A stretch of DNA of 64,000 nt, taken from the NCBI GenBank assembly GCA_008363075.1, contig RHKK01000006.1, forward strand, positions 1 through 64,000, in the 5' to 3' direction. This DNA comes from Candidatus Uhrbacteria bacterium (GTDB taxonomy: Bacteria > Patescibacteriota > Patescibacteriia > 2-12-FULL-60-25). The notes beneath the pieces were generated by a model, which ran no database searches, had not been told where the DNA came from, and saw only the letters and a list, made by a program, of their open reading frames with translations. Shown piece by piece: positions 1-64,000 of the stretch (positions within the stretch are counted from its first letter, which is position 1; the number at the start of each line of letters is the position of its first letter). Both the position numbers and the translations under genes were made by a program.

Positions 1-210
1 CGCTCGGCGCTCCCCAAGATCGAAATCCACCGCCGCGAGGCCCACGGGGTGCCCCTCCTGGGCAGCGGCGCCATCGATGACGCGACGGTTCGCGCCCTGG
101 TGACCGATGACGACCGCTTGCACCCGGCGGTGCCCGTCGTCAGGCTGGACACGGAAGGATGGCTGGACACGCTCGCCGACCTCGTCGAACGCGGCGTCAT
201 GGGCCGCTGA
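1..210 (+). CDS. C-terminal fragment of an unidentified protein
   Basis: An open frame runs from the first base to a TGA at 208-210 and gives 69 residues. It begins RSALPKIEIH and ends LADLVERGVMGR. The codon bias matches the genes that follow. I do not recognise a family in this short tail. It overlaps the best-supported start of the next gene by about 50 bases, so either the downstream start is later or the genes are translationally coupled. Confidence 0.5.
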   Translation, partial: RSALPKIEIHRREAHGVPLLGSGAIDDATVRALVTDDDRLHPAVPVVRLDTEGWLDTLADLVERGVMGR

Positions 211-1751
211 GCCGCCGGCTCGCCCTCCTCGCCGTCGTCGTGGCGGGAGCGGCCTGTGGCGGCGGGCGGTCGCGCGTCACGGTCCACGCCGCGCCGCCAT
301 CGCGCGGCATGGACTCCGCCGCCGTGCGCGCCATCGATCCGGTCGTCGGGCATCGCAGCTTCCGGAACGCGACGTGGGGGATCCTGGTGGTGGACGCCGC
401 CTCCGGCGACACGGTCTACGCGAGAAACCCGGAGGCACTCCTGGTCCCGGCGTCGAATCAGAAGCTGATCACCGGCGCGGTGGCCCTGCACACCCTCGGG
501 CCCGCCTTCCGCTTCACCACGCTCGTCGCCGCCACGGGTCCCATCCGCCAGGGCACGCTGCAGGGCGACCTCGTCATCCTCGGCACCGGCGACCCGACCT
601 TCAGCGATCGCTTCCACGGCGACGCGCTGCGTCCCCTGCGGGCCATCGCGGACAGCCTGTACCGGCTCGGGATTCGTCGCGTCTCCGGCAGACTGGTGAG
701 CGGACTCGATGCTTTTCCGGACGCGTCCGTGGGACAGGGCTGGGCGTGGGACGACCTGGATCGTTCGTACGCCGCCGGAGTCGACGAACTGCTGCTCAAC
801 GAGGGCGTGACCCGCCTGCGGGTGGTCGGCGGCCCGGCCGATGGCGCGCCGGTGGAAGTGCGAACGGCGCCGGCTCGTACCTTCCCGCCTGTACGCGTTA
901 CCGCGCGGACGGCCGGCGGCGGCCAGCCGGAGGTCTGGGTCGCCCGTGATGACGGGAACGGCAGCACCCTGACCGTGGCCGGGCGGCTTCCACCGCGCGC
1001 GGTGGTGGAGCTGGAGGTCACCAACCGGAACCAGACGGTGGTCTTTCTCGAGGCGCTGCGGGAGGCGCTCACGGAGCGCGGGATTACGGTGGCCGGCGGC
1101 GTGACGCCGCGGCCGCTGGCTGGCGGCGGTGGCCTCGGGGGCGGGCCATCGGCGGAGTCCCGCGCGCGGCCCTCTCCCGGGCCCGGTCGCTCCACGCTGT
1201 TCTCGCTGGTGTCGCCGCCGCTGGCTCAGGTCCTTGCGGTCTTCCAGAAGTCCTCGGTCAACCAGATCGGCGAGGCGCTGCTCAAGACCCTGGGCCGCCT
1301 GCGCACCGGCTCCGGCACGTACGAAAGCGGAATCGACGCGGTGAAGCGCCAGCTGATCACGTGGGGCGCGGCCGCCGACGGATTCGTCGTGCGTGACGGA
1401 AGCGGCCTCTCGCGGCTCAACGTGGTCTCCGCGGAAACGCTGGTCCGCGTGCTCCTGCGGATGCGCCAGGACACGGCGTCCGCGACGTTCCTTGCCGCAC
1501 TTCCCGTCGCCGGGGTGGACGGCACCCTGGGCCGGCGGCTGGGCGGCGGACCGACGCGCGGAAACGTCCGCGCCAAGACCGGCTCGCTCGAACAGGTTCG
1601 CGCACTCTCCGGCTATGTTACCACCGCCGACGGGCGCCAACTGGCCTTTGCGGTGCTCTGCAACAACTGGACGGTGAGCGCCGAGACCGTGGAGACCGCG
1701 ATCGATGAGATTGTGCTGCGACTGGCCCGCCTGCGTCGCCCGGGCCGCTGA
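159..1751 (+). CDS. dacB: D-alanyl-D-alanine carboxypeptidase/endopeptidase, S13 (PBP4) family
   Basis: Penicillin-binding protein 4-type serine peptidase, acting on stem-peptide cross-links of peptidoglycan outside the membrane. All three active-site motifs are present: SNQK at residues 99-102, SVN in SSVNQIGEALLK, and KTG in RAKTGSLEQVRALSG near residue 470. The N terminus is Arg-rich, followed by a hydrophobic stretch (LALLAVVVAGAAC), which suggests a signal peptide or a poor lipobox ending at Cys33. The length of 530 aa is normal for the family. The stop abuts the moeA start with no gap. The ATG at 159 overlaps the upstream fragment; no better ATG is seen. Confidence 0.9.
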   Translation: MAGHARRPRRTRRHGPLSRRLALLAVVVAGAACGGGRSRVTVHAAPPSRGMDSAAVRAIDPVVGHRSFRNATWGILVVDAASGDTVYARNPEALLVPASNQKLITGAVALHTLGPAFRFTTLVAATGPIRQGTLQGDLVILGTGDPTFSDRFHGDALRPLRAIADSLYRLGIRRVSGRLVSGLDAFPDASVGQGWAWDDLDRSYAAGVDELLLNEGVTRLRVVGGPADGAPVEVRTAPARTFPPVRVTARTAGGGQPEVWVARDDGNGSTLTVAGRLPPRAVVELEVTNRNQTVVFLEALREALTERGITVAGGVTPRPLAGGGGLGGGPSAESRARPSPGPGRSTLFSLVSPPLAQVLAVFQKSSVNQIGEALLKTLGRLRTGSGTYESGIDAVKRQLITWGAAADGFVVRDGSGLSRLNVVSAETLVRVLLRMRQDTASATFLAALPVAGVDGTLGRRLGGGPTRGNVRAKTGSLEQVRALSGYVTTADGRQLAFAVLCNNWTVSAETVETAIDEIVLRLARLRRPGR

Positions 1752-3002
1752 ATGCTGAGCGTCCCGGAGGCGGTCGCGCGGATCCTCGCCGGGATCGAGT
1801 CCGGCCCGGTGGAGCGCGTCGGCCTGCTCGACGCCCTGGGCCGCGTGCTCGCGGTGGATGCGGTCGCGCCCTACACGCTGCCGCAGTGGGACAACTCGGC
1901 GATGGACGGCTACGCGGTGCGGGCCGCTGACATCGCCACGGCGTCGCCGCAATCGCCGGTCACGCTGTCCGTGCTCGAGACCGTGGCGGCCGGCGCGTTT
2001 CCCAGCCGTCCGGTCGGCGCCGGCCAGGCGATCCGGATCATGACCGGTGCTCCGCTCCCGGACGGCGCGGACACGGTGGTGCGGGTCGAGGACACCGACG
2101 GCGGCACCGAACGCGTCGAGATCCGCAACGCCCGCGATGCGCGCAAGAACATCCGGCCGCGTGGCGAGGACTTCCGCGAGGGGTCGGTGGTGATTCGGGC
2201 CGGCACGCCACTCGCCGCCGCGCAGCTGGGCGTCCTCGCCAGCCTCGGGTACGCCGAGGTGGCCGTGCACCGGCGTCCGGTGGTCGCGATCGCCGGTTCC
2301 GGCGACGAACTGGTCGACCTGGACCGTTTCGACGAGGTCGTGGCGGGGCGGAAGATCGTCGGGTCGAACCGGTACACGCTGGACGCCCTGGTCCGGCAGG
2401 CCGGCGGGGTGCCGGTGCACCTCGGGAATGCGCCCGATGCGCCCGAGGCGCTGCGGGCGGTCCTCGAGCGGTCCCGCGGGTGCGATCTCCTCATCACCTC
2501 GGCGGGGGCGTCGGTGGGCGAGTTCGACTACACGCGCCAGGTGCTCGAGTCGTTAGGTGCCCGGCTCGACTTCTGGCGCGTGCGCATGCGGCCGGGCGCG
2601 CCGCTCGGGTTCGGGCGCTTGGGGGCCATGCCCTGGATCGGCCTGCCGGGGAACCCCGTGTCGGCCATGGTCACGTTCGAGCTCTTCGCGCGCCCCGTCG
2701 TCCGCCGCCTCCTCGGCCACCGGCGCCTGCACCGGCGGCCCCTCCCGGCGGTGCTCGAGGAACCGGTGGCGATCGGCGCCCGCCTGACGCATTTCCTGCG
2801 CGCGATCACCGGCGTCGCGCCCGACGGGCGCCTGACCGCGCGGCTCACGGGGCCGCAGGGGAGCGGCATCCTCACGTCGATGTCCAGCGCCAACGCGCTG
2901 CTCGTCGTCCCCGAGGATCGCCCGCGCGCCGAGGCCGGCGAGGTGCTCAACGTCCTGCCCCTGTCGGAGGATGCCCAGCTCGCCGACGCCTTCTCGCTGT
3001 GA
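1752..3002 (+). CDS. moeA: Molybdopterin molybdenumtransferase MoeA
   Basis: MoeA inserts molybdate into adenylated molybdopterin in the cytoplasm, the last general step of molybdenum cofactor synthesis. The family signature DNSAMDGYAVRA is at residues 47-58. RIMTGAPLPDGADTVV and the MoaB-like domain with TSAGASVGEFDYT and GLPGNPVSAMV follow in the normal order. The length of 416 aa is typical. The ATG follows the previous stop directly. The stop overlaps the GTG of the methyltransferase gene, so the three genes are probably one operon. No molybdoenzyme is visible in the window to explain the need for the cofactor. Confidence 0.95.
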   Translation: MLSVPEAVARILAGIESGPVERVGLLDALGRVLAVDAVAPYTLPQWDNSAMDGYAVRAADIATASPQSPVTLSVLETVAAGAFPSRPVGAGQAIRIMTGAPLPDGADTVVRVEDTDGGTERVEIRNARDARKNIRPRGEDFREGSVVIRAGTPLAAAQLGVLASLGYAEVAVHRRPVVAIAGSGDELVDLDRFDEVVAGRKIVGSNRYTLDALVRQAGGVPVHLGNAPDAPEALRAVLERSRGCDLLITSAGASVGEFDYTRQVLESLGARLDFWRVRMRPGAPLGFGRLGAMPWIGLPGNPVSAMVTFELFARPVVRRLLGHRRLHRRPLPAVLEEPVAIGARLTHFLRAITGVAPDGRLTARLTGPQGSGILTSMSSANALLVVPEDRPRAEAGEVLNVLPLSEDAQLADAFSL

Positions 3003-3661
3003 GCGCCGACGACGATCGCGACACGCTCGCGCGATTCGACAGCCGGACGACGGCGCTGGAGGTGCAGGGCGAGATCCTCTCGATCCGACATCCGGCGGAC
3101 GCGGAGTCGCTCATCGACGCGGGCGCCTTCGCGCGAGACGAACGCCTGCCGTACTGGGCCGACGTCTGGCCGTCGTCCCTGGCGCTGGCGCGCCGCGTGG
3201 CTGCGCTCGACGGCCGGCACCGGCGGCTGGTGGAGCTGGGATGCGGCGTGGGCCTGGTCGCGGCGGCGGCGCTGCGCGCCGGATTCGACGTGACCGCGAC
3301 CGACTACTACGAGGAAGCGCTGGCCTTTGCGCGGGCGAACGGCCGGGCCAACGCCGGGCGTGCGCCCGAGACCCGGCTGGTCGACTGGCGCGACCCGCCG
3401 GCGGCGCTCGGCCCGTTCGATCTCGTCGTCGCAGCGGACGTGTTGTACGAGCGGCCCCACGGCCCCCTGGTCGCGCGCCTCATCGGGCGGGTTCTGGGCC
3501 CGGCCGGGACCGCGCTCGTGGCCGACCCCGGTCGCGTGGGCTCGTCGCCGTTTCTCGATGCGCTGGCCGAGGCCGGGCTGCGGCGCCGGGGTGCGTCGGT
3601 CGTGACGGTCGCGATGGCGGGCCGCGAGCACGCCATCACGATCCACGAGATCGTGCACTGA
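2999..3661 (+). CDS. Class I SAM-dependent methyltransferase, METTL16/20-like (ETF-beta lysine methyltransferase-like)
   Basis: A 220-aa protein starting at GTG 2999, which overlaps the moeA TGA. The order of motifs is LPYWADVWPSSLALAR, then the SAM-binding loop VELGCGVGLVAAAALRAG, then DVTATDYYEEAL, then FDLVVAADVLYE. This arrangement (PYWA.VWPS.. then ELGCGVG) is that of the Methyltransf_16 group, which contains the protein lysine methyltransferase acting on the electron transfer flavoprotein beta subunit. etfB lies 4 kb away on the other strand. The methyltransferase fold is clear; the ETF substrate is an inference from family and neighbourhood. Confidence 0.8.
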   Translation: MSADDDRDTLARFDSRTTALEVQGEILSIRHPADAESLIDAGAFARDERLPYWADVWPSSLALARRVAALDGRHRRLVELGCGVGLVAAAALRAGFDVTATDYYEEALAFARANGRANAGRAPETRLVDWRDPPAALGPFDLVVAADVLYERPHGPLVARLIGRVLGPAGTALVADPGRVGSSPFLDALAEAGLRRRGASVVTVAMAGREHAITIHEIVH

Positions 3662-3716
3662 TGTGCGAACGCCGGCCCCCGGACGGGAGCCGGCGCCGGC
3701 ATTCGCTGTGGAACGC

Positions 3717-4169
3717 CTACTTCCTGTTGGCGCACCCCTGGGCCTGCGTGTTGATGTCGCGCCCGCCCTGCCGACCCGTCAGCCAGACCTGGGCCATGTG
3801 GGTGTACGTCCCGCCCTTGCTGTCGGAGCAGCTGGCCATGGCCAGGCTGATGGAGATCCGGATCGTGTCCTTGCCCACCATCAGCGACTCGTAGTCGCTG
3901 ATGGCGCCGGTGACGTTAGGCGCCTTGAACTCGAAGGTCAGCGAATCGCGGCCCCGCGGGCGGTAGACGATCCCGGCGGCGGAGATATCGCCGCTCCAGG
4001 ATCCGTCCTTGGCCACGAGCGTGAAGGCCTCCGGGGGCGGTGGAGGCGCCGCGGCGGCCGCGGCGGCGGAATCGGCGTTCGGGGCGGCTTCGCCGCCGCC
4101 GCACGCTGCCAGGACAGAGACGACCGCCAGCGCGGTCAGCACGTTGAAGGAGGCAGGCAGGGTACGCAT
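3717..4169 (-). CDS. Small secreted lipoprotein of unknown function
   Basis: A 150-aa protein beginning MRTLPASFNVLTALAV with a clear lipobox LAAC, then an Ala/Pro-rich linker and a compact domain ending NTQAQGCANRK. The ATG at 4169 was chosen because a GGAG ribosome-binding site (CCTGGAGAACGC) lies just upstream and the signal peptide begins there; a longer frame exists but has no signal. I do not recognise the domain. It stands alone between the methyltransferase and the ETF oxidoreductase genes. Confidence 0.7.
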   Translation of the reverse strand: MRTLPASFNVLTALAVVSVLAACGGGEAAPNADSAAAAAAAPPPPPEAFTLVAKDGSWSGDISAAGIVYRPRGRDSLTFEFKAPNVTGAISDYESLMVGKDTIRISISLAMASCSDSKGGTYTHMAQVWLTGRQGGRDINTQAQGCANRK

Positions 4170-4384
4170 TGCGTTCTCCAGGTCGCTCGACCAAGGGTTG
4201 TCGGGTCCCCATCCTTCGGGGGAGCAGCAAAAAGATGTGATCCGGAAGGCGGCGGGGCAATGCGCCGCGCGGCGTATCGCCGAGTTCACAGGACGCGCGG
4301 GACGCCGCGGGTCCGCCCCGACCCCGGGCGCCGGACGCCGCCGGCGCGCTCCGGCTCGAACCCTCTCCCTCGGGTGCGCGCGAG

Positions 4385-6442
4385 CTATCCGGGGGCGCGC
4401 ACGAGCCGCTCCGCCACCACCTCGGCGATATCGAGCACCGGGACCTCGCTCCCCAGCGTCCGCGCCCCGTCGGACACCATGGTCAGACAGAAGGGGCACG
4501 CGACCGCCAGGCGGTCTGCGCCGGTGGCGAGCAGTTCCTCCGTCCGCTCCACGTTGATGCGTTTTCCCGTTCGTTCCTCCATGAACATTCGCCCGCCGCC
4601 CGCACCGCAGCAGAGCCCGCGATCGCGCGTGCGCTCCGGTTCGGCCAGTCGCACCACCGGAAGCGCGCGACGGATCGTCTCCCGGGGCGCGTCGTACACG
4701 TCGTTGTACCGCCCGAGGTAGCAGCTGTCGTGGAACGCGACCGTCAGACGGCGCCCATCCTCGCTGTCGAGGGGCACCTTCCCCTCCGCCAGCAGTCGCG
4801 CCAGGAACTCCGAGTGGTGGATCACGTCGAACACGCCCCCGAACTGCGGGAACTCCTTCCCCATCTGATGGAAGCAGTGCGGGCAGCTGGTGACCACCGT
4901 CGTGACGCCGTACCCGTTGAGCGTCCCGATCGCCTGTTTCGCCAGCATCTGGTAGAGGTACTCGTTGCCCAGGCGCCGGGCCGGGTCGCCATGACAGCTC
5001 TCCTCCTGGCCAAGAATGGCGAACCGAACGCCCGCGGCCTTGAGGATTCGCGCGAACGCCACGGTCACCTTTTTCGCGCGGTCGTCGAACGAGCCCATGC
5101 AGCCGACCCAGAAGAGCACGTCGGGGCGTTCACCGCGCGCCGCCAGCTCGGCCATCGTCGGAACGTCCATGCCCTCGGCCCACGCCGCGCGGTCGGACGG
5201 CTGGAAGGCCCACGGCGATCCGTTCCGCTCCAGGGACTCGAACGCCGGCATGACCTCCTCGGGGAATCGCGATTCCGTGAGCACCAGGCCGCGGCGCAGT
5301 TCGTTGATGATCTCGAGCTGGTCGATGGAGACCGGGCACTCGTGGACGCAGGCGCGGCACGAGGTGCAGGCCCAGAGCTCCGCCTCGGTGATGAACGAGT
5401 CGGTGAGCCGCCGATCGCCGGCGTGCGGGGATGGCGGGGCCCCGAACAACGGCTCGGCGAATGCGTCGCGGCCGGCGACGATGGCGGGGGCGACTTCGCC
5501 CAGCCGTTCGCGCGTGTTGATCACGATCTTGCGCGGCGAGAGCGGCTTCCCGGTGAGGTGCGCCGGGCAGACCGACGTGCAGCGGCCGCACTCGGTGCAG
5601 CTGAAGCCGTCCAGCAGGTTCTTCCACGTGAGGTGCGTGATGTCGGCCGCGCCGAACTGCTCGGTCTCCGCCCCGAGATCCATCGGCCGCATCGCCCCGA
5701 TGGCTCCGGGTCCGCTGGTGTTGGAGAGGAAGGTGTTCGGCAGCGAGACGATGACGTGCAGGTGCTTCGAGTACGGCAGGTAGTTCAGGAAGCCAAGCAG
5801 GAGCAGGGCGTGCGCCCACCAGTTCACGTCGCGCGCCACCGCGGCGGCGCCGGGCGACACCCACGCGAGCGCGCCCGCGACCGGGCCGGAGACCGGTTGC
5901 AGCCCCATGGGCAGGTGCGGCTCGACGACGCGAGCGAAGGCCGCGGTGAGGATCAGCGTCACCATGAGCCCCGCGATCATCGAGAGGATGAGGACGGCGT
6001 CGCCGGAATGGACGTTGTCGCCCTGCAGCCGCGCCGGCTTCACCACGAGCCGCCGGTACAGGAGGACCGACACCGCCACGAGCACGAAGGCGGCAAAGCC
6101 TTCCTGCGAGAGAACGAAGAGGGCGTGGAGCGGGCCGGGGAGGATCCGCTCGAACGACCACGAGGGGACCACGCCGGCGATGAGGATCTCGATGCTCCCG
6201 GCGGTGAGCACCACGAAACCCCAGAAGACCAGCGCGTGCAGCGGCCCCGCCACCGGGTCGCGGAGGATCTTGCGCTGCGCGATGCCTATCGAGAGGAGGT
6301 TCCAGGCGCGGCGCGGGAGGTCGTTCCAGCGCGGCTCATCCTTGCCGATCCGCAGGAACCGGTAGAGCCGCTGCGCGCTGTACGAGAAGGCGGCGACCGC
6401 CAGCGTGAGGACGACGAGGAAGGCGACGTTGGACGGGCCCAT
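4385..6442 (-). CDS. Membrane FeS/cytochrome b oxidoreductase, probable ETF:(mena)quinone oxidoreductase (EMO type)
   Basis: A 685-aa fusion. About 230 N-terminal residues carry roughly five membrane helices like the NarI/HdrE cytochrome b domain. Two 4Fe-4S motifs follow, CTECGRCTSVCP and CTSCRACVHECP, then two CCG-type domains (CPHCFHQMGKEFP; HDSCYLGRYNDVYD; GLCCGAGGGRMFMEE). Established knowledge: proteins of this build, encoded with etfBA, pass electrons from ETF to menaquinone during beta-oxidation. Here it lies directly downstream of etfB-etfA on the same strand, about 100 bases after etfA, which supports that role. HdrD-like heterodisulfide or lactate oxidoreductases share parts of this architecture, so the substrate is inferred. 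Confidence 0.88.
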   Translation of the reverse strand: MGPSNVAFLVVLTLAVAAFSYSAQRLYRFLRIGKDEPRWNDLPRRAWNLLSIGIAQRKILRDPVAGPLHALVFWGFVVLTAGSIEILIAGVVPSWSFERILPGPLHALFVLSQEGFAAFVLVAVSVLLYRRLVVKPARLQGDNVHSGDAVLILSMIAGLMVTLILTAAFARVVEPHLPMGLQPVSGPVAGALAWVSPGAAAVARDVNWWAHALLLLGFLNYLPYSKHLHVIVSLPNTFLSNTSGPGAIGAMRPMDLGAETEQFGAADITHLTWKNLLDGFSCTECGRCTSVCPAHLTGKPLSPRKIVINTRERLGEVAPAIVAGRDAFAEPLFGAPPSPHAGDRRLTDSFITEAELWACTSCRACVHECPVSIDQLEIINELRRGLVLTESRFPEEVMPAFESLERNGSPWAFQPSDRAAWAEGMDVPTMAELAARGERPDVLFWVGCMGSFDDRAKKVTVAFARILKAAGVRFAILGQEESCHGDPARRLGNEYLYQMLAKQAIGTLNGYGVTTVVTSCPHCFHQMGKEFPQFGGVFDVIHHSEFLARLLAEGKVPLDSEDGRRLTVAFHDSCYLGRYNDVYDAPRETIRRALPVVRLAEPERTRDRGLCCGAGGGRMFMEERTGKRINVERTEELLATGADRLAVACPFCLTMVSDGARTLGSEVPVLDIAEVVAERLVRAPG

Positions 6443-6542
6443 GGCGCTAAGGTAGGCCGGGACATCCTCGAAACACAGAGCCCGCGGAGCCGGGACGCCC
6501 CGTCCCGCCCGCCGCGGGCTCCGGGTGCAACGGGGTCACGAA

Positions 6543-7523
6543 CTAGCCCTTGCTCCGGGCTTCGCGAATCGCCGCCGTGAGCGCCGGCACGACCTCGAAT
6601 ACGTCGCCGACGATGCCATAGTCGGCCACCTTGAAGATCGGCGCGTCCCGGTCCTTGTTGATCGCCACGATCGTCCGCGAGGTGCGCATCCCGGCCAGGT
6701 GCTGGATCGCCCCCGAGATGCCGACCGCCACGTACAGGTCCGGACTGACCTGCCGCCCCGTCTGCCCGATCTGGTCGCTGTGCGGACGCCAGCCCTCGTC
6801 GGTCACGGCGCGCGTGGCGCCCACCGCCGCATTCCCGAATGCGGCCGCCAGTTCCTCGACGAGCCTGAAGTGTTCGGCCGCCTTGAGCCCGCGCCCGCCG
6901 CTCACGATTACCGGCGCCTCCGTGAGGTCGAGCTTCCTGGCGTCGCCGCGGATCGTCTCGGTTACGACCACGCGGGAGGCCGCTGGATCTCCCACCGCGG
7001 CCGCCGATTCCACGCGGCCGGCCCCGGGCGCCGCCGCGGGAGCGACGGCCCCCGGCCGCATCGACACCACGGCCGGCGTGGCCGCGAGGCGCAGCGTCGC
7101 GACGATCTTCCCCGCGTAGACGTAGTGCGTGACCACCACGGCATCGCCCTCGGCGCGCACGGACAGCGCGTCGGACGCGATCGGTACGCCGAGCCGCGCG
7201 GCAACCCGCGGCGCGAGATCCTTCCCCTGCGCCGATGCCGGGAGCAGCACCACGGGGTAGCTCCCCGCCCTCGCCCGCTCCGCGACCAGCGCCGCCAGCG
7301 CCTCGGCATTGTACGGGTCGAGGGCGGCGTGCTCGGTGACGAAGATCGCGTCGGCGCCGTGGGCCGCCAGCGACGGCGCCTGACCGGCGATCCCCGGCGC
7401 TCCCGCGAGCACGGCGTGCACCTCGCCGCCGGCGGCCAGCGAGCGCGCGGCGGAGAGCAGTTCGAGCGCGACCTTGCGCACCTCGCCGGCGCGCGATTCG
7501 GCAACGACCAGAACGTTCGGCAT
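6543..7523 (-). CDS. etfA: Electron transfer flavoprotein alpha subunit
   Basis: A 326-aa FAD-carrying subunit of ETF. The C-terminal FAD domain signature is intact: [15 protein letters not shown], then [22 protein letters not shown], then [16 protein letters not shown] and [13 protein letters not shown]. The N-terminal domain begins [13 protein letters not shown]. Its ATG at 7523-7521 overlaps the etfB stop (TGATG), so the two subunits are translationally coupled. It would accept electrons from the acyl-CoA dehydrogenase encoded at 12.9 kb and deliver them to the membrane oxidoreductase downstream. Confidence 0.96.
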
Positions 7524-8275
7524 CAGAGGACCTTGGCCTCCTGCTGGAGCAACCGGACCAGCTCGGGGACCGCCGCCGCGCCTTCGCCCACGATCCGCCC
7601 CGCCTGGCGCTCCGGAGGGAGCTCCAGCTTCGTGATCGTCAGGCGCGCCGGGCCGAGCTGCGCCGGCCTGACGTCCATCGGCTTCTTTTTGGCGGCCATG
7701 ATGCCCTTGAGGGACGGGTACCGGGGCCGCGCGATCCCTTCGTCGATGGAAGCCGCCGCCGGCAGCGGGAACGAGACCAGCTCCGCCCCTCCCTCGACCT
7801 CGCGCCGGGCCGATCCCCGCCCCGCCGCGAACGACAGCTTCGTGCACGCCTGCACCATCGGGATGCCTAACAACTCGGCGGTCATCAGGCCGACCGCGCC
7901 GCTGGCGCTGTCGGCGGCATGCTTGCCGAACAGGATCAGGTCGAATCCGCCGTCCCGGAGCTCCGCCGCCAGCGCCTGCGCGATCGCGTAGCCGTCGGCG
8001 GGCACCGCGTCGCACCGGAGGTGCACCGCCCGGCTCGCCCCCATCGACAGCGCCTTGCGGAGCGTCTCCTGGACGGCGTCCGGCCCGAGCGAGATGACCA
8101 CCACCTCGCCGGCCCCCAGTCCCTCCATCGTCTGGAGCGCGAACTCGACGGCGTACCCGTCGAAGTCGGACATGTCGAACTTGAGCCCGGTCTCGTCCAC
8201 GGCCGTCCCGGACGGGGCGATCCTGAACTTCACGTCCATCTCCGGGACGCGCTTGATGCAGACGGCGATCTTCAC
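7523..8275 (-). CDS. etfB: Electron transfer flavoprotein beta subunit
   Basis: A 250-aa AMP-binding subunit of ETF. It starts at GTG 8275 as (V/M)KIAVCIKRVPEMDVKF. Family features include FDMSDFDGYAVEFAL, LILFGKHAADSASGAVGLMTAELLG and the recognition-loop region RPRYPSLKGIMAAKKKPMD. The normal length is about 250 aa. No ATG fits; GTG gives the conserved N terminus. The Lys-rich recognition loop (AAKKKP) is the part methylated by ETF-beta methyltransferases in other organisms, which matters because such a methyltransferase-like gene lies at 2,999-3,661. Confidence 0.96.
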   Translation of the reverse strand: MKIAVCIKRVPEMDVKFRIAPSGTAVDETGLKFDMSDFDGYAVEFALQTMEGLGAGEVVVISLGPDAVQETLRKALSMGASRAVHLRCDAVPADGYAIAQALAAELRDGGFDLILFGKHAADSASGAVGLMTAELLGIPMVQACTKLSFAAGRGSARREVEGGAELVSFPLPAAASIDEGIARPRYPSLKGIMAAKKKPMDVRPAQLGPARLTITKLELPPERQAGRIVGEGAAAVPELVRLLQQEAKVL

Positions 8276-8421
8276 GGGTTCGCGGTTGGCGTTGGCGGAC
8301 CGGAAAGGTAATGGCCTGCCCGCGTGGACCGAGAGCGAGCGCCCCCGCCGGCGGCTCCCCCGGCCCGTGATTCCCTGACCCGCCCGCGTGCCGCCGTCGC
8401 GCGCCCCCGCGACCGCAATCC

Positions 8422-8450
8422 TTGATGTTTGAAGTATTCGGACGTACCAT
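8422..8450 (+). promoter_or_regulatory. Sigma70-type promoter of the CoA-ester monooxygenase operon
   Basis: TTGATG (8422-8427), a 17-base spacer and TACCAT (8445-8450) lie in the 200-base gap between divergent etfB and the monooxygenase gene. The predicted start would be about 20 bases before the GTG at 8478. The imperfect inverted pair TTTGAA-gta-TTCGGA in the spacer could be an operator for the MarR regulator encoded downstream; that is inference. Confidence 0.5.
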
Positions 8451-8477
8451 CTGCGCGACACTTCGGGAGCCACGCGC

Positions 8478-10850
8478 GTGCGCGTTCTGGTCGTCGGCGG
8501 GGGACCTGGTGGCCTGTACGCGGCGCTGCTGCTCAAGCGGCGCGACCCCGCCGCCCACGTCACGGTCGTGGACCGCAACCGCCCCGACGACACCTTCGGC
8601 TGGGGCGTCGTCCTCTCCGACCTCACCGTCGCCAATCTGCGCGCCGCCGACCCGGCCAGCGCCGCGCCCATCGACGCGGCGCTCCACCACTGGGACGACA
8701 TCGAAGTCCACTTCCGGGGCCAGATCATCCGGTCGGGAGGGCACGGCTTCAGCGGCATCGGCCGCCACCGGATGCTCGCCATCCTGCAGCAGCGATGCCG
8801 CGAGCTCGGCGTCCTGCTCGCGCACCAGCGCGAGCTGGGCGCCGGCGCGCTGGACGACCTCGTCGCCGCCGGCGCCGTGGACCTCGTCATCGCCGCCGAC
8901 GGCATCAACTCCACGGTCCGCCAGCGATTCGCCGGCGCCTACCAGCCGGACGTCGACGTCCGGCGCTGCCGCTACGTCTGGCTCGGCACGCCGCGAACCT
9001 TCGACGCATTCACCTTCGCGTTCGAGGAAACGCCGGCCGGATGGTTCCAGGCGCACGCGTACCAGTTCGCCCCCGACTTCTCCACGTTCATCGTGGAGAC
9101 CCCGTGGGAGACCTGGGAACGCGCCGGACTCGACCGCCGCACCGCCGCCGAGTCGGTGGACTTCTGCCAGGGGCTCTTCGCCGGGATCCTCCGCGGCGCT
9201 CCGCTGCGCAGCAACGCCTCGCACCTCAGAGGCTCCGCCCAGTGGCTGCGATTCCCCCGCGTGGTCTGCGCCAGCTGGATCCACTGGCTCGAGGCCGGGC
9301 GCCGGCGCGCGCCGGTCGTCCTGCTCGGCGACGCCGCGCACACCGCGCACTTCTCCATCGGCTCCGGCACCAAGCTGGCCATGGAAGATGCCATCGCGCT
9401 CGACCGCCATCTCGCCGCCGGGACCGACCTCGCCGCCGCCCTGGACGCCTACCACGGGGAACGGTCGGTCGAGGTCCTCAAGCTCCAGAACGCGGCGCGC
9501 AATTCGACCGAGTGGTTCGAGCACGTGGATCGGTACGCCCGCCTCTCGCCCGAGCAGTTCGCCTACTCGCTTCTGACCAGATCACAGCGCATCTCGCACG
9601 AGAACCTGCGCGTCCGCGACCGGCGGTACGTGGAATCGCTCGAACGATGGTTCGCCCGCCGCGCCGGCCTCGCGGTCGCCGACGACGCGGCGCCGCCGCC
9701 CACCATCTTCACGCCGTGGCGCGTGCGCGGCCTCACCGTTCCCAACCGGATCGTGGTCTCCCCGATGGCGCAGTACACGGCCGCGACCGACGGGACGCCC
9801 ACCGACTGGCACTTCGTGCACCTCGGCGCCCGGGCGACCGGCGGCGCCGGGCTCGTCATGACGGAGATGACGTGCGTGGCCCCCGACGCGCGGATCACCC
9901 CCTGGTGCACGGGGCTCTGGACCGAAGCGCATCGCGACGCCTGGGCCCGCATCGTGCGCTTCGTGCACGAGCACAGCGACGCCCGGATCGGACTCCAGCT
10001 CGGCCACGCCGGCGGCAAGGGCGCAACGAAGAAGATGTGGGAGGGCGTCGATGAGCCGCTCCCCAGCGGCGGCTGGCCGCTCATCGCGGCCTCGGAGCAA
10101 CAATACCTGCCGGGCATCTCGCAGGTCGCTCGCGCCATGACCGAGGACGACATGGACCGCGTCGTGGACGAGTTCGTGCGCGCGACGCGGCTCGGCATCG
10201 AGGCCGGCTTCGACTGGCTGGAGCTCCATTGCGCCCACGGCTACCTGCTGTCCGGCTTTCTCTCGCCGCTGACCAACCGCCGCCAGGACGGGTACGGCGG
10301 GCCGGTGGCCGCGCGCGCGCGGTTCCCGCTCCGCGTCTTCGCCGCCATGCGCGCCGAGTGGCCGGCGCACCTGCCGATGTCCGTGCGCATCTCGGCCCAC
10401 GACTGGGCGGAAGGCGGGAACACGGCCGACGAGGCCATCGAGATCGCCCGCCTCTTCCGCGCCGCGGGGGCCGACATGATCGACGTGTCGGCGGGCCAGG
10501 TGGTCCACGACGAGAAGCCCGTCTTCGGCCGCATGTGGATGACGCCCTTCGCGGACCGGATTCGCCAGGAGGCCGGCATCGCGACCATCGCCGTCGGCGC
10601 CATCACCGACGCCGACCAGGCCAACGGCATCATCGCGTCGGGCCGCGCCGATCTGGTCGCCATCGGCCGCCCTCACCTGGTGAACCCGGCCTGGACGCTC
10701 TGGGAAGCGGCGCGCTGGGGATACGCGGGCGCGAAATGGCCCGACCAGTACCTCGCCGGGAAGGCCCAACTGGACCGGCTGATCGCCAGGGAGCGCGCCG
10801 CCGGCACGGCGTTCGCGCCCGCCGGGCCGCCGAGGGGAGAACTCACGTGA
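8478..10850 (+). CDS. Bifunctional FAD monooxygenase / old yellow enzyme fusion (salicylyl-CoA 5-hydroxylase or anthraniloyl-CoA monooxygenase type)
   Basis: A 790-aa fusion. Residues 1 to about 400 form a group A FAD hydroxylase: VVGGGPGGLYAALLL near the N terminus and VLLGDAAHTAHFSIGSG for the FAD ribityl region. From about residue 412 it is an OYE/2,4-dienoyl-CoA reductase-like domain (FTPWRVRGLTVPNRIVVSPM, LQLGHAGGKG, HCAHGYLLSGFLSPLTN). This pairing is characteristic of salicylyl-CoA 5-hydroxylase and 2-aminobenzoyl-CoA monooxygenase/reductase, which dearomatise or hydroxylate aromatic CoA esters. The start is GTG 8478 with GGGAG upstream. It leads a five-gene operon. The exact substrate cannot be read from sequence. 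Confidence 0.88.
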   Translation: MRVLVVGGGPGGLYAALLLKRRDPAAHVTVVDRNRPDDTFGWGVVLSDLTVANLRAADPASAAPIDAALHHWDDIEVHFRGQIIRSGGHGFSGIGRHRMLAILQQRCRELGVLLAHQRELGAGALDDLVAAGAVDLVIAADGINSTVRQRFAGAYQPDVDVRRCRYVWLGTPRTFDAFTFAFEETPAGWFQAHAYQFAPDFSTFIVETPWETWERAGLDRRTAAESVDFCQGLFAGILRGAPLRSNASHLRGSAQWLRFPRVVCASWIHWLEAGRRRAPVVLLGDAAHTAHFSIGSGTKLAMEDAIALDRHLAAGTDLAAALDAYHGERSVEVLKLQNAARNSTEWFEHVDRYARLSPEQFAYSLLTRSQRISHENLRVRDRRYVESLERWFARRAGLAVADDAAPPPTIFTPWRVRGLTVPNRIVVSPMAQYTAATDGTPTDWHFVHLGARATGGAGLVMTEMTCVAPDARITPWCTGLWTEAHRDAWARIVRFVHEHSDARIGLQLGHAGGKGATKKMWEGVDEPLPSGGWPLIAASEQQYLPGISQVARAMTEDDMDRVVDEFVRATRLGIEAGFDWLELHCAHGYLLSGFLSPLTNRRQDGYGGPVAARARFPLRVFAAMRAEWPAHLPMSVRISAHDWAEGGNTADEAIEIARLFRAAGADMIDVSAGQVVHDEKPVFGRMWMTPFADRIRQEAGIATIAVGAITDADQANGIIASGRADLVAIGRPHLVNPAWTLWEAARWGYAGAKWPDQYLAGKAQLDRLIARERAAGTAFAPAGPPRGELT

Positions 10851-11611
10851 CCGCACTCGCCGGGCGCCACGCGCTCGTGACCGGCGCCAACCGCGGCATC
10901 GGCGCGGCGATCGCGGCCGCGCTGTCGCGCGAGGGCGCCAGCGTCACGCTGCTGGTCCGCGACCGCGCCGGCGCCCGTGACGTCGCGAGCGCACTGGCGG
11001 GTGCGCATACCGTCGTCGAGGCGAACGTCACCGACCGGACCGCGGTCACTGCCGCCTGCGCGGAGTCCGCGGCACGCCTGGGCCCCGTGGACATCCTCGT
11101 CAACAACGCCGGGTCCACCGAGTCCTCGCCGTTCCTGCGCGCCGAGCCGGAGCTTTTCGAGCGCATGTTCGCCGTCCACGTGCTCGGGGCCGTGCACGCG
11201 ACCCAGGCGGTCCTCCCCGGCATGATCGATCGCGGCGGTGGCCAGGTGATCAACGTCGCCTCCACGGCCGGACTGCGCGGCGAGGCCTACGTCTCGGCGT
11301 ACGTGGCGGCCAAGCACGCGCTGGTGGGCCTCACGCGTTCGCTCGCCATCGAGCTGGCGCGCCACGGGATCCGGGTCGACGCCGTCTGCCCGGGGTACAC
11401 CGACACCGCGCTGGTGCGCGACGCCGTGCGGCGCATCGCGGAACGCACCGGCCGCGACGAGGAAGACGCGTTAGGCGCCATTCTGGCCGGCGCCGGCCAG
11501 ACGCGGCTGGTGACGGCCGAAGAGGTCGCCGCGGCCGTGGTGGCGCTGTGCGGGCTGCCGGCGGACGCACCGTCCGGCCAGGCCGTGGTGATCGACGGGA
11601 GCCGCCCATGA
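10847..11611 (+). CDS. SDR-family NAD(P)-dependent oxidoreductase (3-hydroxyacyl-CoA dehydrogenase type)
   Basis: A 254-aa classical short-chain dehydrogenase. The Rossmann motif TGANRGIG is near residue 14, NNAG appears in VDILVNNAGS, and the active site is S..YVAAKHA with VASTAGLRGEAYVSAYVAAKHA. CPGYTDT follows. The GTG start overlaps the preceding TGA, so it is coupled to the monooxygenase gene. In this operon it would oxidise a hydroxyacyl-CoA intermediate during ring-product degradation; the role is inferred from context. Confidence 0.88.
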   Translation: MTALAGRHALVTGANRGIGAAIAAALSREGASVTLLVRDRAGARDVASALAGAHTVVEANVTDRTAVTAACAESAARLGPVDILVNNAGSTESSPFLRAEPELFERMFAVHVLGAVHATQAVLPGMIDRGGGQVINVASTAGLRGEAYVSAYVAAKHALVGLTRSLAIELARHGIRVDAVCPGYTDTALVRDAVRRIAERTGRDEEDALGAILAGAGQTRLVTAEEVAAAVVALCGLPADAPSGQAVVIDGSRP

Positions 11612-12087
11612 CCGCCCCCCAGCGCGCCCGCCAACCCGACCCGGAGCACGACGCGCTTCGGCTCTGGCTGCGGCTCTTCACCTGTTCGACGATGATCGCC
11701 CAACACGTGGGCAGCGCGCTCAAGCGCGAGTTCGGGTCGTCGCTGGCGCGCTTCGACCTCCTCGCCCAGCTCGACCGCGCCCCGGCCGGACTCCGCATGG
11801 GTGAGCTGTCCGAGCGCACGCTGACCACCGGCGGCAACGTCACGTGGCTCGTCCGCGCCCTCGAGGCAGAGGGGCTGGTGACGCGGCGGGTGGCGGCGGC
11901 GGACCGGCGGGCGGCCGTGGTGCGCCTGACGCCGGCCGGGCGCCGCCACTTTGCCGTCATGGCGCGCGCCCACGAACGCTGGATCCGGTCGATCTTCTCG
12001 TCCCTCGCGCCCGCGGACCGGCGCGACCTCCACGCCCTGCTGGGCACCGTGAAGCAGGGATTCCGCCCCTCGAGGACTCCTGAATGA
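11608..12087 (+). CDS. MarR-family transcriptional regulator
   Basis: A 159-aa winged-helix regulator. The DNA-binding part reads [34 protein letters not shown], followed by the wing [18 protein letters not shown], the MarR signature. The ATG at 11608 overlaps the SDR stop; an earlier in-frame ATG lies inside the SDR gene. MarR proteins in aromatic CoA-ester operons usually repress until a CoA thioester binds. The likely target is its own operon promoter at 8,422-8,450. Confidence 0.9.
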
Positions 12088-12932
12088 CGGCTCCAGATCC
12101 CATGGCCGCGATGCGGCGCGAAATGGCCGGCCACAGCGCAGAACGCTTCCGCTGGACCACCGAGCACGAGGGACGGGTGGGCATCGTGACCCTGAACCGG
12201 CCGGCCCGCAAGAACGCGCTGACGTTCGCGGTGTACGCCGAGCTCCGCGACCTGTTTCGGGCGCTCGCGCTGGCGTCCGACGTCCGCGCCGTCGTGCTCC
12301 GCGGGGAGGGCGACGACTTCTGCTCCGGCGGCGACGTGCACGAGATCATCGGACCGCTCACGCGCATGGCCGTTCCCGAACTGCTGTCGTTCACGCGGAT
12401 GACGGGCGACCTGGTCAGGGCGATGCGGGCCTGCCCGCAGCCGATCGTGGCCGCCGTGGACGGCGCCTGTGCCGGCGCCGGCGCCATCCTCGCCATGGCC
12501 TCCGACCTCCGGCTGGCCACGCCGGACGCCCGGACCGCGTTCCTGTTCACGCGGGTGGGCCTGGCGGGGTGCGACATGGGCGCCTGTGCCATCCTCCCGC
12601 GCCTGATCGGCCAGGGACGCGCCGCCGAACTGCTGTTCACCGGTCGCGTCATGAGCGCCGAGGAGGGCGAGCGGTGGGGTTTCTACAACGCCGTCGTGGA
12701 CCGTGGCGCGCTGCGGGCCGAGGCCGTCCGTCGCGCCGCCGAGCTGGCGTCGGGTCCCTCGTTCGCCCATGCGATGACCAAGGCGATGCTGCAGCAGGAA
12801 TGGAGTGTGTCGGTGGAGCAGGCGCTGGAGATGGAGGCCCAGGCGCAGGCGCTCTGCATGCAGACGGCGGACTTCGCGGCGGCGTTCGAGGCGTTCGCGG
12901 CGAGGAAACCGGTGGCCTTCGAGGGCCGCTGA
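12084..12932 (+). CDS. Enoyl-CoA hydratase/isomerase family protein
   Basis: A 282-aa crotonase-fold protein. The CoA-binding and oxyanion-hole segments are [17 protein letters not shown] and [47 protein letters not shown] follows. It overlaps the MarR gene by 4 bases (ATGA). In the operon it would hydrate or hydrolyse the ring-derived enoyl-CoA. The catalytic acids of true hydratases are partly replaced (GCDMGAC region), so an isomerase or hydrolase activity is possible. Confidence 0.9.
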
Positions 12933-12934
12933 GC

Positions 12935-13665
12935 GTGCCCGCTGCATCCCTGGACTGGCCGTTCTTCGACGCGGCGCATCGGGCGCTCGCTGCGTCGGTG
13001 ACCACGTGGCTGGCGTCGGCGCCGGCGATCCCGGCCGGCGGGGGCGGCGCCACGGCGGCCGACGAGCCCTGCCGCGAATGGGTCCGTCGCCTGGGGAGCG
13101 CCGGCTTCCTGCGCTACTGCGTGCCGGCGGCCTGGGGGGGCGCGCTGGCCGGGGTCGAGTCCCGGTCGCTCTGTGTGCTCCGCGAGGCGCTGGCCGGCCA
13201 TGACGCGCTGGCCGACTTCGCGTTCGCCATGCAGGGACTGGGCAGCGGGCCGATCACGCTAGGCGGATCGGACGCCCTGCGGGCGGACTGGCTGCCGCGC
13301 GTGGCGCGGGGGGAGGCGATCGCCGCGTTCGCGCTCTCCGAGCCGGAGGCCGGATCGGACGCCGCCGCCCTCCGGACCACGGCCACCCGGCGGCCTGGCG
13401 GCTGGCGGCTCGACGGCACGAAGACGTGGATCTCCAACGGCGGGATCGCCGACTTCTACTGCGTGTTCGCGCGCACCGATCCGGCCGCGGCGCCGTCGAA
13501 GGGCATCGGCGCGTTCGTGGTCCCCGCCGCGACGCCGGGGCTCCGGGTCGCCGAGCGCCTTGCCGTGATGGCGCCGCATCCGCTGGCCACGCTGGCCCTC
13601 GACGGGTGCCTGGTGCCTGACGAGTTCCGGCTCGGCGATCCCGGGGACGCCTCGCGGGATCCGGT
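12935..13665 (+). CDS. Acyl-CoA dehydrogenase, C-terminally truncated at a sequence junction
   Basis: Starts at GTG 12935, two bases after the hydratase stop. The N-terminal and middle domains are normal: [17 protein letters not shown], then [17 protein letters not shown], then [22 protein letters not shown] and [19 protein letters not shown]. After this, at about residue 240, the C-terminal helical domain with the catalytic glutamate is missing. The frame runs on through unrelated, lower-GC sequence. The exact break cannot be fixed to one base. The enzyme would feed electrons to the ETF encoded upstream. The loss is better explained by an artificial join than by mutation. Confidence 0.85.
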
Positions 13666-13700
13666 TCGCCTCAGGCACGGAACTGCGCTTCTCGGGAGGG
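13650..13700. other. Composition and gene-content junction (probable chimeric join)
   Basis: Within this stretch an acyl-CoA dehydrogenase frame stops making sense and the base composition changes from about 70 percent GC to clearly lower. The sequence just after (GGTGGTTCAAAAAAGG) leads into a terminator belonging to a convergent gene. No transposase, integrase, tRNA or target duplication is seen at the break. Confidence 0.75.
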
Positions 13701-13720
13701 TGGTTCAAAAAAGGATTTTT

Positions 13721-13756
13721 AAGACGCCCGACGGGAGTGAACCCGAGGGGCGTCTT
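13721..13756 (-). terminator. Terminator of the 393-aa gene
   Basis: Arms AAGACGCCC and GGGCGTCTT enclose a nested CGGG...CCCG pair, giving a long hairpin about 70 bases after the stop at 13823. On the minus strand a T-rich tract (TCCTTTTTT) follows at 13,707-13,715. Confidence 0.65.
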
Positions 13757-13822
13757 TCCATTCTAAGTGGCTCGTTCCGGCACGGAATGGAATGCGTGCC
13801 GGGGAGCATGGGAAGGAGCGTG

Positions 13823-15004
13823 TCAGCTCGCGGGCGGGACCGGCGTGTTGTCGCCGTTCTTGCCCTCGAGCTTGGCGTTGAGCTGGTCGCCGAGGCGACT
13901 GCCCGGCGCGGGGCGCCAGGCCTGCGCGTGCGCGTCGATGCGATCGTCCGCGACGCGGTCCCGCATGGCCTTGTCGAGGCGCTTCTGCTCGCGCTTGGCG
14001 CGCTCGCGGAACACCTTGACGACCTCGGGATCCTCCGGATCGTACGCCGGATGATGCTTGTTCACGAACACCTTGGCCGTGAACTCGCCGGTCTCGGCGC
14101 TGAAGCCGACGTGGGTGAAGAAGCGGGGAACGCCATCCTGCGAGGGCGGGCTCATCACGTTCACGGTAGCGCTGCCGTCCGGGTTGGCCCAGATGTGGCA
14201 GTGCTTCCAGAACGAGCGCTTCAGCACCTTCTCTTCGAAGGTCCCCGCGAGCTTCAGGCCGATCCCCTCGTCCGAGAAGAGCAGAATGGCGCTCGCGGTG
14301 TACTTCCAGACCTGCACGGAGCCGTACGGCTTCGATGCGGTCGGATGCGTCTTCTTGAGCTTGCCGACCTTGATGCTGCGCAAGTAGGCGAGCTGGAGCG
14401 CGTCCGCTTCGTTCAGAAGCGGCTCGAGCTTCTCTTGATGGTTGTCCTTGTTGAGGATTCCCTCGACCGAGAGCTCTCCGAGGAGCGCGAGCTTCACCTG
14501 CCTTTCGAAGAGCTGATCGATCTTCTTCTCCGCCTTGCGCTCGTCCCACTTGGTGTAGCGCGCGGGCTTGCGCAGCCGCTCGACCTCGATGAGGCAGAAC
14601 CCGACCGCGACGAGCGCGGTGATGATGGTGGGCATCACGGCGTTGTTGGCCCCCTCGGAGTCGAAGAGCTGTCCGCCGGAGTCGTTGATGCCTTCGCGCA
14701 CCTGCTTGAGGCCGGCGCGCTTGAGCTGCTTCGCCCGGGTCTCCTCCAGGCGCTCGGAGACCTCGGTGGACATGAACTTCTTGCTCCGAACGACGCCGTC
14801 GTCCTCGGGCTTCTCACCCGGCTTGCGCTTCGCCTCGAGCTCGTCGAGCATCTCGGCCTCGCGCTCGAGGACCTTGTCCTCCTCGAGGAAGTCCTTGGGA
14901 TCCTGCCCCCACTGCTTGAGGAAGCCGTCGGTCTCGATGCGGTCCTCCGAGTGGTAGGTGAACCGGATCATGTCGTACTTCGGTCGGATGTTCTTGGCGG
15001 CCAT
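13823..15004 (-). CDS. Unknown 393-aa protein with one membrane segment
   Basis: The start at 15004 is set by a near-perfect ribosome-binding site (GAAGGAGGTGGCCC). The protein begins [20 protein letters not shown]. Residues 1-120 are highly charged and helical ([20 protein letters not shown]), residues about 123-139 are hydrophobic ([17 protein letters not shown]), and the rest is mixed alpha/beta with Trp-rich parts ([30 protein letters not shown]). It ends in a flexible Asp/Arg/Lys tail. I do not recognise a family. The strong promoter, long leader and hairpin terminator suggest a highly expressed single gene. It lies just after the chimera junction. Confidence 0.7.
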
Positions 15005-15128
15005 GGGCCACCTCCTTCTCAAATTGTGATGGAGCCGGCGAACCGACTCCGACGTCTGTTTCAAGCCGCCGTGCAGCGACTCGATTCGGCCTTGTAACCG
15101 CCAAAGCGGTATCCGGCACGAACATCGT

Positions 15129-15157
15129 AATATAGCACAAAAATCGGATTTTGTCAA
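15129..15157 (-). promoter_or_regulatory. Consensus sigma70 promoter of the 393-aa gene
   Basis: On the minus strand, TTGACA (15157-15152), exactly 17 bases, then TATATT (15134-15129). The predicted leader is about 115 bases and includes the small hairpin ACCGC-tttg-GCGGT. This is the closest match to consensus in the window. Confidence 0.85.
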
Positions 15158-15189
15158 TAAAAATGAACAATGTTGATTATTTGGCTAAT

Positions 15190-15217
15190 GTAGGGGCGTA
15201 TTGCAATACGCTCCTAC
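15190..15217. repeat. 28-base palindrome, GTAG...CTAC family, copy 1
   Basis: Left arm GTAGGGGCGTATTG, right arm CAATACGCTCCTAC, with one mismatch. It ends the glycosyltransferase gene, whose stop codon TAG (15216-15214) is the TAG of the palindrome itself. It probably acts as a terminator hairpin. Three other exact 28-base members and one variant occur in the window. Confidence 0.85.
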
Positions 15218-16245
15218 CGGATGGCGATTGCCTTCAATGTTTCCACGATGATTCGTCCCGCCTCATTCCATCCGTCGAGTACGGTGTTGGTTCGATATTT
15301 TTCCGGGTTGTCCAAGATTTGACACATGGCTTCGGTCCAATGATGCGGTTTGGCGGGTGAGGCGAACGTCGTTCCTTCGGGCGCGATTTCCGGAAGCGAG
15401 CTTGCGGTCGAGGCGATGCACGGCGTGCCGAATCGCGCGGCTTCGTGCAGCGGCATGCCAAACCCTTCGTACCAAGAGGGATAACAAAATATTGCCGCGT
15501 CGCGCATGAGGGCGAAGAGTTCGATGTCGGAAGGGCGGGGCGCGTTCGGCGAGCCTATCATCACAAGCTCGACGTCTTTGTATGTGGGATCCTTGATCAG
15601 CTCGGCATGCGCGGCGATGACACATGAAGCATTTTTTCTCGTATTCGATCCGCCCAGACAGAGAATATATCTTGAAACTTGAAACTTGAAACTTGAATCG
15701 AATGAAAGCTCGGCGCGATCCAATCCCATCGGAATCACGGTGATACGTGTTGGATCGATCCCGAGCAGACGCACGAGATCGTCTTTTGTGCGTTGCGAGA
15801 CGGCAAAGAGATGCGCGGCGTTCTTGATCAGCGATCTTGGTTTTACGAGCGCGTGCCAGATGCGCGATTTGCGATCGAACCAGCGCGGCTCGATGAGAAA
15901 AGAGAGATCATGCACGAGCAACGCATACGGGATACTCGGTCGGCCGACAAATTCGAGATTTGGCAGAAAGAGAACGTCCTGTTTTTGATCGTGAAACAAG
16001 CGTTCGTAAGACGTAAGTCCGGTAAATGTGAGCAAGGCGACGAGTTTGTTGGGAATTTTTCTTGAAGCATGAAGCTTGAAGCTTGAAACAAAAGCGGGTG
16101 ATCCGCGTTGAAGCCCCGTCGTTTCGATGATGAGCTCGTCTTCGCCGAGGACCGATTTGATTGCGCTTGCGAGGCTTGCGGTAAGCCTCGGGACGCCGCC
16201 CATCCAGGGCCGAAGCATGGGACGTCCGTCCATCAGAATGCGCAT
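15214..16245 (-). CDS. GT4-family glycosyltransferase
   Basis: A 343-aa GT-B glycosyltransferase. The C-terminal nucleotide-sugar domain is typical: YILCLGGSNTRKN, then AAIFCYPSWYEGFGMPLHEAARFGTPCIAS and SLPEIAPEGTTF. The start at 16245 (MRILMDGRPMLRPWMGGVPR) was chosen because GAGG lies upstream; the longer frame only reads through a repeat. Two arrays of the 7-base unit CTTGAAR lie inside the gene and encode SSFKFQVS and SSFKLHAS. Probably surface polysaccharide synthesis with the next two genes. Confidence 0.85.
   Translation of the reverse strand: MRILMDGRPMLRPWMGGVPRLTASLASAIKSVLGEDELIIETTGLQRGSPAFVSSFKLHASRKIPNKLVALLTFTGLTSYERLFHDQKQDVLFLPNLEFVGRPSIPYALLVHDLSFLIEPRWFDRKSRIWHALVKPRSLIKNAAHLFAVSQRTKDDLVRLLGIDPTRITVIPMGLDRAELSFDSSFKFQVSRYILCLGGSNTRKNASCVIAAHAELIKDPTYKDVELVMIGSPNAPRPSDIELFALMRDAAIFCYPSWYEGFGMPLHEAARFGTPCIASTASSLPEIAPEGTTFASPAKPHHWTEAMCQILDNPEKYRTNTVLDGWNEAGRIIVETLKAIAIR
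15671..15698 (-). repeat. Heptamer array (4 units, CTTGAAA type) inside a coding region
   Basis: Three CTTGAAA units and one CTTGAAT in tandem. In the glycosyltransferase frame this reads SSFKFQVS, between the two Rossmann domains just before RYILCLGG, a place where family members have a variable linker. Confidence 0.9.
16061..16088 (-). repeat. Heptamer array (4 units, CTTGAAG type) inside the same gene
   Basis: Units CTTGAAG, CATGAAG, CTTGAAG, CTTGAAA. In frame it encodes SSFKLHAS in the N-terminal domain of the glycosyltransferase. Same word family as the array at 15,671 and the one at 49,717. Confidence 0.9.
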
Positions 16246-16266
16246 AGCAACCTCGCTTTTTCCATT

Positions 16267-16336
16267 ATCCCGACCGAGGAGCGAAGCGACGAGCGGAGGG
16301 ATCGCTTCGAAGGGATCCCTCGGCTTCGCTCGGGAT
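16267..16336. repeat. Imperfect inverted repeat upstream of the glycosyltransferase gene
   Basis: The left arm contains ATCCCGACCGAGGAGCGAAG and the right arm CTCGGCTTCGCTCGGGAT. It reads as SSRAKPRD-like peptide when translated on the minus strand, a form seen in widespread intergenic palindromes. It fills most of the 110-base gap between two glycosyltransferase genes. Confidence 0.7.
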
Positions 16337-16354
16337 GATGCCGGCATAAATAAA

Positions 16355-17503
16355 TCATGATGAAAGGTGTTGCGACCACGCGCGATCGAGACGTTGTTTC
16401 ATCTGCTCCAAAAAGCGCGGTTTGCCAAAGGTCTCGGCGTGTTTGCGGATTTGCCGCGGATCAAAACGCGCGGGATCGAATCGCAACACGGCGTTGCCGA
16501 CGTCTTCCCAGCACTGCACTTCGAAGAACGTTCCCGTGACACCATCCAACACCGTTTCGACCGCGCCGCCCTGTCCGAAGGCGATGATGGGGCGCCCGGC
16601 CGCCATCGCCTCGACGGCGGTGATGCCGAAGTCCTCGATTTGCGGATGCAGGAAGGCGATCGCGTCACGGAAGAGCTGGATCTTGGCCTCGTCCGTGACA
16701 TGGCCGAGGAATTCGGTTTTAGGGCCGGCCATCTTGCGGAGTTTGTCGCGTTCGGGTCCCTCGCCGAAGATCTTGAGCGGCACGTTCAATTTCGCGAATG
16801 CCTGCACGACGAGATCGAACCGCTTGTACGCGACGAGCCGCCCGCCCGTGAGCCAGTAGGAGCCGGGTTTGGTCGAGAAGGGGATGCGCTCGATGTCCAC
16901 GGGCGGGGCGATGACCTCGGCGTCGCGTTGGTAGTACCGGCGGATGCGCTGCTGCGAGGTGCGGCTGTTGGTGAGCATCACGTCGGGCCGGCGCGCCGCG
17001 ATCGCGTCCCATTGGCGCATGAGATGCAGGAGCGGCGGAATCACGCGCTTCACGAATCGCGGCTGCGGAAGCTCGTTCACATATCCCGCACGTTCCTGCC
17101 AGAGAAAGCGCGTCGGCGTGTGGCAGTAGCACACGTGCAGCGCCTCGGGCGCCGCGATCGCGCCTTTTGCGAAGGTGGATGACGAGGAGAGGACGAGATC
17201 GTAGGCGGAGAGATCGAACCGCTCGACCGCGTCGGGCATGAACGGCAGGTACCACTGATACCGCTTGCGTGCGAAGGGCAGCTCGTTCAGATGCGACGGC
17301 CGGATGTCGGCGTGCTTGAAACCCGCATGGGTGCGCGCGGGGTTGTGGAAGAGCGTATAAATCGGCGCGCGGGGGTACAGCTCGTGAAGCGCGAGGAGGA
17401 CGCGCTCGCTTCCGCCGTCCTGCACGAGGTAGTCGTGGACGAGCGCGACGCGACGCGGCTCTTTGCGCGTTTCGATGCGAGCGGGTTCCACGGCCATGGG
17501 CAT
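16355..17503 (-). CDS. GT4-family glycosyltransferase (mannosyl/rhamnosyl type)
   Basis: A 382-aa GT-B enzyme. The N-terminal domain has VALVHDYLVQDGGSERVLLALHELYP and CYCHTPTRFLWQERAGY. The C-terminal domain has TGGRLVAYKRFDLVVQAF, IFGEGPERDKLRKMAGP, FLHPQIEDFGITAVEAMAAG and PIIAFGQGGAVETV. The catalytic Glu pair region and the ribose-binding Glu are intact. A TAGATT hexamer lies 6 bases before the ATG at 17503, the same leaderless spacing as other genes here. It likely works with the neighbouring sugar transferases in building a surface glycan. Confidence 0.9.
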   Translation of the reverse strand: MPMAVEPARIETRKEPRRVALVHDYLVQDGGSERVLLALHELYPRAPIYTLFHNPARTHAGFKHADIRPSHLNELPFARKRYQWYLPFMPDAVERFDLSAYDLVLSSSSTFAKGAIAAPEALHVCYCHTPTRFLWQERAGYVNELPQPRFVKRVIPPLLHLMRQWDAIAARRPDVMLTNSRTSQQRIRRYYQRDAEVIAPPVDIERIPFSTKPGSYWLTGGRLVAYKRFDLVVQAFAKLNVPLKIFGEGPERDKLRKMAGPKTEFLGHVTDEAKIQLFRDAIAFLHPQIEDFGITAVEAMAAGRPIIAFGQGGAVETVLDGVTGTFFEVQCWEDVGNAVLRFDPARFDPRQIRKHAETFGKPRFLEQMKQRLDRAWSQHLSS

Positions 17504-17554
17504 GAAGTAAATCTACCGACCGCGCAAAAGATTGTCGCATCCAGGCGTCAAGAG

Positions 17555-17624
17555 TTAACCTTTAACCTCTAACCTTTACCGGTTTTGAGATTGTGTAGAG
17601 GTTAACGGTTAATGGTTAGAGGTT
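17555..17624. repeat. Inverted pair of heptamer arrays between divergent genes
   Basis: Left arm: TTAACCT units, 17555-17582. Right arm: AGAGGTT, AACGGTT, AATGGTT, AGAGGTT, 17597-17624, the reverse complement word family. The 14-base loop is TTTTGAGATTGTGT. The structure lies between the divergent starts at 17503 and 17682. Confidence 0.9.
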
Positions 17625-17666
17625 AAAATGAACCACGAATTTTCCATCTACGGATCGCGGAAGGCG

Positions 17667-17675
17667 TGATACACT
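17667..17675 (+). promoter_or_regulatory. Extended -10 promoter, leaderless
   Basis: TGA-TACACT is followed by 6 bases (TCTCCC) and then the ATG at 17682. This puts the predicted transcription start on or next to the start codon. No Shine-Dalgarno sequence is present. Confidence 0.6.
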
Positions 17676-17681
17676 TCTCCC

Positions 17682-19106
17682 ATGCGTCGTCTGGACCTCG
17701 TGTTCGCATCGCTTCTGCTTCCGCTGGATTTTTTGGCATTGGTCGGCGCCGCCGTGACCGCTTACGCGCTTCGCTATTCGCGATTTTTTACCGAGATCCG
17801 GCCGATTCTCACCGACATCCCGTTCAACCGATGGCTTTCGGTCTCCGTCTTTTTCGCGCTGATTTGGATGGCCCTCTTTGCGCTCGCCGGGCTGTATCGG
17901 CTGCGCGGACGTCGGGCATGGAATACGCTCGGCCGTGTCATCCTCGCGTGTACCGCCGGCGCGATGATCGTGATCGCGACGGTGTTCTTCCGCCTCGAGT
18001 GGCAGACGTCGCGTTTCTTGGTGCTCGCGGTGTGGGCGCTTGCGATCGTGTACGTGAGCTTTTTCCGGCTCTTCCTTCATCTCGTGCGTAAGACGCTCTT
18101 GCGCGCGCGGATCGGGCATCAGCGCCTCGTCATTGTGGGACATGCGGCCGCGGCGGACGATCTCGTGAAGCTCTATCGCGACGCACCCTGGATCGGCGTC
18201 ACCGTCGAGCGGCATCTCAAGACGTGGAATGATGCCGCGCGCAAGGAGCTCGGTATGCTCGCACGCAAAAATCGACTCGACGTGGTCCTCCTCGCCGACA
18301 CCGAGCTTGAACGCAAGACCGCTCTCGACCTCATCGCCTTCGCGGAAGAGAACCATCTCGAATTCAGATACCTCGCCGATCTTTTCTCGGCCACGTTCAC
18401 GCGCGTGGAGATGGATACGACGGGCGGCATTCCCGTCCTGCAGGTCAAACGCACGCCGCTCGACGGCTGGGGCCGCATCGCCAAACGTCTTTTCGACATC
18501 GTCGTTTCTCTGTTGTTGCTTCTCATCGTCGCGCCGATCCTCCTCGTCTTCGCGATCCTGCTCCTCATCGAGGACGGCTGGCCCGTCGTGTTCATGAACG
18601 AGCGCATCGGCGAGCGGGGGAGATCGTTCCGGCTTTTCAAGTTGCGTTCCATGTATCGGAAATATTCGATCGGCCCGCAATTTGGCAAGCAAAAAGAAGC
18701 CATGAAGTTGGAACAAAAACTGATTAAGGAAAAGAGCATCAAGGAAGGGCCGGTGTACAAGATTGCCGATGATCCGCGTGTCACGCCGGTCGGCCGATTC
18801 ATCCGGCGCTGGTCCATCGACGAGCTGCCGCAATTCTTCAATGTGCTCACGGGCGACATGTCGCTCGTGGGACCGCGGCCGCATCAGCCGCGCGAGGTGG
18901 AGAAATACGCGCCGCATCACCGACGCGTGCTTGCGATCAAACCCGGCATCACCGGCATGGCACAGATCAGCGGACGCTCCGATCTCGAATTCGAAGACGA
19001 AGTACGCCTCGATGCGTGGTATATCGAAAACTGGTCGCCGCTACTCGATATGTATATTTTATTAAAAACCCCATGGGCGGTGCTGAAAAAGAAGGGGGCG
19101 TATTAA
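17682..19106 (+). CDS. Undecaprenyl-phosphate sugar phosphotransferase (polyprenyl glycosylphosphotransferase, WbaP type)
   Basis: A 474-aa membrane enzyme that loads the first sugar phosphate onto the lipid carrier. There are four N-terminal membrane helices, a CoA-binding-like cytosolic domain (RLVIVGHAAAADDLVKLY), then a fifth helix (RLFDIVVSLLLLLIVAPILL) and the catalytic domain with FKLRSMY, the DDPRVTPVGRFIRRWSIDELPQFFNVLTGDMSLVGPRP core (D-E active pair) and IKPGITGMAQISGRSD. The normal length is 460-480 aa. It would start synthesis of the glycan extended by the two GT4 enzymes upstream. Confidence 0.92.
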   Translation: MRRLDLVFASLLLPLDFLALVGAAVTAYALRYSRFFTEIRPILTDIPFNRWLSVSVFFALIWMALFALAGLYRLRGRRAWNTLGRVILACTAGAMIVIATVFFRLEWQTSRFLVLAVWALAIVYVSFFRLFLHLVRKTLLRARIGHQRLVIVGHAAAADDLVKLYRDAPWIGVTVERHLKTWNDAARKELGMLARKNRLDVVLLADTELERKTALDLIAFAEENHLEFRYLADLFSATFTRVEMDTTGGIPVLQVKRTPLDGWGRIAKRLFDIVVSLLLLLIVAPILLVFAILLLIEDGWPVVFMNERIGERGRSFRLFKLRSMYRKYSIGPQFGKQKEAMKLEQKLIKEKSIKEGPVYKIADDPRVTPVGRFIRRWSIDELPQFFNVLTGDMSLVGPRPHQPREVEKYAPHHRRVLAIKPGITGMAQISGRSDLEFEDEVRLDAWYIENWSPLLDMYILLKTPWAVLKKKGAY

Positions 19107-19107
19107 C

Positions 19108-19177
19108 GATCCTGGATCCCGGAGCCCTGATCCCAGAGGAGGTCAGGGATCTAGGATCAGGGTTCAAGGATTGGGAC
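19108..19177. repeat. Inverted pair of heptamer arrays after the sugar transferase
   Basis: Left arm: GATCCTG, GATCCCG, GAGCCCT, GATCCCA (19108-19135). Right arm: TCAGGGA, TCTAGGA, TCAGGGT, TCAAGGA, TTGGGAC (19143-19177). The arms are complementary word families. It starts one base after the stop codon. Confidence 0.88.
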
Positions 19178-19190
19178 TTAGATCGTAAAC

Positions 19191-19209
19191 AAAAAAGACC
19201 CGAAGGTCA
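19191..19209 (-). terminator. Short terminator overlapping a stop codon
   Basis: On the minus strand GACC-TTCG-GGTC is followed by six T. The TGA stop of the 186-aa gene forms part of the stem. Confidence 0.6.
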
Positions 19210-19767
19210 GAGTCTGCGTCCCTGGATCTGGGAGCGGAAGAGGAGTGTCCTGCCGCCGCCGTGCGTGGGTTGGAAGTGGATCTCCTCGCCCCCGCCGAAG
19301 AAGTCGAGATGGTCGTCGATCGACTCCGCGTACTTGAGCGCGCCGGGTACGCCGTACTTGCCGACCGGCGCAGGTTCCTCGTAGTCGGGGATGCGGAAGA
19401 GGCAGAAGTCGTTGCGGCCGGCGGCGATCTCCGCGCGCGTCCGTTCGAAGCCCGCGAGCCGTGCCCGGTGGAGCACGCCGAGGACGTCGGTATACATCAC
19501 GTGACAATCCGTGAGCGCGTTCGCGTCGAATTCGGTGATGATGTCGATGCCGTAGACGGCCCGCACCGGATCTGCGCGGATGACGTAGATGTCGATTCTG
19601 GCGCCGAGGTTGGTTCCCGACACCGTTTCGAGATAGAGGAGACCCTCGCGCTTGAACGTGCGCTGGATCGTCCCCGGGATGGTGGACTTCTCCACCCGCT
19701 TCAGTCCGTTCCCGAAGGAGAGCGTCATGCTTTCCATCAGAAAGAGCGTGAGGGTCTGATCATCCAT
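19207..19767 (-). CDS. Hypothetical 186-aa protein
   Basis: Begins MDDQTLTLFLMESMTLSFG. It is soluble, without signal or membrane segments, with alternating strand-like stretches (LYLETVSGTNLGARIDIYVI; CHVMYTDVLGVLHRARLAGF) and a Gly-rich end (FFGGGEEIHFQPTHGGGRTL). I do not recognise a family. An upstream sequence shares 21 of 22 bases (TTGACAAGCGAT-n-CGTTTTTTG) with the region before the large LTD gene at 60 kb, which may indicate shared control. Confidence 0.65.
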   Translation of the reverse strand: MDDQTLTLFLMESMTLSFGNGLKRVEKSTIPGTIQRTFKREGLLYLETVSGTNLGARIDIYVIRADPVRAVYGIDIITEFDANALTDCHVMYTDVLGVLHRARLAGFERTRAEIAAGRNDFCLFRIPDYEEPAPVGKYGVPGALKYAESIDDHLDFFGGGEEIHFQPTHGGGRTLLFRSQIQGRRL

Positions 19768-19791
19768 GGTTCACCTCGTAGCGAGACCCCA

Positions 19792-19814
19792 TCAAAAAAC
19801 GTATCGCTTGTCAA
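19792..19814 (-). promoter_or_regulatory. TTGAC-type upstream element (member D)
   Basis: TTGACAAGCGATACG then TTTTTTG on the minus strand, 43-47 bases before the ATG at 19767. It matches the element at 60,040-60,063 at 21 of 22 positions, but the GGAACGTGG box that follows in the other copies is replaced by ATGGGGTCT. Confidence 0.5.
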
Positions 19815-19861
19815 CGCCCCGCCGTTCGACGGAGCAAGCTTTTGCGACACATCGCGTTGGC

Positions 19862-19870
19862 TGATACCAT
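19862..19870 (+). promoter_or_regulatory. Extended -10 promoter, leaderless
   Basis: TGA-TACCAT, six bases (CTGCGC), then ATG 19877. Same geometry as at 17,667, 27,340 and 31,905. Confidence 0.6.
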
Positions 19871-19876
19871 CTGCGC

Positions 19877-20833
19877 ATGGCCAAGCTCTCCACGCATCTG
19901 CGCACCTTTCTCGAGCATCTCGAGGTCGAAAAAGGCCGCTCGGCGCTTACGATCCGTAATTACGATTTCTATCTCCGTCGGTTTATCGACTGGGCCGAGG
20001 ATCCTCCGCCGGAACGCATCGATCCGGAAATCGTCCATAATTTTCGATTGTATTTGAACCGCCTGGAAAGCCGCGGAGAGGGCACGCTCAAAAAAAGTAC
20101 GCAGAATTATCATCTCATCGCCTTGCGTGCGTTCCTGAAATTCCTCGCGAAACGCGACATCAAAACCATGGCGTCGGAGAAGATCGAACTTGCGAAGCAG
20201 GGGAGCCGCGACGTCGCGTTTCTCGACGGCGCGGATTTGCAGCGCCTGCTTGAAGCGCCGGAACAGACGGACGCCTCGCCGCTCGTCAAGGCGCGTGACA
20301 AGGCGATTCTCGAGTTATTCTTCTCGACGGGGATGCGCGTGTCCGAGCTGGCGAATTTGAAACGCGACCAGATCAACCTCGAGCGGGATGAATTCACGGT
20401 GCGCGGCAAGGGCGACAAGACGCGCGTGGCGTTTCTCTCCAACCAGGCGAGACATGCACTGCGGAACTATCTCGAGCTTCGCAAGGATGAATCGCCGTTC
20501 ATGTTCGTGCGGCACGACCGTGCGGCTCCGACCCCCTCTCAATCTCCCCCTTCAAAAGGGGGAGACGACCGAGGGGGTCTCACGCCGCGTTCCATCGAGC
20601 GGCTGGTGAGATATTATGCGGTCGCGGCCGGGATCCCGAAAAAGGTTTCGCCGCATACGCTTCGCCATTCGTTCGCGACGGATCTCCTCATGAACGGAGC
20701 GGATCTTCGCAGCGTGCAGGCCATGCTCGGACATTCATCCATCACGACGACGCAAATTTATACGCACGTGACGAATCGGCAATTAAAAGACGTACACAAG
20801 GCGTTTCATGGGAAGACGCTTGATGAATCATGA
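19877..20833 (+). CDS. xerC: Tyrosine recombinase, XerC/XerD-like
   Basis: A 318-aa site-specific recombinase, presumably for chromosome dimer resolution. The N-terminal SAM-like domain (FLEHLEVEKGRSALTIRNYDFYLRRF) is followed by the catalytic domain: R in FSTGMRVSELANL, K in VRGKGDKTR, HTLRHSFATDLL (HxxR), GHSSITTTQIYTHV (H and nucleophile Tyr). Between VRHDRA and LTPRSIERLVRYY the protein carries an unusual stretch, PTPSQSPPSKGGDDRGG, encoded by a palindromic repeat. No integrase neighbours or phage genes are visible, so a housekeeping role fits better. Confidence 0.9.
   Translation: MAKLSTHLRTFLEHLEVEKGRSALTIRNYDFYLRRFIDWAEDPPPERIDPEIVHNFRLYLNRLESRGEGTLKKSTQNYHLIALRAFLKFLAKRDIKTMASEKIELAKQGSRDVAFLDGADLQRLLEAPEQTDASPLVKARDKAILELFFSTGMRVSELANLKRDQINLERDEFTVRGKGDKTRVAFLSNQARHALRNYLELRKDESPFMFVRHDRAAPTPSQSPPSKGGDDRGGLTPRSIERLVRYYAVAAGIPKKVSPHTLRHSFATDLLMNGADLRSVQAMLGHSSITTTQIYTHVTNRQLKDVHKAFHGKTLDES
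20531..20578. repeat. Nested palindromic repeat inserted in the recombinase gene
   Basis: ACCCCCTC at the left and GAGGGGGT at the right enclose an inner CTCCCCCTT...AAGGGGGAG pair. It is read in frame as PSQSPPSKGGDDRGG. It resembles common intergenic palindromes that translate as PPSKGG. Confidence 0.85.
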
Positions 20834-20839
20834 AATGAT

Positions 20840-21196
20840 ATGACCTTCAACGAATATCAGGCATTCACCAAAACCGTGGCAAAGTATCACGAGATTTTTT
20901 CGCGGCATTTCGGTTCCGAGAGTCGGAGCGAGTATCTATATGGCGCTTTGGGACTCAACGGAGAGGCCGGCGAAGTTGCCGACAAGATCAAGAAACTCTT
21001 CCGCGACAAGGACGGTGTCGTTGATGACGAGTTCCGCGACGGCATCAAGAAGGAGTTGGGGGATGTGCTGTGGTATGTGGCGCGCATCGCGGACGATTTC
21101 GGCATTCCGTTGCAGGAGGTCGCGGACGCGAATTACGAGAAGCTGCGTTCAAGACAGGACCGTGGCGTGCTACATGGAGACGGAGATAACAGGTGA
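20840..21196 (+). CDS. MazG-like nucleotide pyrophosphohydrolase
   Basis: A 118-aa all-helical NTP pyrophosphatase. The core reads LGLNGEAGEVADKIKKLFRDK (E-x2-E-type metal ligands), then KKELGDVLWYVARIADDFGI with the E-x2-D pair. It starts 6 bases after the recombinase stop, so it is probably co-transcribed. Such single-domain MazG proteins clear non-canonical nucleotides. Confidence 0.9.
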   Translation: MTFNEYQAFTKTVAKYHEIFSRHFGSESRSEYLYGALGLNGEAGEVADKIKKLFRDKDGVVDDEFRDGIKKELGDVLWYVARIADDFGIPLQEVADANYEKLRSRQDRGVLHGDGDNR

Positions 21197-21199
21197 GGC

Positions 21200-21228
21200 T
21201 CGACAAAAGGGGATTTTTCTTGTAGCGT
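21200..21228 (+). promoter_or_regulatory. Promoter of tRNA-Arg
   Basis: TCGACA (21200-21205), 17 bases, TAGCGT (21223-21228). The predicted start lies about 6 bases before the tRNA. Confidence 0.55.
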
Positions 21229-21240
21229 GCGCGCATCCTC

Positions 21241-21315
21241 GCCCCTGTCGTCTAATGGATAAGACCGCGGACTTCTAAGCCGCTTATGGAGGTTCGATTC
21301 CTTCCGGGGGCACCA
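21241..21315 (+). tRNA. tRNA-Arg (anticodon UCU)
   Basis: Acceptor arms GCCCCTG and CGGGGGC, anticodon stem GCGGA with loop CTTCTAA, T loop TTCGATT, discriminator A and an encoded CCA. All four arms fold. Confidence 0.95.
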
Positions 21316-21321
21316 TGATAC

Positions 21322-21348
21322 AGACCGTCCATGGGGGGCGGTCTTTAT
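21322..21348 (+). terminator. Terminator after tRNA-Arg
   Basis: AGACCGTCC, a short loop, and GGGGCGGTCT followed by TT. Directly downstream of the CCA end. Confidence 0.7.
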
Positions 21349-21380
21349 CGTAAATCGCGCACCGTTTCAGGACCGAGTTG

Positions 21381-21415
21381 ACGATACGGGATAGGCGATA
21401 CAAGATGCGGGTGAG
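21381..21415 (+). repeat. Heptamer array before the slipin gene
   Basis: Units ACGATAC, GGGATAG, GCGATAC, AAGATGC, GGGTGAG. Period of seven with a conserved GAT core, ending 3 bases before the ATG at 21419. Confidence 0.75.
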
Positions 21416-21418
21416 CAT

Positions 21419-22168
21419 ATGAACATCATTCTTACCATTTTGTTTTGGGTCCTGGTGGCCGCGTTTTTCACGACCATCCGCCAGGTCAACCAATACCAGC
21501 GCGGCGTGAAATTCATGTTCGGCCGGTTTCATAAGCTGGTCGATCCGGGCTGGCGCATCGTGGTTCCGGTCATACAGTCCATGACCAAGGTGGATATTCG
21601 TACCAAGGCCGTGGACGTGCCGGACCAGGAAGCAATCACCAAGGACAACGTGTCGTGTCGTATCAACGCCGTGATTTATTATCGCGTGACCGATGCGAGC
21701 AAGGCGGTGCTCGAAGTCGAAAACTTCTGGCATGCCGTATCACAGCTCGCGCAGACGACGATGCGCAACGTCGTCGGTCAACTCGCGCTGGACGAGCTGC
21801 TCTCGCAGCGCGACCAAGCCTCGACGCGCATCAAGGAGATCATCGAAAAGGATGCGATTTCCTGGGGACTTGAGATTCTGAACGTGGAGCTGAAGGATAT
21901 CCAGCTACCGGAAGACATGAAGCGCACGATCGCGAAGCAGGCCGAGGCCGAGCGTGAGCGCCGCGCGGTGATTATCAACTCCGAGGGCGAAGTGGCCGCG
22001 GCCGAGAACCTCAAACGCGCGGCCGAGATTCTCGCGAGCTCGTCAGGGGCGCTCCATCTGCGCACGCTCAATTCGATCAACGATATTTCCAGCGACCAGT
22101 CGAACACCGTGGTCTTTGCGGTGCCGCTCGAGGTGTTGCGCGCGTTTGAAAACTGGGCAAAGAAATAA
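21419..22168 (+). CDS. Slipin (SPFH/band 7, stomatin-like) membrane protein
   Basis: A 249-aa protein. One N-terminal membrane hairpin (IILTILFWVLVAAFFTTI) is followed by the SPFH domain: QYQRGVKFMFGRFHKLVDPG, DVPDQEAITKDNVSCRINAVIYYRV, and the C-terminal coiled coil EDMKRTIAKQAEAERERRAVI. Stomatin-like proteins form membrane microdomain scaffolds and usually act with NfeD proteases; no nfeD gene is seen here. The last part (DQSNTVVFAVPLEVLRAF) is typical. Confidence 0.93.
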   Translation: MNIILTILFWVLVAAFFTTIRQVNQYQRGVKFMFGRFHKLVDPGWRIVVPVIQSMTKVDIRTKAVDVPDQEAITKDNVSCRINAVIYYRVTDASKAVLEVENFWHAVSQLAQTTMRNVVGQLALDELLSQRDQASTRIKEIIEKDAISWGLEILNVELKDIQLPEDMKRTIAKQAEAERERRAVIINSEGEVAAAENLKRAAEILASSSGALHLRTLNSINDISSDQSNTVVFAVPLEVLRAFENWAKK

Positions 22169-22189
22169 TCTTTGTGCCGAGTACAATAG

Positions 22190-22213
22190 CTCCCCATTCG
22201 GGGGGGTTTTTTT
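22190..22213 (+). terminator. Terminator of the slipin gene
   Basis: CTCCCC-ATTC-GGGGGG followed by seven T, 22 bases after the stop. Confidence 0.7.
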
Positions 22214-22260
22214 CGCTATGCTTTGCGACCCCATTTTCAGCGAAAGTGACTAATCTTAGC

Positions 22261-22280
22261 GGGAAAATGGCCATTTCCCC
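22261..22280. promoter_or_regulatory. Palindromic operator candidate upstream of a -35 box
   Basis: GGGAAAATGG and CCATTTCCCC form a 20-base inverted repeat with one mismatch. It ends one base before TTGACA at 22282. Confidence 0.5.
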
Positions 22281-22281
22281 C

Positions 22282-22310
22282 TTGACAAATCAATAATAAA
22301 ATGGTATCTT
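22282..22310 (+). promoter_or_regulatory. Sigma70 promoter of the transglycosylase-like gene
   Basis: TTGACA (22282-22287), exactly 17 bases, TATCTT (22305-22310). The start codon is at 22347, so the leader is about 30 bases. Confidence 0.75.
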
Positions 22311-22346
22311 CGTTCCTCGATCGCTTCGGCGGTCGTTTTTCATTCT

Positions 22347-22937
22347 ATGAATTATCTCTCTCCCAACATCTCGACCATGCCGCTGCAGGCATGGATCAAC
22401 AAGTCCCTCGCTTCGTTCGCGCTCGCCGCGCTCGTGACGGGTCAGCCCGTGCCCGCGACGATGGCTCCGAACGTCGATCCGGCGGTCATGGTTGCGGTTT
22501 CGGCGGAGCAGAATGCGAACGAAACGACCCCGGCGAACACGCCGACGGTGCAGGATGTGTTGCTGCACGTCTGTGAGGAACGCGGCTATGGCGAGGACTG
22601 TGCCAAGACCCTCTTGGGTATGCTTTGGACGGAATCCTCGAACCGTTCGACGGTGATCGGTGACGGCGGTCGTGCCCGCGGGTACTTTCAGATCCACTAC
22701 CGCCTTCACAATATCTCGATCGATTGTGCGGAAGACCTCGTGTGTTCCGCAAACTGGTCGTTGTCGTACTTGGAAAAGAACCATTATCCGAAGTACGTGA
22801 ACTACGCGATTCAGTGCCATAACTCCTGTAATGCCGGGAACGGTTACGTCGGCAAGGTGAAGCGGTACGCCGCCCAGTTCTGGAATCAGCCGCTCGCTAT
22901 CGAGCAGGAAGCTCCGATCCGGCTCGCCATGAAGTAA
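22347..22937 (+). CDS. Lytic transglycosylase/lysozyme-like secreted protein
   Basis: A 196-aa protein. The N-terminal hydrophobic part (SLASFALAALVTGQPVPATM) may be an uncleaved or atypical signal. The domain from about residue 70 has HVCEERGYGEDCAKTLLGMLWTESSNRS, with the likely catalytic Glu in WTESS, then GGRARGYFQIH. Six cysteines (HVCEERGYGEDC, IDCAEDLVC, QCHNSC) could form disulfides, which fits an extracytoplasmic enzyme and the VKOR encoded at 27.4 kb. It has its own promoter and terminator. Confidence 0.75.
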   Translation: MNYLSPNISTMPLQAWINKSLASFALAALVTGQPVPATMAPNVDPAVMVAVSAEQNANETTPANTPTVQDVLLHVCEERGYGEDCAKTLLGMLWTESSNRSTVIGDGGRARGYFQIHYRLHNISIDCAEDLVCSANWSLSYLEKNHYPKYVNYAIQCHNSCNAGNGYVGKVKRYAAQFWNQPLAIEQEAPIRLAMK

Positions 22938-22950
22938 GGCGAACAAAAAA

Positions 22951-22975
22951 GACGACCCGTTCGGGTCGTCTTTTT
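22951..22975 (+). terminator. Strong rho-independent terminator
   Basis: GACGACCC-GTTC-GGGTCGTC followed by five T and preceded by six A, so it can work in both directions. It separates the transglycosylase gene from the convergent tRNA-His. Confidence 0.9.
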
Positions 22976-22977
22976 CG

Positions 22978-23053
22978 TGGGGTGGCTAGAGGGATTTGAA
23001 CCCTCTCTAAGACCTCCACAGGGTCCTGTGCGAACCATTACACTATAGCCACC
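22978..23053 (-). tRNA. tRNA-His (anticodon GUG)
   Basis: The minus strand gives acceptor GTGGCTA with TAGCCAC, an encoded G-1 opposite discriminator C73 as expected for tRNA-His, anticodon loop CTGTGGA, T loop TTCAAAT and an encoded CCA. Confidence 0.95.
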
Positions 23054-23074
23054 ATGGTTTTTGTGCCCGCTACA

Positions 23075-23545
23075 CTAGACGGTTTTTCCATTATGCGCAA
23101 GATAGTGACAGTTGCGACAGAGCCATTGAAGATTCGATATGTCATTATTTCTCCGATTTTCGTCTAAATGGTGAACGACCAAAACGCGCTCATCTTTGAG
23201 TCCGCAGTCGTGGCAGACGGCTGCCAAACCGCGACGCTTCATGAGACCCCTATAAGAACCGTGCCCATCTTTCCAATTGAAATGCCATTCGCCCTTCGGG
23301 GCATGCTTGTTCTTCCAAGTTGCGAGGCAGGATCTTCCGCAAAAAAACTTTTTCATCGCCGACTTTCTCATAGCCGCTGGCGTTCGATAAACCTCCGTTT
23401 TACAGACCGTGCATTTATAATGCTTGCCATTGTGTTGGCCCCGGTATTGGCAAGTCCTGGAACAGTACTTGCCCCATCCTCGTTTTACATGGCGCGGTTT
23501 TGCATAAAACTCGGACTTACAAATGACACAGTAAACGTGCGGCAT
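23075..23545 (-). CDS. HNH endonuclease-like protein with zinc-binding motifs
   Basis: A 156-aa protein. Two N-terminal Cys pairs look like zinc ribbons (CVICKSEFYAK...YCSRTC; CTVCKTEVYR...FCGRSC). The C-terminal HNH core is VCHDCGLKDERVLVVHHLDE then NNDISNLQWLCRNCHYLAH, with the H-N-H residues and the C-x2-C pairs in place. Stand-alone HNH genes of this size are often homing-type or phage-derived, but no intron or intein is seen beside it. It lies directly upstream of tRNA-His on the same strand. Confidence 0.85.
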   Translation of the reverse strand: MPHVYCVICKSEFYAKPRHVKRGWGKYCSRTCQYRGQHNGKHYKCTVCKTEVYRTPAAMRKSAMKKFFCGRSCLATWKNKHAPKGEWHFNWKDGHGSYRGLMKRRGLAAVCHDCGLKDERVLVVHHLDENRRNNDISNLQWLCRNCHYLAHNGKTV

Positions 23546-23655
23546 GAGAACACCTTAGTTGATTTCTTACAGCTAGTCAAACCAACGGGTTGTGACACAA
23601 CCTGTCCATTACCCTTTTTGGCAAGGGCAACGGTTTCCGGGTAAGCTGTGTCCAT

Positions 23656-24174
23656 ATGCGTATCAAATTTGTGTTCGTCGCGGGCCTTGCGCTTGCGTTG
23701 ATGGGCCAGGGATGTGTCGGCACGTCCGCACCTCCTTCGGAAGAGTCTACGGTTTTGGAGGAGGCGGTTATTCCATCCGAAGAAGAGCCGGCGACGGAAG
23801 AGCAAGCGGAAGCGGTGCCGGAGACGACTCCGACTCCGGCGCCAAAGCCGGCACCGAAACCGGCTCCCAAGCCATCAGGCACGACGGTGAAGCCAAAGAC
23901 GGTGACCGTCGAAATCAAGGATGGCGCGTTCAGCCCCCAAATCGTCGCGATTACGGCCGGCGATACGGTCGTCTGGAAAAACGTCGGGACGAACAACCAT
24001 ACCACACGAGGCATCAGGAATGGTCCGCTGGTTTGGGATTCCGGCAACCTTGCGCCCGGTCAGACGTACAGCCGCACATTCGCGGCCGCCGGACGTTTTG
24101 GATATAATTGTTCGATCCACTCCAACATGACGGGCGAGGTGATCGTGGGTGAGGCAAAGGCGTTGGGGCAGTGA
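23656..24174 (+). CDS. Cupredoxin (plastocyanin-like) lipoprotein
   Basis: A 172-aa protein with lipobox GQGC, a Glu/Pro-rich linker (PAPKPAPKPAPKP) and a C-terminal copper domain: VTVEIKDGAFSPQIVAITAGD, H in GTNNHTTRG, then C-H-M ligands in YNCSIHSNMTGEVIV. All four type 1 copper ligands are present. It would carry electrons or bind copper outside the cell membrane. A possible promoter is TTGGCA-N18-TAAGCT just upstream. Confidence 0.9.
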   Translation: MRIKFVFVAGLALALMGQGCVGTSAPPSEESTVLEEAVIPSEEEPATEEQAEAVPETTPTPAPKPAPKPAPKPSGTTVKPKTVTVEIKDGAFSPQIVAITAGDTVVWKNVGTNNHTTRGIRNGPLVWDSGNLAPGQTYSRTFAAAGRFGYNCSIHSNMTGEVIVGEAKALGQ

Positions 24175-24187
24175 TATGAGATTCGAT

Positions 24188-24216
24188 AAATACGACTCTC
24201 GCGTGGAGTCGTATTT
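24188..24216 (+). terminator. Terminator of the cupredoxin gene
   Basis: AAATACGACTC, loop TCGCGTG, GAGTCGTATTT. T-rich bases follow (TTTTG). Confidence 0.75.
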
Positions 24217-24221
24217 TGATT

Positions 24222-24227
24222 TACGAT
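24222..24227 (+). promoter_or_regulatory. -10 element, leaderless start
   Basis: TACGAT followed by 7 bases and the ATG at 24235. No Shine-Dalgarno sequence. Confidence 0.45.
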
Positions 24228-24234
24228 TTGCCGC

Positions 24235-25002
24235 ATGAAAATCATCACCCTTAATACGTGGGTCGGTCGGGCGGGCAGAGACCCCTTCTTCGCCTTTCTC
24301 GAGAAGTATCGACGCGACACGGATGTATTTTGCTTTCAAGAAATTCGATCTGCGCCACACGAGCACTCTCAAGGAGTGCTAGCCGGTGGCGTTGCCGTGA
24401 ATGAAAACATCATGGCGGAAGGTGTGCAGGAGATTTCAGAACGGTTATCAGATTTTGTCGCGTTTTTTCATCCTCAGCTCTTAGAAAATTATGGTTTGAT
24501 GATGCTCGTGAAAAAGGAGCTTCTCGTGAAGGAACACGGAGACGTGTTCGTTCACAAGCATCGGGGCTACATTCCCGAAGGCGACATCGGCAAGCATGCC
24601 CGGAACATTCAATACGCGACTCTCGACATTAGCGGGAAACCGTTTACCATTATTAATTTTCACGGCCTGTGGAATGGAATGGGAAAGACGGATACGGATG
24701 ACCGGATCGAGCAGTCAAAAAATATTTTGAACTTTACGAGGGGACTCAAAGGCGACTTTGTGCTGTGCGGCGATTTCAACTTGCTGCCAGATACGGAAAG
24801 CATCCGTCTGCTTGAGCAAAGCGGGTTACGTAATCTGATAAAAGAATATGGCGTGACTTCGACGCGCACGTCCTTTTACACGAAACCGGAAAAATTCGCC
24901 GACTATGTTTTTGTGACGCCGAGCGTCAAAGTTGCCGACTTTGCCGTGCTTCCGGAAGAAGTGTCGGATCATGCGGCGCTTATGGTTGAGGTGGAGGTTT
25001 AG
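24235..25002 (+). CDS. Endonuclease/exonuclease/phosphatase family protein
   Basis: A 255-aa metal-dependent phosphoesterase of the DNase I/ExoIII fold. Motifs: LNTWVGRAG (Asn), VFCFQEIRS (metal Glu), NFHGLWNG (His), CGDFNLLPDTES (D-x-N) and the terminal FADYVFVT...VSDHAALMVEV (D-H). Substrate is unknown; the compact size is like small EEP proteins. The ywbE-like gene follows after 6 bases, so the two are probably co-transcribed. Confidence 0.9.
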   Translation: MKIITLNTWVGRAGRDPFFAFLEKYRRDTDVFCFQEIRSAPHEHSQGVLAGGVAVNENIMAEGVQEISERLSDFVAFFHPQLLENYGLMMLVKKELLVKEHGDVFVHKHRGYIPEGDIGKHARNIQYATLDISGKPFTIINFHGLWNGMGKTDTDDRIEQSKNILNFTRGLKGDFVLCGDFNLLPDTESIRLLEQSGLRNLIKEYGVTSTRTSFYTKPEKFADYVFVTPSVKVADFAVLPEEVSDHAALMVEVEV

Positions 25003-25008
25003 TTTTGT

Positions 25009-25212
25009 ATGCAATACACCAACCACACACTTCGCAAAAACATCCGGCCGGGATTGCGCGTGGCGATCGTGAAAAAGGAAGATCAGAAAACCGGGAAAGC
25101 GACGTACGGTGTCGTGAAGGAACTTTTAACGAACGTCGCCGTTCACCCGCAGGGGATCAAGGTTCGATTGGAGACGGGGGAAGTCGGACGCGTGCAATAT
25201 ATTGAAGACTGA
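25009..25212 (+). CDS. ywbE: YwbE-family protein
   Basis: 67 aa, matching the small YwbE/DUF2196 family: IRPGLRVAIVKKEDQKTGKATYG, then VHPQGIKVRLETGEVGRVQYI. Function is unknown. It follows the nuclease gene by 6 bases and ends just before the convergent amine oxidase gene. Confidence 0.88.
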   Translation: MQYTNHTLRKNIRPGLRVAIVKKEDQKTGKATYGVVKELLTNVAVHPQGIKVRLETGEVGRVQYIED

Positions 25213-25213
25213 T

Positions 25214-26488
25214 TCAGATCCGAAGCCTGTTTTTCAACAGACGAACGGCGTGCCTCGCGGATTCGACGGCCCCCTCCATGTATCCCTGGTTACGCGTCAC
25301 CGTGTGCTCGCCTGCAAACAAGACTTTGCCGTGTGGGATGCCGAGCTCATGCTCGTATTCGGTCGAACGCGTTCCAAAGACCGCGTATGCTCCTCCCGCG
25401 AACGGATCTGTGTGCCAGGCTTTTCGTCGCACGGCCGTCCGACGGGTGTTGACGGGTCCGAAGACGGGACGGAGCGCGTGGCAGATGCTTGATGCGGCTT
25501 CCGGTAGGGTGGCGTTCGCCATACGTACCGCTTCCGGACCGGTCGCATAGCTCGTTAAGACTCCGTCGCGACCCGGTTGACATTGCGTAGCATGATATAT
25601 CTGTCCCGCTACCGTGTCCGTAAACACATCGAACGCCGCGTCTTTCCAAAAGCGTTTTGGGAAATGTATGGCGGTTTTCGTCACGCGGGCATAGGGCAGA
25701 CCGTAGAAAGCCTCGGCCTGGAACGTGCGCAGCGAAGGACGCCAGTGCAGTTTCGCGACTTGCGGAGCCGGAAGTGTACAAATGACCGCGTCGCCTTTGA
25801 ACGCGCGTCCGTTGCGGACGAGTACCGTCAGGCTTGTGCCGATTTGAACGACCGCATCGACCGTGTGACGCAGGAAAATCCGATCGCGCCCGACCGTGTC
25901 CGCCAGCGCCTCGATAAGACGTGTGTTACCACCTTCCATCCAGTAGACATCCGTACTGTCGATATCTTCGCCTTTGCGCGACAGCGGAAGCACTTCGGTA
26001 GCGGATATGCCCCGCATGCTCTCGCCGAATTGCGCTCGCATGAATAATTCAAGGGCTTGTTCGTCGGCGCGTCGGACACCGCAGTGGGCGAGATACGTCC
26101 AGGCGTCCATCTGCTCCAGCGCGCGTCGGCGGCCGGGCGAGCGCATGCCGCGCAGCCCCGCATCCACGCAGGTGAGGAGTTTGCGAGAAGGCGCCCACGT
26201 GCCCGGAGCATGCCACGAGCCTTCGAGGAGCAGGCTCTTGCGCAAGCGGTGGTCCCGCAACGGGATGCCGAAGCGCCTGCATAGCGATTGCATGCGGCGA
26301 TGCTCCGTACCGATCCATTCGCCGCCCATCTCGACGAGGTATGGCCCCAGGCGCTCCGTCATGACCCGCCCCCCGATACGTCCGCGCGCCTCTACGACCG
26401 TCACGTCATAGCCGCGCCGGGACAACAGATCCGCGCAGGCAAGACCTGCGAGTCCCGCTCCCAAAATCACGACGCGGGGTTTTCCCAT
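25214..26488 (-). CDS. FAD-dependent amine oxidase family protein
   Basis: A 424-aa flavoprotein from MGKPRVVILGAGLAGLACADLL, with the dinucleotide-binding GxGxxG at the N terminus, then EARGRIGGRV (FAD ribose), MEGGNTRLIEALAD and the C-terminal VLFAGEHTVTRNQGYMEGAVESARHAV. The start at 26488 places the Rossmann motif at the very N terminus; a 13-residue longer frame exists. Substrate unknown: the family covers monoamine and polyamine oxidases and desaturases. It is an unusual enzyme for a reduced genome. It ends 2 bases from the ywbE stop. Confidence 0.88.
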   Translation of the reverse strand: MGKPRVVILGAGLAGLACADLLSRRGYDVTVVEARGRIGGRVMTERLGPYLVEMGGEWIGTEHRRMQSLCRRFGIPLRDHRLRKSLLLEGSWHAPGTWAPSRKLLTCVDAGLRGMRSPGRRRALEQMDAWTYLAHCGVRRADEQALELFMRAQFGESMRGISATEVLPLSRKGEDIDSTDVYWMEGGNTRLIEALADTVGRDRIFLRHTVDAVVQIGTSLTVLVRNGRAFKGDAVICTLPAPQVAKLHWRPSLRTFQAEAFYGLPYARVTKTAIHFPKRFWKDAAFDVFTDTVAGQIYHATQCQPGRDGVLTSYATGPEAVRMANATLPEAASSICHALRPVFGPVNTRRTAVRRKAWHTDPFAGGAYAVFGTRSTEYEHELGIPHGKVLFAGEHTVTRNQGYMEGAVESARHAVRLLKNRLRI

Positions 26489-26535
26489 GGGAATAATGTA
26501 GCCTTCCGAAGATTTTTCATCTAGCATGGAAGTAT

Positions 26536-27324
26536 ATGAAAAAACTCCTTTCGTTTTTGAGCGGTTTTTCGCTCTTGTTCGCGATGGTTCCGGCGGCGAG
26601 TGCCGGCGGATGTTACGTCGATCCGGTGCATCAGTATTCGGGGAAGGGGACGATCAAGTCAGGCGTGTTCCTGCGCGATCATGCGTGCATGGACGGATCG
26701 GTGATCCTGACGACGCTGGCGGCCGGTGCGAGCGTGGATGTGATCGGGTTTACGGACGGTTGGTATCGCATTGCGTGGAACGGTGGACGCGGCTGGATCG
26801 GTATGCAGTTCCTTGACAACGGCGCGCAGCGAACGGGCACGGCGTGGTCGTCGTATCACGAATACATGTCGCAATATCCGAGCGTGAAGCCCGGTACGTC
26901 GACTCCGACGTCCGCGCCAACCACGTCCGACTCGACGATTCTCGGTAAAACCAAGGGGCATATCCTGCTGCAAGTCCAGCAGCACGGCGAGGCATGGTAT
27001 GTCGACCCTGTTACGCTCAAGCGTTATTACATGAAAGACGGCCCGACGGCGTATCAGATGATGCGCTCGTTCGGTCTCGGTGTTTCGGAAAAAGATTACA
27101 CGATGATGGCGAAGGGCGATGACGCACTCAAGAGCAAATTGCGCGGCCGCATCGTATTACGTGCGCAGGCCAAGGGCGAGGCATATTACATCCACCCAAA
27201 AGATTTAAAAATGCACTATCTTCAGAATGGCGAGGAGGCCTATAAGGTGATGCGCTTGTACAGTCTCGGCATCACGGACGCGGATCTCGCCAAGCTTGCG
27301 AGCGCCACGGTACCGATCAAATAA
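26536..27324 (+). CDS. Secreted SH3-domain protein with two GEA(W/Y)Y repeats
   Basis: A 262-aa protein with a signal peptide (LLSFLSGFSLLFAMVPAASA), an SH3-like domain to about residue 100 (SGVFLRDHACMDGSVILTTL, GWYRIAWNGGRGWIG), a Thr/Pro/Ser linker, then two copies of a 45-50 residue unit: LQVQQHGEAWYVDPVTLKRY and LRAQAKGEAYYIHPKDLKMH, each followed by a Y.MMR/YKVMR helix. From general knowledge such units recur in Patescibacteria surface proteins; no function is established. Probably binds cell-wall material. Confidence 0.8.
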   Translation: MKKLLSFLSGFSLLFAMVPAASAGGCYVDPVHQYSGKGTIKSGVFLRDHACMDGSVILTTLAAGASVDVIGFTDGWYRIAWNGGRGWIGMQFLDNGAQRTGTAWSSYHEYMSQYPSVKPGTSTPTSAPTTSDSTILGKTKGHILLQVQQHGEAWYVDPVTLKRYYMKDGPTAYQMMRSFGLGVSEKDYTMMAKGDDALKSKLRGRIVLRAQAKGEAYYIHPKDLKMHYLQNGEEAYKVMRLYSLGITDADLAKLASATVPIK

Positions 27325-27339
27325 CATGAAGGACTTTTT

Positions 27340-27348
27340 TGCTATACT
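27340..27348 (+). promoter_or_regulatory. Extended -10 promoter, leaderless
   Basis: TGC-TATACT, six bases (GGTTCC), then ATG 27355. Best example of the leaderless arrangement in the window. Confidence 0.65.
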
Positions 27349-27354
27349 GGTTCC

Positions 27355-27780
27355 ATGTCCGCCTTCGCGCTGCTTTTCACGCTCGATGCCATCGGCATCA
27401 GCATCACCACGTACCTGATCGGCAAACGACGCGCTGCCGAAGCGCCCGTATGCCCGATTGGAAAGGATTGCACCAAGGTACTGACGAGCAAGTATAATCA
27501 CTTGTTCGGCATCCATAATGACGTGGCCGGTCTCGGCTTTTATCTCGTGACGGCCATATTGACGGCGTCACTCGTCCTCGAGGTCGGACCGACGGCGTTG
27601 CTCGTGAATCTCCTGACGCTGCTTCTTGTCGGCGCGTCATTCATGTCGCTCGTCTTCACCTATATCCAGTGGCGCGTGCTCAAGGCTTGGTGCTTCTGGT
27701 GCGTCACGTCGGCCGTCACGGTCTGGCTCATGACTATCATCGATTTCGTATACATATATCAAAATCACTTCTCCGTATGA
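27355..27780 (+). CDS. Vitamin K epoxide reductase (VKOR) family protein
   Basis: A 141-aa, four-helix membrane protein. The loop cysteine pair is in CPIGKDCTKVL and the redox CxxC is in AWCFWCVTSAV. HNDVAGLGFYLV is also typical. Bacterial VKOR proteins reoxidise DsbA-like partners and so drive disulfide formation outside the membrane. No DsbA/thioredoxin-like domain is fused. The DoxX-like gene overlaps its stop by 4 bases (ATGA). Confidence 0.92.
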   Translation: MSAFALLFTLDAIGISITTYLIGKRRAAEAPVCPIGKDCTKVLTSKYNHLFGIHNDVAGLGFYLVTAILTASLVLEVGPTALLVNLLTLLLVGASFMSLVFTYIQWRVLKAWCFWCVTSAVTVWLMTIIDFVYIYQNHFSV

Positions 27781-28157
27781 AAGCTTATCCTGCCGCCTTC
27801 CATATCCTCCGCGTCGGCATGGCCGTCACCTTTCTATGGGTCGGTCTCCTTATCCTGAAGTCGCCCGAGGCCTGGGGCGGATATCTACAGCCGTGGGCCA
27901 TGGGTCTCCTCCCCGTTCCTGTGGGGCAGCTCATGATCGGGACAGCGATCTTTGATCTCGCCGTCGGGTTCCTGCTCCTCGTCAACGTGCGGACATGGGT
28001 CGTGTCGCTTCTCGCCGCGTTTCACCTGGCGGTCGTCATGATCGTGAGCGGCATTAACGCCGTGACCGTGCGCGATATCGGGCTCTTCGCTGCCGCGCTC
28101 GCCCTGTTCATCGAAGACGTGCCGCCGTCATGGCAGAAACGTTTGATTAAAGCCTAG
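27777..28157 (+). CDS. DoxX-like small membrane protein
   Basis: 126 aa with four predicted membrane helices. The first includes RVGMAVTFLWVGLLIL with a GYLQPW loop after it, and the second IGTAIFDLAVGFLLLVN. This is the build of the DoxX/DoxD-like family. The ATG at 27777 overlaps the VKOR stop, so the two are translated together. It may be part of the same redox or disulfide system. Confidence 0.75.
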   Translation: MKAYPAAFHILRVGMAVTFLWVGLLILKSPEAWGGYLQPWAMGLLPVPVGQLMIGTAIFDLAVGFLLLVNVRTWVVSLLAAFHLAVVMIVSGINAVTVRDIGLFAAALALFIEDVPPSWQKRLIKA

Positions 28158-28183
28158 CTCTGTCCTCCGTCATCCGGATCGCG

Positions 28184-28189
28184 TAGACT
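28184..28189 (+). promoter_or_regulatory. -10 element, leaderless start
   Basis: TAGACT, seven bases, ATG 28197. Confidence 0.45.
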
Positions 28190-28196
28190 ATCACCC

Positions 28197-29072
28197 ATGA
28201 CACACGCCATTTCCCGCGCGGCCGCGGTCCTGTCGGGCGCCGCCGCACTAGCCATCGCCCTGCCCGCCTTTGCCAAACCGACGATCGGCTCGGTGACGCC
28301 CGTCACGGCGTCGGCCGGGGTCGCGGTCACGCTCTCCGCGTCCGTGCAATCCGCCGCGCCGATCCAGTCGTGCAACCTGTACGTGGATCTTGAAGACGTC
28401 GGCGCGATGACGGTTGCCGGTGGCGTTGCCAGCCGCTCCTACATCTTCCCGTACGGCGGATCGCGCATCGCTTTCGTATTTTGCCGCGACACGGGCGGCG
28501 GCATCGCGGCGGGCCCGAACACCGCCATCTGGGTGACCGGACCGCTTCAGAACCAACCTCCGCTGAGTCAACCGACCCCGGAACCCGAACCGGAGCCCGC
28601 TCCCGAGCCGGTGCCGGCCGTGCGTCGCCTGATCAAGCTCGCGTGCGCGGAGGGGGCGGCCGTCGATGATCCGTGCCGGGCCGTCTATTACGTCGGTCGT
28701 GACGGCAAGCGCCATGCGTTTCCGAATAGCCGTGTCTTCTTCACGTGGTATGAAAATTTTGACGCCGTTCAAGAGGTGACCCTGACCGAGCTTGCCTCGT
28801 ACATGCTCGGCGGCAACGTCACGTATCGACCCGGATCGCGCATGGTGAAATTCACGACACTCAACAAAGTATATGCGATCGAACGCGACGGAACGCTGCG
28901 TTGGGTGAAGACGGAAGACGTCGCGCGCGCCTTGTACGGGGATGACTGGAACACGAAGATCGACGATATCGCCGACGTGTTCTACACGGACTACACATTC
29001 GGTCCGGATATCGACCTTGCCAGCGAGTACAATGTCACGAACCAGCTTGATTCGAATCTCACGATTGACTAA
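28197..29072 (+). CDS. Secreted protein with a Patescibacteria-type C-terminal domain
   Basis: A 291-aa protein: signal peptide (AAVLSGAAALAIALPAFA), an Ig-like N-terminal domain (IGSVTPVTASAGVAVTLSAS), a PEPEPEPAPEP linker, and a C-terminal domain of about 130 residues: AVYYVGRDGKRHAFPNSRVF, TWYENFDAV, ELASYMLGGNVTYRPGSRMV, KVYAIERDGTLRWV, ALYGDDWNTKIDDIADVFY. I have seen this domain repeatedly in secreted Patescibacteria proteins but know no function for it. A strong terminator follows. Confidence 0.75.
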   Translation: MTHAISRAAAVLSGAAALAIALPAFAKPTIGSVTPVTASAGVAVTLSASVQSAAPIQSCNLYVDLEDVGAMTVAGGVASRSYIFPYGGSRIAFVFCRDTGGGIAAGPNTAIWVTGPLQNQPPLSQPTPEPEPEPAPEPVPAVRRLIKLACAEGAAVDDPCRAVYYVGRDGKRHAFPNSRVFFTWYENFDAVQEVTLTELASYMLGGNVTYRPGSRMVKFTTLNKVYAIERDGTLRWVKTEDVARALYGDDWNTKIDDIADVFYTDYTFGPDIDLASEYNVTNQLDSNLTID

Positions 29073-29082
29073 TACAATCCAA

Positions 29083-29143
29083 CCGCAAGCATCCGCCAAA
29101 ACCCGCTCCTTGCGGGCGCGTGCGGATGCTTGCGGTTTTTTTT
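29083..29143. terminator. Long two-level terminator
   Basis: Outer stem CCGCAAGCATCCGC with GCGGATGCTTGCGG, an inner CCCGC-TCCTT-GCGGG hairpin, then eight T. It lies between convergent genes at 29072 and 29156. Confidence 0.9.
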
Positions 29144-29155
29144 GCTCTTTTCTTC

Positions 29156-30004
29156 TTACGCCAGCATGAGGACGAGAGCGAGACCGATGACGAGCATCGC
29201 ATGCGAGACGGAGGCGGCGTGACGGGCGCGGTAACGGACGGCCAACATGATCAGGAGCAGCGCGGTCAGAAAGGCGGCGGCGTACAGCATGAGATCCCGG
29301 ACGATCGGGTCAATACGCTCTTGGGAAAACGTTTCGGCGAGGACGCGTCCCGTGCCGTATTCCGCAGGCTCGGTCGTCGCGATGACGGCGCTTGCGTCAA
29401 GATCCGAGGAGGTCTGGGGGGCTTCGATGTTTCCGAATAGCTGCACGACAAATGTCGTCTCGCGTCCTTCGAAACGACCGATGGCGACGCCCGTACCCGT
29501 ATCCTCATAGCGGTCGTCAAGGAGAATGGACCGATGCGACGGGCTGTCCAACCACCCGCGTTGCATCTCATAGATATTGGTGAAGTGGATGGCGAGGTTC
29601 TCCGCGGCGTATCGCGCGGGATAACCGGACCGCCTGATGCGGTCGAGCGCCGTCGTGCCGTCCGGCGACGTATGCGCGAAATAGCCGAGCGTCGCCATGT
29701 CTTCGGCCTTGGCTTGTGCCGCGCGCATCAACCGTTCATCCGTCATCAATGGCGCGAGATCGGCGTCCTGCCTCGTGCGATTGCCTGACTCGATAATCGC
29801 GGCCGGCGTGATCGGCGCGACCCGATCGTCCGCGCGTGTCGACACGGCGATCGCCAGAGGGAGCAGGACGGACGCGCTTTTGAAGGCGATCAACAAGACG
29901 CTCACGCCGACAAGTCCCCGGTGGCGCAGGAGGCGCGGATGGTGGTCGTTTCCCGCATGGGGAACGAAATGATCTTTGGCGGCGTGCAACCAACGTCGCT
30001 TCAT
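29156..30004 (-). CDS. CAP (SCP/PR1) domain membrane protein
   Basis: A 282-aa protein from MKRRWLHAAKDHF. A first membrane helix near residues 25-50 is followed by the CAP domain: MRAAQAKAEDMATLGYFAHTSPDG, IRRSGYPARYAAENLAI, WLDSPSHRSILLDDRYEDTGTGVAIG. His and Glu residues of the CAP pocket are present. Two further C-terminal helices (LMLYAAAFLTALLLIMLAV; LVIGLALVLMLA) anchor it again. An alternative ATG lies at 30019. Its start is next to the stop of the P-type ATPase-like gene, so they share a transcript. Confidence 0.82.
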   Translation of the reverse strand: MKRRWLHAAKDHFVPHAGNDHHPRLLRHRGLVGVSVLLIAFKSASVLLPLAIAVSTRADDRVAPITPAAIIESGNRTRQDADLAPLMTDERLMRAAQAKAEDMATLGYFAHTSPDGTTALDRIRRSGYPARYAAENLAIHFTNIYEMQRGWLDSPSHRSILLDDRYEDTGTGVAIGRFEGRETTFVVQLFGNIEAPQTSSDLDASAVIATTEPAEYGTGRVLAETFSQERIDPIVRDLMLYAAAFLTALLLIMLAVRYRARHAASVSHAMLVIGLALVLMLA

Positions 30005-30008
30005 GCAT

Positions 30009-31826
30009 TCATTGTCCATCCTTTCGACGAGGCTGTCCATGCGCGTTGCCGCGTCCGGATCCGAGTCCGCGCGCCGCGACGTGCAGGGTCAGCGAGGTCG
30101 TAAGCGCGTAGGCCGCGGCCGCGAGCGGGGAGAGCGCGCCCATCGCGGCCAGAGCGAGCCCCGCGCTTCCGGCGATGATCCAGATTCCCACCTGCACGCG
30201 GACGACGCCGTGAAAGGCGCGCCCGAGACGGACCAGACGCGGAAGCGTCCCGAGTGCGTCCGCGTGCAGCGTCACGCAGGCGTCTTCCCCTCCGCGTCCG
30301 CCGGTCCGCGACAGCGCGACGGCGGCATGCGCTCGGGCGACGGCCGCGGCGTCTTCGCCGTCGCCGATCAGCAGGATGCGCCTTTCTTTTGAAAGGCGCC
30401 CGAGTTCTCTCCAGCGTTCCTCGGGCGTCACGGAAGGTCGGTAGTCGGCCAGTCCGGCGGCTTCCGCCTGTTTCGCCGCGATGCGTACCGTGTCGGGCGT
30501 GAATAAGATGTCTCGCTCGAATCCGAGAAGCCGCAGTCCCTCGATAGCCGTGCGGATGTCCTGCCGCGGCCGCTCCTCGATCCGGAAGCGGGCTACGCAG
30601 GCGCCGTCGAGGGCGAGAAAACAGTCCGACACCCGGCCGTCCACCGGCGATGTCGAGCCCGCGAGCCACGCTCCTTCGAAGGAGGTTCCGCTGTCGCGGT
30701 GCAGTTCCGCCGTGCCGATGGCGATCAGGCGACCGCCGAGCGTTGCGATCACGCCGCGACCCGGCACGGCCCGGCAGGTGTCCGCCTCCCGGATGCGGCC
30801 GATGCGTCTCACCGCCTCACGGTACAGCGCCCGCCCGACGGGATGATCCGAACCCGCTTCCGCCATGGCCACGCACTCCCAGACGTAGGCGTCGCTTACG
30901 CCCGGATCATGGTCCACGCCCCCGACGCGGATCTCCGCAAAACTCACGGCCCGAGACTTGTCGAAGACGGCCACGTCGGCCGTGGCGAGGCGGTCGAGTG
31001 CCTCGCCGCCGGGGACGAGTGCGCCGAGGCGTCCCGCCGCGGCGACGGCCAGGGAGGCGGCCAGGGACGTCGCCGCGACCAGTGCGTCCGGTCGAAGGAC
31101 GAGGAGCACGGCGGCGGCATGAAGCGGCTCGCGAACGAAGAACCAGGTCGCGGCCGCGGCCAGCCCGAGCAGCCAGTAGGAGAATGCCGACGCATGTCCG
31201 GCGAGGTGCTCGGTGGGGGAGGGGCGTGCGGCCGCGTGGCGGATCCGCGCATGCAGGCGCATGGCGAGCGCGTCCTCCGGTGCTTGCGTCGCACGCATGC
31301 CGATCGATCCCGCGCGCACGACCGATCCCGCGAAGACCGGATCGCCGGGCAGGCGCTCGGCGGGTTCGCTTTCGCCGCGGACCATACGCTCGTCCACGAA
31401 CGCCGCTCCCTGCGTCACGACCCCGTCGCCGGGAATGCGTCCACCCGCCTGCACGAGAGCGGACGCTCCCGCGGGCAGGAGCGTCCCGAGTTCCCGCAGC
31501 GGCCGTTCCACGCGGGCCAAGGCGCGCGTTTCCAGAAGGTGCTCGGCCCAACGGAGTCCGCCGAGCAGGAGACTCACGGCCGCGGCCGACGTCCACTCGC
31601 CCGACCAGAGCAGCAGCCCGAGCGCCATGGACGGGAACGCCTCCGCCGCGACGCGACGATCCAGCGCGCCGCGTATCGTGGCGACGAAAAACGGCAGCCC
31701 GGCCGCGATGGTTGCCGCCGCAAGCGCGGGGCGAGTCCATGGCCAAATCAACGCGGCCGCGATCGCCGCACCGGGCAGGAGCGTCAGGACCGCGTCGATC
31801 CAGGCGTCGCGTCGCGGAAGCATCAT
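30009..31826 (-). CDS. Degenerate P1B-type ATPase-like protein (probable pseudoenzyme)
   Basis: 605 aa from MMLPRRDAWID. The architecture is that of a heavy-metal P-type ATPase without N-terminal metal domain: membrane pairs, actuator domain (GRIPGDGVVTQGAAFVDERM, VRGESEPAERLPGDPVFAG), then helices, P domain and N domain (GSDHPVGRALYREA, RGVIATLGGRLIAIG). Key motifs are altered: CPC is RPD (VLRPDALVAATS), DKTGT is DKSRA (VFDKSRAVSF), TGES is RGES, TGD is TPD, and GDGxND is GDGED. The phosphorylated Asp remains, but Thr-Gly-Thr and metal ligands are gone. The reading frame is intact over 1.8 kb, so it is not simply decaying. Confidence 0.82.
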   Translation of the reverse strand: MMLPRRDAWIDAVLTLLPGAAIAAALIWPWTRPALAAATIAAGLPFFVATIRGALDRRVAAEAFPSMALGLLLWSGEWTSAAAVSLLLGGLRWAEHLLETRALARVERPLRELGTLLPAGASALVQAGGRIPGDGVVTQGAAFVDERMVRGESEPAERLPGDPVFAGSVVRAGSIGMRATQAPEDALAMRLHARIRHAAARPSPTEHLAGHASAFSYWLLGLAAAATWFFVREPLHAAAVLLVLRPDALVAATSLAASLAVAAAGRLGALVPGGEALDRLATADVAVFDKSRAVSFAEIRVGGVDHDPGVSDAYVWECVAMAEAGSDHPVGRALYREAVRRIGRIREADTCRAVPGRGVIATLGGRLIAIGTAELHRDSGTSFEGAWLAGSTSPVDGRVSDCFLALDGACVARFRIEERPRQDIRTAIEGLRLLGFERDILFTPDTVRIAAKQAEAAGLADYRPSVTPEERWRELGRLSKERRILLIGDGEDAAAVARAHAAVALSRTGGRGGEDACVTLHADALGTLPRLVRLGRAFHGVVRVQVGIWIIAGSAGLALAAMGALSPLAAAAYALTTSLTLHVAARGLGSGRGNAHGQPRRKDGQ

Positions 31827-31848
31827 CCGCAGGAGTGTAGCATTTAGG

Positions 31849-31911
31849 CAGCTCGTAGCTAGCCCGGCATGCACCAAGCCCGCCTTTGGCGGATAGCTAG
31901 TAGCTGATAGG
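31849..31911. repeat. Mixed heptamer and GC-rich hairpin repeat
   Basis: GCTCGTA and GCTAGCC at the left; GATAGCT, AGTAGCT, GATAGGA from 31892 at the right; AGCCCGCC-TTT-GGCGGAT between. The arms are partly complementary. It fills the gap between divergent genes. Confidence 0.6.
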
Positions 31912-31913
31912 AT
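31905..31913 (+). promoter_or_regulatory. Extended -10 promoter, leaderless
   Basis: TGA-TAGGAT, six bases (GACTGC), ATG 31920. It overlaps the right arm of the repeat. Confidence 0.6.
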
Positions 31914-31919
31914 GACTGC

Positions 31920-32159
31920 ATGAGAAAAACGAGCTTTATTCCGAATCTGCGGGCGATCTGGCTGTTCGTGAAGGATCCGAGTACGGATTGGAAGCCGAAG
32001 GCGCTGGTCGTGGCCGCCGTGTTGTATCTCGTCTGGCCGATTGATCTGCTGCCCGATTTCGCGCCGATAGTCGGTTGGCTTGATGATCTCGGGTTCATCG
32101 GGGCGGCGGCATGGTATCTCGCACATGCGACGAACAGGTATTTGGAACGAAAAAAATAA
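31920..32159 (+). CDS. DUF1232 (YkvA-like) small membrane protein
   Basis: 79 aa. The DUF1232 signature is clear: WLFVKDPSTDWKPKALVVAA, then YLVWPIDLLPDFAPIVGWLDD and a hydrophobic stretch. Function is unknown in the family. The stop lies inside an extended palindrome shared with the convergent C39-like gene. Confidence 0.88.
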   Translation: MRKTSFIPNLRAIWLFVKDPSTDWKPKALVVAAVLYLVWPIDLLPDFAPIVGWLDDLGFIGAAAWYLAHATNRYLERKK

Positions 32160-32196
32160 CGTGTGGGGCACGAGATATCGTGCCCCGTACGTTATT
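32155..32196. repeat. Extended palindrome, variant of the GTAG...CTAC family
   Basis: Outer arms AATAACGT and ACGTTATT, inner arms GGGGCACGA and ATCGTGCCCC. It contains the stop codons of both convergent genes (TAA at 32157-32159 plus, TAA at 32194-32192 minus). A bidirectional terminator is likely. Confidence 0.8.
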
Positions 32197-32650
32197 TGAA
32201 ATCCGTAACCGCCATCATCCAGCGCTGCACGGGATGTTCCGGACCGCCGTCCGTGTCGTGCCAGACCTGCTCGAACTTCTCGATCGGCATGATGCGGATG
32301 CCGGATTCCGTGTCCGGATCCATCATGAAAATCTTGTGTTTGCCGACCTCATACACCACTGAATAATGCGGTTCGTCCTTTGACCACCAGCCGACGATGA
32401 CCGGTTTTTCCTCTTCGATGAGCGCGCGAATGTCATTGATCGTGGCGTTGTCCTTCGCGAATGCCTCCGCACCTAATGCCCGCGCCCCCGCCACGAGCTG
32501 TCCATGCGTCGTGCCGATGTCCGGCGTTGTTTCGCAAAGCTTGGCGAGCTGCGCTTCCGTATGCTCGCGGTCAAAGTACGACAACAGGATCTTCAGGCTC
32601 GCGGGCCCGCACATGTTCGGCGATTGTCGGAAGGGGATGAGGGGCTTCAT
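32192..32650 (-). CDS. C39-like papain-fold peptidase
   Basis: 152 aa. The catalytic Cys is at residue 14 in RQSPNMCGPASLKILLSYF, the His is in KDEPHYSVVYEV and the Asp is in FMMDPDTESG, spaced as in stand-alone C39-like proteins. There is no signal peptide or ABC transporter, so it is not a normal bacteriocin exporter domain. It overlaps the PH-domain gene by 4 bases and is likely in one operon with it. Target unknown. Confidence 0.85.
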   Translation of the reverse strand: MKPLIPFRQSPNMCGPASLKILLSYFDREHTEAQLAKLCETTPDIGTTHGQLVAGARALGAEAFAKDNATINDIRALIEEEKPVIVGWWSKDEPHYSVVYEVGKHKIFMMDPDTESGIRIMPIEKFEQVWHDTDGGPEHPVQRWMMAVTDFK

Positions 32651-33228
32651 ACATTGGGCCTATCCGGCATGCCGAATTGTTCGACGGCTTCATCGAGATG
32701 TTCCTTGCGGTCAATCTCGGCAAACTCGAGGATGGATTTGCTGATGCGCGTCGGATGCGGGATTTCCTCGAAGACGAAGCGCGTCTTTTCGCCGGCGGTC
32801 TGGATTTCCACGTCGCCAAAATCGAGGAGCGTGTGGAAGAATCCGTTCACGATCGAGGTGACGTCCTGAATCCGGTACAGCCGCAGCTCCGAAACGGTAC
32901 GGGCAAACAGGCCGGTTTGTTCGATGTTGAGCACGCGCTTCGTCGTCACGATCCAGATGTCGAGATAGTAGTCGATGAAATGCTGGAAAATAAACAGCCA
33001 GGCGAAAAGCCAGAAGGCGGATCCGCCCATGACGACGAGGGCGACGAACACCCGGTCATCGAGAAGTTCAGGCTGGAACGAGACGATCCCGAGCCAGACG
33101 GCAAACGGACCGACGATCAGGAGCAGGAGACCGACGCCGAGCGTAAACAGGGTGATCGGATGCCGGCGCAGGATGTGGATGACCTTTTCATCCGGCACCG
33201 GGTTCGGCAGGTGACGCAAGTCGATCAT
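32647..33228 (-). CDS. PH-domain (bPH2/YdbS-like) membrane protein
   Basis: 193 aa. Two helices (ITLFTLGVGLLLLIVGPFAV; FVALVVMGGSAFWLFAWLFI) precede the bacterial PH domain: YYLDIWIVTTKRVLNIEQTGLFARTVSEL, RLYRIQDVTSIVNGFFHTLLDFGDVEIQTA. The order and the W.VT..R....G.F....SE..L..I.DV pattern are standard. Probably membrane-associated scaffolding. It overlaps the genes on both sides by 4 bases. Confidence 0.88.
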   Translation of the reverse strand: MIDLRHLPNPVPDEKVIHILRRHPITLFTLGVGLLLLIVGPFAVWLGIVSFQPELLDDRVFVALVVMGGSAFWLFAWLFIFQHFIDYYLDIWIVTTKRVLNIEQTGLFARTVSELRLYRIQDVTSIVNGFFHTLLDFGDVEIQTAGEKTRFVFEEIPHPTRISKSILEFAEIDRKEHLDEAVEQFGMPDRPNV

Positions 33229-33473
33229 AGCTCGAGGATGCTTTGCGTGCCCGGCAGGAGATTGACGTCCTGCGTCCAGTCGACGGTGAACAGGTATCCG
33301 CCCGCGGCGAGGAGGACGAGACAGGACACGCCGACAAAGATGCCCGTCGTCACGTACGTGAACGAGCCGGAAAGGCCGTAGCGCAGGTTCATGAGGATCG
33401 TGATGAAGCTCATGAGTGCGAAGACCCCGATGAACACGAGCCAGGCGATCAGGAAATAGGCAAGCGGAACCAT
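33225..33473 (-). CDS. Small membrane protein, 82 aa
   Basis: Two or three hydrophobic helices (VPLAYFLIAWLVFIGVFALMS; YVTTGIFVGVSCLVLLAAGGYLF) and a short tail WTQDVNLLPGTQ. The stop overlaps the PH-domain start (ATGA). No family recognised. It is the first gene of a three-gene set with the PH and C39-like genes. Confidence 0.7.
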   Translation of the reverse strand: MVPLAYFLIAWLVFIGVFALMSFITILMNLRYGLSGSFTYVTTGIFVGVSCLVLLAAGGYLFTVDWTQDVNLLPGTQSILEL

Positions 33474-33481
33474 GAGGGTAG

Positions 33482-33589
33482 TTTACAGTTAACAGATGAC
33501 AGTTGCCAGCCTGGGAAAGTTTCTAGTTTCCAGTTATCAGTTGCCAGTCTGAAAACTGGTCACTGGTTACTGGTCACTGGTTACTGCCC
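33482..33589. repeat. Long heptamer array with inverted halves, containing the ruvB stop
   Basis: Units of CAG type (TTTACAG, TTAACAG, ATGACAG, TTGCCAG; then TTTCTAG, TTTCCAG, TTATCAG, TTGCCAG) are followed by the complementary CTG type (ACTGGTC, ACTGGTT, repeated, then ACTGCCC). The last five residues of RuvB (VTSDQ) and its stop are encoded in the array. Confidence 0.92.
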
Positions 33590-34577
33590 TGCCAAGATGT
33601 TTGTACGCGAGTTCGGTTGCGATGCGGCCGCGCGGAGTGCGGGCAAGGAGCCCGAGTTGGAGGAGGAACGGTTCGACCACGTCTTCGAGTGTCTCGACTT
33701 CCTCGGCCGTGGCGGCGGCGAGCGTGGTGAGTCCGACCGGCCCGCCGTTGAATTTTTCGATAAGCGCCTTAAGGACACGCCTATCGGCTTCGTCGAGACC
33801 AAGCGTATCGATCTCGAGCGCCGAAAGCGCGCGATCCACCACGTCTTCGCGCAACTCGCCGTCGGCCATGACCTGCGCGTAGTCGCGGACGCGCTTGAGC
33901 AGGCGATTGCCGATGCGCGGCGTCCGACGCGAACGGTTCGCGATCATGGACAGTGGCACATCGTCCACCGGAAGCTCGAGAAGGCGCGAGGACCTGCGCA
34001 GGATTTCGCGCATTTCGTCCGGGCCGTAAAAATCGAGATGGAATTGCGCGCCGAATCGGTCGCGCAGCGGCGCGGACAGCAGCGAGAGCCGCGTCGTTGC
34101 GCCGATCAGCGTAAAGCGCTTGAGATCGAGGCGGAGCGTGCGTGCGGTCGGCCCCTTGCCGATGACGATGTCGAGCGCGAAGTCTTCCATCGCGGGATAT
34201 AAGACCTCCTCGATCGAACGGTTCATGCGGTGGATTTCGTCCACAAACAAGATGTCGCTGTCTTCCAGGTTGGTGAGAATGGCGGCAAGATCGCCGACGC
34301 GTTCGAGGGCCGGACCGCTTGTGACGCGGACGTTTGATCCCATCTCGTTGCCGATCACATGCGCGAGCGTCGTCTTTCCAAGTCCCGGCGGACCGTACAG
34401 CAGGACATGGTCGCACGGCTCGCCGCGCTTTTTGGCCGCTTCGATAAAGATACGGAGGTTTTCTTTGGCCGCAGGCTGGCCGATAAAATCCGCGAGCGTT
34501 TTTGGTCGTAGTGCGACATCAAAACCGCGATCCACGCTTTGTTCTTCGGGGGCGATGACGCGCGGCTCTTGTTCCAT
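33567..34577 (-). CDS. ruvB: Holliday junction branch migration helicase RuvB
   Basis: 336 aa from [16 protein letters not shown]+ motor of the RuvABC complex. Walker [15 protein letters not shown], Walker [13 protein letters not shown], sensor 1 [21 protein letters not shown], the arginine finger in the same segment, and the C-terminal winged helix [29 protein letters not shown] longer start at 34601 is open, but TGC-TAGGAT (extended -10) would then lie inside the gene, so 34577 is preferred. A GTTC-N7-GTTC box overlaps the start codon, suggesting LexA control. Confidence 0.96.
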
Positions 34578-34585
34578 ATCTGTTC
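34571..34585. promoter_or_regulatory. LexA-type box (GTTC-N7-GTTC) at ruvB
   Basis: GTTC-CATATCT-GTTC on the plus strand, overlapping the ruvB ATG. TGTTC-N6-TGTTC also matches the lexA upstream boxes at 61,111-61,138. Confidence 0.65.
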
Positions 34586-34591
34586 GAGTAG

Positions 34592-34600
34592 ATCCTAGCA
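34592..34600 (-). promoter_or_regulatory. Extended -10 of ruvB
   Basis: TGC-TAGGAT on the minus strand, 14 bases before the preferred ATG. Confidence 0.5.
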
Positions 34601-34611
34601 TGGGGCTAGAG

Positions 34612-34676
34612 AACAGTTAACAGACGACAGTTGACAGAGTGGTTGAATCTGTTAACTGTTAGCTGTCATCTGTAAA
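34612..34676. repeat. Heptamer-array hairpin between ruvB and the RimK-like gene
   Basis: Left arm AACAGTT, AACAGAC, GACAGTT, GACAGAG; nine-base loop; right arm CTGTTAA, CTGTTAG, CTGTCAT, CTGTAAA. Each arm is four 7-base units and the arms are complementary. Clearest example of the family. Confidence 0.95.
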
Positions 34677-34678
34677 CT
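34671..34678 (+). promoter_or_regulatory. -10 element, leaderless, at the end of the heptamer hairpin
   Basis: TG-TAAACT, seven bases, ATG 34686. The -10 is built from the last heptamer unit. Confidence 0.45.
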
Positions 34679-34685
34679 CTTTTTT

Positions 34686-35594
34686 ATGAAGCTAGGTATT
34701 TTGATTTCGAGCGAGCCGCGTGGGGAGACGGCGACGGGCTCGGCCGGGTTTGAGCGGGCGGCGGCCGAGCGCGGGATGGCGTGCGAGCGACTGTATGCGC
34801 CGTCGTTTTCGTTCCACGTCGAGGGAGACGCGCTCGCGGTCCGGTATGAGGGCAAGGCTTTCGGGGGATATGACGCGCTCGTGTACCGTCCCAACTTTGT
34901 CGAAGAACCGAGTCTCCATGCGTATGTGCCCGCGCTGCTCATACGAGCCGGGGTTCGCGTCGTGAACGGCCAGGCGGATGTCGCCGCGACCAAGAACAAG
35001 CTCGCGCAACACGTTTCATTTCTGGAACACGGGATTCCCGCGCCCCGCTTCGCGATCGTGAAACGCGTCGAAGACGCGCGTCGCGCGGCCGAGGAGATCG
35101 GGTATCCGGTCGTCGCGAAAACGCCGTTCGGCACGCATGGGATCGGCGTGTTCTATGCGCCGGACGTGGAAACGCTCGCCCCCGTCATCGACTATCTCGG
35201 CGTCTCCGACGGCAATCCCGTCATCCTCGAGCGGTTCGTCGCCGAGGCGCATCGCAAGGATCTGCGCGCGTTCGTGCTTGGCGGCCGCGTGGTCGCCTCC
35301 ATGGAGCGCACGGCGCCGGAAGGGGATATTCGCGCGAATGCGTCGCAAGGCGGGACGGGCAGGGCGGTCGAGCTCACGGACGAGGAAACGGCGCTTGCCG
35401 TGCGCGTCGCGGAATTATTTCGCTGTGAGATCGCGGGCGTGGACCTCTTGCGGTCCAAGGAGGGTCCGCTCGTGATCGAGGCAAACGCGAATCCCGGATT
35501 TGCCGAGCTTGAGCGCGCGACGGGCAAAGACATCGCCGGGGCGATTATTGAATACGCCGTCGGTTTGACGGCTGACAAAAGAGAAAAACCATGA
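34686..35594 (+). CDS. RimK-like ATP-grasp ligase
   Basis: A 302-aa ATP-grasp enzyme of the glutamate-ligase type. N-terminal MKLGILISSEPRGETATG; ATP-binding KTPFGTHGIGVFY and ILERFVAEAHRKDLRAFVLGG; metal and ATP residues in EIAGVDLLRSKEGPLVIEANANPGFAELE. The family adds amino acids to a protein C terminus or makes small peptide-like products; the substrate here is unknown. A tRNA-Leu gene follows after 16 bases. Confidence 0.9.
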   Translation: MKLGILISSEPRGETATGSAGFERAAAERGMACERLYAPSFSFHVEGDALAVRYEGKAFGGYDALVYRPNFVEEPSLHAYVPALLIRAGVRVVNGQADVAATKNKLAQHVSFLEHGIPAPRFAIVKRVEDARRAAEEIGYPVVAKTPFGTHGIGVFYAPDVETLAPVIDYLGVSDGNPVILERFVAEAHRKDLRAFVLGGRVVASMERTAPEGDIRANASQGGTGRAVELTDEETALAVRVAELFRCEIAGVDLLRSKEGPLVIEANANPGFAELERATGKDIAGAIIEYAVGLTADKREKP

Positions 35595-35610
35595 TAGAAA
35601 CATGCCGCGC

Positions 35611-35696
35611 GCTCGGGTGGCGGAATGGTATACGCACGACACTTAAAATGTCGGGCCCGTATGGGCATGTGGGTTCGAGTCCCACCCCGAGCACCA
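35611..35696 (+). tRNA. tRNA-Leu (anticodon UAA)
   Basis: Acceptor GCTCGGG with CCCGAGC, anticodon loop CTTAAAA, a long variable arm (GGGCCCGTATGGGCAT region) as in class II tRNAs, T loop TTCGAGT, discriminator A and encoded CCA. Confidence 0.95.
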
Positions 35697-35701
35697 TCAC
35701 A

Positions 35702-35725
35702 AAAGACCGCCGTAAGGCGGTCTTT
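35702..35725. terminator. Terminator after tRNA-Leu
   Basis: AAAGACCGCC-GTAA-GGCGGTCTTT. Works in both directions between tRNA-Leu and the convergent YdeI-like gene. Confidence 0.85.
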
Positions 35726-35749
35726 GCGTTGGAGTGAGTGATTTTTCCA

Positions 35750-36061
35750 CTATTTCGATTTTTTCCGCTTCGCAAGGATGCTTTGTATCGAAGGACTGAT
35801 GGCTTTATCCGTGCGGTGAATGCAGCCGATCCAGCAACACGGACGACGCTTGCCTTCTTTCAGCTGTTTGGGCACCCGTTCAACGTGTTCCCGTCGCGTT
35901 TCCGGTTTTTTGACGGCTTCAACCCAACAGATCCACTCGTTGCGCGCGAGCGGCGTGATGTCTTCCCATGCAGCCAGGGCGGTTTTGTCGGCCGTCAACA
36001 CCTTCCGCAAGTCCGCGGGGATGTCGTGCACGACTCCGCCGGAAATCACTTTTTTTGCCAT
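35750..36061 (-). CDS. YdeI/OmdA-family protein
   Basis: 103 aa from MAKKVISGGVVHDIPADLRKVL. The second half, WEDITPLARNEWICWVEAVKKPETRREHVERVPKQLKEGKRRPCCW, is the OmdA (YdeI-like) signature. Function is not well defined. The ATG at 36061 is preferred because the conserved domain starts there; the longer frame adds Arg/Leu-rich residues only. Confidence 0.88.
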   Translation of the reverse strand: MAKKVISGGVVHDIPADLRKVLTADKTALAAWEDITPLARNEWICWVEAVKKPETRREHVERVPKQLKEGKRRPCCWIGCIHRTDKAISPSIQSILAKRKKSK

Positions 36062-36123
36062 GCGCGCATGGTACCTCAAGCGTTTCTTAAAAAGAAAAAG
36101 ACCCTTGAAGGTCCGGAGAGGGA

Positions 36124-36633
36124 CTATCCTTCGACGCAGGTTCCCGCCATGCAGGCCCCTCCGTCCGGGCAGACATTTCTGCACGACCCGCAATGAAGGT
36201 TGTTCCGTTGCAAGTCGATGCAGTACGCCACGGGCGAGGTGTCACAGAAGGTCTGCCCGTCGGGGCATGCGCACGAGGCGCTTGCGGCATCCCGACACGC
36301 CAGGTAGCCGGTACAGTGCTCCGAGCAGGAGCTCCAAGCTGCGCGGATCGCGTCCGCATTCTGGCACCCGCGATTCGTGAGTTGAAGCTCCATCCGGTCG
36401 TAGCATTCGGCCCGAACCTCATGGCCGCAGCTCTCGGCGATCCGGCAGATGTGGCAGGTGCCGTTCATGCATCCCGGATCGTCGCATCCGGTGCCCGACC
36501 CGCATGCGTCGGGACCGGCATCCGGTCTTGCGGGCCCTCCGTCGGGCGTCACGCCTGCGTCGCGATCCTCCGTCAAAGGATCGCAGGCGACGACGAGGAT
36601 GAACCCCGCCAACGCCAGGTACCGTGAATTCAT
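36124..36633 (-). CDS. Cys-rich lipoprotein resembling myxobacterial stigma-type proteins
   Basis: 169 aa. Lipobox VVAC with Asp at +2, then a Gly/Asp/Pro linker (DAGVTPDGGPARPDAGPDAC) and about 20 cysteines. The C-terminal unit NLHCGSCRNVCPDGGACMAGTC follows the C-x-x-C...C-x5-C-x4-C pattern common in secreted proteins of Myxococcota. That origin is an inference. The promoter is TTGACT-N16-TACGAT at 36,673-36,700. Function unknown. Confidence 0.78.
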   Translation of the reverse strand: MNSRYLALAGFILVVACDPLTEDRDAGVTPDGGPARPDAGPDACGSGTGCDDPGCMNGTCHICRIAESCGHEVRAECYDRMELQLTNRGCQNADAIRAAWSSCSEHCTGYLACRDAASASCACPDGQTFCDTSPVAYCIDLQRNNLHCGSCRNVCPDGGACMAGTCVEG

Positions 36634-36672
36634 GCCAACCTCTTTTCCGGCCCGTGCACCTGGGCCAACCCG

Positions 36673-36700
36673 ATCGTAACGAATGATGATACAAAGTCAA
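36673..36700 (-). promoter_or_regulatory. Promoter of the Cys-rich lipoprotein gene
   Basis: Minus strand TTGACT (36700-36695), 16 bases, TACGAT (36678-36673). Confidence 0.6.
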
Positions 36701-36735
36701 GCGCCGCGCCATCTCTCGTCCGGCTCACCGCCAGA

Positions 36736-36768
36736 AACGACCCCCGCCGATGGCGGGGGTCGTTTTTT
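36736..36768. terminator. Strong terminator
   Basis: AACGACCCCCGCC-GAT-GGCGGGGGTCGTT, with further T after it on the plus strand and T-rich sequence on the minus side. It ends the lipoprotein gene at 36785 on the minus strand. Confidence 0.8.
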
Positions 36769-36784
36769 GTGCGACCCATCCGGA

Positions 36785-37267
36785 TTACGGATTCACGATC
36801 GGCGCGTCGCCCGCATCGGCGTCGGCCGTGAAACTCGCCATGATGATTCCCTCGAGAACCGTGCTGCGTACCGGTGCATCCTTGGCGAGATCGAACCGAC
36901 GATCCCCGTCATCGCGATGCAGCATGGCGAAATACGTTTCACCATCCACCGTCGCTTCCCGGAGTGAAACGCCGATCTGCGTGTGCTCGCCCGCCGCGAT
37001 ATACGTCTCGCCGATGACCGGGCCGGGCTTTCCGGCGACTTCCTTATGAATGACGACCCAGCCGTCCTCCGCGACGATGAGCGACGATACCGTGACGGAC
37101 GAACCGGGACGCTGGTCGAGCGCGACGACGCCGTTCACTTCGGCCCACATCGGGGCGGACGTCACGGGACCGGGCTCGGCGGGTTCAGGCTGTGCAGCGG
37201 GCGGAGCGAACAGGCAGCCCTGGCCTGTCAGGGCAAGGACACTCACGATGGAAAGGAGTTTTTTCAT
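36785..37267 (-). CDS. Lipoprotein with a DUF7282-like domain
   Basis: 160 aa from MKKLLSIVSVLALTGQGC (lipobox TGQGC). After a Pro-rich linker the domain reads GVVALDQRPGSSVTVSSLIVAEDGWVVIHKE, VIGETYIAAGEHTQIGVSLREATV, YFAMLHRDDGDRRFDLAKDAPV. This VVIH...GVS...LH.DDGD..FD pattern matches DUF7282, an uncharacterised extracellular domain. The start at 37267 gives the signal peptide; the frame is open 6 residues further up. Confidence 0.82.
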   Translation of the reverse strand: MKKLLSIVSVLALTGQGCLFAPPAAQPEPAEPGPVTSAPMWAEVNGVVALDQRPGSSVTVSSLIVAEDGWVVIHKEVAGKPGPVIGETYIAAGEHTQIGVSLREATVDGETYFAMLHRDDGDRRFDLAKDAPVRSTVLEGIIMASFTADADAGDAPIVNP

Positions 37268-37301
37268 ACCTTCCGAGGATAGCACACGTAATCCGCGAGA
37301 C

Positions 37302-38288
37302 CTACCTCGCTTTGAACTCGTCCTTGCCCAGTCGTTTTTCCGGCGGCGGCGTTTTCAGGCCGAGTATGCGGTAAATATCGTCTTCGGTCGGTACGGGAAC
37401 AAGCTTGCCCTTCTTGAACAATCCGTACTCATTCAGTTTGTACCCTTGTTTGATCGCGCGCTCGCGCAGGAGAATATTGTGGCGTCGGTCGCCCGTAAAA
37501 TATTGCAGCGTGGAACCGAAGACGCGATCCGGCACGACGCGCAAGTCGCAATCAATCCCGTATTTCAGTCGGACGGACGACCTGGTTTTGCCTACCTCGT
37601 GCACGGCCGCGACTTCGGGCATGGAGACGAACGCTTCCATCACCGTTTTCGGATCCGACGACGTGGCGATGAGATCGATATCGCCGACGTCTTTCTTTTT
37701 CCGGCGAAGCGAGCCCGCCATCGCGACCTGCTTCACGCCTGTTACCTTCCGCAGTCGTTTTACGATCGTTTCGGCAAGCGGCAACACGTCCTTCAACGGA
37801 TGTCGACCCGTGGAACTGCGCAAAAGCGCGATGCCACGTGCGAGTTTCTCTTCCGATTTCGGCCCCCATCCTTTGAGCGCGCGGATTTTTTGCTTCTCGA
37901 TTGCGAATTCCAAATCGTCTATATTCGCGATTCGCAATTCGCGCCAAAGCTGGCCGATGTGCTTCGGTCCCAGTCCCTCGATGCGTGACAGTCCCCAGAT
38001 ATCCACGGGAAATTTCCGCTTGAGCGCGTCGTATTCGCGCACGCGTCCCGTGCGGAAATACTCGTCGATTTTCTCCGCGATGGACTGACCGATACCGGGG
38101 AGATCGACGAGCGCCTTGACGCCGCCTTTTTTCCACGTGCGTTCCAGCTCTTTTCCCAGCGCGACGACGGACTCGGAAGCGAGTTCGTACGCTTGCGGCT
38201 TGAACGGCGTACCCTTGATCGCGTGCCAATACGAAAACTCGAAGAGCATCTTGGCGAGCCATTCCGAATCGCGCATCGGCTTCGGCAT
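37302..38288 (-). CDS. DNA polymerase X family protein without PHP domain
   Basis: 328 aa. Order: 8-kDa-like HhH region (LVDLPGIGQSIAEKIDEYFRTG), second HhH (SRIEGLGPKHIGQLW; IRALKGWGPKSEEKL), then the nucleotidyltransferase palm AGSLRRKKKDVGDIDLIATS (D-x-D), third Asp in GIDCDLRVVP, and thumb region YFTGDRRHNILLRERAIKQGYKLNEYGLF. The bacterial PolX C-terminal PHP domain is absent, as in the shorter beta-like forms. Likely base-excision repair gap filling. A short array TTCGCGA/TTCGCAA lies at 37,924-37,944 in frame. Confidence 0.9.
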   Translation of the reverse strand: MPKPMRDSEWLAKMLFEFSYWHAIKGTPFKPQAYELASESVVALGKELERTWKKGGVKALVDLPGIGQSIAEKIDEYFRTGRVREYDALKRKFPVDIWGLSRIEGLGPKHIGQLWRELRIANIDDLEFAIEKQKIRALKGWGPKSEEKLARGIALLRSSTGRHPLKDVLPLAETIVKRLRKVTGVKQVAMAGSLRRKKKDVGDIDLIATSSDPKTVMEAFVSMPEVAAVHEVGKTRSSVRLKYGIDCDLRVVPDRVFGSTLQYFTGDRRHNILLRERAIKQGYKLNEYGLFKKGKLVPVPTEDDIYRILGLKTPPPEKRLGKDEFKAR

Positions 38289-38289
38289 A

Positions 38290-39282
38290 TCACTTTCGGT
38301 TCCCGTTGATCTCCTTCTTTGCTTTGATCTTGGTGAATCTCTTCAACGCGGTCTGCATTTCGGATTTCTTGAGCAGTCCGCGCTGCGGCCCGATGTCCTG
38401 CACGACGCTCCAGGCATTTGCGGTGCCGTAGCGCATGGCCTCGGACAGCTCCCTGCCGGAGAATAGCCCGTAGATGAGGCCGATCGTATAGCTGTCGCCC
38501 GCGCCGGTGCGCTCCTTGATCGGCCCCTTGAAGATCGGCAAAAACCATACGGTTTTGCCGTCCGTGGCGTACGAGCCTTCCGGACCGTCGGTGATCACCG
38601 AAATCTTCGCTCCCATCTGGTGGAAATGGAGCAGCATATTGTGGATGGGCCGCTCGCCGCCTTCGAGCAGGCGCGCCGCCTCGTCGCGGTTGACGATGAA
38701 CAGATCCGAACGCGCGATTACCGGTTTCAAAGCCTTGAGGCCGCGATGGAGTTGATGCGTTCCGGGGTTGAAGGCGAGCTTGATGTGCGGATGCGTTTTG
38801 AGATGCGCGAGAAGTTGGCGTTCCTGGCGCTCGTGCTTTTGTCCGAGGGAGGTGTAGTAGATCCACTTGGCGGCCGCGAGTTTCGGAAGGCGGTACGTGC
38901 GACGTTCGTGATGGACGAGGATGGTGCGCTCGCCTTTGAAGTTGAGCACCGTCGAGTAATTGGTCTCGTGTTTGTCGTCCGTTGTAACGTAGGTCGTCGC
39001 GACGCCCTCGCGCTTCCAGCCCGACACGATCTCCCGACCGATGTCGTCGTTGCCCACGATGCTCACGATCGCGGTCTTCATGCCGAGCCGACGGCCGCCG
39101 ACGGCCGCGTTCGAGGCATTACCAGCGCCCGGCACCTGGATCACCTCTTTGACGGGGATCTTGTCCGCGTAGTCGAAGCAGAGGAGACACTGTTTCTTGT
39201 TGAGTTGGCAACTCAACGTCGCGTCGTCGATTTCGAGGAAGACGTCGAGCGTGGAGTCGCCGATGGCGATGAGGTCAAGCAT
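38290..39282 (-). CDS. PfkB-family carbohydrate kinase
   Basis: 330 aa. PfkB signatures: PGAGNASNAAVGGRRLGMKT near residue 50 and KERTGAGDSYTIGLIYGL (catalytic Asp in GAGD) in the C-terminal third. NPGTHQLHRG and FIVNRDEAARLL fit ribokinase-like members. The sugar cannot be named. It ends 1 base before the PolX start, so they are co-transcribed. The extended -10 TGC-TACCAT lies 9 bases before its ATG. Confidence 0.9.
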   Translation of the reverse strand: MLDLIAIGDSTLDVFLEIDDATLSCQLNKKQCLLCFDYADKIPVKEVIQVPGAGNASNAAVGGRRLGMKTAIVSIVGNDDIGREIVSGWKREGVATTYVTTDDKHETNYSTVLNFKGERTILVHHERRTYRLPKLAAAKWIYYTSLGQKHERQERQLLAHLKTHPHIKLAFNPGTHQLHRGLKALKPVIARSDLFIVNRDEAARLLEGGERPIHNMLLHFHQMGAKISVITDGPEGSYATDGKTVWFLPIFKGPIKERTGAGDSYTIGLIYGLFSGRELSEAMRYGTANAWSVVQDIGPQRGLLKKSEMQTALKRFTKIKAKKEINGNRK

Positions 39283-39288
39283 ACGGCT

Positions 39289-39317
39289 ACCATGGTAGCA
39301 CGCTTGCGTGCTATACT
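39289..39317. promoter_or_regulatory. Back-to-back divergent extended -10 promoters
   Basis: Plus strand: TGC-TATACT (39309-39317). Minus strand: TGC-TACCAT reading toward the PfkB gene. The two face outward and together form the palindrome TAGCACGC-TT-GCGTGCTA and a neighbouring CTACCATGGTAG. Confidence 0.55.
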
Positions 39318-39342
39318 CGTGTGCGTCTAATCCATTAGCCGT

Positions 39343-39672
39343 ATGAATATGAAAAAGAAGTCAGGTGCCGGAGCCCTCGCTGCCGGCGTCGCCGCAGGCG
39401 CGATTCTCGGCCTCGCGTCCGGTCTCTTCCTCCAGTCCCGCAAGGGCAAAGAACTCACCAAGGACGCCCGCAAGAAGGCCCTCGCCCTGCAAAAGCAGGT
39501 GATGAAACGCATCGACAAGGCGGGCGAGATGAGCAAGGAAGTGTACGAAGATATTGTCGATGACGTCATGAAGTACTACACCAAATCCAAGGATTTGGCC
39601 GCCAAGGAGGTGCCGGAAGTGCGCGCCTTCCTCATGTCGAAGTGGAAGGAGATCGAGAAGGCGATGAAGTAA
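39343..39672 (+). CDS. YtxH-like small membrane protein
   Basis: 109 aa. One N-terminal Gly/Ala helix (ALAAGVAAGAILGLASGLFLQ) followed by SRKGKELTKDARKKALAL and a long charged helix. This is the build of YtxH-domain proteins, small stress-linked membrane proteins. It is followed after one base by rsmE. Confidence 0.85.
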   Translation: MNMKKKSGAGALAAGVAAGAILGLASGLFLQSRKGKELTKDARKKALALQKQVMKRIDKAGEMSKEVYEDIVDDVMKYYTKSKDLAAKEVPEVRAFLMSKWKEIEKAMK

Positions 39673-39673
39673 G

Positions 39674-40366
39674 ATGAAGCTCCATCGATTTATCGGTCCA
39701 TACGATCTCCGCGCCACGGAGATCGTTTTGGAAGACGACGCGGCGCGCCAGATGACGGCCGTGTTGAAATTGCGTACGGGAGAACGCGTCCTGTTATGCG
39801 ACGGCCAAGGGCGCGAAGCGGAATACGAACTCCTGAATATCGCCAAAGGGGAAGTCGGGCTCGCGCGGATGGGCGAGGCGCGCCGGGTAGTAGCCGAGCC
39901 GTCACGGTTCGTCACGCTTTACGCCGCGATCCTGAAGCGTGAGAGCTTTGAGTGGGCCGTGCAAAAGGCGACGGAGTGCGGCGCGTCGGAAATCGTGCCC
40001 CTGGTGACGGATCGAACCATCAAGAAAGACGTAAGGCTCGAGCGCTTGTATGAGATCGCGCGCGAAGCGGCCGAACAAAGCGGTCGCGGCGTCGTGCCCG
40101 CGATCATGGAACCGATGAAATTCGAAGAGGCGATGCAGAGCGCGAAAGGGGAGCAGGTGTTTTTTGATGCCGAGGGATCGGAGCTGGATTCCCGCCTCCG
40201 CGGGAATGACAAAAGAGCAAGTCTTTTTGTCGGTCCGGAGGGCGGATGGACGCCGGAAGAATCCGAGATCGCAAAACGCGCGGGGGCGACGATCGCGTCG
40301 CTCGGCCCGCGCGTTCTCCGTGGCGAAACCGCCTGCGCGGTCGCCGTTTATTTGATGACGACTTGA
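39674..40366 (+). CDS. rsmE: 16S rRNA (uracil1498-N3)-methyltransferase RsmE
   Basis: 230-aa SPOUT methyltransferase. N-terminal [22 protein letters not shown]; middle [33 protein letters not shown]-terminal knot [16 protein letters not shown] and [19 protein letters not shown]. Between EGSE and [10 protein letters not shown] the sequence [11 protein letters not shown] is encoded by a palindromic repeat inserted in frame. The 3' end overlaps the convergent clpB stop by 19 bases. Confidence 0.94.
40186..40210. repeat. Palindromic repeat inserted in rsmE
   Basis: ATTCCCGC-CTCC-GCGGGAAT with the flanks GG and GAC. Matches the well-known intergenic palindrome type that reads as SRLRGNDK in one frame. 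Here it is inside a conserved gene and keeps the frame. Confidence 0.88.
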
Positions 40367-42984
40367 TCCTTCGAGGCATCCACCTTCACTTTGTCGCCTT
40401 CCTTGACGCGTCCGTCCACGATCTTGAGGGCGAGCTCGTCGAGGACGAGGTCCTGGATCGCTCGCTTCAAGGGCCGTGCGCCGAAACTCGGATCGTATCC
40501 CTTGTCGGCGATGAGCTTTTTCGCCTTGTCCGTGAACTCGATCTCGATTTTCTTTTCATGCAGGCGCTTGGCCACATCCGCGAGCTGCAGATCGACGATC
40601 TGCAGCAAGTCGTCCTTGGCGAGCGCCTGAAACATCACGATTTCGTCCACGCGGTTCAGGAATTCCGGGCGGAAGTGCTCGCGCAACATTTCCATCACGC
40701 GCGCTTTCACGGATTCCGGCGTCGCGGCTTCTTCCTCGTCGCCGTTTGAGAATCCGATCTCACCACGTTTTTTGCCGAAGTCGAGGATGAGATCCGAACC
40801 GATATTCGACGTCATGATGATCACCGTGTTCTTGAAGTTCACGACGCGACCCTTGCCGTCGGTGAGACGTCCGTCGTCGAGGACCTGCAGCAGCGTGTGG
40901 AAGACGTCCGGATGCGCTTTCTCGACCTCGTCGAGCAGGACGACCGCGTACGGTCGGCGGCGGATACGCTCGGTGAGCTGACCGCCCTCGTCGTGGCCGA
41001 CGTATCCCGGCGGCGAGCCGATCATGCGCGAGATGGCGTGTTTCTCCTGGTATTCCGACATGTCGATGCGCACGAGCGCGTCTTCGTCGTCGAACATCGC
41101 TTCGGCCAGCGCCTTGGCGAGCTCGGTTTTCCCGACGCCGGTCGGACCGAGAAACAGGAACGAACCGATCGGCCGCTTCTCTTCGCTAATGCCCGCGCGC
41201 GAGCGTCGTAGCGCGTTCGAGACGGCCTTCACCGCCTCTTCCTGGCCGATGACGCGCTTGTGCAGCTCGTCTTCCAGTTTGGCGAGTTTCGTCGATTCGG
41301 ATTCGAGCATGCGCGAGACCGGAATGCCGGTCCATCGTGCGACCACCGTCGCAATATCCTCGTCGGTCACGGCGTCTTTCAGAAGTCCGCGCTTTCCCTG
41401 GAGTTCTTTCAGCTTTTTCTCGGCGTCTTTGAGTCTCGTCTCCGCCTGCGGGAATTTGCCGTAGCGAATCTCCGAGGCTTTTTCGAGGTCGCCTTTGCGC
41501 TCGGCGATTTCGGCTTCGCTTTTGAGTTGTTCGGCTTCTTTTTTCGCCGCGTTCATCAGGGTGATGAGCTCCTTCTCCGCTTTCCACGAAAGCTCGAGGC
41601 CTTCGGATTTTTCCCGCGCCTCCGCGAGATTGCGTTCCACCTCCGCGAGGCGTTCTTTCGAATCCGTATCCTCCTCTTTGGAAAGCGCGCGCTTTTCGAT
41701 TTCAAGCTTGATCTGCTCGCGCTTCAACTTGTCGAGTTCTTCCGGCAACGAATCGATCTGCATGCGCAAGGCCGCCGCCGCTTCGTCGATCAAATCCACG
41801 GCCTTGTCCGGAAGAAAGCGATCGGTGATATAGCGCGTTGAGAGCTTCACGGCCGAGACGATGGCGTTGTCCGTGATGCGCACGCCGTTGTGCAGCTCGT
41901 ACTTATCCTTGATGCCGCGCAAGATCGCGATGGCGTCGTCCTCGCTCGGCTCCTCGACGAACACCGGCTGAAACCGGCGCGTGAGCGCGGCGTCCTTTTC
42001 GATGTATTTCTGGTATTCGCCGAGCGTGGTCGCGCCGATACACCGCAGCTGGCCGCGTGCGAGCGCGGGCTTGAGCATGTTCGAGGCGTCGAGCGAGCCG
42101 CCTTCGCCGGAGGCGCCCGCGCCGACCAGTGTGTGGAGCTCGTCGATGAAAAGAATCATCTTGCCCGCGGCCGTTTCCACTTCGCGCATGACCGCTTTGA
42201 GACGCTCCTCAAATTCGCCGCGAAATTTCGTGCCCGCGACAAGCGAGCCCACGTCCAACGCGAGCACCTCCTTGTTCTTGAGCGATTCGGGCACGTCACC
42301 CGCGACGATGCGTTGCGCCAATCCCTCCACGATCGCGGTTTTTCCCGTACCCGCCTCGCCGATCAGTACCGGATTGTTTTTGGTGCGTCGCAACAAAATC
42401 TGCATGACGCGGCGGATTTCCTCATCGCGTCCGACCACCGGATCAAGCTTTTCCTGTCGCGCGAGCTCGGTGAGATTCTTCGAATATTTTTCGAGTGCCT
42501 GGTACGACTGTTCCGGCTCGGGAGAATCCACCTTCACCGAACCACGCACGTCCTTGAGGGCGTTCAGGATCGCGTCCATATTGACGCCGTGCTTTTTCAG
42601 AATGCCGGCCAATTCGTGCTGGCTGTCGATCAGGGCCAGGAGCAGGTGTTCGGTCGAGATGTACTGGTCCTTGAATTGCGCGGCGGTGCGTTCGGCCGTT
42701 TGCAGAACCTTGGCCATGGCGGGGGAGAGATAGAGCTGTCCCGCGCCGCCCATGCCGACGGCGACTTTGGGCAATTCGAGCAATAGGTCGTCGGCGTCAT
42801 CCTTGAGCGCGTCGACATCCACGGCGAGTTTTTTCAACACGGCCGGAACCACGCCGTCCTCCTGTTCGAGGAGCGCGGCAAACAGATGCACGGGCTCAAG
42901 CGCCTGTTGTCCGTTTGAGAGCGCAAGATGTTGGGCCAAGTTTAGTGCCGCCTGGCTTTTCGTGGTGAAATTTTGGGGAATCAT
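40348..42984 (-). CDS. clpB: ATP-dependent disaggregase ClpB
   Basis: 878 aa from [12 protein letters not shown]-terminal Clp repeat domain, first AAA+ with [21 protein letters not shown], the long coiled-coil middle domain that marks ClpB ([20 protein letters not shown] to about [11 protein letters not shown]), second AAA+ with [22 protein letters not shown], and the D2-small domain. It reactivates aggregated proteins with DnaK. The start at 42984 matches the family N terminus; the longer frame runs through the promoter. A CIRCE-like operator overlaps the promoter. Confidence 0.97.
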
Positions 42985-42998
42985 AGGCACATCGATAA

Positions 42999-43025
42999 TT
43001 AGCAGTCTATATAAGAGACTGCTAA
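42999..43025. promoter_or_regulatory. CIRCE-like operator (HrcA site) of clpB
   Basis: TTAGCAGTC, nine-base spacer, GACTGCTAA. The classical CIRCE is TTAGCACTC-N9-GAGTGCTAA; here the inner base pair is changed symmetrically on both arms, so the perfect palindrome is kept. Confidence 0.8.
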
Positions 43026-43032
43026 TCGTCAA
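43004..43032 (-). promoter_or_regulatory. Promoter of clpB
   Basis: Minus strand TTGACG (43032-43027), 17 bases, TAGACT (43009-43004), overlapping the CIRCE-like operator. Confidence 0.75.
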
Positions 43033-43050
43033 CCGAACCACCTCACCCTG

Positions 43051-43073
43051 CCCTCTCCTTCGTAAGGAGAGGG
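43051..43073 (-). terminator. Terminator hairpin (repeat-derived)
   Basis: CCCTCTCCTT-CGT-AAGGAGAGGG, just after the stop of the 43,081 lipoprotein on the minus strand. The flanking CCTCACCCTG resembles the common PLLRKER-type palindrome. Confidence 0.65.
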
Positions 43074-43080
43074 TTTTGAA

Positions 43081-43782
43081 TTACACAGGCTTCTTCACGT
43101 CCACATTTCCGTTCACGTCTCGGTAGCGGATTTCGATCTGGCCGAAGGGGCCGTTGATGGTGAGATAGACGGGGAGGTCGGCGGAGACGCACAAGGTGAA
43201 GGTCTGCTCGGAACCGTTGTTGGATGTCTGACGGAAGGCGTAGCGCGTGCAGCCGACGTTCGGATCCGTTTCCTTCGAGAGCAGTGTGGCCGTGTCCGCG
43301 ATCGTGCTTTGGTATTGGCTTTGATACCCGAACGCATTCTGGAAAATCGCGTTGAAGCTGCGTCCTTCGTCCGTATTGGAGAGGTCCGTCCATCCGTTTG
43401 CGCCGTCCTTGAACCAGATTTCATTTTTATTGGCATAGAGCTCGGCGGTTTGCGCGCCTTCCGTCGTCGGGATCGTGACCCTGCCGATCAGGCCGTTCGT
43501 GCGGTGGTAGTCGAGCGTCGTGTTGATGACGCCGCCGGCGGAGGGGACAAGCATGGCCACGCGGAAACTTTGAGCCTCGTTCAAATTGCGGAGGACTTGT
43601 CGCGCATAAATCACGTCGCGCGATACCCCTTGCATCGCCTCGGTTTGGCCGTTTGCGCCCGGGGTCGATTCGGTCGGCACGCCCGCATTCGGGACCGGTT
43701 GACCTTGGCGTTCCGGTTGCTTGCAGCCGATTCCGAGTACAGCAACGGCGATCAGGGGAAGGATGAAAACGCGTTTCTTCAT
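43081..43782 (-). CDS. Lipoprotein of unknown function
   Basis: 233 aa, MKKRVFILPLIAVAVLGIGC with a strong lipobox. The mature part has beta-rich repeats (SFRVAMLVPSAGGVINTTLDY; GLIGRVTIPTTEGAQTAELYANKNEIWFKD; ICVSADLPVYL-like end LCVSADLPVYLTINGPFG), which recalls LolA/LppX-fold lipoproteins but without a decisive motif. It ends in a repeat-derived terminator. Confidence 0.75.
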   Translation of the reverse strand: MKKRVFILPLIAVAVLGIGCKQPERQGQPVPNAGVPTESTPGANGQTEAMQGVSRDVIYARQVLRNLNEAQSFRVAMLVPSAGGVINTTLDYHRTNGLIGRVTIPTTEGAQTAELYANKNEIWFKDGANGWTDLSNTDEGRSFNAIFQNAFGYQSQYQSTIADTATLLSKETDPNVGCTRYAFRQTSNNGSEQTFTLCVSADLPVYLTINGPFGQIEIRYRDVNGNVDVKKPV

Positions 43783-43814
43783 ATACCGGCATCATAGCCG
43801 AAATGTCCGACTTC

Positions 43815-43823
43815 TGCTAAAAC
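43815..43823 (+). promoter_or_regulatory. Extended -10-like element, leaderless
   Basis: TGC-TAAAAC, six bases, ATG 43830. Confidence 0.4.
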
Positions 43824-43829
43824 GTTCGC

Positions 43830-44501
43830 ATGTCCGGAACGCTGTCTATTGTCGCAACACCTATCGGCAACCTGGGGGACGTTACCGCGCGTGCCGTCCG
43901 CGCGCTTGGCGAGGCGAACGCGATCGCCTGCGAGGATACGCGCGTCACGTCCAAGTTGCTTGCGCATCTCGGCATCTCGAAGCCGCTGTTGAGCGTCCAT
44001 GAACACACGAACCCGAAGGCCGTCGCCGCACTCGTCGATCGTCTCAAGAAGGGGGAGCGTATCGCGTATGTGTGCGATGCCGGAACGCCGGGCATGAACG
44101 ATCCGGGCGGCAAACTCGTCGCGGCGGCGTATGAGGTGGGGGTACGTGTCGAACCGATTCCCGGACCATCCGCGCTCACCGCCGCCATCTCCGTCTGCGG
44201 ATTCGCCATGGACGAGTTCACGTATATCGGATTTATTCCGCATAAAAAAGGACGCGAGACATTATTTAAAGAGATGGCGGAACGCGAAACGCCGACGATC
44301 TTTTTGGAATCCACGCATCGCATCATGAAAACGCTCGAGGCGCTCGCCAAGCACCTCGATCCGGAGCGAACGGTTTTTGTGGGTAGGGAATTGACCAAGA
44401 TGCATGAGACGTTGTATCGAGGTATGATCACGGATATTGTTCAGCAATTAAAGGATACAAGTCTCAAAGGAGAGTTCATCGTCGTCATCGGACCATCCTA
44501 G
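43830..44501 (+). CDS. rsmI: 16S rRNA (cytidine1402-2'-O)-methyltransferase RsmI
   Basis: 223 aa, tetrapyrrole-methylase fold. VATPIGNLGDVTARAVRALGEA near the N terminus, ACEDTRVTSKLLAHLGI, VCDAGTPGMNDPGGKLV, PIPGPSALTAAI and FIGFIPHKKGRE-like segment YIGFIPHKKGRETLF. Family members are 220-290 aa; this is a short form without the C-terminal extension. One base separates it from metG. Confidence 0.95.
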   Translation: MSGTLSIVATPIGNLGDVTARAVRALGEANAIACEDTRVTSKLLAHLGISKPLLSVHEHTNPKAVAALVDRLKKGERIAYVCDAGTPGMNDPGGKLVAAAYEVGVRVEPIPGPSALTAAISVCGFAMDEFTYIGFIPHKKGRETLFKEMAERETPTIFLESTHRIMKTLEALAKHLDPERTVFVGRELTKMHETLYRGMITDIVQQLKDTSLKGEFIVVIGPS

Positions 44502-44502
44502 T

Positions 44503-46122
44503 ATGTCCAAGTACTACATCACGACACCGATCTATTACGTCAACGACAAACCGCATATCGGTCACGCGTACACGACCGTGGTCGCCGACGCGCTCGCGCG
44601 TTTTCATCGTTTGCGCGGCGATGCGACGCGTCTCGTGACCGGCACAGACGAGAACTCGCAAAAAAATATCCAGGCGATGGAGGCGGCGGGAGAGTCGGAT
44701 TTGAAATCGTACCTCGATCGCATGGCGACGACGTGGTTTGGCACGTGGCGCGAACTCGACATTTCGTTCGACGATTTCATTCGCACGACCGAGCCGCGGC
44801 ATCTCGCCGGCGTCGAGCGTTTTTGGAATGCGGTCAAAGAGAGCGGCGACATCTACGAAGGGACGTATGAGGGTTTGTATTGCACGGGATGCGAAGCGTT
44901 CAAAACGGAAACCGAACTGGTCGGCGACACGTGTCCGCTTCATCCGAAACTGAAACTTCAACGCGTGAAGGAAAAAAATTATTTTTTCAGACTTTCGTCG
45001 TACCGTGATGAACTGCTCAAGCTGTACGAACCGAGCGACGATTTCGTGATGCCGGAGTCGCGACGCCACGAAATCCATAATTACGTCGCCGATCATTTAA
45101 CCGACGTCTCCATCAGCCGCGAGGCCAAATCAGCGCCGGCCGGTATCCCGGTTCCGGGGGACGAGGGCCAGCGCATTTACGTCTGGTTCGATGCGCTCCT
45201 GAACTACATGACGGCCGTCGGCTACGGCACGGACGAGGCTCTGTTTAGCAAATTCTGGCCGGCGGATCTCCACCTAGTGGGCAAGGACATTATCAAGTTT
45301 CACTGCGCGCTGTGGCCGGCCATGATCATGAGCGCGGCCAAGAAAGATCCGCTTCTCAAGAACGCGGACGGCTCGCCGAAATTGCCGAAACAGGTTCATG
45401 CGAACGGGTTCTTCACGATCGACGGGCAGAAGATTTCCAAGTCGCTCGGGAACGCGGTAGACCCGCGAGAATTCGTCCCACAATACGGGTTCGATGCCGT
45501 GCGTTATTTCCTCCTGCGCGAAATCCCGTTCGGCGAGGACGGCGATTTCTCGCGCGAGCGCCTCGCGATTCGCTACGCGACCGACCTCGGCAATACGCTC
45601 GGCAACTTAGTGAATCGTGCGATCGCGATGTCGAAAAAATATTTCGACGGTGCGGTGCCGTCTGCGGATACGGATACGGCGTCGATGCCATTCGACGCGA
45701 AAAGCGTCTGGGACGGCAAAGGGGGATTGGATGCGATCAAATCGCATATCGAATCCGCGTTCGAGCGCAATCGTTGCGACGAAGTTCTCGCCGCGATTTG
45801 GGACGGTGTCGGTGAAGAAAAAAAATCAGGTCTGTTTCAGGCGAACAAACTCGTCGAAGAGACGCAACCGTTCAAACTCGTGAAGGAAGATCCGGAGGCG
45901 GTCGCGAACATCTTGTACGCGCTGCTTGAATCGATTCGATGGTACGCGTGGATGCTGCAGCCGATCATGCCAAAGATCTCGAATCAAATCTTTGAACAAT
46001 TAGGTCTTGATGCCGAGAAAGAATTGAGTAAAGGATGGGATCAAGGGCTGAAGTGGGGAGGGTTAAAGCCGGGGGCTGCACTAGGTGAGCCGAAGCCGTT
46101 GTTTCCAAGGCCCTTGGAGTAG
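44503..46122 (+). CDS. metG: Methionyl-tRNA synthetase
   Basis: 539 aa class I synthetase. HIGH motif in NDKPHIGHAYTTVVAD, zinc ligands in CTGCEAFKTETELVGDTC, KISKSLGNAVDP as the KMSKS loop, and the alpha-helical anticodon domain ending PMPKISNQIFEQLGL-like (IMPKISNQIFEQLGLD). No C-terminal tRNA-binding extension. It follows rsmI by one base. Confidence 0.97.
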   Translation: MSKYYITTPIYYVNDKPHIGHAYTTVVADALARFHRLRGDATRLVTGTDENSQKNIQAMEAAGESDLKSYLDRMATTWFGTWRELDISFDDFIRTTEPRHLAGVERFWNAVKESGDIYEGTYEGLYCTGCEAFKTETELVGDTCPLHPKLKLQRVKEKNYFFRLSSYRDELLKLYEPSDDFVMPESRRHEIHNYVADHLTDVSISREAKSAPAGIPVPGDEGQRIYVWFDALLNYMTAVGYGTDEALFSKFWPADLHLVGKDIIKFHCALWPAMIMSAAKKDPLLKNADGSPKLPKQVHANGFFTIDGQKISKSLGNAVDPREFVPQYGFDAVRYFLLREIPFGEDGDFSRERLAIRYATDLGNTLGNLVNRAIAMSKKYFDGAVPSADTDTASMPFDAKSVWDGKGGLDAIKSHIESAFERNRCDEVLAAIWDGVGEEKKSGLFQANKLVEETQPFKLVKEDPEAVANILYALLESIRWYAWMLQPIMPKISNQIFEQLGLDAEKELSKGWDQGLKWGGLKPGAALGEPKPLFPRPLE

Positions 46123-46123
46123 C

Positions 46124-46206
46124 GTCGTTGCGAGGAACGTAGTGACGAAGCAATCTCACTCGAACGAAAGAGACCCAGATTGCTTCGCTTCGCTCGCAAT
46201 GACACA
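46124..46206. repeat. Large inverted repeat of the CERSEAI type
   Basis: Left arm GTTGCGAGGAACGTAGTGAC then GAAGCAATCT; right arm AGATTGCTTCGCTTCGCTCG then CAATGACAC. One frame on the minus strand reads CHCERSEAI, the mark of a widespread intergenic repeat. It fills the gap between metG and the cvpA-like gene. Confidence 0.88.
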
Positions 46207-46214
46207 ATAGACCC

Positions 46215-46694
46215 ATGATCGTCGAAATTGTCTTGATCTTGCTGATTCTCTCGCTTACGGCGCGAGGATGGCGTCAGGGTCTTATTGAAACGCTGGGCGA
46301 ACTCGTCGGAGCCGTGATTGCGTTCATGGTGGCTCGCGCCTTTTCGCCGTGGTTTGCGGGAATCCTCGTCCCGTTCATGCCGGGGCGCGACGGCCTCGCT
46401 CGGTTCATCGCGTTCGTGATCATCGCGCTCATTGTTGCGCGTCTCGTTGGCTTTTTGTTTGGTCTTGCGGATAGTCTCCTCCGTATCATCACGCATTTGC
46501 CGCTCGTGAAACTTACGCAAAAAATCATCGGCGCGATTCTCGGTTTTCTCTCGGGCATCGTCCTCGTCGGTTCCGCAACCTATCTCGTTTTGTTCTATCG
46601 TCTTGATCCGACGCTGATCCGCTGGCTCGGCGGTTCCTCCGTCGCGAGCTGGTGCCAGGCTGCGTTTACCACGGCGTTGAGGTTTTTGTTGTGA
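46215..46694 (+). CDS. CvpA-family membrane protein
   Basis: 159 aa with four helices. The start IVEIVLILLILSLTARGWRQGLIETLGELVGAVIAF is the CvpA signature (R-G..RG....L), followed by IAFVIIALIVARLVGFLFG and LVKLTQKIIGAILGFLSGIVLVG. It has no enzymatic motif. The tatD-like gene overlaps its stop by 4 bases. Confidence 0.88.
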   Translation: MIVEIVLILLILSLTARGWRQGLIETLGELVGAVIAFMVARAFSPWFAGILVPFMPGRDGLARFIAFVIIALIVARLVGFLFGLADSLLRIITHLPLVKLTQKIIGAILGFLSGIVLVGSATYLVLFYRLDPTLIRWLGGSSVASWCQAAFTTALRFLL

Positions 46695-47545
46695 ATCCCT
46701 TCCTGATCGACACGCATTGTCACATCCACTTCCCGCCGTATGACGAAGATCGTGCGGAGGTATTGGCGCGGATGAAAGAACGGAATATTTGGGGGATTAC
46801 GATCGGGACGGGATTAAAGAATAGTGAAGCTGGGTTGCGTTTTGCCGAGGCGACGGATGGCGTTTGGGCCACGGTCGGACTTCATCCGGAGCATGTCACG
46901 AGTGATTATCATGACGAAAACGAAGGGGAGAAACCGGAGAAATTCGTCACGCAGGAACAGCTGGTAGAGATCGCATCTACATCGCCGAAATGCGTGGCGA
47001 TCGGAGAAACGGGACTGGATTGGTATCGCATCGATGCTGCGTTGGATGTTGAGCAGGCAAAAACGGAACAAGAAAAGGTATTGCACGAGCACCTGCGCGC
47101 TTCGTATGAGCTTGATCTTCCGCTCGTATTTCATTGCCGGGAGGCGCTGACGAGGCTCGCGGAGATCCTGCAGGAGGAGTGGAACGCGGGACGCAAACCG
47201 CGCGGCGTTGTGCACTCGTTTACGGGGACGTGGGACGAGGCGAAGCCGCTTCTCGATCTTGGGTTGCATATCGCCGTGAACGGCATCGCGACGTTCCCGC
47301 CAAAAATGGGGAGCGATCCGGACAAGGCGATCGACCGTACCATCGAACACATCCCTCTCGAGAGGCTTCTGCTCGAAACCGACGCGCCGTATCTTGCGCC
47401 TGCGCCGCACCGAGGAAAGCGCAACGAGCCGGCGTATGTTGAAGAGGTCGCAAAACACGTCGCGGACGTGCGTGGCATTTCGCTTAAGGATATCGCAGAG
47501 CAGACGACGCAAAACGCGATTACGTTGTTTGGTCTGATCGTGTAG
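46691..47545 (+). CDS. TatD-family metal-dependent hydrolase
   Basis: 284 aa. Metal ligands in LIDTHCHIHFP, CVAIGETGLDWY (Glu), VFHCREA (His), VVHSFTGTWDEA (His) and LLETDAPYLAP (Asp). TatD proteins are 3'-5' DNases or D-aminoacyl hydrolases. The start is GTG 46691, overlapping the cvpA-like stop; the longer frame lies within that gene. Its stop codon TAG is supplied by a 28-base palindrome. Confidence 0.93.
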   Translation: MNPFLIDTHCHIHFPPYDEDRAEVLARMKERNIWGITIGTGLKNSEAGLRFAEATDGVWATVGLHPEHVTSDYHDENEGEKPEKFVTQEQLVEIASTSPKCVAIGETGLDWYRIDAALDVEQAKTEQEKVLHEHLRASYELDLPLVFHCREALTRLAEILQEEWNAGRKPRGVVHSFTGTWDEAKPLLDLGLHIAVNGIATFPPKMGSDPDKAIDRTIEHIPLERLLLETDAPYLAPAPHRGKRNEPAYVEEVAKHVADVRGISLKDIAEQTTQNAITLFGLIV

Positions 47546-47569
47546 GGGCGAGGCATGCCTCGCCCCTAC
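47542..47569. repeat. 28-base palindrome, GTAG...CTAC family, copy 2 (perfect)
   Basis: GTAGGGGCGAGGCA and TGCCTCGCCCCTAC. The TAG in the left end stops tatD (plus) and the TAG read from the right end stops mutY (minus). Both convergent genes use it as stop and probably as terminator. Confidence 0.92.
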
Positions 47570-48465
47570 CGAGGCAATCGAACGTAGCGTCCGGATATTC
47601 GGGCTAATCCGTCTTTCGACATGCGTTCGATCATGGCGCGCATCCAGTCGGCATCGCGTTTTGAATCATAGGCCGGATCGATACATGATCCGATCTTTGC
47701 GATGAGAATGCCGTTTTGTTTTCGCAGCTCCGCGAGGATACGTCCGCGATAGATGCGGTCCGGAAACGGCTTGTTTCGATGTTTCGTTTCGTTCGATTTT
47801 TTGATCGAACGTTTCGGAATACGGACGCGGCCGCCGAGAAATTTCGGTGCGGCTTTGCATTGCGATTTCATCGGACACGCGGCGCAGGCGGGGGACTTCG
47901 TACATACCGCCACGGCGAGATCGAACAACGCTTGCGGCAAATCGCAGGCGCGATCGTCGGTCGGCCACGTCTTGAGCGCCGCGCGTTCGATGCGCGCATC
48001 ATCGGCAAGCGTTGGGAACGTCTTGCCGAGAAGCGATCTGCCGAGGACGCGGCGGATATTCGTGTCGATGGGGATCGTGTGTTCGCGAAAGGCGAAGCAG
48101 GCGAGGGCATTCGCCGTATACGGCCCTATGCCCTTCAACTTGATCCATTCCCGCGAAGTTCTTGGTTCTAAGTTCTTGGTTCTAAGTTCTGTGATTCTTT
48201 TCGCGATATCGCGCAGAACGAGCGCGCGCCGGTTGTAGCCGAGGCCGGCCCAGGCGTGAATCACATCCGTGTTCGACGCGCGGGCCAACGCGCGCCACGT
48301 CGGAAAGCGCTTCAACCATCGCCGGTAAAATTCCAACACGCGCGAGACCTGCGTTTGTTGAAGCATGATCTCGGAAACGAGGATGCGATACGGGTCGCGC
48401 GTACGGCGCCACGGGAGGTCGCGTTGTTCGCGCTCGTACCAGCGGAAGAGGGGAGCCCAGTTCAT
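47566..48465 (-). CDS. mutY: A/G-specific adenine glycosylase (MutY-like)
   Basis: 299 aa HhH-GPD glycosylase. Catalytic Glu in SEIMLQQTQVSRV, HhH LKGIGPYTANALACFAF, catalytic Asp in IPIDTNIRRVLG, and 4Fe-4S ligands C...CAACPMKSQC. The C-terminal MutT-like domain of full MutY is reduced to about 80 residues. Between RIT and SREW the sequence ELRTKNLEPRT is encoded by a heptamer array. It removes adenine opposite 8-oxoguanine. Confidence 0.9.
   Translation of the reverse strand: MNWAPLFRWYEREQRDLPWRRTRDPYRILVSEIMLQQTQVSRVLEFYRRWLKRFPTWRALARASNTDVIHAWAGLGYNRRALVLRDIAKRITELRTKNLEPRTSREWIKLKGIGPYTANALACFAFREHTIPIDTNIRRVLGRSLLGKTFPTLADDARIERAALKTWPTDDRACDLPQALFDLAVAVCTKSPACAACPMKSQCKAAPKFLGGRVRIPKRSIKKSNETKHRNKPFPDRIYRGRILAELRKQNGILIAKIGSCIDPAYDSKRDADWMRAMIERMSKDGLARISGRYVRLPR
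48156..48197 (-). repeat. Heptamer array inside mutY
   Basis: AAGTTCT and TGGTTCT alternate for five units, then GTGATTC. In the mutY frame it encodes ELRTKNLEPRT just before the HhH motif. Confidence 0.9.
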
Positions 48466-49088
48466 TCGTCGCGGAAAGTGAGCGTGGAGAGGGCATCGAG
48501 CATCGTCTTTTCGGTCACGCGAGGCGTGGGATACAGCGTGACGAGATGGCTGATATTCGCCGACGATTGCACGCGGAATATCCAGGCTTCCTCACTCTTG
48601 AATCCGAGCAGCAGCTTCCCGCTCACGACATACGCCGTTTCCAGTGCGATTGGTTCGTTCACATAGGGCTTGATCGAAATCCAAGTGGCTTCCAATCCTC
48701 TTTCATTATTCTTCACGTCGGTCACGTTCGTCGGGAGCTTCACCGTGAACCCGTGCGAGTAGTTCAGCCATTCCTTCCAGTACTGCGTCGCGCGCGCGGC
48801 GGTCAGGATTTCCGCCTTTGCGAACCACTCGCGCTCTTCCTCCAGCGCGCGGACGCGCGCCTGCGCCTTGGCCACTTCCTCCGACGCCTGCTCGAGCTTA
48901 CGGTTTGCTTCCTCTGTCACGGTTTTGCCTGACGCCGTGACTTCCTCCGCCTTTCGTTGGGCTTCCTGCGCTTGCGCGATGAGGGCGCTTCGGTCGGCAT
49001 TCGCTTGGTACAGGAAAAATCCGGCGCCGCCGCCGGCCGCGATGGCTCCGATGAGCAGGAACAGGATTGATTGCATCGCGCGATTCAT
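48462..49088 (-). CDS. Membrane-anchored coiled-coil protein
   Basis: 208 aa from MNRAMQSILFLLIGAIAAGG. One N-terminal helix, then an Ala/Glu/Lys coiled coil of about 65 residues (AQEAQRKAEEVTASGKTVTE ... VRALEEERE), then a beta-rich extracellular domain (GFTVKLPTNVTDV, AYVVSGKLLLGFKSEEAWIF). No family recognised. Overlaps the mutY start by 4 bases. Confidence 0.75.
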   Translation of the reverse strand: MNRAMQSILFLLIGAIAAGGGAGFFLYQANADRSALIAQAQEAQRKAEEVTASGKTVTEEANRKLEQASEEVAKAQARVRALEEEREWFAKAEILTAARATQYWKEWLNYSHGFTVKLPTNVTDVKNNERGLEATWISIKPYVNEPIALETAYVVSGKLLLGFKSEEAWIFRVQSSANISHLVTLYPTPRVTEKTMLDALSTLTFRDE

Positions 49089-49102
49089 GCCACGATCGTA
49101 CC

Positions 49103-49672
49103 CTACGGAAGATCGGAAAGGAACGCTTCGAGCCGCGCCTTGGCTTCGGGATCGTATTCCATCGCGACGACCGCCAGCATGACGTCCGGCTGGCGCAAGT
49201 CGCCGTGCAAACATCGTTGTACGAGCTCATTCCACTTCGTCGGGACGAGTTCGATGCGTTCACCGTCTTCCTCGACGTTCGGCATGGGTTCGTGGATCAA
49301 ACGCTTGGCAAGAAACAGGCCCTGCTCATATCGAATCAACCCCGTGTGCGTTTTCTCTTTCCAGATCATCATGTCCCTAGCGCGGTAACCCGTCTCTTCC
49401 TGCAGCTCGCGTATTGCGCCCTGTTCAAGCGTCTCGCCCGGATCGACGCGACCGCCCGGAAAATCCCAAAACGTCTGACGCGCAGGCTGGTCCTGTTTGG
49501 TGAGAAGAACCGTGTTCCGATCAAGAAAAGGGATGACGGTGGCGGTATCCGGACGGACATAGCATTCGAACACGCGTTCGGTGCCGTCAAACATCCTCTG
49601 GTTCCATCGGTACGCGGTCGCGAGAAATCCTTCGAAAACCTTTTTTGCGTCCTTTGGCGGGGGAACGGGCAT
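49103..49672 (-). CDS. NUDIX hydrolase (ADP-ribose pyrophosphatase type)
   Basis: 189 aa. The Nudix box GGRVDPGETLEQGAIRELQE then ETGY is complete. FWDFPGGRVDPGE preceded by a tip-like ERVFECYVRP segment is common in NUDIX5/ADP-ribose-type enzymes. Substrate is inferred only. A few bases separate it from the coiled-coil gene downstream. Confidence 0.9.
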   Translation of the reverse strand: MPVPPPKDAKKVFEGFLATAYRWNQRMFDGTERVFECYVRPDTATVIPFLDRNTVLLTKQDQPARQTFWDFPGGRVDPGETLEQGAIRELQEETGYRARDMMIWKEKTHTGLIRYEQGLFLAKRLIHEPMPNVEEDGERIELVPTKWNELVQRCLHGDLRQPDVMLAVVAMEYDPEAKARLEAFLSDLP

Positions 49673-49680
49673 AATGGATA

Positions 49681-49744
49681 GATGTCAGATGTGAGAAGTC
49701 AGATGCCAGATGTGAGTTTCACGTTTCAAGCTTCAAGTTTCAAG
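49681..49744. repeat. Two adjacent heptamer arrays
   Basis: GATGTCA, GATGTGA, GAAGTCA, GATGCCA, GATGTGA (49681-49715), then TTTCACG, TTTCAAG, CTTCAAG, TTTCAAG (49717-49744). The second is the reverse complement of the CTTGAAR word used inside the glycosyltransferase gene at 15.7 and 16.1 kb. Confidence 0.92.
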
Positions 49745-49768
49745 ATAGTAGCCAACGGCTCGTTTTTC

Positions 49769-49777
49769 TGCTACCCT
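49769..49777 (+). promoter_or_regulatory. Extended -10 promoter, leaderless
   Basis: TGC-TACCCT, seven bases, ATG 49785. Confidence 0.5.
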
Positions 49778-49784
49778 CCCGCGG

Positions 49785-51971
49785 ATGGCCTTTTCTGCAC
49801 CCGCCAGACGTCGAGTGACGACGCATTTGCTCGACGCGATCCGCGTGACGATCGCCCCGCATCCGGCGGGCGGATTCGAGCTCTCCGTACATGTCGATTA
49901 CGGTCCGATCACGGTGCCGTTGCTTGGCGAAGACGTCGAGATCGAAAAGGGCGGACGCGTCCATGCACCGGAGCGCGACTATGACGTTGAGGAAGAGGCG
50001 CGGACATTTCTCTCGAATGCGTATCCGCTCATCCCGACCGACGATGCGCATCGGTATCGCGTATACGCCGAAGACGCGTACGATTTTGCGAAGGAGATCC
50101 TGCCGGAGATCGAGTACCGCTACACGGTCGAGGCGCCGGACGACGTGCGCAAGGCCCTTGAGGTGCGCTCGCTCACGATCGCGCCGGACATGCGCGTCAC
50201 GGCCGGCCGCGGCGGTTGGTTTGACTTCTCTTTGAACTGGCATGCCGAACAGGCGAACGTGAAAACGGACGCGTTGATCGAGGCGGTGCAATCCGGCAAG
50301 CCGTATGTGAAGACGGAGGACGGCCAACTGGTCGAGATCGCGAACGCAAAAGAATTGGAGGAGATGGTCGATTTGCTGAACCGCGCGAAGCGGAATGAGG
50401 ACGGGAGTTTTTCCGCGCAGCTGCTGTTCGCGCCGGAATTTGTCGCCATGCTCGAGCGGGCGAAGGCCGCGCGCATCGAAGCGATAGACAAGGGGTTCGA
50501 GATGTTCCTGCGCGAGGCGAAGTCGGGCAAACCGATCGAGCCGAACGCATTCCCGCCGGAACTCGACTCCGTGTTGCGCCCGTATCAAAAGGACGGCGTT
50601 GCGTGGATCCTCTTCCTGCGCAAATACGGTTTCGGAGGTATTCTCGCGGACGAGATGGGTCTCGGAAAAACGCTTGAGGTGCTCTCGTTCATCGCGGTCA
50701 CTCGCCGTTCGGGAGATGCGCCGGATATCGTTGTCTGCCCGAAGACGCTTGCGCTTACGTGGCAGGAGGAGGCCGAACGCTATGTCCCATGGTTGAAGAC
50801 GCTTGTCATTGACGGCCTGGCCGAGGAGCGCGAGGCGCAGATCAAAACCGCGGACGCCTACGATATCGTCATCACAACTTACCCGTCGCTCCAGCGCGAC
50901 ATCCGGCAATATGCGGCTCGGTCGCGTCCGTTTCGCGTCTGCGTGCTCGACGAGGCGCAGTACATCAAGAACCCGGCCACGGCCACGGCCAAGTCGTGCA
51001 AGCTCGTGCCGTCGGATTTCCGGCTCGCGCTCACCGGTACGCCGCTTGAAAACGGCGTCCACGAGTTGTGGTCGATCTTTGATTATCTTATGCCGGGCTT
51101 CCTCGGTTCCGCCAAGGAATTCCGGTTGCGCTTCGAGCGGCCGATCCGCGACCGCCAGGACATGCAGGCGCTCGAGCGGTTGCGCCTCAAGGTCCGACCG
51201 TTCATGCTGCGGCGCACCAAGGCGAACCTGCTTTCGGACCTGCCACCCAAGGTGGAGCAGACGAGTCATGCCGCGCTGACGGCCGAGCAGCTTGTGGTGT
51301 ACGCGCGGACGCTCGAGGAAGTGCGCGCGGAAGTCGAGAAGGCGGTCGCGGAAAAGGGGTTCAAGCGTGCCCGCATCGAGATCCTGACCGCGCTCATGAA
51401 GCTGCGGCGCATCTGCGACCATCCATCGCTTGTCGATTCAAGATTGCCGCGCGTGGAAGAGCTTTCCGGCAAGATGGGGCTCGCGCTCGAGCTTGTGAAG
51501 CAGGCGCATGAAGGCGGCAAGAAGGTGTTGCTCTTCAGCCAATTCACGGGCATGCTCGACATTTTGCGCGAGGCGCTCGATCTGCACGGCATTGGGCATG
51601 TCACCATCGAGGGGAAGACGAAAGACCGGCAATCGCAGGTCAAGAAATTCGCGAGCGATCCCAAGATCGCGGTCTTCCTTCTGTCGTTGCGTGCCGGCGG
51701 TACGGGGCTGACGCTCACCGAGGCCGATACCGTCATCCTCTTCGATCCGTGGTGGAACCCGATGGTCGAGGCGCAGGCCATGGACCGTGCGCATCGCATC
51801 GGCCAGACGCAAACCGTGAACGTGTATAAGCTCGTCACCAAGGGCACCGTGGAAGAAAAGGTGATGGAGTTGCAGGAGCGCAAGAAAAAGCTCTTCGATG
51901 CGTTGGTTCAGGAAACCCCGGAAGCGCTAGAGGAGCTGACCTGGGAGGATGTGCAAGGATTGTTTGTTTAG
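49785..51971 (+). CDS. SNF2/Swi2-family DNA-dependent ATPase
   Basis: 728 aa. About 260 N-terminal residues of unknown fold, then the SNF2 helicase: LRPYQKDGVAWILFLRKYGF, Walker A ILADEMGLGKTLEVL, VCVLDEAQYIKN (DEAQ), LALTGTPLENGVHELWSI, DYLMPGFLGS, and the second lobe KVLLFSQFTGMLDILREAL, LLSLRAGGTGLTLTEADTVI, DPWWNPMVEAQAMDRAHRIGQT. No nuclease domain is fused. It probably remodels DNA-protein complexes; similar bacterial proteins also occur in defence loci, but no partner genes are visible here. Confidence 0.93.
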   Translation: MAFSAPARRRVTTHLLDAIRVTIAPHPAGGFELSVHVDYGPITVPLLGEDVEIEKGGRVHAPERDYDVEEEARTFLSNAYPLIPTDDAHRYRVYAEDAYDFAKEILPEIEYRYTVEAPDDVRKALEVRSLTIAPDMRVTAGRGGWFDFSLNWHAEQANVKTDALIEAVQSGKPYVKTEDGQLVEIANAKELEEMVDLLNRAKRNEDGSFSAQLLFAPEFVAMLERAKAARIEAIDKGFEMFLREAKSGKPIEPNAFPPELDSVLRPYQKDGVAWILFLRKYGFGGILADEMGLGKTLEVLSFIAVTRRSGDAPDIVVCPKTLALTWQEEAERYVPWLKTLVIDGLAEEREAQIKTADAYDIVITTYPSLQRDIRQYAARSRPFRVCVLDEAQYIKNPATATAKSCKLVPSDFRLALTGTPLENGVHELWSIFDYLMPGFLGSAKEFRLRFERPIRDRQDMQALERLRLKVRPFMLRRTKANLLSDLPPKVEQTSHAALTAEQLVVYARTLEEVRAEVEKAVAEKGFKRARIEILTALMKLRRICDHPSLVDSRLPRVEELSGKMGLALELVKQAHEGGKKVLLFSQFTGMLDILREALDLHGIGHVTIEGKTKDRQSQVKKFASDPKIAVFLLSLRAGGTGLTLTEADTVILFDPWWNPMVEAQAMDRAHRIGQTQTVNVYKLVTKGTVEEKVMELQERKKKLFDALVQETPEALEELTWEDVQGLFV

Positions 51972-52438
51972 GTTCGCTCGAAGTCCATGTCCAAACGCTT
52001 CGCGGACTTTACGAGAAAATCATCGTGTCGGTTTGATTTGGCACGCAAAGAAGCCAGCTCGACATCCATGGTGCGATGCAGGTTGACGAACCCGTCGATA
52101 TGATCCATGAGACGCATCTCCACACCGTGTAATTTCGCATCGAAGCGCTCTTCCATATCCTCAAATCGCTGATCCATTGCTTCAAATCGCTGATCCATGG
52201 ACTCAAAGCGTCGGCCCATGGATTCGAATCTTTGGTCTATTGCTTCGAATCTATGGTCTATTGCTTCGAATCTTTGGTCTATTGCTTCGAAGCGTCGATC
52301 AACCGTTTCGAACCGCTCATCCATGTGTGTGGCGAGGTCGTGGACGGCTTCGGAAACGTTATCAACTTTGCTCGTAAGCGTACTCGCTACGGCATGCAAT
52401 TGATCGAGCACGTCTCGGATGGTCGGTTCGCGTTTCAT
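51968..52438 (-). CDS. Coiled-coil protein with 7-residue tandem repeats
   Basis: 156 aa from MKREPTIRDVLDQLHA. The centre is a run of seven-residue units of the form RFE(A/S)(I/M)DQ, matching a heptad coiled coil. The DNA repeats every 21 bases with few differences, so it was amplified recently. The C terminus continues as a helix (GVEMRLMDHIDGFVNLHRTM). No enzymatic motif. The promoter-like element with TTGAC and GGAACGTGG lies just upstream. It overlaps the SNF2 gene end by 4 bases. Confidence 0.78.
   Translation of the reverse strand: MKREPTIRDVLDQLHAVASTLTSKVDNVSEAVHDLATHMDERFETVDRRFEAIDQRFEAIDHRFEAIDQRFESMGRRFESMDQRFEAMDQRFEDMEERFDAKLHGVEMRLMDHIDGFVNLHRTMDVELASLRAKSNRHDDFLVKSAKRLDMDFERT
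52150..52318. repeat. 21-base tandem repeat in the coiled-coil gene
   Basis: Unit of the form TCGAATCTTTGGTCTATTGC plus one base, about eight copies. The three central units (52,223-52,287) are nearly identical; outer ones have drifted. Confidence 0.88.
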
Positions 52439-52466
52439 GGGGAGAGGGTTTAAGAATAACATCTCC

Positions 52467-52501
52467 CTATACCACGTTCCATTTTTCGATCGATGGGTCA
52501 A
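52467..52501 (-). promoter_or_regulatory. TTGAC-N16-GGAACGTGG element (member A)
   Basis: Minus strand TTGAC (52501-52497), 16 bases, GGAACGTGGTATAG (52480-52467). An extended -10-like TG-G-TATAGG sits at its end, 24-29 bases before the ATG at 52438. Confidence 0.65.
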
Positions 52502-52505
52502 GGGG

Positions 52506-52534
52506 TTGATGTGGACAAGGTCGTGAGGTAACGT
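52506..52534 (+). promoter_or_regulatory. Promoter of the pyrophosphatase gene
   Basis: TTGATG, 17 bases, TAACGT. The ATG is at 52557. Confidence 0.55.
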
Positions 52535-52556
52535 GAAGCCCTGAACATACACGCAT

Positions 52557-53096
52557 ATGAAAGGCATCAACCTGTACCACGAAGTGCCCTGCGGCACTCC
52601 CGAGGAGTTCAATGTCATTGTCGATATTCCGAAAGGGAGCTCTAATAAGTACGAATATGACGAGGAAGGCGGCTATTTCAAACTAGACCGCGTCGTTCAT
52701 CATCAGATGTTCTTCCCGTTCGACTACGGCTTTATCCCGCAGACGCATGCTGGCGATGGCGATGCGACAGACGTGTGTCTTTTGCTCACCTATCCGACGT
52801 TTCCCGGCTGCATCATCAAGGCGCGCGCGATCGGCATGATCAAGACGTCTGATCAGGACGGAGATGATGCAAAGATTGTTGCGGTCCCGGTTTCCAAGTT
52901 AGACCCAAGGTTCGAAGAATTAACCTCGATCAAGGATTTGCCGAAGCACTCTCAAGAAGAGCTCCTGATTTTCTTCAAAGAAATCAAGAAGCTTGAAAAA
53001 GCCAAATACGATAAAGTGATGATCAACGGATTCGGTTCGGTCGAGGAAGCCAAAGAGGAGATCGGGAAATCCATGGAGGCGTACAAATCGAAATAA
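52557..53096 (+). CDS. ppa: Inorganic pyrophosphatase
   Basis: 179 aa family I soluble pyrophosphatase. Active-site residues: EEFNVIVDIPKGSSNKYEYD, DYGFIPQTHAGDGDATDVCLL (the DGDATD metal site), and a later Asp pair in SDQDGDDAKI. It drives biosynthetic reactions by removing PPi. Normal length. Confidence 0.96.
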   Translation: MKGINLYHEVPCGTPEEFNVIVDIPKGSSNKYEYDEEGGYFKLDRVVHHQMFFPFDYGFIPQTHAGDGDATDVCLLLTYPTFPGCIIKARAIGMIKTSDQDGDDAKIVAVPVSKLDPRFEELTSIKDLPKHSQEELLIFFKEIKKLEKAKYDKVMINGFGSVEEAKEEIGKSMEAYKSK

Positions 53097-53102
53097 TTTT
53101 CG

Positions 53103-53130
53103 GTAGCGGCACGGCGCGCCGTGCCGCTAC
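53103..53130. repeat. 28-base palindrome, GTAG...CTAC family, copy 3 (perfect)
   Basis: GTAGCGGCACGGCG and CGCCGTGCCGCTAC, six bases after the ppa stop. Probably its terminator. Confidence 0.9.
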
Positions 53131-53143
53131 GGTTTTCAAACAT

Positions 53144-53893
53144 ATGTCCGAAAACCCCGTTCTGATATTGCGCCCCTTCCGCGTGACCGAGATTATTTGG
53201 GAAACCGCGGAGATTTTTACGCTGGAGCTTGAGCCGCAGGACCCTTCGGACATGATTTCGTTCAAGCCGGGACAATGGGTGTATCTGCACTTGCTTGAAA
53301 AAGACGGCACGCCATGGGCGCGCGCCGCATATTCGATCGCTTCGGCGCCGGAAGAGTCGGGTGAACGGATCAAGCTCGGCATCAAGGTCGAAGGCGATTT
53401 CACGAAGCGTGCATCCAAACTCATGCCGGACGACGAGGTGTTCCTGCAGGGGCCGTTTGGCGTGTTCGTGTTGCCGGAAGGGGATGGCCCGCTCGTGATG
53501 TTCGCGGCGGGAATCGGTATCACTCCGTTTCGGAGCATGATTCGTGAACTGGATCTCACAAGTCGTCAATCGCAAGTCGCAAAACGGCATGTCACGTTGG
53601 TTTATTCGAACAAGACCATTGAAGACGCGGCGTATTTCGAGGAGTTCGATTCGCTCGCGAAACGCGCGGAGTGGTTTACGCCGGTGTTCACGCTGACGCG
53701 CGGTGCGCCGGCGGATTGGCTTGGAGAGCGTGGCCGCATCGATGGCGCCATGCTCGACCGGCACGCCTCCATATCCGATGATGTGACGTTCATGATGTGC
53801 GGACCGAAGTCGTTCATGGACTCCGTGCGCGCTCTGTTGGAAGAGCGCGGCGTGGATACGAGAAAGCGGCTGAAGCAGGAATTGTTCGGATGA
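53144..53893 (+). CDS. FAD/NAD(P)-binding oxidoreductase (ferredoxin reductase-like)
   Basis: 249 aa. FAD-binding RAAYSIASAPEE (R-x-Y-S), GPFGVFVLPEG, NAD-binding FAAGIGITPFRSMIREL and the C-terminal MMCGPKSFMDSVRALLEERG. No iron-sulfur domain is present. After SMIRELDL comes TSRQSQVAK, encoded by a heptamer array, then HVTLVYSNKTIEDAAY. The electron partner is unknown. Confidence 0.9.
   Translation: MSENPVLILRPFRVTEIIWETAEIFTLELEPQDPSDMISFKPGQWVYLHLLEKDGTPWARAAYSIASAPEESGERIKLGIKVEGDFTKRASKLMPDDEVFLQGPFGVFVLPEGDGPLVMFAAGIGITPFRSMIRELDLTSRQSQVAKRHVTLVYSNKTIEDAAYFEEFDSLAKRAEWFTPVFTLTRGAPADWLGERGRIDGAMLDRHASISDDVTFMMCGPKSFMDSVRALLEERGVDTRKRLKQELFG
53556..53583 (+). repeat. Heptamer array inside the oxidoreductase gene
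   Basis: TCACAAG, TCGTCAA, TCGCAAG, TCGCAAA. In frame it encodes TSRQSQVAK in a loop between helix and strand of the NAD domain. Confidence 0.8.
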
Positions 53894-53894
53894 C

Positions 53895-53922
53895 AACCTT
53901 TAATCTTTAACCTTTAACCTTT
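53895..53922 (+). repeat. Heptamer array before a lipoprotein gene
   Basis: AACCTTT, AATCTTT, AACCTTT, AACCTTT, beginning 2 bases after the oxidoreductase stop and ending 8 bases before the next ATG. Same word as the left arm at 17,555. Confidence 0.92.
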
Positions 53923-53930
53923 GAAACACT

Positions 53931-54404
53931 ATGAACCGCTTCGTCATTCGTTCGTTGGCGGTTGTGGCGGGACTATCGCTTATGGGAGCGGGGTGCAATC
54001 CGTTTGCGCGCGTGGAGCAGCGCGTCGGCGAGCGCGTGGCGGAAGGGCTGATCGAGAGGGGATTGGGCGGAGACGCGAGCGTCGATCTCGGAGGCGGGCT
54101 TCCCGCGGATTTCCCGACGGACGTCCCGCGCTATCCCGACGCGGAATACGTCTCGGCCGTGTATTTGAAGGATCAGAATATCGCGATCGCGAACTTCAAA
54201 ACCAAGGATGAACCGCAGGCGGTGACGGACTGGTTCGATCGCGAGTTGAGGTCGGCAGGCTTTATCATGGATGAAAACATCGCCAAGCTCGGATTGTTCC
54301 GGGTGTACAATAAGGGGACGGTCAAGATCACCTTACAGACCCAGCGTCCCGAAGACGGGGACCGGACCACGGTGAGCGTGCAGCGAGTCGATTCGACGCG
54401 GTAG
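53931..54404 (+). CDS. Small lipoprotein
   Basis: 157 aa, MNRFVIRSLAVVAGLSLMGAGC with lipobox MGAGC. Mature part: GLIERGLGGDASVDLGGGL, then a domain with DFPTDVPRYPDAEYVSAVYLKDQNIA and WFDRELRSAGFIMDE, ending TTVSVQRVDSTR. The PTDVPxYPxA...A.F.T.D.p..V..wF...L...GW layout is common in small surface lipoproteins of Patescibacteria; function unknown. Confidence 0.8.
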   Translation: MNRFVIRSLAVVAGLSLMGAGCNPFARVEQRVGERVAEGLIERGLGGDASVDLGGGLPADFPTDVPRYPDAEYVSAVYLKDQNIAIANFKTKDEPQAVTDWFDRELRSAGFIMDENIAKLGLFRVYNKGTVKITLQTQRPEDGDRTTVSVQRVDSTR

Positions 54405-54420
54405 AAGCAAAACACACTTC

Positions 54421-54448
54421 AAAAAAGAGCTGAAAACCGCTCTTTTTG
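54421..54448 (+). terminator. Terminator of the lipoprotein gene
   Basis: AAAAAAGAGC, loop TGAAAACC, GCTCTTTTT. Confidence 0.85.
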
Positions 54449-54497
54449 TAACGAAAACCGGCCGGATAGGTACCTAGAGTTCATAACCAAACCCTCT

Positions 54498-55310
54498 ATG
54501 AATGCACCACTTTCTTCCATGTCTCCGAGGGCCGAGGAGGTCTCGGAGAAGAAGCGCAACAAGGCGTTTCTGTTCCTGCTGGGCTTGCCCATTATCCCAT
54601 TACTTGGATTGGCGGCCTGGCAGGGCGCGGGTCTTCCGACCGATCCGGCGGAGATCCAAGAACGCCTTTCTCTCGTGCAAGAAGCGCAGGCGGCCACCGT
54701 GCGCGTCGATGAAACCCTCAAGAAGATTAACGAATTACTGGGAGTCGATTCGTTTACCGATTTGAGCGTTCAGGAGCGCGCCGAACTCATGCAGAGCGTG
54801 AGCGCGGAAGATCAGGCGCGTCTCACGGAGTTGCTTGGCGAGCTTCAAATCGTCACGCAAACCGCGACGGCTCTCACCGAACAAGCATCGACCTCATCGG
54901 AAACGACGGAGTCGGGCACGACGGGAGAAGCCGCCACGGTGGCGTCGGAGCTTTCCGCGCTGCTTGCGTCCGCGGAGGAGACGTTGACGGCGATTCAGGA
55001 AGCGGCGCCGGAAGGATCCGAGCTTGCATCCGCGACGGACGAGACGCTCGCGATGACCGAAGAGGCACAGGCGGCGCTCGATGCGCTTCTCGAAGACCTT
55101 GCGCAGCAACTCGTCGATGCGGGGATGACGCAGGAAGAAGCGGCCGCGTTGGTCGGCGAGATCGGCGAGCAAATGACGAACGCGTGGCAGCATGCGAGTG
55201 AGGAAGGGCGCGAGGGGCTCTTGAACGCGATGGAGGCGCAAGCGCGGCAGGAGACCAACAAGCCCGCTCCGAGCGAGACGGCAAAACCCAGGGTGCCCGG
55301 TCGTCCGTGA
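54498..55310 (+). CDS. Membrane-anchored helical protein of unknown function
   Basis: 270 aa. One helix near residue 30 (AFLFLLGLPIIPLLGLAAW), then long Ala/Glu/Thr-rich helices (LSLVQEAQAATVRVDETLKK; AELMQSVSAEDQARLTELLG; ELSALLASAEETLTAIQEAA) and a Pro-rich end. It looks like an extended coiled-coil cell-surface protein. No family recognised. Terminator directly after. Confidence 0.7.
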   Translation: MNAPLSSMSPRAEEVSEKKRNKAFLFLLGLPIIPLLGLAAWQGAGLPTDPAEIQERLSLVQEAQAATVRVDETLKKINELLGVDSFTDLSVQERAELMQSVSAEDQARLTELLGELQIVTQTATALTEQASTSSETTESGTTGEAATVASELSALLASAEETLTAIQEAAPEGSELASATDETLAMTEEAQAALDALLEDLAQQLVDAGMTQEEAAALVGEIGEQMTNAWQHASEEGREGLLNAMEAQARQETNKPAPSETAKPRVPGRP

Positions 55311-55321
55311 GTATCAAAAAA

Positions 55322-55346
55322 CATCCCCGCGGTGCGGGGATGTTTT
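55322..55346. terminator. Terminator between a gene and convergent tRNA-Ile
   Basis: CATCCCCGC-GGT-GCGGGGATG followed by five T. Confidence 0.88.
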
Positions 55347-55348
55347 TG

Positions 55349-55425
55349 TGGTGGGCGTGCCAGGACTCGAACCTGGGACCTTCACATTATCAGTGTGACG
55401 CTCTAACCACCTGAGCTACACGCCC
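55349..55425 (-). tRNA. tRNA-Ile (anticodon GAU)
   Basis: Minus strand acceptor GGGCGTG with CACGCCC, D arm GCTCAGGTGGTTAGAGC, anticodon loop CTGATAA, T loop TTCGAGT, discriminator A and encoded CCA. Confidence 0.96.
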
Positions 55426-55506
55426 TTGCAATATTTTGTTGTGACGCTCCCCGCCAACAGCTTTGCAGTTTGGCGGGCTCGCCTGCATGCGGAGCTTGCG
55501 GCGGGT

Positions 55507-55525
55507 CACCACCTGAGCTACACGC
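55507..55525 (-). other. Fragment identical to the 5' part of tRNA-Ile
   Basis: ACCACCTGAGCTACACGC on the plus strand repeats 18 bases of the tRNA-Ile acceptor/D-arm, 100 bases upstream of the intact tRNA. The 80 bases between contain GC-rich hairpins (CCGCCAACAG, CAGTTTGGCGG). Confidence 0.75.
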
Positions 55526-55595
55526 GCATTCTTCTCTTGTCTGAGCGGCGATACGATACCCAAATACGCTCGGAAACGCAAGGGCCGATTGTCGG

Positions 55596-56177
55596 TCATT
55601 GTACGCGGCTTTTTCTCTCCATTTGCCGGTCGATAAGAAGACTGCCGGTTACTGCGGAGGTCAGGAACAGCGCATAGGCGGCGATGTACGCGATATAGGG
55701 GACGTCGCGCCATTTGAGCCACGCGAGGACGAATGCCGAGAACCATGAGGCAAAGCTGATGCCGCCCGAAACGAACGCCTGCCGGCGTAGTCGTTTGAGC
55801 TCGTCGTGCTTCGGATGGGTTTTTTCGTGATAGGCGATTTTGTGCAGCTTCGGCGCGATGACGAAATGAAGAAACGTTCCGTTGACGAGCAGAGCCGCCA
55901 CGATCGTCATTTTGGCGAGGAACCGGTCCGAGGCAAGATACCGTTCCGTGTTCATCGCAAAGAGCCAGACCCCGGATACGGTTAACAGCAGTATGCCGGT
56001 CCACATGATGCCGGAGAGGATGCGCATGAGGTCCGCTTCCTGCCGCGAAATACGAAAATCGCGGATGAATCGGAAAAAGAACAGGTCGGTGACGATCGCG
56101 CCGCCCAGACCCATCGCGAAACCGAGCAGGTGGAGAAAGAGGGGAATGCGCACGCCGTCGATGAACGGGAACTCCAT
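55596..56177 (-). CDS. Integral membrane protein, about five helices
   Basis: 193 aa. Helices: IPLFLHLLGFAMGLGGAIVTDLFFF, IMWTGILLLTVSGVWLFAM, MTIVAALLVNGTFLHFVI, GGISFASWFSAFVLAW, YIAYIAAYALFLTSAVTGSLL. His and Lys-rich loop (KIAYHEKTHPKHDELKRLR). The build resembles DUF2269/CopD-like small membrane proteins; no decisive motif. Confidence 0.75.
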   Translation of the reverse strand: MEFPFIDGVRIPLFLHLLGFAMGLGGAIVTDLFFFRFIRDFRISRQEADLMRILSGIMWTGILLLTVSGVWLFAMNTERYLASDRFLAKMTIVAALLVNGTFLHFVIAPKLHKIAYHEKTHPKHDELKRLRRQAFVSGGISFASWFSAFVLAWLKWRDVPYIAYIAAYALFLTSAVTGSLLIDRQMERKSRVQ

Positions 56178-56184
56178 GACCCGA

Positions 56185-56802
56185 TTATACCGTATTCTTC
56201 GATTCGGGGCTTGCGCGGTCGAGATATTTTATTGACGAGACGAAGGCGCCGTCATCCGAGAAGTCGAGCTTCCACAGCGAGCCTTTGGGAAGATCGAGTA
56301 ACGGGATCTCCTCCCAGCCTTTGTCTTGAAGTGACAGGATCGCAGCCGCCATCGGTTCGCGATGTGATACGACGATGCCACATCCGCCGGGCGGCACGCG
56401 CGCGACGAGATCGAGGGCCGAGGCGCGCACACGGGCCGCCATTTCGGGGAACGACTCGATCCCATCGGTATGCGGGACGAACGGACGGCGGTCGTATCCC
56501 GCGAATGTCCGGAAATCGGAGAGCGGTTTGCCGAACCAGTCTCCGACCTGCCATTCGACGAGGCGGTCGTCATATTCGACCTCCGGCCCGTCGAGTGCGG
56601 TCGAGATGATATGCGCGGTTTCGCGCGCTCGAAGATACGGCGACGCGACGATGCGCGCAGGCGCGCAACCCGCGCGCTTCAGATCTTCCGCCAAGCCGAA
56701 TGCCTCGCGCGCGCCCGCGTCCGACAGCGGGACGTCTTCGTCATAGAAAATGTCGTTCGGGTTATCCACGTGGCCGTGACGCACGAGATAAATCGTTTTC
56801 AT
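56185..56802 (-). CDS. Histidine phosphatase (phosphoglycerate mutase-like)
   Basis: 205 aa. Phosphohistidine motif YLVRHGHVDN at residues 5-14, PLSDAGAREAFGLAEDL, SPYLRARETAHII (second Arg), and CGIVVSHREPMAAAIL (second His). These are all the catalytic residues. Substrate not predictable; could be a nucleotide or sugar phosphatase. Starts 7 bases upstream of the membrane protein gene. Confidence 0.9.
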   Translation of the reverse strand: MKTIYLVRHGHVDNPNDIFYDEDVPLSDAGAREAFGLAEDLKRAGCAPARIVASPYLRARETAHIISTALDGPEVEYDDRLVEWQVGDWFGKPLSDFRTFAGYDRRPFVPHTDGIESFPEMAARVRASALDLVARVPPGGCGIVVSHREPMAAAILSLQDKGWEEIPLLDLPKGSLWKLDFSDDGAFVSSIKYLDRASPESKNTV

Positions 56803-56842
56803 GTCGGGAGCTTAGCAGACGGCGGTCGGAAATAAAAAACCG

Positions 56843-56870
56843 GTAGTGGCAATTCATGAATTGCCACTAC
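56843..56870. repeat. 28-base palindrome, GTAG...CTAC family, copy 4 (perfect)
   Basis: GTAGTGGCAATTCA and TGAATTGCCACTAC, 10 bases after the methyltransferase stop. Confidence 0.92.
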
Positions 56871-56879
56871 CGGGGCAGG

Positions 56880-57419
56880 CTACTTCCGGTAGAGCCCATA
56901 GAGGGCGCGCCCGCCGCTCTGCACGCGGTTGCCGTGCGTCACGGCGCCCCATCTCTGATACCGCTCGCGGAGGAACTCCTTGGTCAGGAAGTACGCGTCC
57001 GGACGTTCCTTCTTGATGGCGGCTGCGGGCGCGCCCTCTTCCATCCAGCCGAAGACGGCGTTCATGCCGAAGTTCTTGGTGCACGCCTGGACGCGCGAGA
57101 GCAGGTACTTCGCGTCATCGCGCGCGAAGCGATGGAGGACGAAGTGGACGATGATCGCGTCCCACTCGCCCGAGACGCACTCGACGAGGCCGCCCTCGCG
57201 GATCTTCACTCGCCCGCCGAGGTTCGCGTCCTGCGCGGTCCGCAGCAGGGTGTTGAGCGCGGACGGATCGGTATCGACGGCCGTGACGACGTATCCGTGA
57301 CGCGCGAGATAGAGCGTGTTGCCGCTCCCGTCGCATCCGAGCACGAGCGCCGTCGTTCCTCGCTCCTTCGTGAGCGTGACGATGAGCGGTTCGACGGTTT
57401 CTTCCAATGCCGGTTCCAT
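56880..57419 (-). CDS. TehB-like SAM-dependent methyltransferase
   Basis: 179 aa from MEPALEETVEPLIV, with a good GGAGG site before the ATG at 57419. SAM motifs: ALVLGCDGSGNTLYLARHGY, VTAVDTDPSALNTLL, EWDAIIVHFVLHRFARDD. C-terminal KERPDAYFLTKEFLRERYQRW. The motif I is GCDGSGN instead of GCGxGR. Order fits TehB/Methyltransf_11-like proteins; substrate unknown. Confidence 0.85.
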   Translation of the reverse strand: MEPALEETVEPLIVTLTKERGTTALVLGCDGSGNTLYLARHGYVVTAVDTDPSALNTLLRTAQDANLGGRVKIREGGLVECVSGEWDAIIVHFVLHRFARDDAKYLLSRVQACTKNFGMNAVFGWMEEGAPAAAIKKERPDAYFLTKEFLRERYQRWGAVTHGNRVQSGGRALYGLYRK

Positions 57420-57494
57420 CCGTACCTCCGGGAAAGAGCAAATCGGTTCGTCCACCCTGGCACGGGACCTGTGACGCGTCAACCGATCGGGGAC

Positions 57495-57523
57495 TTGTCA
57501 TCCCGATGGGATATTGTTAACGT
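57495..57523 (+). promoter_or_regulatory. Promoter of tRNA-Gly
   Basis: TTGTCA, 17 bases, TAACGT. The tRNA begins 26 bases after. Confidence 0.55.
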
Positions 57524-57548
57524 ATCCGCCGCAAAAACATCGAGCCAG

Positions 57549-57623
57549 GCGGGTATCGTATAGCGGCTATTATGCCACCTTGCCAAGGTGGAGATGGGGG
57601 TTCGACTCCCCCTACCCGCTCCA
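57549..57623 (+). tRNA. tRNA-Gly (anticodon GCC)
   Basis: Acceptor GCGGGTA with TACCCGC, anticodon loop CTTGCCA, T loop TTCGACT, discriminator T, encoded CCA. Confidence 0.95.
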
Positions 57624-57629
57624 GAGAAA

Positions 57630-57653
57630 AACACCCCTTTACGGGGCGTTTTT
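57630..57653 (+). terminator. Terminator after tRNA-Gly
   Basis: ACACCCC-TTTAC-GGGGCGT followed by TTTT. Its loop contains the stop codon of the convergent 53-aa gene. Confidence 0.75.
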
Positions 57654-57800
57654 CGTTTGGCGGATTGCGTCGTTCAGGGTCTGGGTTTCGCGTTGGAGGT
57701 CACGTGTGAGGTCCTGCAATTCCCACACCGCGACGATGAGATCCTGCAGAATGGCATGGATATGCGCGTCGCTCGGACGCGTCATGGTTTTCATGTTCAT
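57639..57800 (-). CDS. Small helical protein, 53 aa
   Basis: Starts ATG 57800, overlapping the stop of the large LTD gene (ATGA), and ends TAA 57641-57639 inside the tRNA-Gly terminator. It begins MNMKTMTRPSDAHIHAILQD and continues as an amphipathic helix (VWELQDLTRDLQRETQTLND). The overlap with the upstream gene is the main support for translation. No family known. Confidence 0.6.
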   Translation of the reverse strand: MNMKTMTRPSDAHIHAILQDLIVAVWELQDLTRDLQRETQTLNDAIRQTKNAP

Positions 57801-59998
57801 ACGCCGTCCGCCGCGCGGGCTTTTTCCACCAGCGCTTCAACCCGGGTCCGCTCGCGCAGACGCTTGAGTCGTTTGTATCCCTCCGACGCGGCCACCGTAA
57901 TCCCGGCCGCGCCGAAGGGCATCCAGAGCGGCAGGCTCTTGGGCGGGTCCGTGGCCGGCGCGAGCGTCGCATGCGAGAGAATCTCCACGTCCTGCGCCGC
58001 GCGGATCACGATGGCGGGTTCCTCACCGCGTGGATCGACCAGCCCGGCCACGCGCACGGTATCGCCTTCCTTCAGTCGGGACGCGCGGTATCCGCTCGCG
58101 GCCTTGATCGTGACGCCGACGAGCGCATCGCCGAGATCGAGCAGGGCGCTCGTCGTTTTGGTTTCGCGGATCGTGCCTTGCACTTCGACAAGACTCCATC
58201 CGTCCTCGAGCGACGGCGCGAGGAAATCCACGACGCGCGGTTTCGGATCGGCGATCGGCGTGTTGAGCTGCTGCCACGCGTCTTTCGAACCCACGCCAAG
58301 TGAGAGGCCGTCGTCGTTTAGCGTGAGCGTCCCCGTGACGCGCACGACCGAACCCATGGGTGGCGTCGGCTGTTTACTCGACCCGCGAACATATAGCCCG
58401 TGTCCGTCGGGGGAGAGGAGGACGTAGTGATTCTTATTCAGGATGCCCGGCTTGGTCGCGACCGTGCCGCTGATCGCGATGCGGACATTCGGTTCGATTT
58501 TGGTCAGCATATCGTGGGTGATTTCATAGATGACGGTTTTCTTTGCCGTCGTGCCCGACTTCGTGTTCGTGCCTTTCTTTTGATCCTCCGCTCGGGGTTC
58601 TGTCGTCACGCCACCCGTCTCATCGTCACTCCTCGCGGCCACGGACATGATTTGGGCTGACTCATTCCAATCGATTTGCGTCTCGCTTGCTTCGCTGATC
58701 GGAAACTCGACCGGTTCGGGCGGCGGAAGCGTCACGATCTCTTCTTCGACGATCACGACTTCTTCGGTCCCTTCACGAACCCACGCCGTCCCTTCGGGAT
58801 TCTTCATCCATGATTCACCGCTCGCGGTTTTGGGATAGGTCATGCGCTCGACGACGCTGCCGTCCGGACGACGCAGCTCCACCGCATCGCCTCCGTTGTT
58901 GAGCTTCGCGCTGGTCAGTTCGATGCGCACGACGTCGTCCATGACCGTGACGAGGGTCATGTCCGACGGAGGAAAGAGGGCGACGCGTCCGGTCGCGTCG
59001 TAGAGTGCATACCCATCGAGGCTCGCGAGCGTCGTGCCGGACGGGAGCGCGATCTCGATCCATTCGCGCAAGCCGCTCGGAGGCGCCGGGTACATGCGAT
59101 GCAGGCGGAAAGGCGGATACGAGACCGCGCGTGTTGCGACGGTCGTGACGACGGTCGGTGTGGCTTCCGTGGTCGGCAATGTGATCGTTTCAGGCACCGT
59201 GGTTGTCGTTGTGATTGTTGTTGTCGTTGGAACCTCGGTCATAGGTTCGGTCGAAGCGGTTGGTTCGATGACATCCACGGTCGAACTCGTCGTCGATTCG
59301 ATGATCGATTCCGTCGAAGACGCGGTCATCGGAAGCGCTTCGGTACTCGTCGTTTCCGCTGCGGCGAGATCCGCCTCGCTCCAACGGCAGCCGTCGCAGA
59401 TGCCGGGCGTTCCAACATCCGCGACGCCGTCGTCCATGCGCTCGCTTGATTCGGACGTCTGCCATGATCCGTCCGGATGCCGCAGCATCGAGGCTTTCGT
59501 CGTCGAGGAATACCCGGCCGGCGGAGAAGCGCCGTCTCCCGCCGCGTCCACGAGCGCGCCGTCCGCATCGACGAGCTCGATCTTGAGCTTGTCGTTCGGA
59601 AGCGATACGGCGCTTGTGACGAGATGCGGGTCGATCGCCATCGCGCTTTTTTCGGCGTCGTAATTCGCGATCAGGAACGCGGATCGCGGCGCGATTTCGT
59701 GCCCGTCGAGCGAGAGGGAGTTCGCGCCGCTTGCGCCCGTCAGGCGATAGCCCGTGAGATCGATGGGTTCATCGCCCAGATTCCAAAGTTCGATCCATTC
59801 ATCGGCGGTGGATTTGGACGAGCCGGCCCACGCGATCTCGCCGATCAACAGCGGACCGGGTGGAAGTTGCGCGTGCGCCAGCGTCGGAAAGAAGAAAAAC
59901 GTCGTTGCGGAAAGGATTGGGACAGCCAAAAGCCGGCCCGCGAAACGCACGAGCATAGGGATGTGTTCGCGTCCGGTCCGCGGATCGATCTGCCCCAT
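57797..59998 (-). CDS. Secreted lamin-tail/OB-fold surface protein
   Basis: 733 aa. Signal peptide (RLLAVPILSATTFFFFPTLAHA) from about residue 20; Met15 may be the true start. First lamin-tail domain: LIGEIAWAGSSKSTADEWIEL, LTGYRLTGASGANSLSL. A Thr/Ser linker of about 90 residues follows, then a second LTD-like domain (LREWIEIALPSGTTLASLDGYALYD, VRIELTSAKLNNGGDAVELR). Then OB-fold-like segments (VRIAISGTVATKPGI, GSVVRVTGTLTLNDDG, GDTVRVAGLVDPRG) and a terminal helix. Such LTD plus OB proteins often sit with nucleases or competence proteins; this one has no nuclease. Likely wall-exposed and possibly DNA binding. Confidence 0.82.
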   Translation of the reverse strand: MGQIDPRTGREHIPMLVRFAGRLLAVPILSATTFFFFPTLAHAQLPPGPLLIGEIAWAGSSKSTADEWIELWNLGDEPIDLTGYRLTGASGANSLSLDGHEIAPRSAFLIANYDAEKSAMAIDPHLVTSAVSLPNDKLKIELVDADGALVDAAGDGASPPAGYSSTTKASMLRHPDGSWQTSESSERMDDGVADVGTPGICDGCRWSEADLAAAETTSTEALPMTASSTESIIESTTSSTVDVIEPTASTEPMTEVPTTTTITTTTTVPETITLPTTEATPTVVTTVATRAVSYPPFRLHRMYPAPPSGLREWIEIALPSGTTLASLDGYALYDATGRVALFPPSDMTLVTVMDDVVRIELTSAKLNNGGDAVELRRPDGSVVERMTYPKTASGESWMKNPEGTAWVREGTEEVVIVEEEIVTLPPPEPVEFPISEASETQIDWNESAQIMSVAARSDDETGGVTTEPRAEDQKKGTNTKSGTTAKKTVIYEITHDMLTKIEPNVRIAISGTVATKPGILNKNHYVLLSPDGHGLYVRGSSKQPTPPMGSVVRVTGTLTLNDDGLSLGVGSKDAWQQLNTPIADPKPRVVDFLAPSLEDGWSLVEVQGTIRETKTTSALLDLGDALVGVTIKAASGYRASRLKEGDTVRVAGLVDPRGEEPAIVIRAAQDVEILSHATLAPATDPPKSLPLWMPFGAAGITVAASEGYKRLKRLRERTRVEALVEKARAADGV

Positions 59999-60028
59999 GC
60001 AGATCCGTGACCGCGTTCCCGTCGCTTA

Positions 60029-60063
60029 CTACACCACGTTCCAAAAAACGGATCGCTTGTCAA
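60029..60063 (-). promoter_or_regulatory. TTGAC-N16-GGAACGTGG element (member B)
   Basis: Minus strand TTGAC (60063-60059), 16 bases, GGAACGTGGTGTAG (60042-60029). Lies 31 bases before the LTD gene start. Confidence 0.65.
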
Positions 60064-60072
60064 GGGGCGTGG

Positions 60073-60108
60073 AAAAACAAAACACCCGGCGCATGCCGGG
60101 GTTTTGTT
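60073..60108 (-). terminator. Strong terminator of a small RNA
   Basis: Minus strand AACAAAACCCCGGC-ATGC-GCCGGGTGTTTTGTT and then TTT. Also functional on the plus strand. Confidence 0.8.
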
Positions 60109-60143
60109 CTGGTGAGCTCGGAGCTCCGGACTCGGTAATCCTG
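60073..60143 (-). ncRNA. Candidate small RNA, about 70 bases
   Basis: A promoter (60,150-60,178) and the terminator above frame a short transcript with no reading frame. Its 5' half contains GGATTACCGAGTCCGG, the exact complement of the loop region of the tRNA-like element 90 bases upstream. Existence is inferred from promoter plus terminator. Confidence 0.4.
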
Positions 60144-60149
60144 ATTCAG

Positions 60150-60178
60150 AGATTACACCTCGTATTTTAATTTGTCAA
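60150..60178 (-). promoter_or_regulatory. Promoter of the candidate small RNA
   Basis: Minus strand TTGACA (60178-60173), 17 bases, TAATCT (60155-60150). Confidence 0.55.
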
Positions 60179-60193
60179 CTTTTTTGGGTGCGG

Positions 60194-60261
60194 AGCCGAC
60201 GAGGGGAATCAAACCCCTTCACCCTGGATTACCGAGTCCGGGTGAGCATCGAGCCGTCGGC
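60194..60261 (-). ncRNA. tRNA-like element lacking a D arm
   Basis: Minus strand: acceptor-like GCCGACG pairs with CGTCGGC, T arm AGGGG-TTTGATT-CCCCT is complete, and an anticodon-like arm has the 8-base loop CTCGGTAA. Only about 36 bases separate the 5' acceptor strand from the T arm, the D stem (GCTCGATGCTCAC) does not pair, and no CCA is encoded. It starts directly after a promoter-like element (60,266-60,301). Probably a decayed tRNA-Thr relative or a tRNA mimic. Confidence 0.5.
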
Positions 60262-60265
60262 CCGC

Positions 60266-60301
60266 CTAATACCACGTTCCCTTTTTCGAGCCTCGCGTCA
60301 A
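60266..60301 (-). promoter_or_regulatory. TTGAC-N16-GGAACGTGG element (member C)
   Basis: Minus strand TTGAC (60301-60297), 16 bases, GGAACGTGGTATTAG (60280-60266). It ends 4 bases before the tRNA-like element. Confidence 0.65.
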
Positions 60302-60311
60302 GCCAGGGCTG

Positions 60312-60340
60312 TTGACAGTTTGAATAAAATATGCCATTTT
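60312..60340 (+). promoter_or_regulatory. Promoter candidate of the 220-aa gene
   Basis: TTGACA (60312-60317), 17 bases, CATTTT. The spacer is AT-rich (AATAAAATATG). -10 match is weak. Confidence 0.45.
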
Positions 60341-60379
60341 TTTGTCGTCCGTTCTTTTTCTTCGAAACATGAGGTGGTT

Positions 60380-61042
60380 ATGCCGAGGAGAACGCTGGAA
60401 GAGGTCCAGGGAGGCGCGGGCTTCGTCGTGGGGCTCGCCAACGCCTTCATCGTAGAAGCGCGTGAGCGGCAGGTGCCTTTCGCCGCTATCGATCGGCTCT
60501 CGCGGCCGGAAGGACGGGAAACCGTCGGAAAGATCCTCGAGCTCGCGAGACGGGATTGGGAAGGCGTCCCGCAGAACCAGGCGCACGCGCCGACTCCTCC
60601 GCGACCGTGTCCGGTGGATGGCGAGCGCTACGGGGTCTTCGTCGATCCCGGCAAGTTCGATCCCCAGAAGATCGCCTTCATGGATCGTGAGAAGAAACTC
60701 GACCACGACGACATGTGTCGTGAGGCCGCGAGCCAGGTCGGTGAGCGGGTCTTCATCCTCAGGAGCTTCGGCCGGGTCATGAGCCGAAGCGGGGTAAGGC
60801 GCTGGGCCAGAGAGAACGGTTGTCGCGTCGCAACCCTTGCGGAAGCGGACGCGCTGATCGGCGCGTATCCCGAACTGCTCCGCGATGATGCGTCCATCGG
60901 CATCCTCGGCACCTACCAGCGGTTGCAAGGAAGGTATTTCTTCCATCTTCGAAGGCTGCATGGGTTGTCGCCCAGAACGGAGTTCTATCTCGCTTCCGGT
61001 CTGTACAAGGCTCGGACGAGATATGTGTTCGTCCTGGACTAG
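60380..61042 (+). CDS. Hypothetical 220-aa protein
   Basis: From MPRRTLEEVQGGAGFVVGLA, with GAGGTGG just before the ATG at 60380. Soluble, no signal. Distinct stretches: PCPVDGERYGVFVDPGKFDP, RVFILRSFGRVMSRSGVRRW, RVATLAEADALIGAYPELLR, and FHLRRLHGLSPRTEFYLASG. I do not recognise the family. A longer open frame upstream crosses the tRNA-like element and is rejected. Terminator follows. Confidence 0.72.
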   Translation: MPRRTLEEVQGGAGFVVGLANAFIVEARERQVPFAAIDRLSRPEGRETVGKILELARRDWEGVPQNQAHAPTPPRPCPVDGERYGVFVDPGKFDPQKIAFMDREKKLDHDDMCREAASQVGERVFILRSFGRVMSRSGVRRWARENGCRVATLAEADALIGAYPELLRDDASIGILGTYQRLQGRYFFHLRRLHGLSPRTEFYLASGLYKARTRYVFVLD

Positions 61043-61065
61043 TCCCGCGATTGCGGGATTTTATT
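61043..61065 (+). terminator. Terminator of the 220-aa gene
   Basis: TCCCGC-GATT-GCGGGA followed by TTTTATT. Confidence 0.8.
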
Positions 61066-61110
61066 GTGGATAACAATTGCGAAATCCAGTAGAATCAGGC
61101 GTTTGACTTT

Positions 61111-61138
61111 TGTTCTACTCGTGTTCTATTCTTGTTCT
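61111..61138 (+). promoter_or_regulatory. Triple TGTTCT direct repeat: LexA operator and promoter of lexA
   Basis: TGTTCT at 61111, 61122 and 61133, an exact 11-base period, giving two overlapping GTTC-N7-GTTC boxes. The promoter TTGACT (61103-61108)-N18-TATTCT (61127-61132) is covered by them. The ATG is at 61141. Confidence 0.8.
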
Positions 61139-61140
61139 GT

Positions 61141-61755
61141 ATGGCTCCTCCCTTAACACCCAAACAAAAAGAAGTGCTCGATTATATCGTGAACTTCATC
61201 AACGAGCGCGGATTTCCGCCCTCGTATCGCGAAATCGCGGGCGGGCTTGAGCTCGCGTCGCCGTCCACGGTCCACGCGCACGTGCAGGCGTTGCGCGGAC
61301 GCGGGTTCCTGCGCGAGGGAGACGGGGGAGGCGGCCGCGAGCTTGAGCCGACCGACAAGGCCGTGCGCTGGGGGCGGAGCGTCGTGCTGCCGCTGAAGGG
61401 TCTTATCACTGCCGGACAGCCGATCGAGGCCGTGGAAGAGCGCGAGACGTTTGCCGTTCCCGTCGATCTCGTGCCGGACTCGGCCAACTCGTACGTGCTG
61501 CGCGTCAAGGGCGATTCCATGATCGATGAAGGCATCCACGACGGCGATTATGTCATCGTCGAGCACAACCCCTCGCCGAACAACGGCGACGTCGTGGTCG
61601 CACTGCTCGACAACGCCTACGCGACGCTCAAAAAGTTTTTCCGTGAAAAAGACCGCATCCGGTTGCAGCCCGCCAACAAGACCATGAAGCCGATTTATTG
61701 CTATGACCCGCTCATCCAAGGCGTCGTCAAGGCCGTGATCCGCGCGTACCGCTAA
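61141..61755 (+). CDS. lexA: LexA repressor
   Basis: 204 aa from MAPPLTPKQKEVLDYIVNFI. Winged-helix domain GFPPSYREIAGGLELASPSTVHAHVQALRGRGFL, then the self-cleavage domain: Ala-Gly site in LKGLITAGQPIEAVEE (ITAG instead of the usual AAG), Ser in VKGDSMIDEGIHDGDYVIVE and Lys in VVALLDNAYATLKKFF. It represses DNA repair genes until RecA stimulates cleavage. Autoregulation is supported by the boxes upstream. The start at 61141 fits the family; a 3-codon longer frame lies inside the operator. Confidence 0.96.
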   Translation: MAPPLTPKQKEVLDYIVNFINERGFPPSYREIAGGLELASPSTVHAHVQALRGRGFLREGDGGGGRELEPTDKAVRWGRSVVLPLKGLITAGQPIEAVEERETFAVPVDLVPDSANSYVLRVKGDSMIDEGIHDGDYVIVEHNPSPNNGDVVVALLDNAYATLKKFFREKDRIRLQPANKTMKPIYCYDPLIQGVVKAVIRAYR

Positions 61756-61759
61756 TCCT

Positions 61760-62008
61760 ATGTCCTACGAATCCGTACGCGAGTCCGTTGAGGTGCTCGT
61801 GGCCTTTAAGAACGAGCGGCCCGAACCCATGATGTTCAAATGGGGCGCGCGATACTATCAGATCCGTAAGATCAATCTTGTGCATGCCGAGCGCGTCGGG
61901 CGTGAAAAGGTTTACTTTTTCTCCGTCAGCGACGATGCGCACGCCTATCGTCTCGCGTTTCACACCGAGTCGCTCAACTGGCGACTTGAAGAGATGTGCG
62001 TATTATGA
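61760..62008 (+). CDS. Small protein in the lexA operon (DUF6504-like)
   Basis: 82 aa: SVEVLVAFKNERPEPMMFKWGARYYQIRKINL, then EKVYFFSVSDDAHAYRLAFHTESLNWRLEEM. The P..F.WG.R.Y.I...........R.YF.V......Y.L.F....W.LE pattern recalls DUF6504, which is often linked to Y-family polymerases. It follows lexA by 4 bases, so it may be a member of the SOS response. No dinB gene is visible here. Family assignment is tentative. Confidence 0.7.
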   Translation: MSYESVRESVEVLVAFKNERPEPMMFKWGARYYQIRKINLVHAERVGREKVYFFSVSDDAHAYRLAFHTESLNWRLEEMCVL

Positions 62009-62010
62009 GA

Positions 62011-62038
62011 ATGCAGAACGTAAAATGTAAAACGTAAA
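62011..62038. repeat. Heptamer array between convergent genes
   Basis: ATGCAGA, ACGTAAA, ATGTAAA, ACGTAAA, between the stops at 62008 and 62041. Confidence 0.85.
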
Positions 62039-62040
62039 AC

Positions 62041-63870
62041 TTATTCCTGTCCGGTGGCGGTGAGGGGTTCGAAGTTCGTGGAATCCACGTTGGCGACGGC
62101 GAGCACTTCGTCCACGCTAGTCAGTCCGTCGAGTGCTTTCAGCAGGCCGTCCTGTGCCATGGTGATCATGCCGTTCTTTATCGCGACTTCCTGGATTTTG
62201 TACTCGGACACGTCGGCGTTGGACAGGATGAGATCCTCGATCTCCGGCGTCATGGTAAAGATCTCGTAAATGCCGACGCGACCCTTGTATCCGTCATCCG
62301 CAGGCGTCACTTTTTTCGGATCCGGTTCATAGAACGTGAGCTTGTTTAGGTCCACCTTTTCGCCGGACGCCTTGGAGATCGAGCCGAGGATCTCCTTCAC
62401 CTGCTTCAACTTCGCCGTCGATAATTTCGCAGGAACGGCCATTTCCTTCTTCAGCCGGCGGACCAGGCGCTGGCCGATGACGGCGTTTAGCGCAGGCGCG
62501 AGCAAGAACGGTTTGACGCCCATCGAGAGGAAGCGTGGGATGGCGCCGGCCGCGCTGTTGGTGTGGATCGTCGAAACCACCAAGTGGCCGGTAAGCGCGG
62601 CCTGGATCGCGATCTCGGCCGTCTCCACGTCGCGGATTTCACCGACCATCACGATGTCCGGGTCCTGACGCAGGATGGAGCGTAATCCTTTTGCGAAGTC
62701 GTACCCCTTCGAGTGGTCGACCTGGCTCTGGTTGATACCTTGCAGCTTGTATTCGATCGGATCCTCGAGCGTGATGATTTTTTCCGTCGGTGAGTTGAGT
62801 TTTTTCAGGATGGCGTAGAGCGTCGTCGTCTTGCCGGAACCCGTCGGACCCGTCGTGATAATCATCCCGTTGGGCTTCTCGATTTCCTCCTCGAGACGTT
62901 TCAAGGCCGCGCCGCGGATGCCGAGATTGTCGAATTCGAGAGCGATTGCCTTCGGACGTAAAATACGCATCACGACCGATTCGCCGAACGCCGTCGGCAA
63001 AAAGCTCACGCGGATGTCGATTTTCTCGTTCGTGAGATAGATCGTGATGCGGCCGTCCTGCGGGACGTCCTCGACGTTGATCTTTACGCCGGCGAGGAGT
63101 TTCAGGCGACCGATGATCTGCTTCCATGCGGCTTTCGGCAACGTGGCCGCGTCACGCAGGCGTCCGTCGATGCGAAACCGCACCTTCACGTCCTCCTCTT
63201 CCGCTTCGACGTGCACGTCCGACGTGCCGATTTTCAACGCGGCACCGAACATGAGCGTGATGATGTCGGTGGTGCTGACCTCGGTGATCTTTTTCTGCAA
63301 GTCCTCGAAATTGGAGATCTCCTTCTCATATTTGGCGAGATCTTCCTCCTCGATGCGATAGCCGTAGATAATCTCTTTGGGCGTCGGCAGCTTTTCGTAA
63401 AGTTTGAGCGCGTGCTGGAGACTGTCTTCCGAAATAAGGTAGATCGACACGTTCGCGTGCCGCTCCTTGGCGATGCGCTCGGCGATGCGGTCCACCTCCT
63501 TGCCGGGCGTCGTCGTGCCGATGCGGATTTCGTCGCCGACGAGAAAAAAGACGACCGCGTGGAGCGTTTCGGCCACATCGCGCGTGAGGAGCGAAAGCGC
63601 TTCCGGCGCGATCGGGAACCCGCGCAGTTGGATGTAGGGAAGGCCTTGTGCCGCCGCTTTTTCCGCCGTCTCCCGCTCCTTTTCCTGCAGACGCACGGCC
63701 CCCATCGTCTCCTCGAGCTTGGCTTGCGCCGTTGCCTTGGCGGGTGCGGCGGCCTTGCCCAGTTTCGGAGCCGCCTGCTTGGTCGGCTCCTCCGGTTTTT
63801 GCTGCGCCGCGGCCTTGGCGGCGCGGGCTTTTTTGAGGAGGTCCTCGATGGAAGTCGTCTGGTTGGCCAT
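62041..63870 (-). CDS. pilB: Type IV pilus assembly ATPase PilB
   Basis: 609 aa GspE/PilB family. Ala/Lys-rich N terminus, PilZ-like/N1 region, N2 domain (TSDVHVEAEEEDVKVRFRIDGRL), Walker A TTGPTGSGKTTTLYAIL, Asp box ITLEDPIEYKLQGINQSQV, Walker B DIVMVGEIRDVETAEIAIQA, His box TGHLVVSTIHTN. The zinc tetracysteine of many PilB proteins is missing. It powers pilus extension, which Patescibacteria are thought to use for DNA uptake and host contact. Confidence 0.95.
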   Translation of the reverse strand: MANQTTSIEDLLKKARAAKAAAQQKPEEPTKQAAPKLGKAAAPAKATAQAKLEETMGAVRLQEKERETAEKAAAQGLPYIQLRGFPIAPEALSLLTRDVAETLHAVVFFLVGDEIRIGTTTPGKEVDRIAERIAKERHANVSIYLISEDSLQHALKLYEKLPTPKEIIYGYRIEEEDLAKYEKEISNFEDLQKKITEVSTTDIITLMFGAALKIGTSDVHVEAEEEDVKVRFRIDGRLRDAATLPKAAWKQIIGRLKLLAGVKINVEDVPQDGRITIYLTNEKIDIRVSFLPTAFGESVVMRILRPKAIALEFDNLGIRGAALKRLEEEIEKPNGMIITTGPTGSGKTTTLYAILKKLNSPTEKIITLEDPIEYKLQGINQSQVDHSKGYDFAKGLRSILRQDPDIVMVGEIRDVETAEIAIQAALTGHLVVSTIHTNSAAGAIPRFLSMGVKPFLLAPALNAVIGQRLVRRLKKEMAVPAKLSTAKLKQVKEILGSISKASGEKVDLNKLTFYEPDPKKVTPADDGYKGRVGIYEIFTMTPEIEDLILSNADVSEYKIQEVAIKNGMITMAQDGLLKALDGLTSVDEVLAVANVDSTNFEPLTATGQE

Positions 63871-63881
63871 ACGACGTCACG

Positions 63882-64000
63882 TCATGCCCGGATACCGAGC
63901 CAGCCGCGCAGTACGCGATGCATCTTTGCGACCGCGCCACCCTCGCCGAGGCGCACGAACAGGAGGTTCCACGCGCGGTATTGGAACGAGAGATTAAATG
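63882..64000 (-). CDS. C-terminal end of an unidentified gene, cut by the window edge
   Basis: Minus-strand frame to TGA 63884-63882. Reads ..FNLSFQYRAWNLLFVRLG then EGGAVAKMHRVLRGWLGIRA. The tail looks like the membrane-proximal end of a glycosyltransferase or similar, but this is not enough to assign a family. It lies 11 bases upstream of pilB. Confidence 0.5.
   Translation of the reverse strand, partial: FNLSFQYRAWNLLFVRLGEGGAVAKMHRVLRGWLGIRA

Follow-up and report, generated by a model that had tools for sequence, protein, structure and literature searches.

Why does a GC-rich catabolic operon break off in the middle of an acyl-CoA dehydrogenase gene, and does the break record a gene transfer or the artificial joining of DNA from two genomes? 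The question arises in a window of 64,000 nucleotides, the whole stretch analysed here, which corresponds to bases 1–64,000 of the 68,423-base contig C8 (window base 1 is C8 base 1), and for which the preliminary description had considered both an assembly error and an unusual transfer. The bin holding C8 is a genome of 1.10 Mb in 25 contigs (hereafter the small genome), scored as 99.89% complete and 0.05% contaminated, with relatives of 0.7–1.6 Mb. No ribosomal protein L30 was found over the cut-off in the small genome, whereas 13 of 14 controls exceeded it. Loss of L30 and small size are typical of Patescibacteria, and the two features together therefore point to a Patescibacteria-like organism.

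The dehydrogenase gene is cut off at position 13,649

The truncated dehydrogenase gene (12,935–13,649, plus strand, delimited by homologue alignment and Pfam) starts with a GTG codon at 12,935, and its product shares 75.6% amino acid identity with the counterpart in the Gemmatimonadota locus L010, with many further homologues matching. Intact homologues are about 380–403 amino acids long. The window's protein contains the N-terminal and middle domains (PF02771 and PF02770) and lacks PF00441, confirming the earlier remark that the whole C-terminal domain is missing. We rejected the idea that the missing piece is located elsewhere, since no match to PF00441 was present in the whole small genome. 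All 33 intact homologues listed share the motif (L/I)G..G.GF, followed two residues on by AMRTLD or AMATLD. At the same site the window reads RLGDPGD, with the last codon at 13,649, and then departs from the pattern, having GDAS where the intact homologues have G.GF. Because the motif is left after RLGDPGD, homology ends at 13,649; similarity to the intact Gemmatimonadota dehydrogenases stops there, and the operon does end in mid-gene, as first described. The reading frame happens to stay open past the break, through GC-rich DNA, to 15,097, by chance and without meaning.

The two sides of the break belong to different lineages

Blastn, Pfam and inspection of the open reading frames identified positions 1–13,649 (no strand assigned) as a foreign segment derived from Gemmatimonadota. 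It encodes an S13 carboxypeptidase, MoeA, a methyltransferase-like ORF, an Fe-S (CCG domain) oxidoreductase, Etf-like genes, a FAD monooxygenase/old-yellow-enzyme fusion, an SDR-like ORF, a MarR regulator, an enoyl-CoA hydratase and the start of the acyl-CoA dehydrogenase (the methyltransferase, Etf and SDR were named by eye from the ORFs). The closest relatives of the 790-amino-acid fusion protein (8,478–10,850) are from Gemmatimonadota, with at most 79% amino acid identity. L010 is the nearest locus and aligns with 8,405–13,635 in one colinear blastn block of 77% identity. This organization resembles Gemmatimonadota catabolic operons such as that of L010, in which the fusion, SDR, MarR, enoyl-CoA hydratase and acyl-CoA dehydrogenase genes follow in the same order over 5.2 kb (77% nucleotide identity), but the window's operon is cut off within the dehydrogenase gene. 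Of 15 Gemmatimonadota genomes, 14 contained matches to pieces of positions 1–8,400, and several of them carried colinear pieces on one contig.

The first gene to the right of the join (13,823–15,157, minus strand, GC about 0.64) was characterized by a search for relatives and by its tetranucleotide profile; it encodes a 444-amino-acid protein with no Pfam match, whose only relatives are weak ones (30–33% identity) from two members of the family, among 56 related small genomes. A glycosyltransferase gene of the small-genome lineage lies at 15,214–16,347 on the minus strand (orthologue search and Pfam), with orthologues of 39–58% identity in 22 of the 23 other genomes of the same family. Separate taxonomic searches of the two sides, as had been proposed, led to Gemmatimonadota on the left and to the family of the small genome on the right. 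That C8 is instead wholly Gemmatimonadota, with its right-hand part acquired by a Gemmatimonadota genome, is barely conceivable, as nothing beyond contiguity speaks for it, while the right side has orthologues throughout the family of small genomes, contains five tRNA genes and carries the small genome's own repeat (see below).

Composition had been said to change within about 50 bases. The change is not that clean: GC content drops to 0.54 at 13,701–13,800, climbs back to 0.69–0.77, stays at about 0.64 until 15.1 kb and is mostly 0.5–0.6 only thereafter. The right side is itself GC-rich over its first 1.5 kb, which explains why no sharp change is seen at the join, and GC alone was discarded as misleading for locating the join, the region 13.8–15.1 kb being GC-rich yet grouping with the right side. 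In the suggested comparison of tetranucleotide profiles, positions 1–13.6 kb correlated at 0.50–0.64 with Gemmatimonadota loci and mostly at 0.07–0.38, once at 0.50, with the right side, and the gene of the 444-amino-acid protein correlated at 0.51 with the right side and at 0.24–0.27 with the left. Separately, we noticed an island of GC 0.70 in the right half (30,009–32,171). It holds a gene resembling E1-E2 ATPases, recognized by one Pfam domain hit, and has an atypical tetranucleotide profile (correlation of 0.08–0.39 with everything else); the gene may be a genuine acquisition or may evolve fast.

The join lies in a dispersed repeat

Base-by-base comparison placed the join in an overlap of about 20 bases, GCTCGGCGATCCCGGGGACG (13,630–13,649, no strand assigned), which encodes Leu-Gly-Asp-Pro-Gly-Asp of the dehydrogenase and also belongs to an intergenic repeat that is dispersed in the small genome. 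The window's copy of this repeat (13,627–13,705, minus strand, with its left edge at 13,627 or 13,630) is 95% identical to C21:2536–2614 and 74% identical to C2:8290–8361, the latter figure referring, in one statement of the comparison, to the C21 copy against the C2 copy. The C21 copy is intergenic, between the genes of enolase and phosphoglycerate kinase (the kinase named by eye), and the C2 copy is intergenic-looking. Over 13,630–13,702 the window differs from the C21 copy only at 13,640 and 13,673, GCTCGGCGATCCCGGGGACG thus matching that copy save for base 13,640; for both parents, the exact identity of the overlap is deduced from homologues and from this other repeat copy, with its difference at 13,640, rather than from the true parent sequences. 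The preliminary description had found the right region with its interval 13,640–13,720, while the exact join sits at the left edge of that interval. It was likewise correct in that no mobile element was identified near the join, but had overlooked the repeat exactly at that position.

The nearest recombinase-like ORF (by eye) is at 19,877 and the nearest tRNA gene at 21,241, no tRNA gene lying within 7 kb of the join. A terminator-like inverted repeat, AAGACGCCC...GGGCGTCTT, was read directly from the sequence at 13,721–13,756 (no strand assigned). Long exact repeats between the two halves of the window were also considered and rejected, as the matches were only short and chance-like. In addition, long, GC-rich repeats between genes form a family in the small genome (L002, 1320–1620; L005, 1420–1760) and have phrases such as GCCTGGATGCCTGAACTTGCTCGCTCAATATCTTC in common, on either strand and with small differences.

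The repeat at the junction would also suit a real, recent horizontal transfer, in which a Gemmatimonadota segment of at least 13.6 kb entered a Patescibacteria-like chromosome through recombination at the dispersed repeat; the 20-base common sequence could in principle support such recombination. Such a transfer is nevertheless very improbable, because the segment shows the gene order and composition usual for Gemmatimonadota, interrupts a gene and bears no mobile-element or integration marks that we could find, and because the foreign part reaches the contig start, so that no second boundary in recipient DNA is seen. The N-terminal domain of acyl-CoA dehydrogenases was found in 0 of 56 relatives of the small genome, which gives no sign of an older transfer and is compatible with a recent one.

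Similar fusions are found at other contig ends

Contig ends of the assembly were sampled as stretches, and the counts of fusions are lower bounds. At least six further ends (the starts of C1, C3, C17, C18 and C21 and the end of C12) carry similar mid-gene fusions of unrelated genes, so that the small genome appears to have at least seven such joins in all. At the start of C21 (L094, C21:1–3000), an OLD-like ATPase/TOPRIM nuclease gene is fused in frame to enolase near 1,225–1,255. The enolase is without its first 40 N-terminal profile positions, and the OLD-like and enolase domain matches overlap by 11 residues, consistent with a short common sequence at that join. The missing N-terminal part was not located elsewhere, as no other enolase N-domain was found in the small genome. 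At the start of C18 (L112, C18:1–4000) a FabD-like acyltransferase is fused to a methylguanine-DNA methyltransferase near 500–530. The start of C1 (L096, C1:1–4000) passes near 815–830 from a SpoIIE-type phosphatase into a sigma factor gene in antisense orientation that breaks off after region 1.1, and that of C17 (L111, C17:1–4000) passes near 300–350 from a GC-rich stretch into sigma regions 2–4. In the simplest reading, one rpoD gene (primary sigma factor) was apparently broken between C1 and C17 and its halves joined to different foreign DNA. Near 550–570 at the start of C3 (L098, C3:1–4000), a PKS-type acyltransferase piece adjoins the last residues of an HIT protein, whose match is slightly under the Pfam cut-off. 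The end of C12 (L135, C12:47570–50569) has a pyrophosphatase piece and a cyclase piece in one frame within 1610–2464; the match to pyrophosphatase falls short of the cut-off, and either piece could be the host's. The last approximately 230 bases of C4 (L129) hold a GC-rich (0.79, 0.65) glycosyltransferase C-terminus beside a lower-GC gene and are possibly another chimeric end.

These fusions to other genes also count against transfer at C8, since independent transfers would hardly all have stopped mid-gene at contig ends. A physical chimera, formed by template switching or ligation at a short common sequence during amplification or library making, would likewise give short-homology mid-gene joins at several contig ends. 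We regard it as unlikely, because a foreign arm of 13.6 kb stopping exactly in the other genome's repeat fits a graph misjoin better and a rare chimeric molecule would seldom dominate an assembly. Most likely, we infer, it was the assembler rather than the library that made the join, by a short-overlap misjoin at the repeat. The left parent would be a Gemmatimonadota contig running into the acyl-CoA dehydrogenase gene and the right parent a Patescibacteria-like contig ending in the dispersed repeat, and a short-read assembler using short overlaps most likely joined them because gene and repeat have about 20 bases in common (GCTCGGCGATCCCGGGGACG), as it probably did at other contig ends of the small genome.

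Discussion

C8 is in all probability an artificial chimera of two bacterial genomes and not the product of gene transfer. The proof is circumstantial but strong: two sources meet at a defined break position, in a repeat with a near-identical 20-base overlap, and such joins recur at other contig ends. The different lineages of the two sides, the short sequence common to gene and repeat, and the mid-gene fusions elsewhere strongly support the assembly-error branch of the preliminary description, and assembler misjoin and laboratory chimera taken together account for the join almost certainly. As a phenomenon the join is ordinary. Inter-genome chimeric contigs in metagenome-assembled genomes also combine two lineages per contig and a sharp break with a stated completeness that is high and a stated contamination that is low (GUNC, PMC8201837); C8 does not differ from them in kind, and here the join is resolved to about 20 bases in a repeat, with several contig ends of the small genome affected.

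The chimera matters only as quality control, and scores of 99.89% completeness and 0.05% contamination failed to reveal it. C8 is to be split at 13,630–13,650, and the adjacency of its two halves allows no functional inference. Our literature search on beta-oxidation in Patescibacteria found nothing useful. The genes at 1–13,650 should not be credited to the organism of the small genome: with MoeA, the Etf-like genes, an aromatic-type oxygenase and acyl-CoA metabolism, they would lead to an aerobic catabolic pathway being wrongly assigned to a bacterium with a reduced genome.

Follow-up and report, generated by a model that had tools for sequence, protein, structure and literature searches.

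A direct-repeat LexA operator predicted at lexA, ruvB and further SOS genes of Candidatus Uhrbacteria

Direct repeats with tandem GTTC half-sites at an 11-bp period, located at the lexA promoter and across the ruvB start codon of an Uhrbacteria genome (Patescibacteria), are very probably an autoregulatory lexA operator and a ruvB operator of the same SOS regulon. They lie in the window, the whole 64,000-nucleotide stretch of DNA analysed, which is contig C8 of a 1.10-Mb genome that is 99.9% complete. The initial annotation had read GTTC-N7-GTTC as the LexA operator of SOS genes, and the occurrence of predicted sites at the same genes in this genome and across the family supports that reading.

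Repeats and promoter at lexA

The lexA gene (61141..61755, + strand) encodes a 204-aa protein with a wHTH and an S24 peptidase domain that is recognized as LexA by Pfam (LexA_DNA_bind PF01726, 3.8e-18; Peptidase_S24 PF00717, 6e-29) and is up to 87% identical to the LexA of named Uhrbacteria MAGs. When aligned to the E. coli LexA chain (PDB 7b5g), the self-cleavage residues, namely the Ala-Gly site and the catalytic Ser and Lys, are all present. Neither the 220-aa ORF 5′ of lexA (60380-61042) nor the 82-aa ORF directly 3′ of it (61760-62008) has a Pfam match, and small ORFs that by eye resemble the latter (cluster CL 6) adjoin operator sites in relatives.

Three TGTTCT words with an exact 11-bp period had been described over the lexA promoter and are located at 61111, 61122 and 61133 (span 61111-61138), the last of them finishing 2 bp short of the lexA start codon (ATG, 61141). 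A consensus scan predicts a promoter at 61103..61132 (+ strand), with TTGACT at 61103-61108, an 18-bp spacer and TATTCT at 61127-61132, that would yield a nearly leaderless mRNA. The -10 element of this predicted promoter falls inside the predicted core operator, GTTCTATTCTTGTTCTG (61123..61139, + strand; half-sites 61123-61128 and 61134-61139; PWM score 28.2). An overlapping pair upstream, GTTCTACTCGTGTTCTA (61112..61128, + strand; PWM score 20.6), has as its first half-site, at 61112-61117, the extra third repeat of lexA. Among the 24 family lexA upstream regions that have a core site, an extra GTTC is positioned 10 bp upstream of the core in five and 11 bp upstream in one. As the third repeat is thus mostly absent and its spacing varies, usually to 10 bp, three half-sites were ruled out as the general unit; the conserved unit is the core of two half-sites, and the variable third repeat at lexA is a local elaboration.

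The predicted ruvB operator

The ruvB gene (33567..34577, - strand; start codon 34577-34575) has a GTTC-N7-GTTC copy at 34571-34585 on the + strand, within a predicted LexA operator, GTTCCATATCTGTTCGA (34571..34587, + strand; PWM score 16.4), that overlaps the start codon. Because ruvB is on the minus strand, this copy reads GAACAGATATGGAAC in the direction of the gene and extends across the ATG, where a GTTC-N7-GTTC copy had been reported. The site is kept at the same place in four relatives, and the genomes that carry it form a subclade. One further site across the start codon, with a score of 12.7, is present in the ruvB set, and in genome G016 a weaker ruvB site is located further upstream.

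Predicted operators in the genome and across the family

Within the window, TGTTC-N6-TGTTC occurs three times versus 0.11 expected from shuffles, and the triple repeat once versus 0 in shuffles, in keeping with the earlier view that chance is unlikely to have given two SOS genes a shared motif. In the whole 1.1-Mb genome there are 55 matches to GTTC-N7-GTTC and five to TGTTC-N6-TGTTC, two at lexA and single ones at ruvB, within the promoter of recA and 5′ of mraZ. The matrix used to rank sites was built exclusively from the lexA sites of 22 relatives and the ranking is therefore an independent test, as neither this genome nor any gene other than lexA contributed to the training set. The highest score in the genome, 31.0, belongs to the site at dinB, the translesion polymerase gene expected of an SOS regulon, followed by lexA (28.2), recA (24.3), rarA (22.7), the upstream pair at lexA (20.6), mraZ (17.6) and ruvB (16.4). 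The next site, at 13.8, is within a coding region and the remainder score <9. The identities of rarA and dinB are given by MgsA_C (3.3e-62) and IMS (5.2e-42) matches, respectively, and recA and ruvB were also identified.

The family operator consensus, GTTCTATTTTTGTTCTA, is longer than GTTC-N7-GTTC and, with at most one mismatch, is found in 36/36 genomes of the same family and in 0/21 that belong to other families within the class; a reversed-pattern control gave about one match in the family. In family genomes, predicted operators with a PWM score of at least 16 precede lexA itself in 23/25 and recA in 29/30, as an SOS regulon predicts, and also rarA (24/28) and mraZ (17/29), with dinB (6/30) and ruvB (4/26) having a site in a minority. 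Coding-region background yielded no such site in 948 pieces for the ruvB, mraZ, dinB and recA sets combined, and high-scoring pieces numbered 2/441 in the lexA set and 4/279 in the rarA set. Orientation is fixed for each gene, forward at lexA, dinB and rarA and reverse at recA, ruvB and mraZ. The family lexA upstream regions with a site have a direct repeat, two tandem GTTC half-sites at an 11-bp period, rather than the palindromic box of Gammaproteobacteria and Gram-positive bacteria. The mraZ site is weaker and stands 118-241 bp ahead of the start codon, and membership of mraZ in the LexA-regulated set is probable at most.

A search for the motif at recA, uvr and ssb genes had been proposed. 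Sites are present at recA, and also at dinB and rarA, but no uvr or ssb gene was linked to a high-scoring site among the matrix-scored GTTC-N7-GTTC sites of this genome. With uvrA having a site in only two relatives, a uvr/ssb regulon in this genome was dropped. Family sites also occur at genes for Bro-N proteins. Five genes encoding Bro-N domain proteins, whose role is unclear, have a predicted LexA operator that is sometimes accompanied by a DnaA box.

DnaA boxes and the mraZ module

An exact DnaA-box 9-mer, TTATCCACA, is present upstream of lexA at 61065..61073 on the - strand and reads TGTGGATAA on the + strand. Family gene sets were scanned for DnaA boxes with at most one mismatch in the 250 bp, or less, upstream of each gene. 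Boxes were found upstream of lexA in 18/25 (9 exact), recA in 22/30 (7 exact) and mraZ in 23/29 (6 exact), and the same scan found them nearly absent upstream of ruvB (0/26), dinB (1/30) and rarA (2/28). Exact boxes occur in 2 of 1668 coding background pieces. Across the phylum, 35 of 132 lexA upstream regions contain an exact DnaA box versus 0.1 in shuffles. At mraZ the box sits right next to the operator with a nearly constant offset of 10 bp, and most recA boxes are 44-51 bp upstream. The motif RDHTTAMHAC is present in domain IV of DnaA from seven family genomes, and boxes of a similar kind are found in several family dnaA promoters.

Upstream of mraZ, at 118-241 bp, lies a conserved module, GTGGGAAA..TTATCCACATTGGAACARAAAAAGAAC. 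In several genomes it is directly followed by a hairpin and a T-run, with TTGAC about 45-50 bp further on. An exact DnaA-box pair on contig C11 (10646/10679) was considered as oriC and dropped, as it lies inside a glycosyltransferase-like ORF.

LexA lineage and half-site variation in Patescibacteria

A LexA DNA-binding domain above the cut-off was found in 152 of 193 sampled Patescibacteria genomes. In a tree that included only two alphaproteobacterial LexA rows, the LexA encoded in the window is placed among other Uhrbacteria (100/100), inside the patescibacterial LexAs and not with an alphaproteobacterial lineage. Exact 6-mer direct repeats in lexA upstream regions outside the family peak at a period of 11, with 27 of 132 regions; the remaining periods give 2-13 and shuffles 2.3. 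In rows with a detected repeat, an Ala at residue 38 of helix 3 (E. coli numbering; LASPST, LASVST) goes with TTCTA half-sites, and a Ser, Arg or Gly there with TTCG[GTC]; L082, which has GTTCGG and a helix deletion, was left outside these classes. The two Ala38 groups are in separately supported clades and so represent two or more lineages but only a small number of independent events. A Fisher value computed for this association took hand-entered counts, disregards relatedness and is not relied on. For many patescibacterial LexAs with other helix types, an 11-bp repeat was not detected in the lexA upstream regions; CSSPMGVVSH and VKSKNAVAKLL are examples of such helix-3 types.

Tentatively, and with rather more doubt than confidence, these patterns suggest that lexA, recA and mraZ, the start of the division cluster, may be under joint LexA-DnaA control in Uhrbacteria and partly across Patescibacteria, and that residue 38 may set TTCTA versus TTCG. 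The idea of a pairing with DnaA was formed after the data had been seen.

Proposed mechanism and alternative explanations

One LexA dimer would read two head-to-tail GTTCTA half-sites, 11 bp or about one turn apart and separated by a T-rich spacer, with a flexible hinge presumably allowing one DNA-binding domain to turn to read the direct repeat. At lexA, a dimer over the -10 hexamer and start site would block RNA polymerase, presumably by occlusion. RecA filaments on damaged DNA would then stimulate LexA self-cleavage, and cleavage would release lexA, recA, dinB, rarA, ruvB and probably mraZ. The third repeat at lexA would provide a second, overlapping register, probably for tighter autoregulation. 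The suggestion that spacing by one turn lets LexA dimers bind in register holds for the core; it is less clear for all three repeats, since one dimer fully fills only one of two overlapping registers.

Chance, or the composition of a T-rich promoter containing TGTTCT words, might be invoked as this is an AT-rich promoter within a GC-rich genome. Such an origin has a negligible probability: it is ruled out by the shuffles of the window and by the family, in which the same SOS genes retain the sequence along with its spacing and orientation. It is improbable, but rather less so, that the site is bound not by LexA but by another regulator of DNA-repair genes. LexA binding here is predicted from sequence, and T-tract positions beyond the half-sites are also conserved; against this, nearly every genome has the site at lexA itself, the pattern that autoregulation predicts, and the half-site sequence varies with LexA helix-3 residues across Patescibacteria.

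Horizontal acquisition of the system from Alphaproteobacteria, together with the GTTC-N7-GTTC box, would account for the identical layout in that class (PMC8565304), and PMC7739468 cites such a transfer of lexA into Acidobacterium. The LexA nevertheless clusters with patescibacterial LexAs (96/77 overall, with 99/87 and 100/98 inside the set), the pair of alphaproteobacterial rows, at 34% identity, fall elsewhere in the tree, and graded variants, GTTCGG and TTTCTA, occur in sister lineages. Transfer is thus unsupported by the tree and very unlikely. Because the LexA groups with its patescibacterial counterparts, the likeness of the operator to the alphaproteobacterial box looks convergent.

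Significance and comparison with known systems

Recognition of the sites as LexA operators would give a large uncultured lineage, with genomes of ~1 Mb, a defined SOS regulon that can be tested, in which lexA, recA and rarA are retained and dinB and ruvB are optional. The natural series of LexAs and direct-repeat operators (GTTCTA, GTTCGG, TTTCTA) is well suited to testing a recognition code, and the DnaA boxes raise the possibility of a conserved link between replication initiation, the damage response and division. The main point is of limited novelty. A literature search on LexA in Parcubacteria/CPR found nothing relevant. Direct-repeat LexA motifs in Patescibacteria have probably already been published, as a study of the SOS network in this same phylum (Sanchez-Osuna, Barbe and Erill 2017, Environ Microbiol 19:3465) is cited in PMC7739468 among the work on independent evolution of direct-repeat recognition by LexA. 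The parts that may be newer are the covariation of the half-site with helix residue 38 and the DnaA boxes at lexA, recA and mraZ.

As stated in the initial annotation, GTTC-N7-GTTC is documented for Alphaproteobacteria, with two GTTC half-sites at an 11-bp period (PMC8565304). That arrangement is common to both, but the Uhrbacteria half-site is longer (GTTCTA), its T-rich spacer is conserved and, unlike in Alphaproteobacteria, the LexA lineage is patescibacterial. According to PMC7739468, direct-repeat recognition by LexA evolved independently several times. The Balneolaeota motif, TTACACATATTTTWTACATA, is also a direct repeat, with a different half-site and in a different phylum, and its binding was established by EMSA (PMC7739468), whereas binding in Uhrbacteria is a prediction. 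EMSA has likewise documented that LexA binds an mraZ promoter originating from the gut metagenome (PMC3998124). DnaA and LexA jointly control uvrB, recN and dinJ in E. coli (PMC6015884), a precedent for both proteins acting together on SOS promoters; the pairing in Uhrbacteria, at lexA, recA and mraZ, is seen at the sequence level and is conserved in the family.
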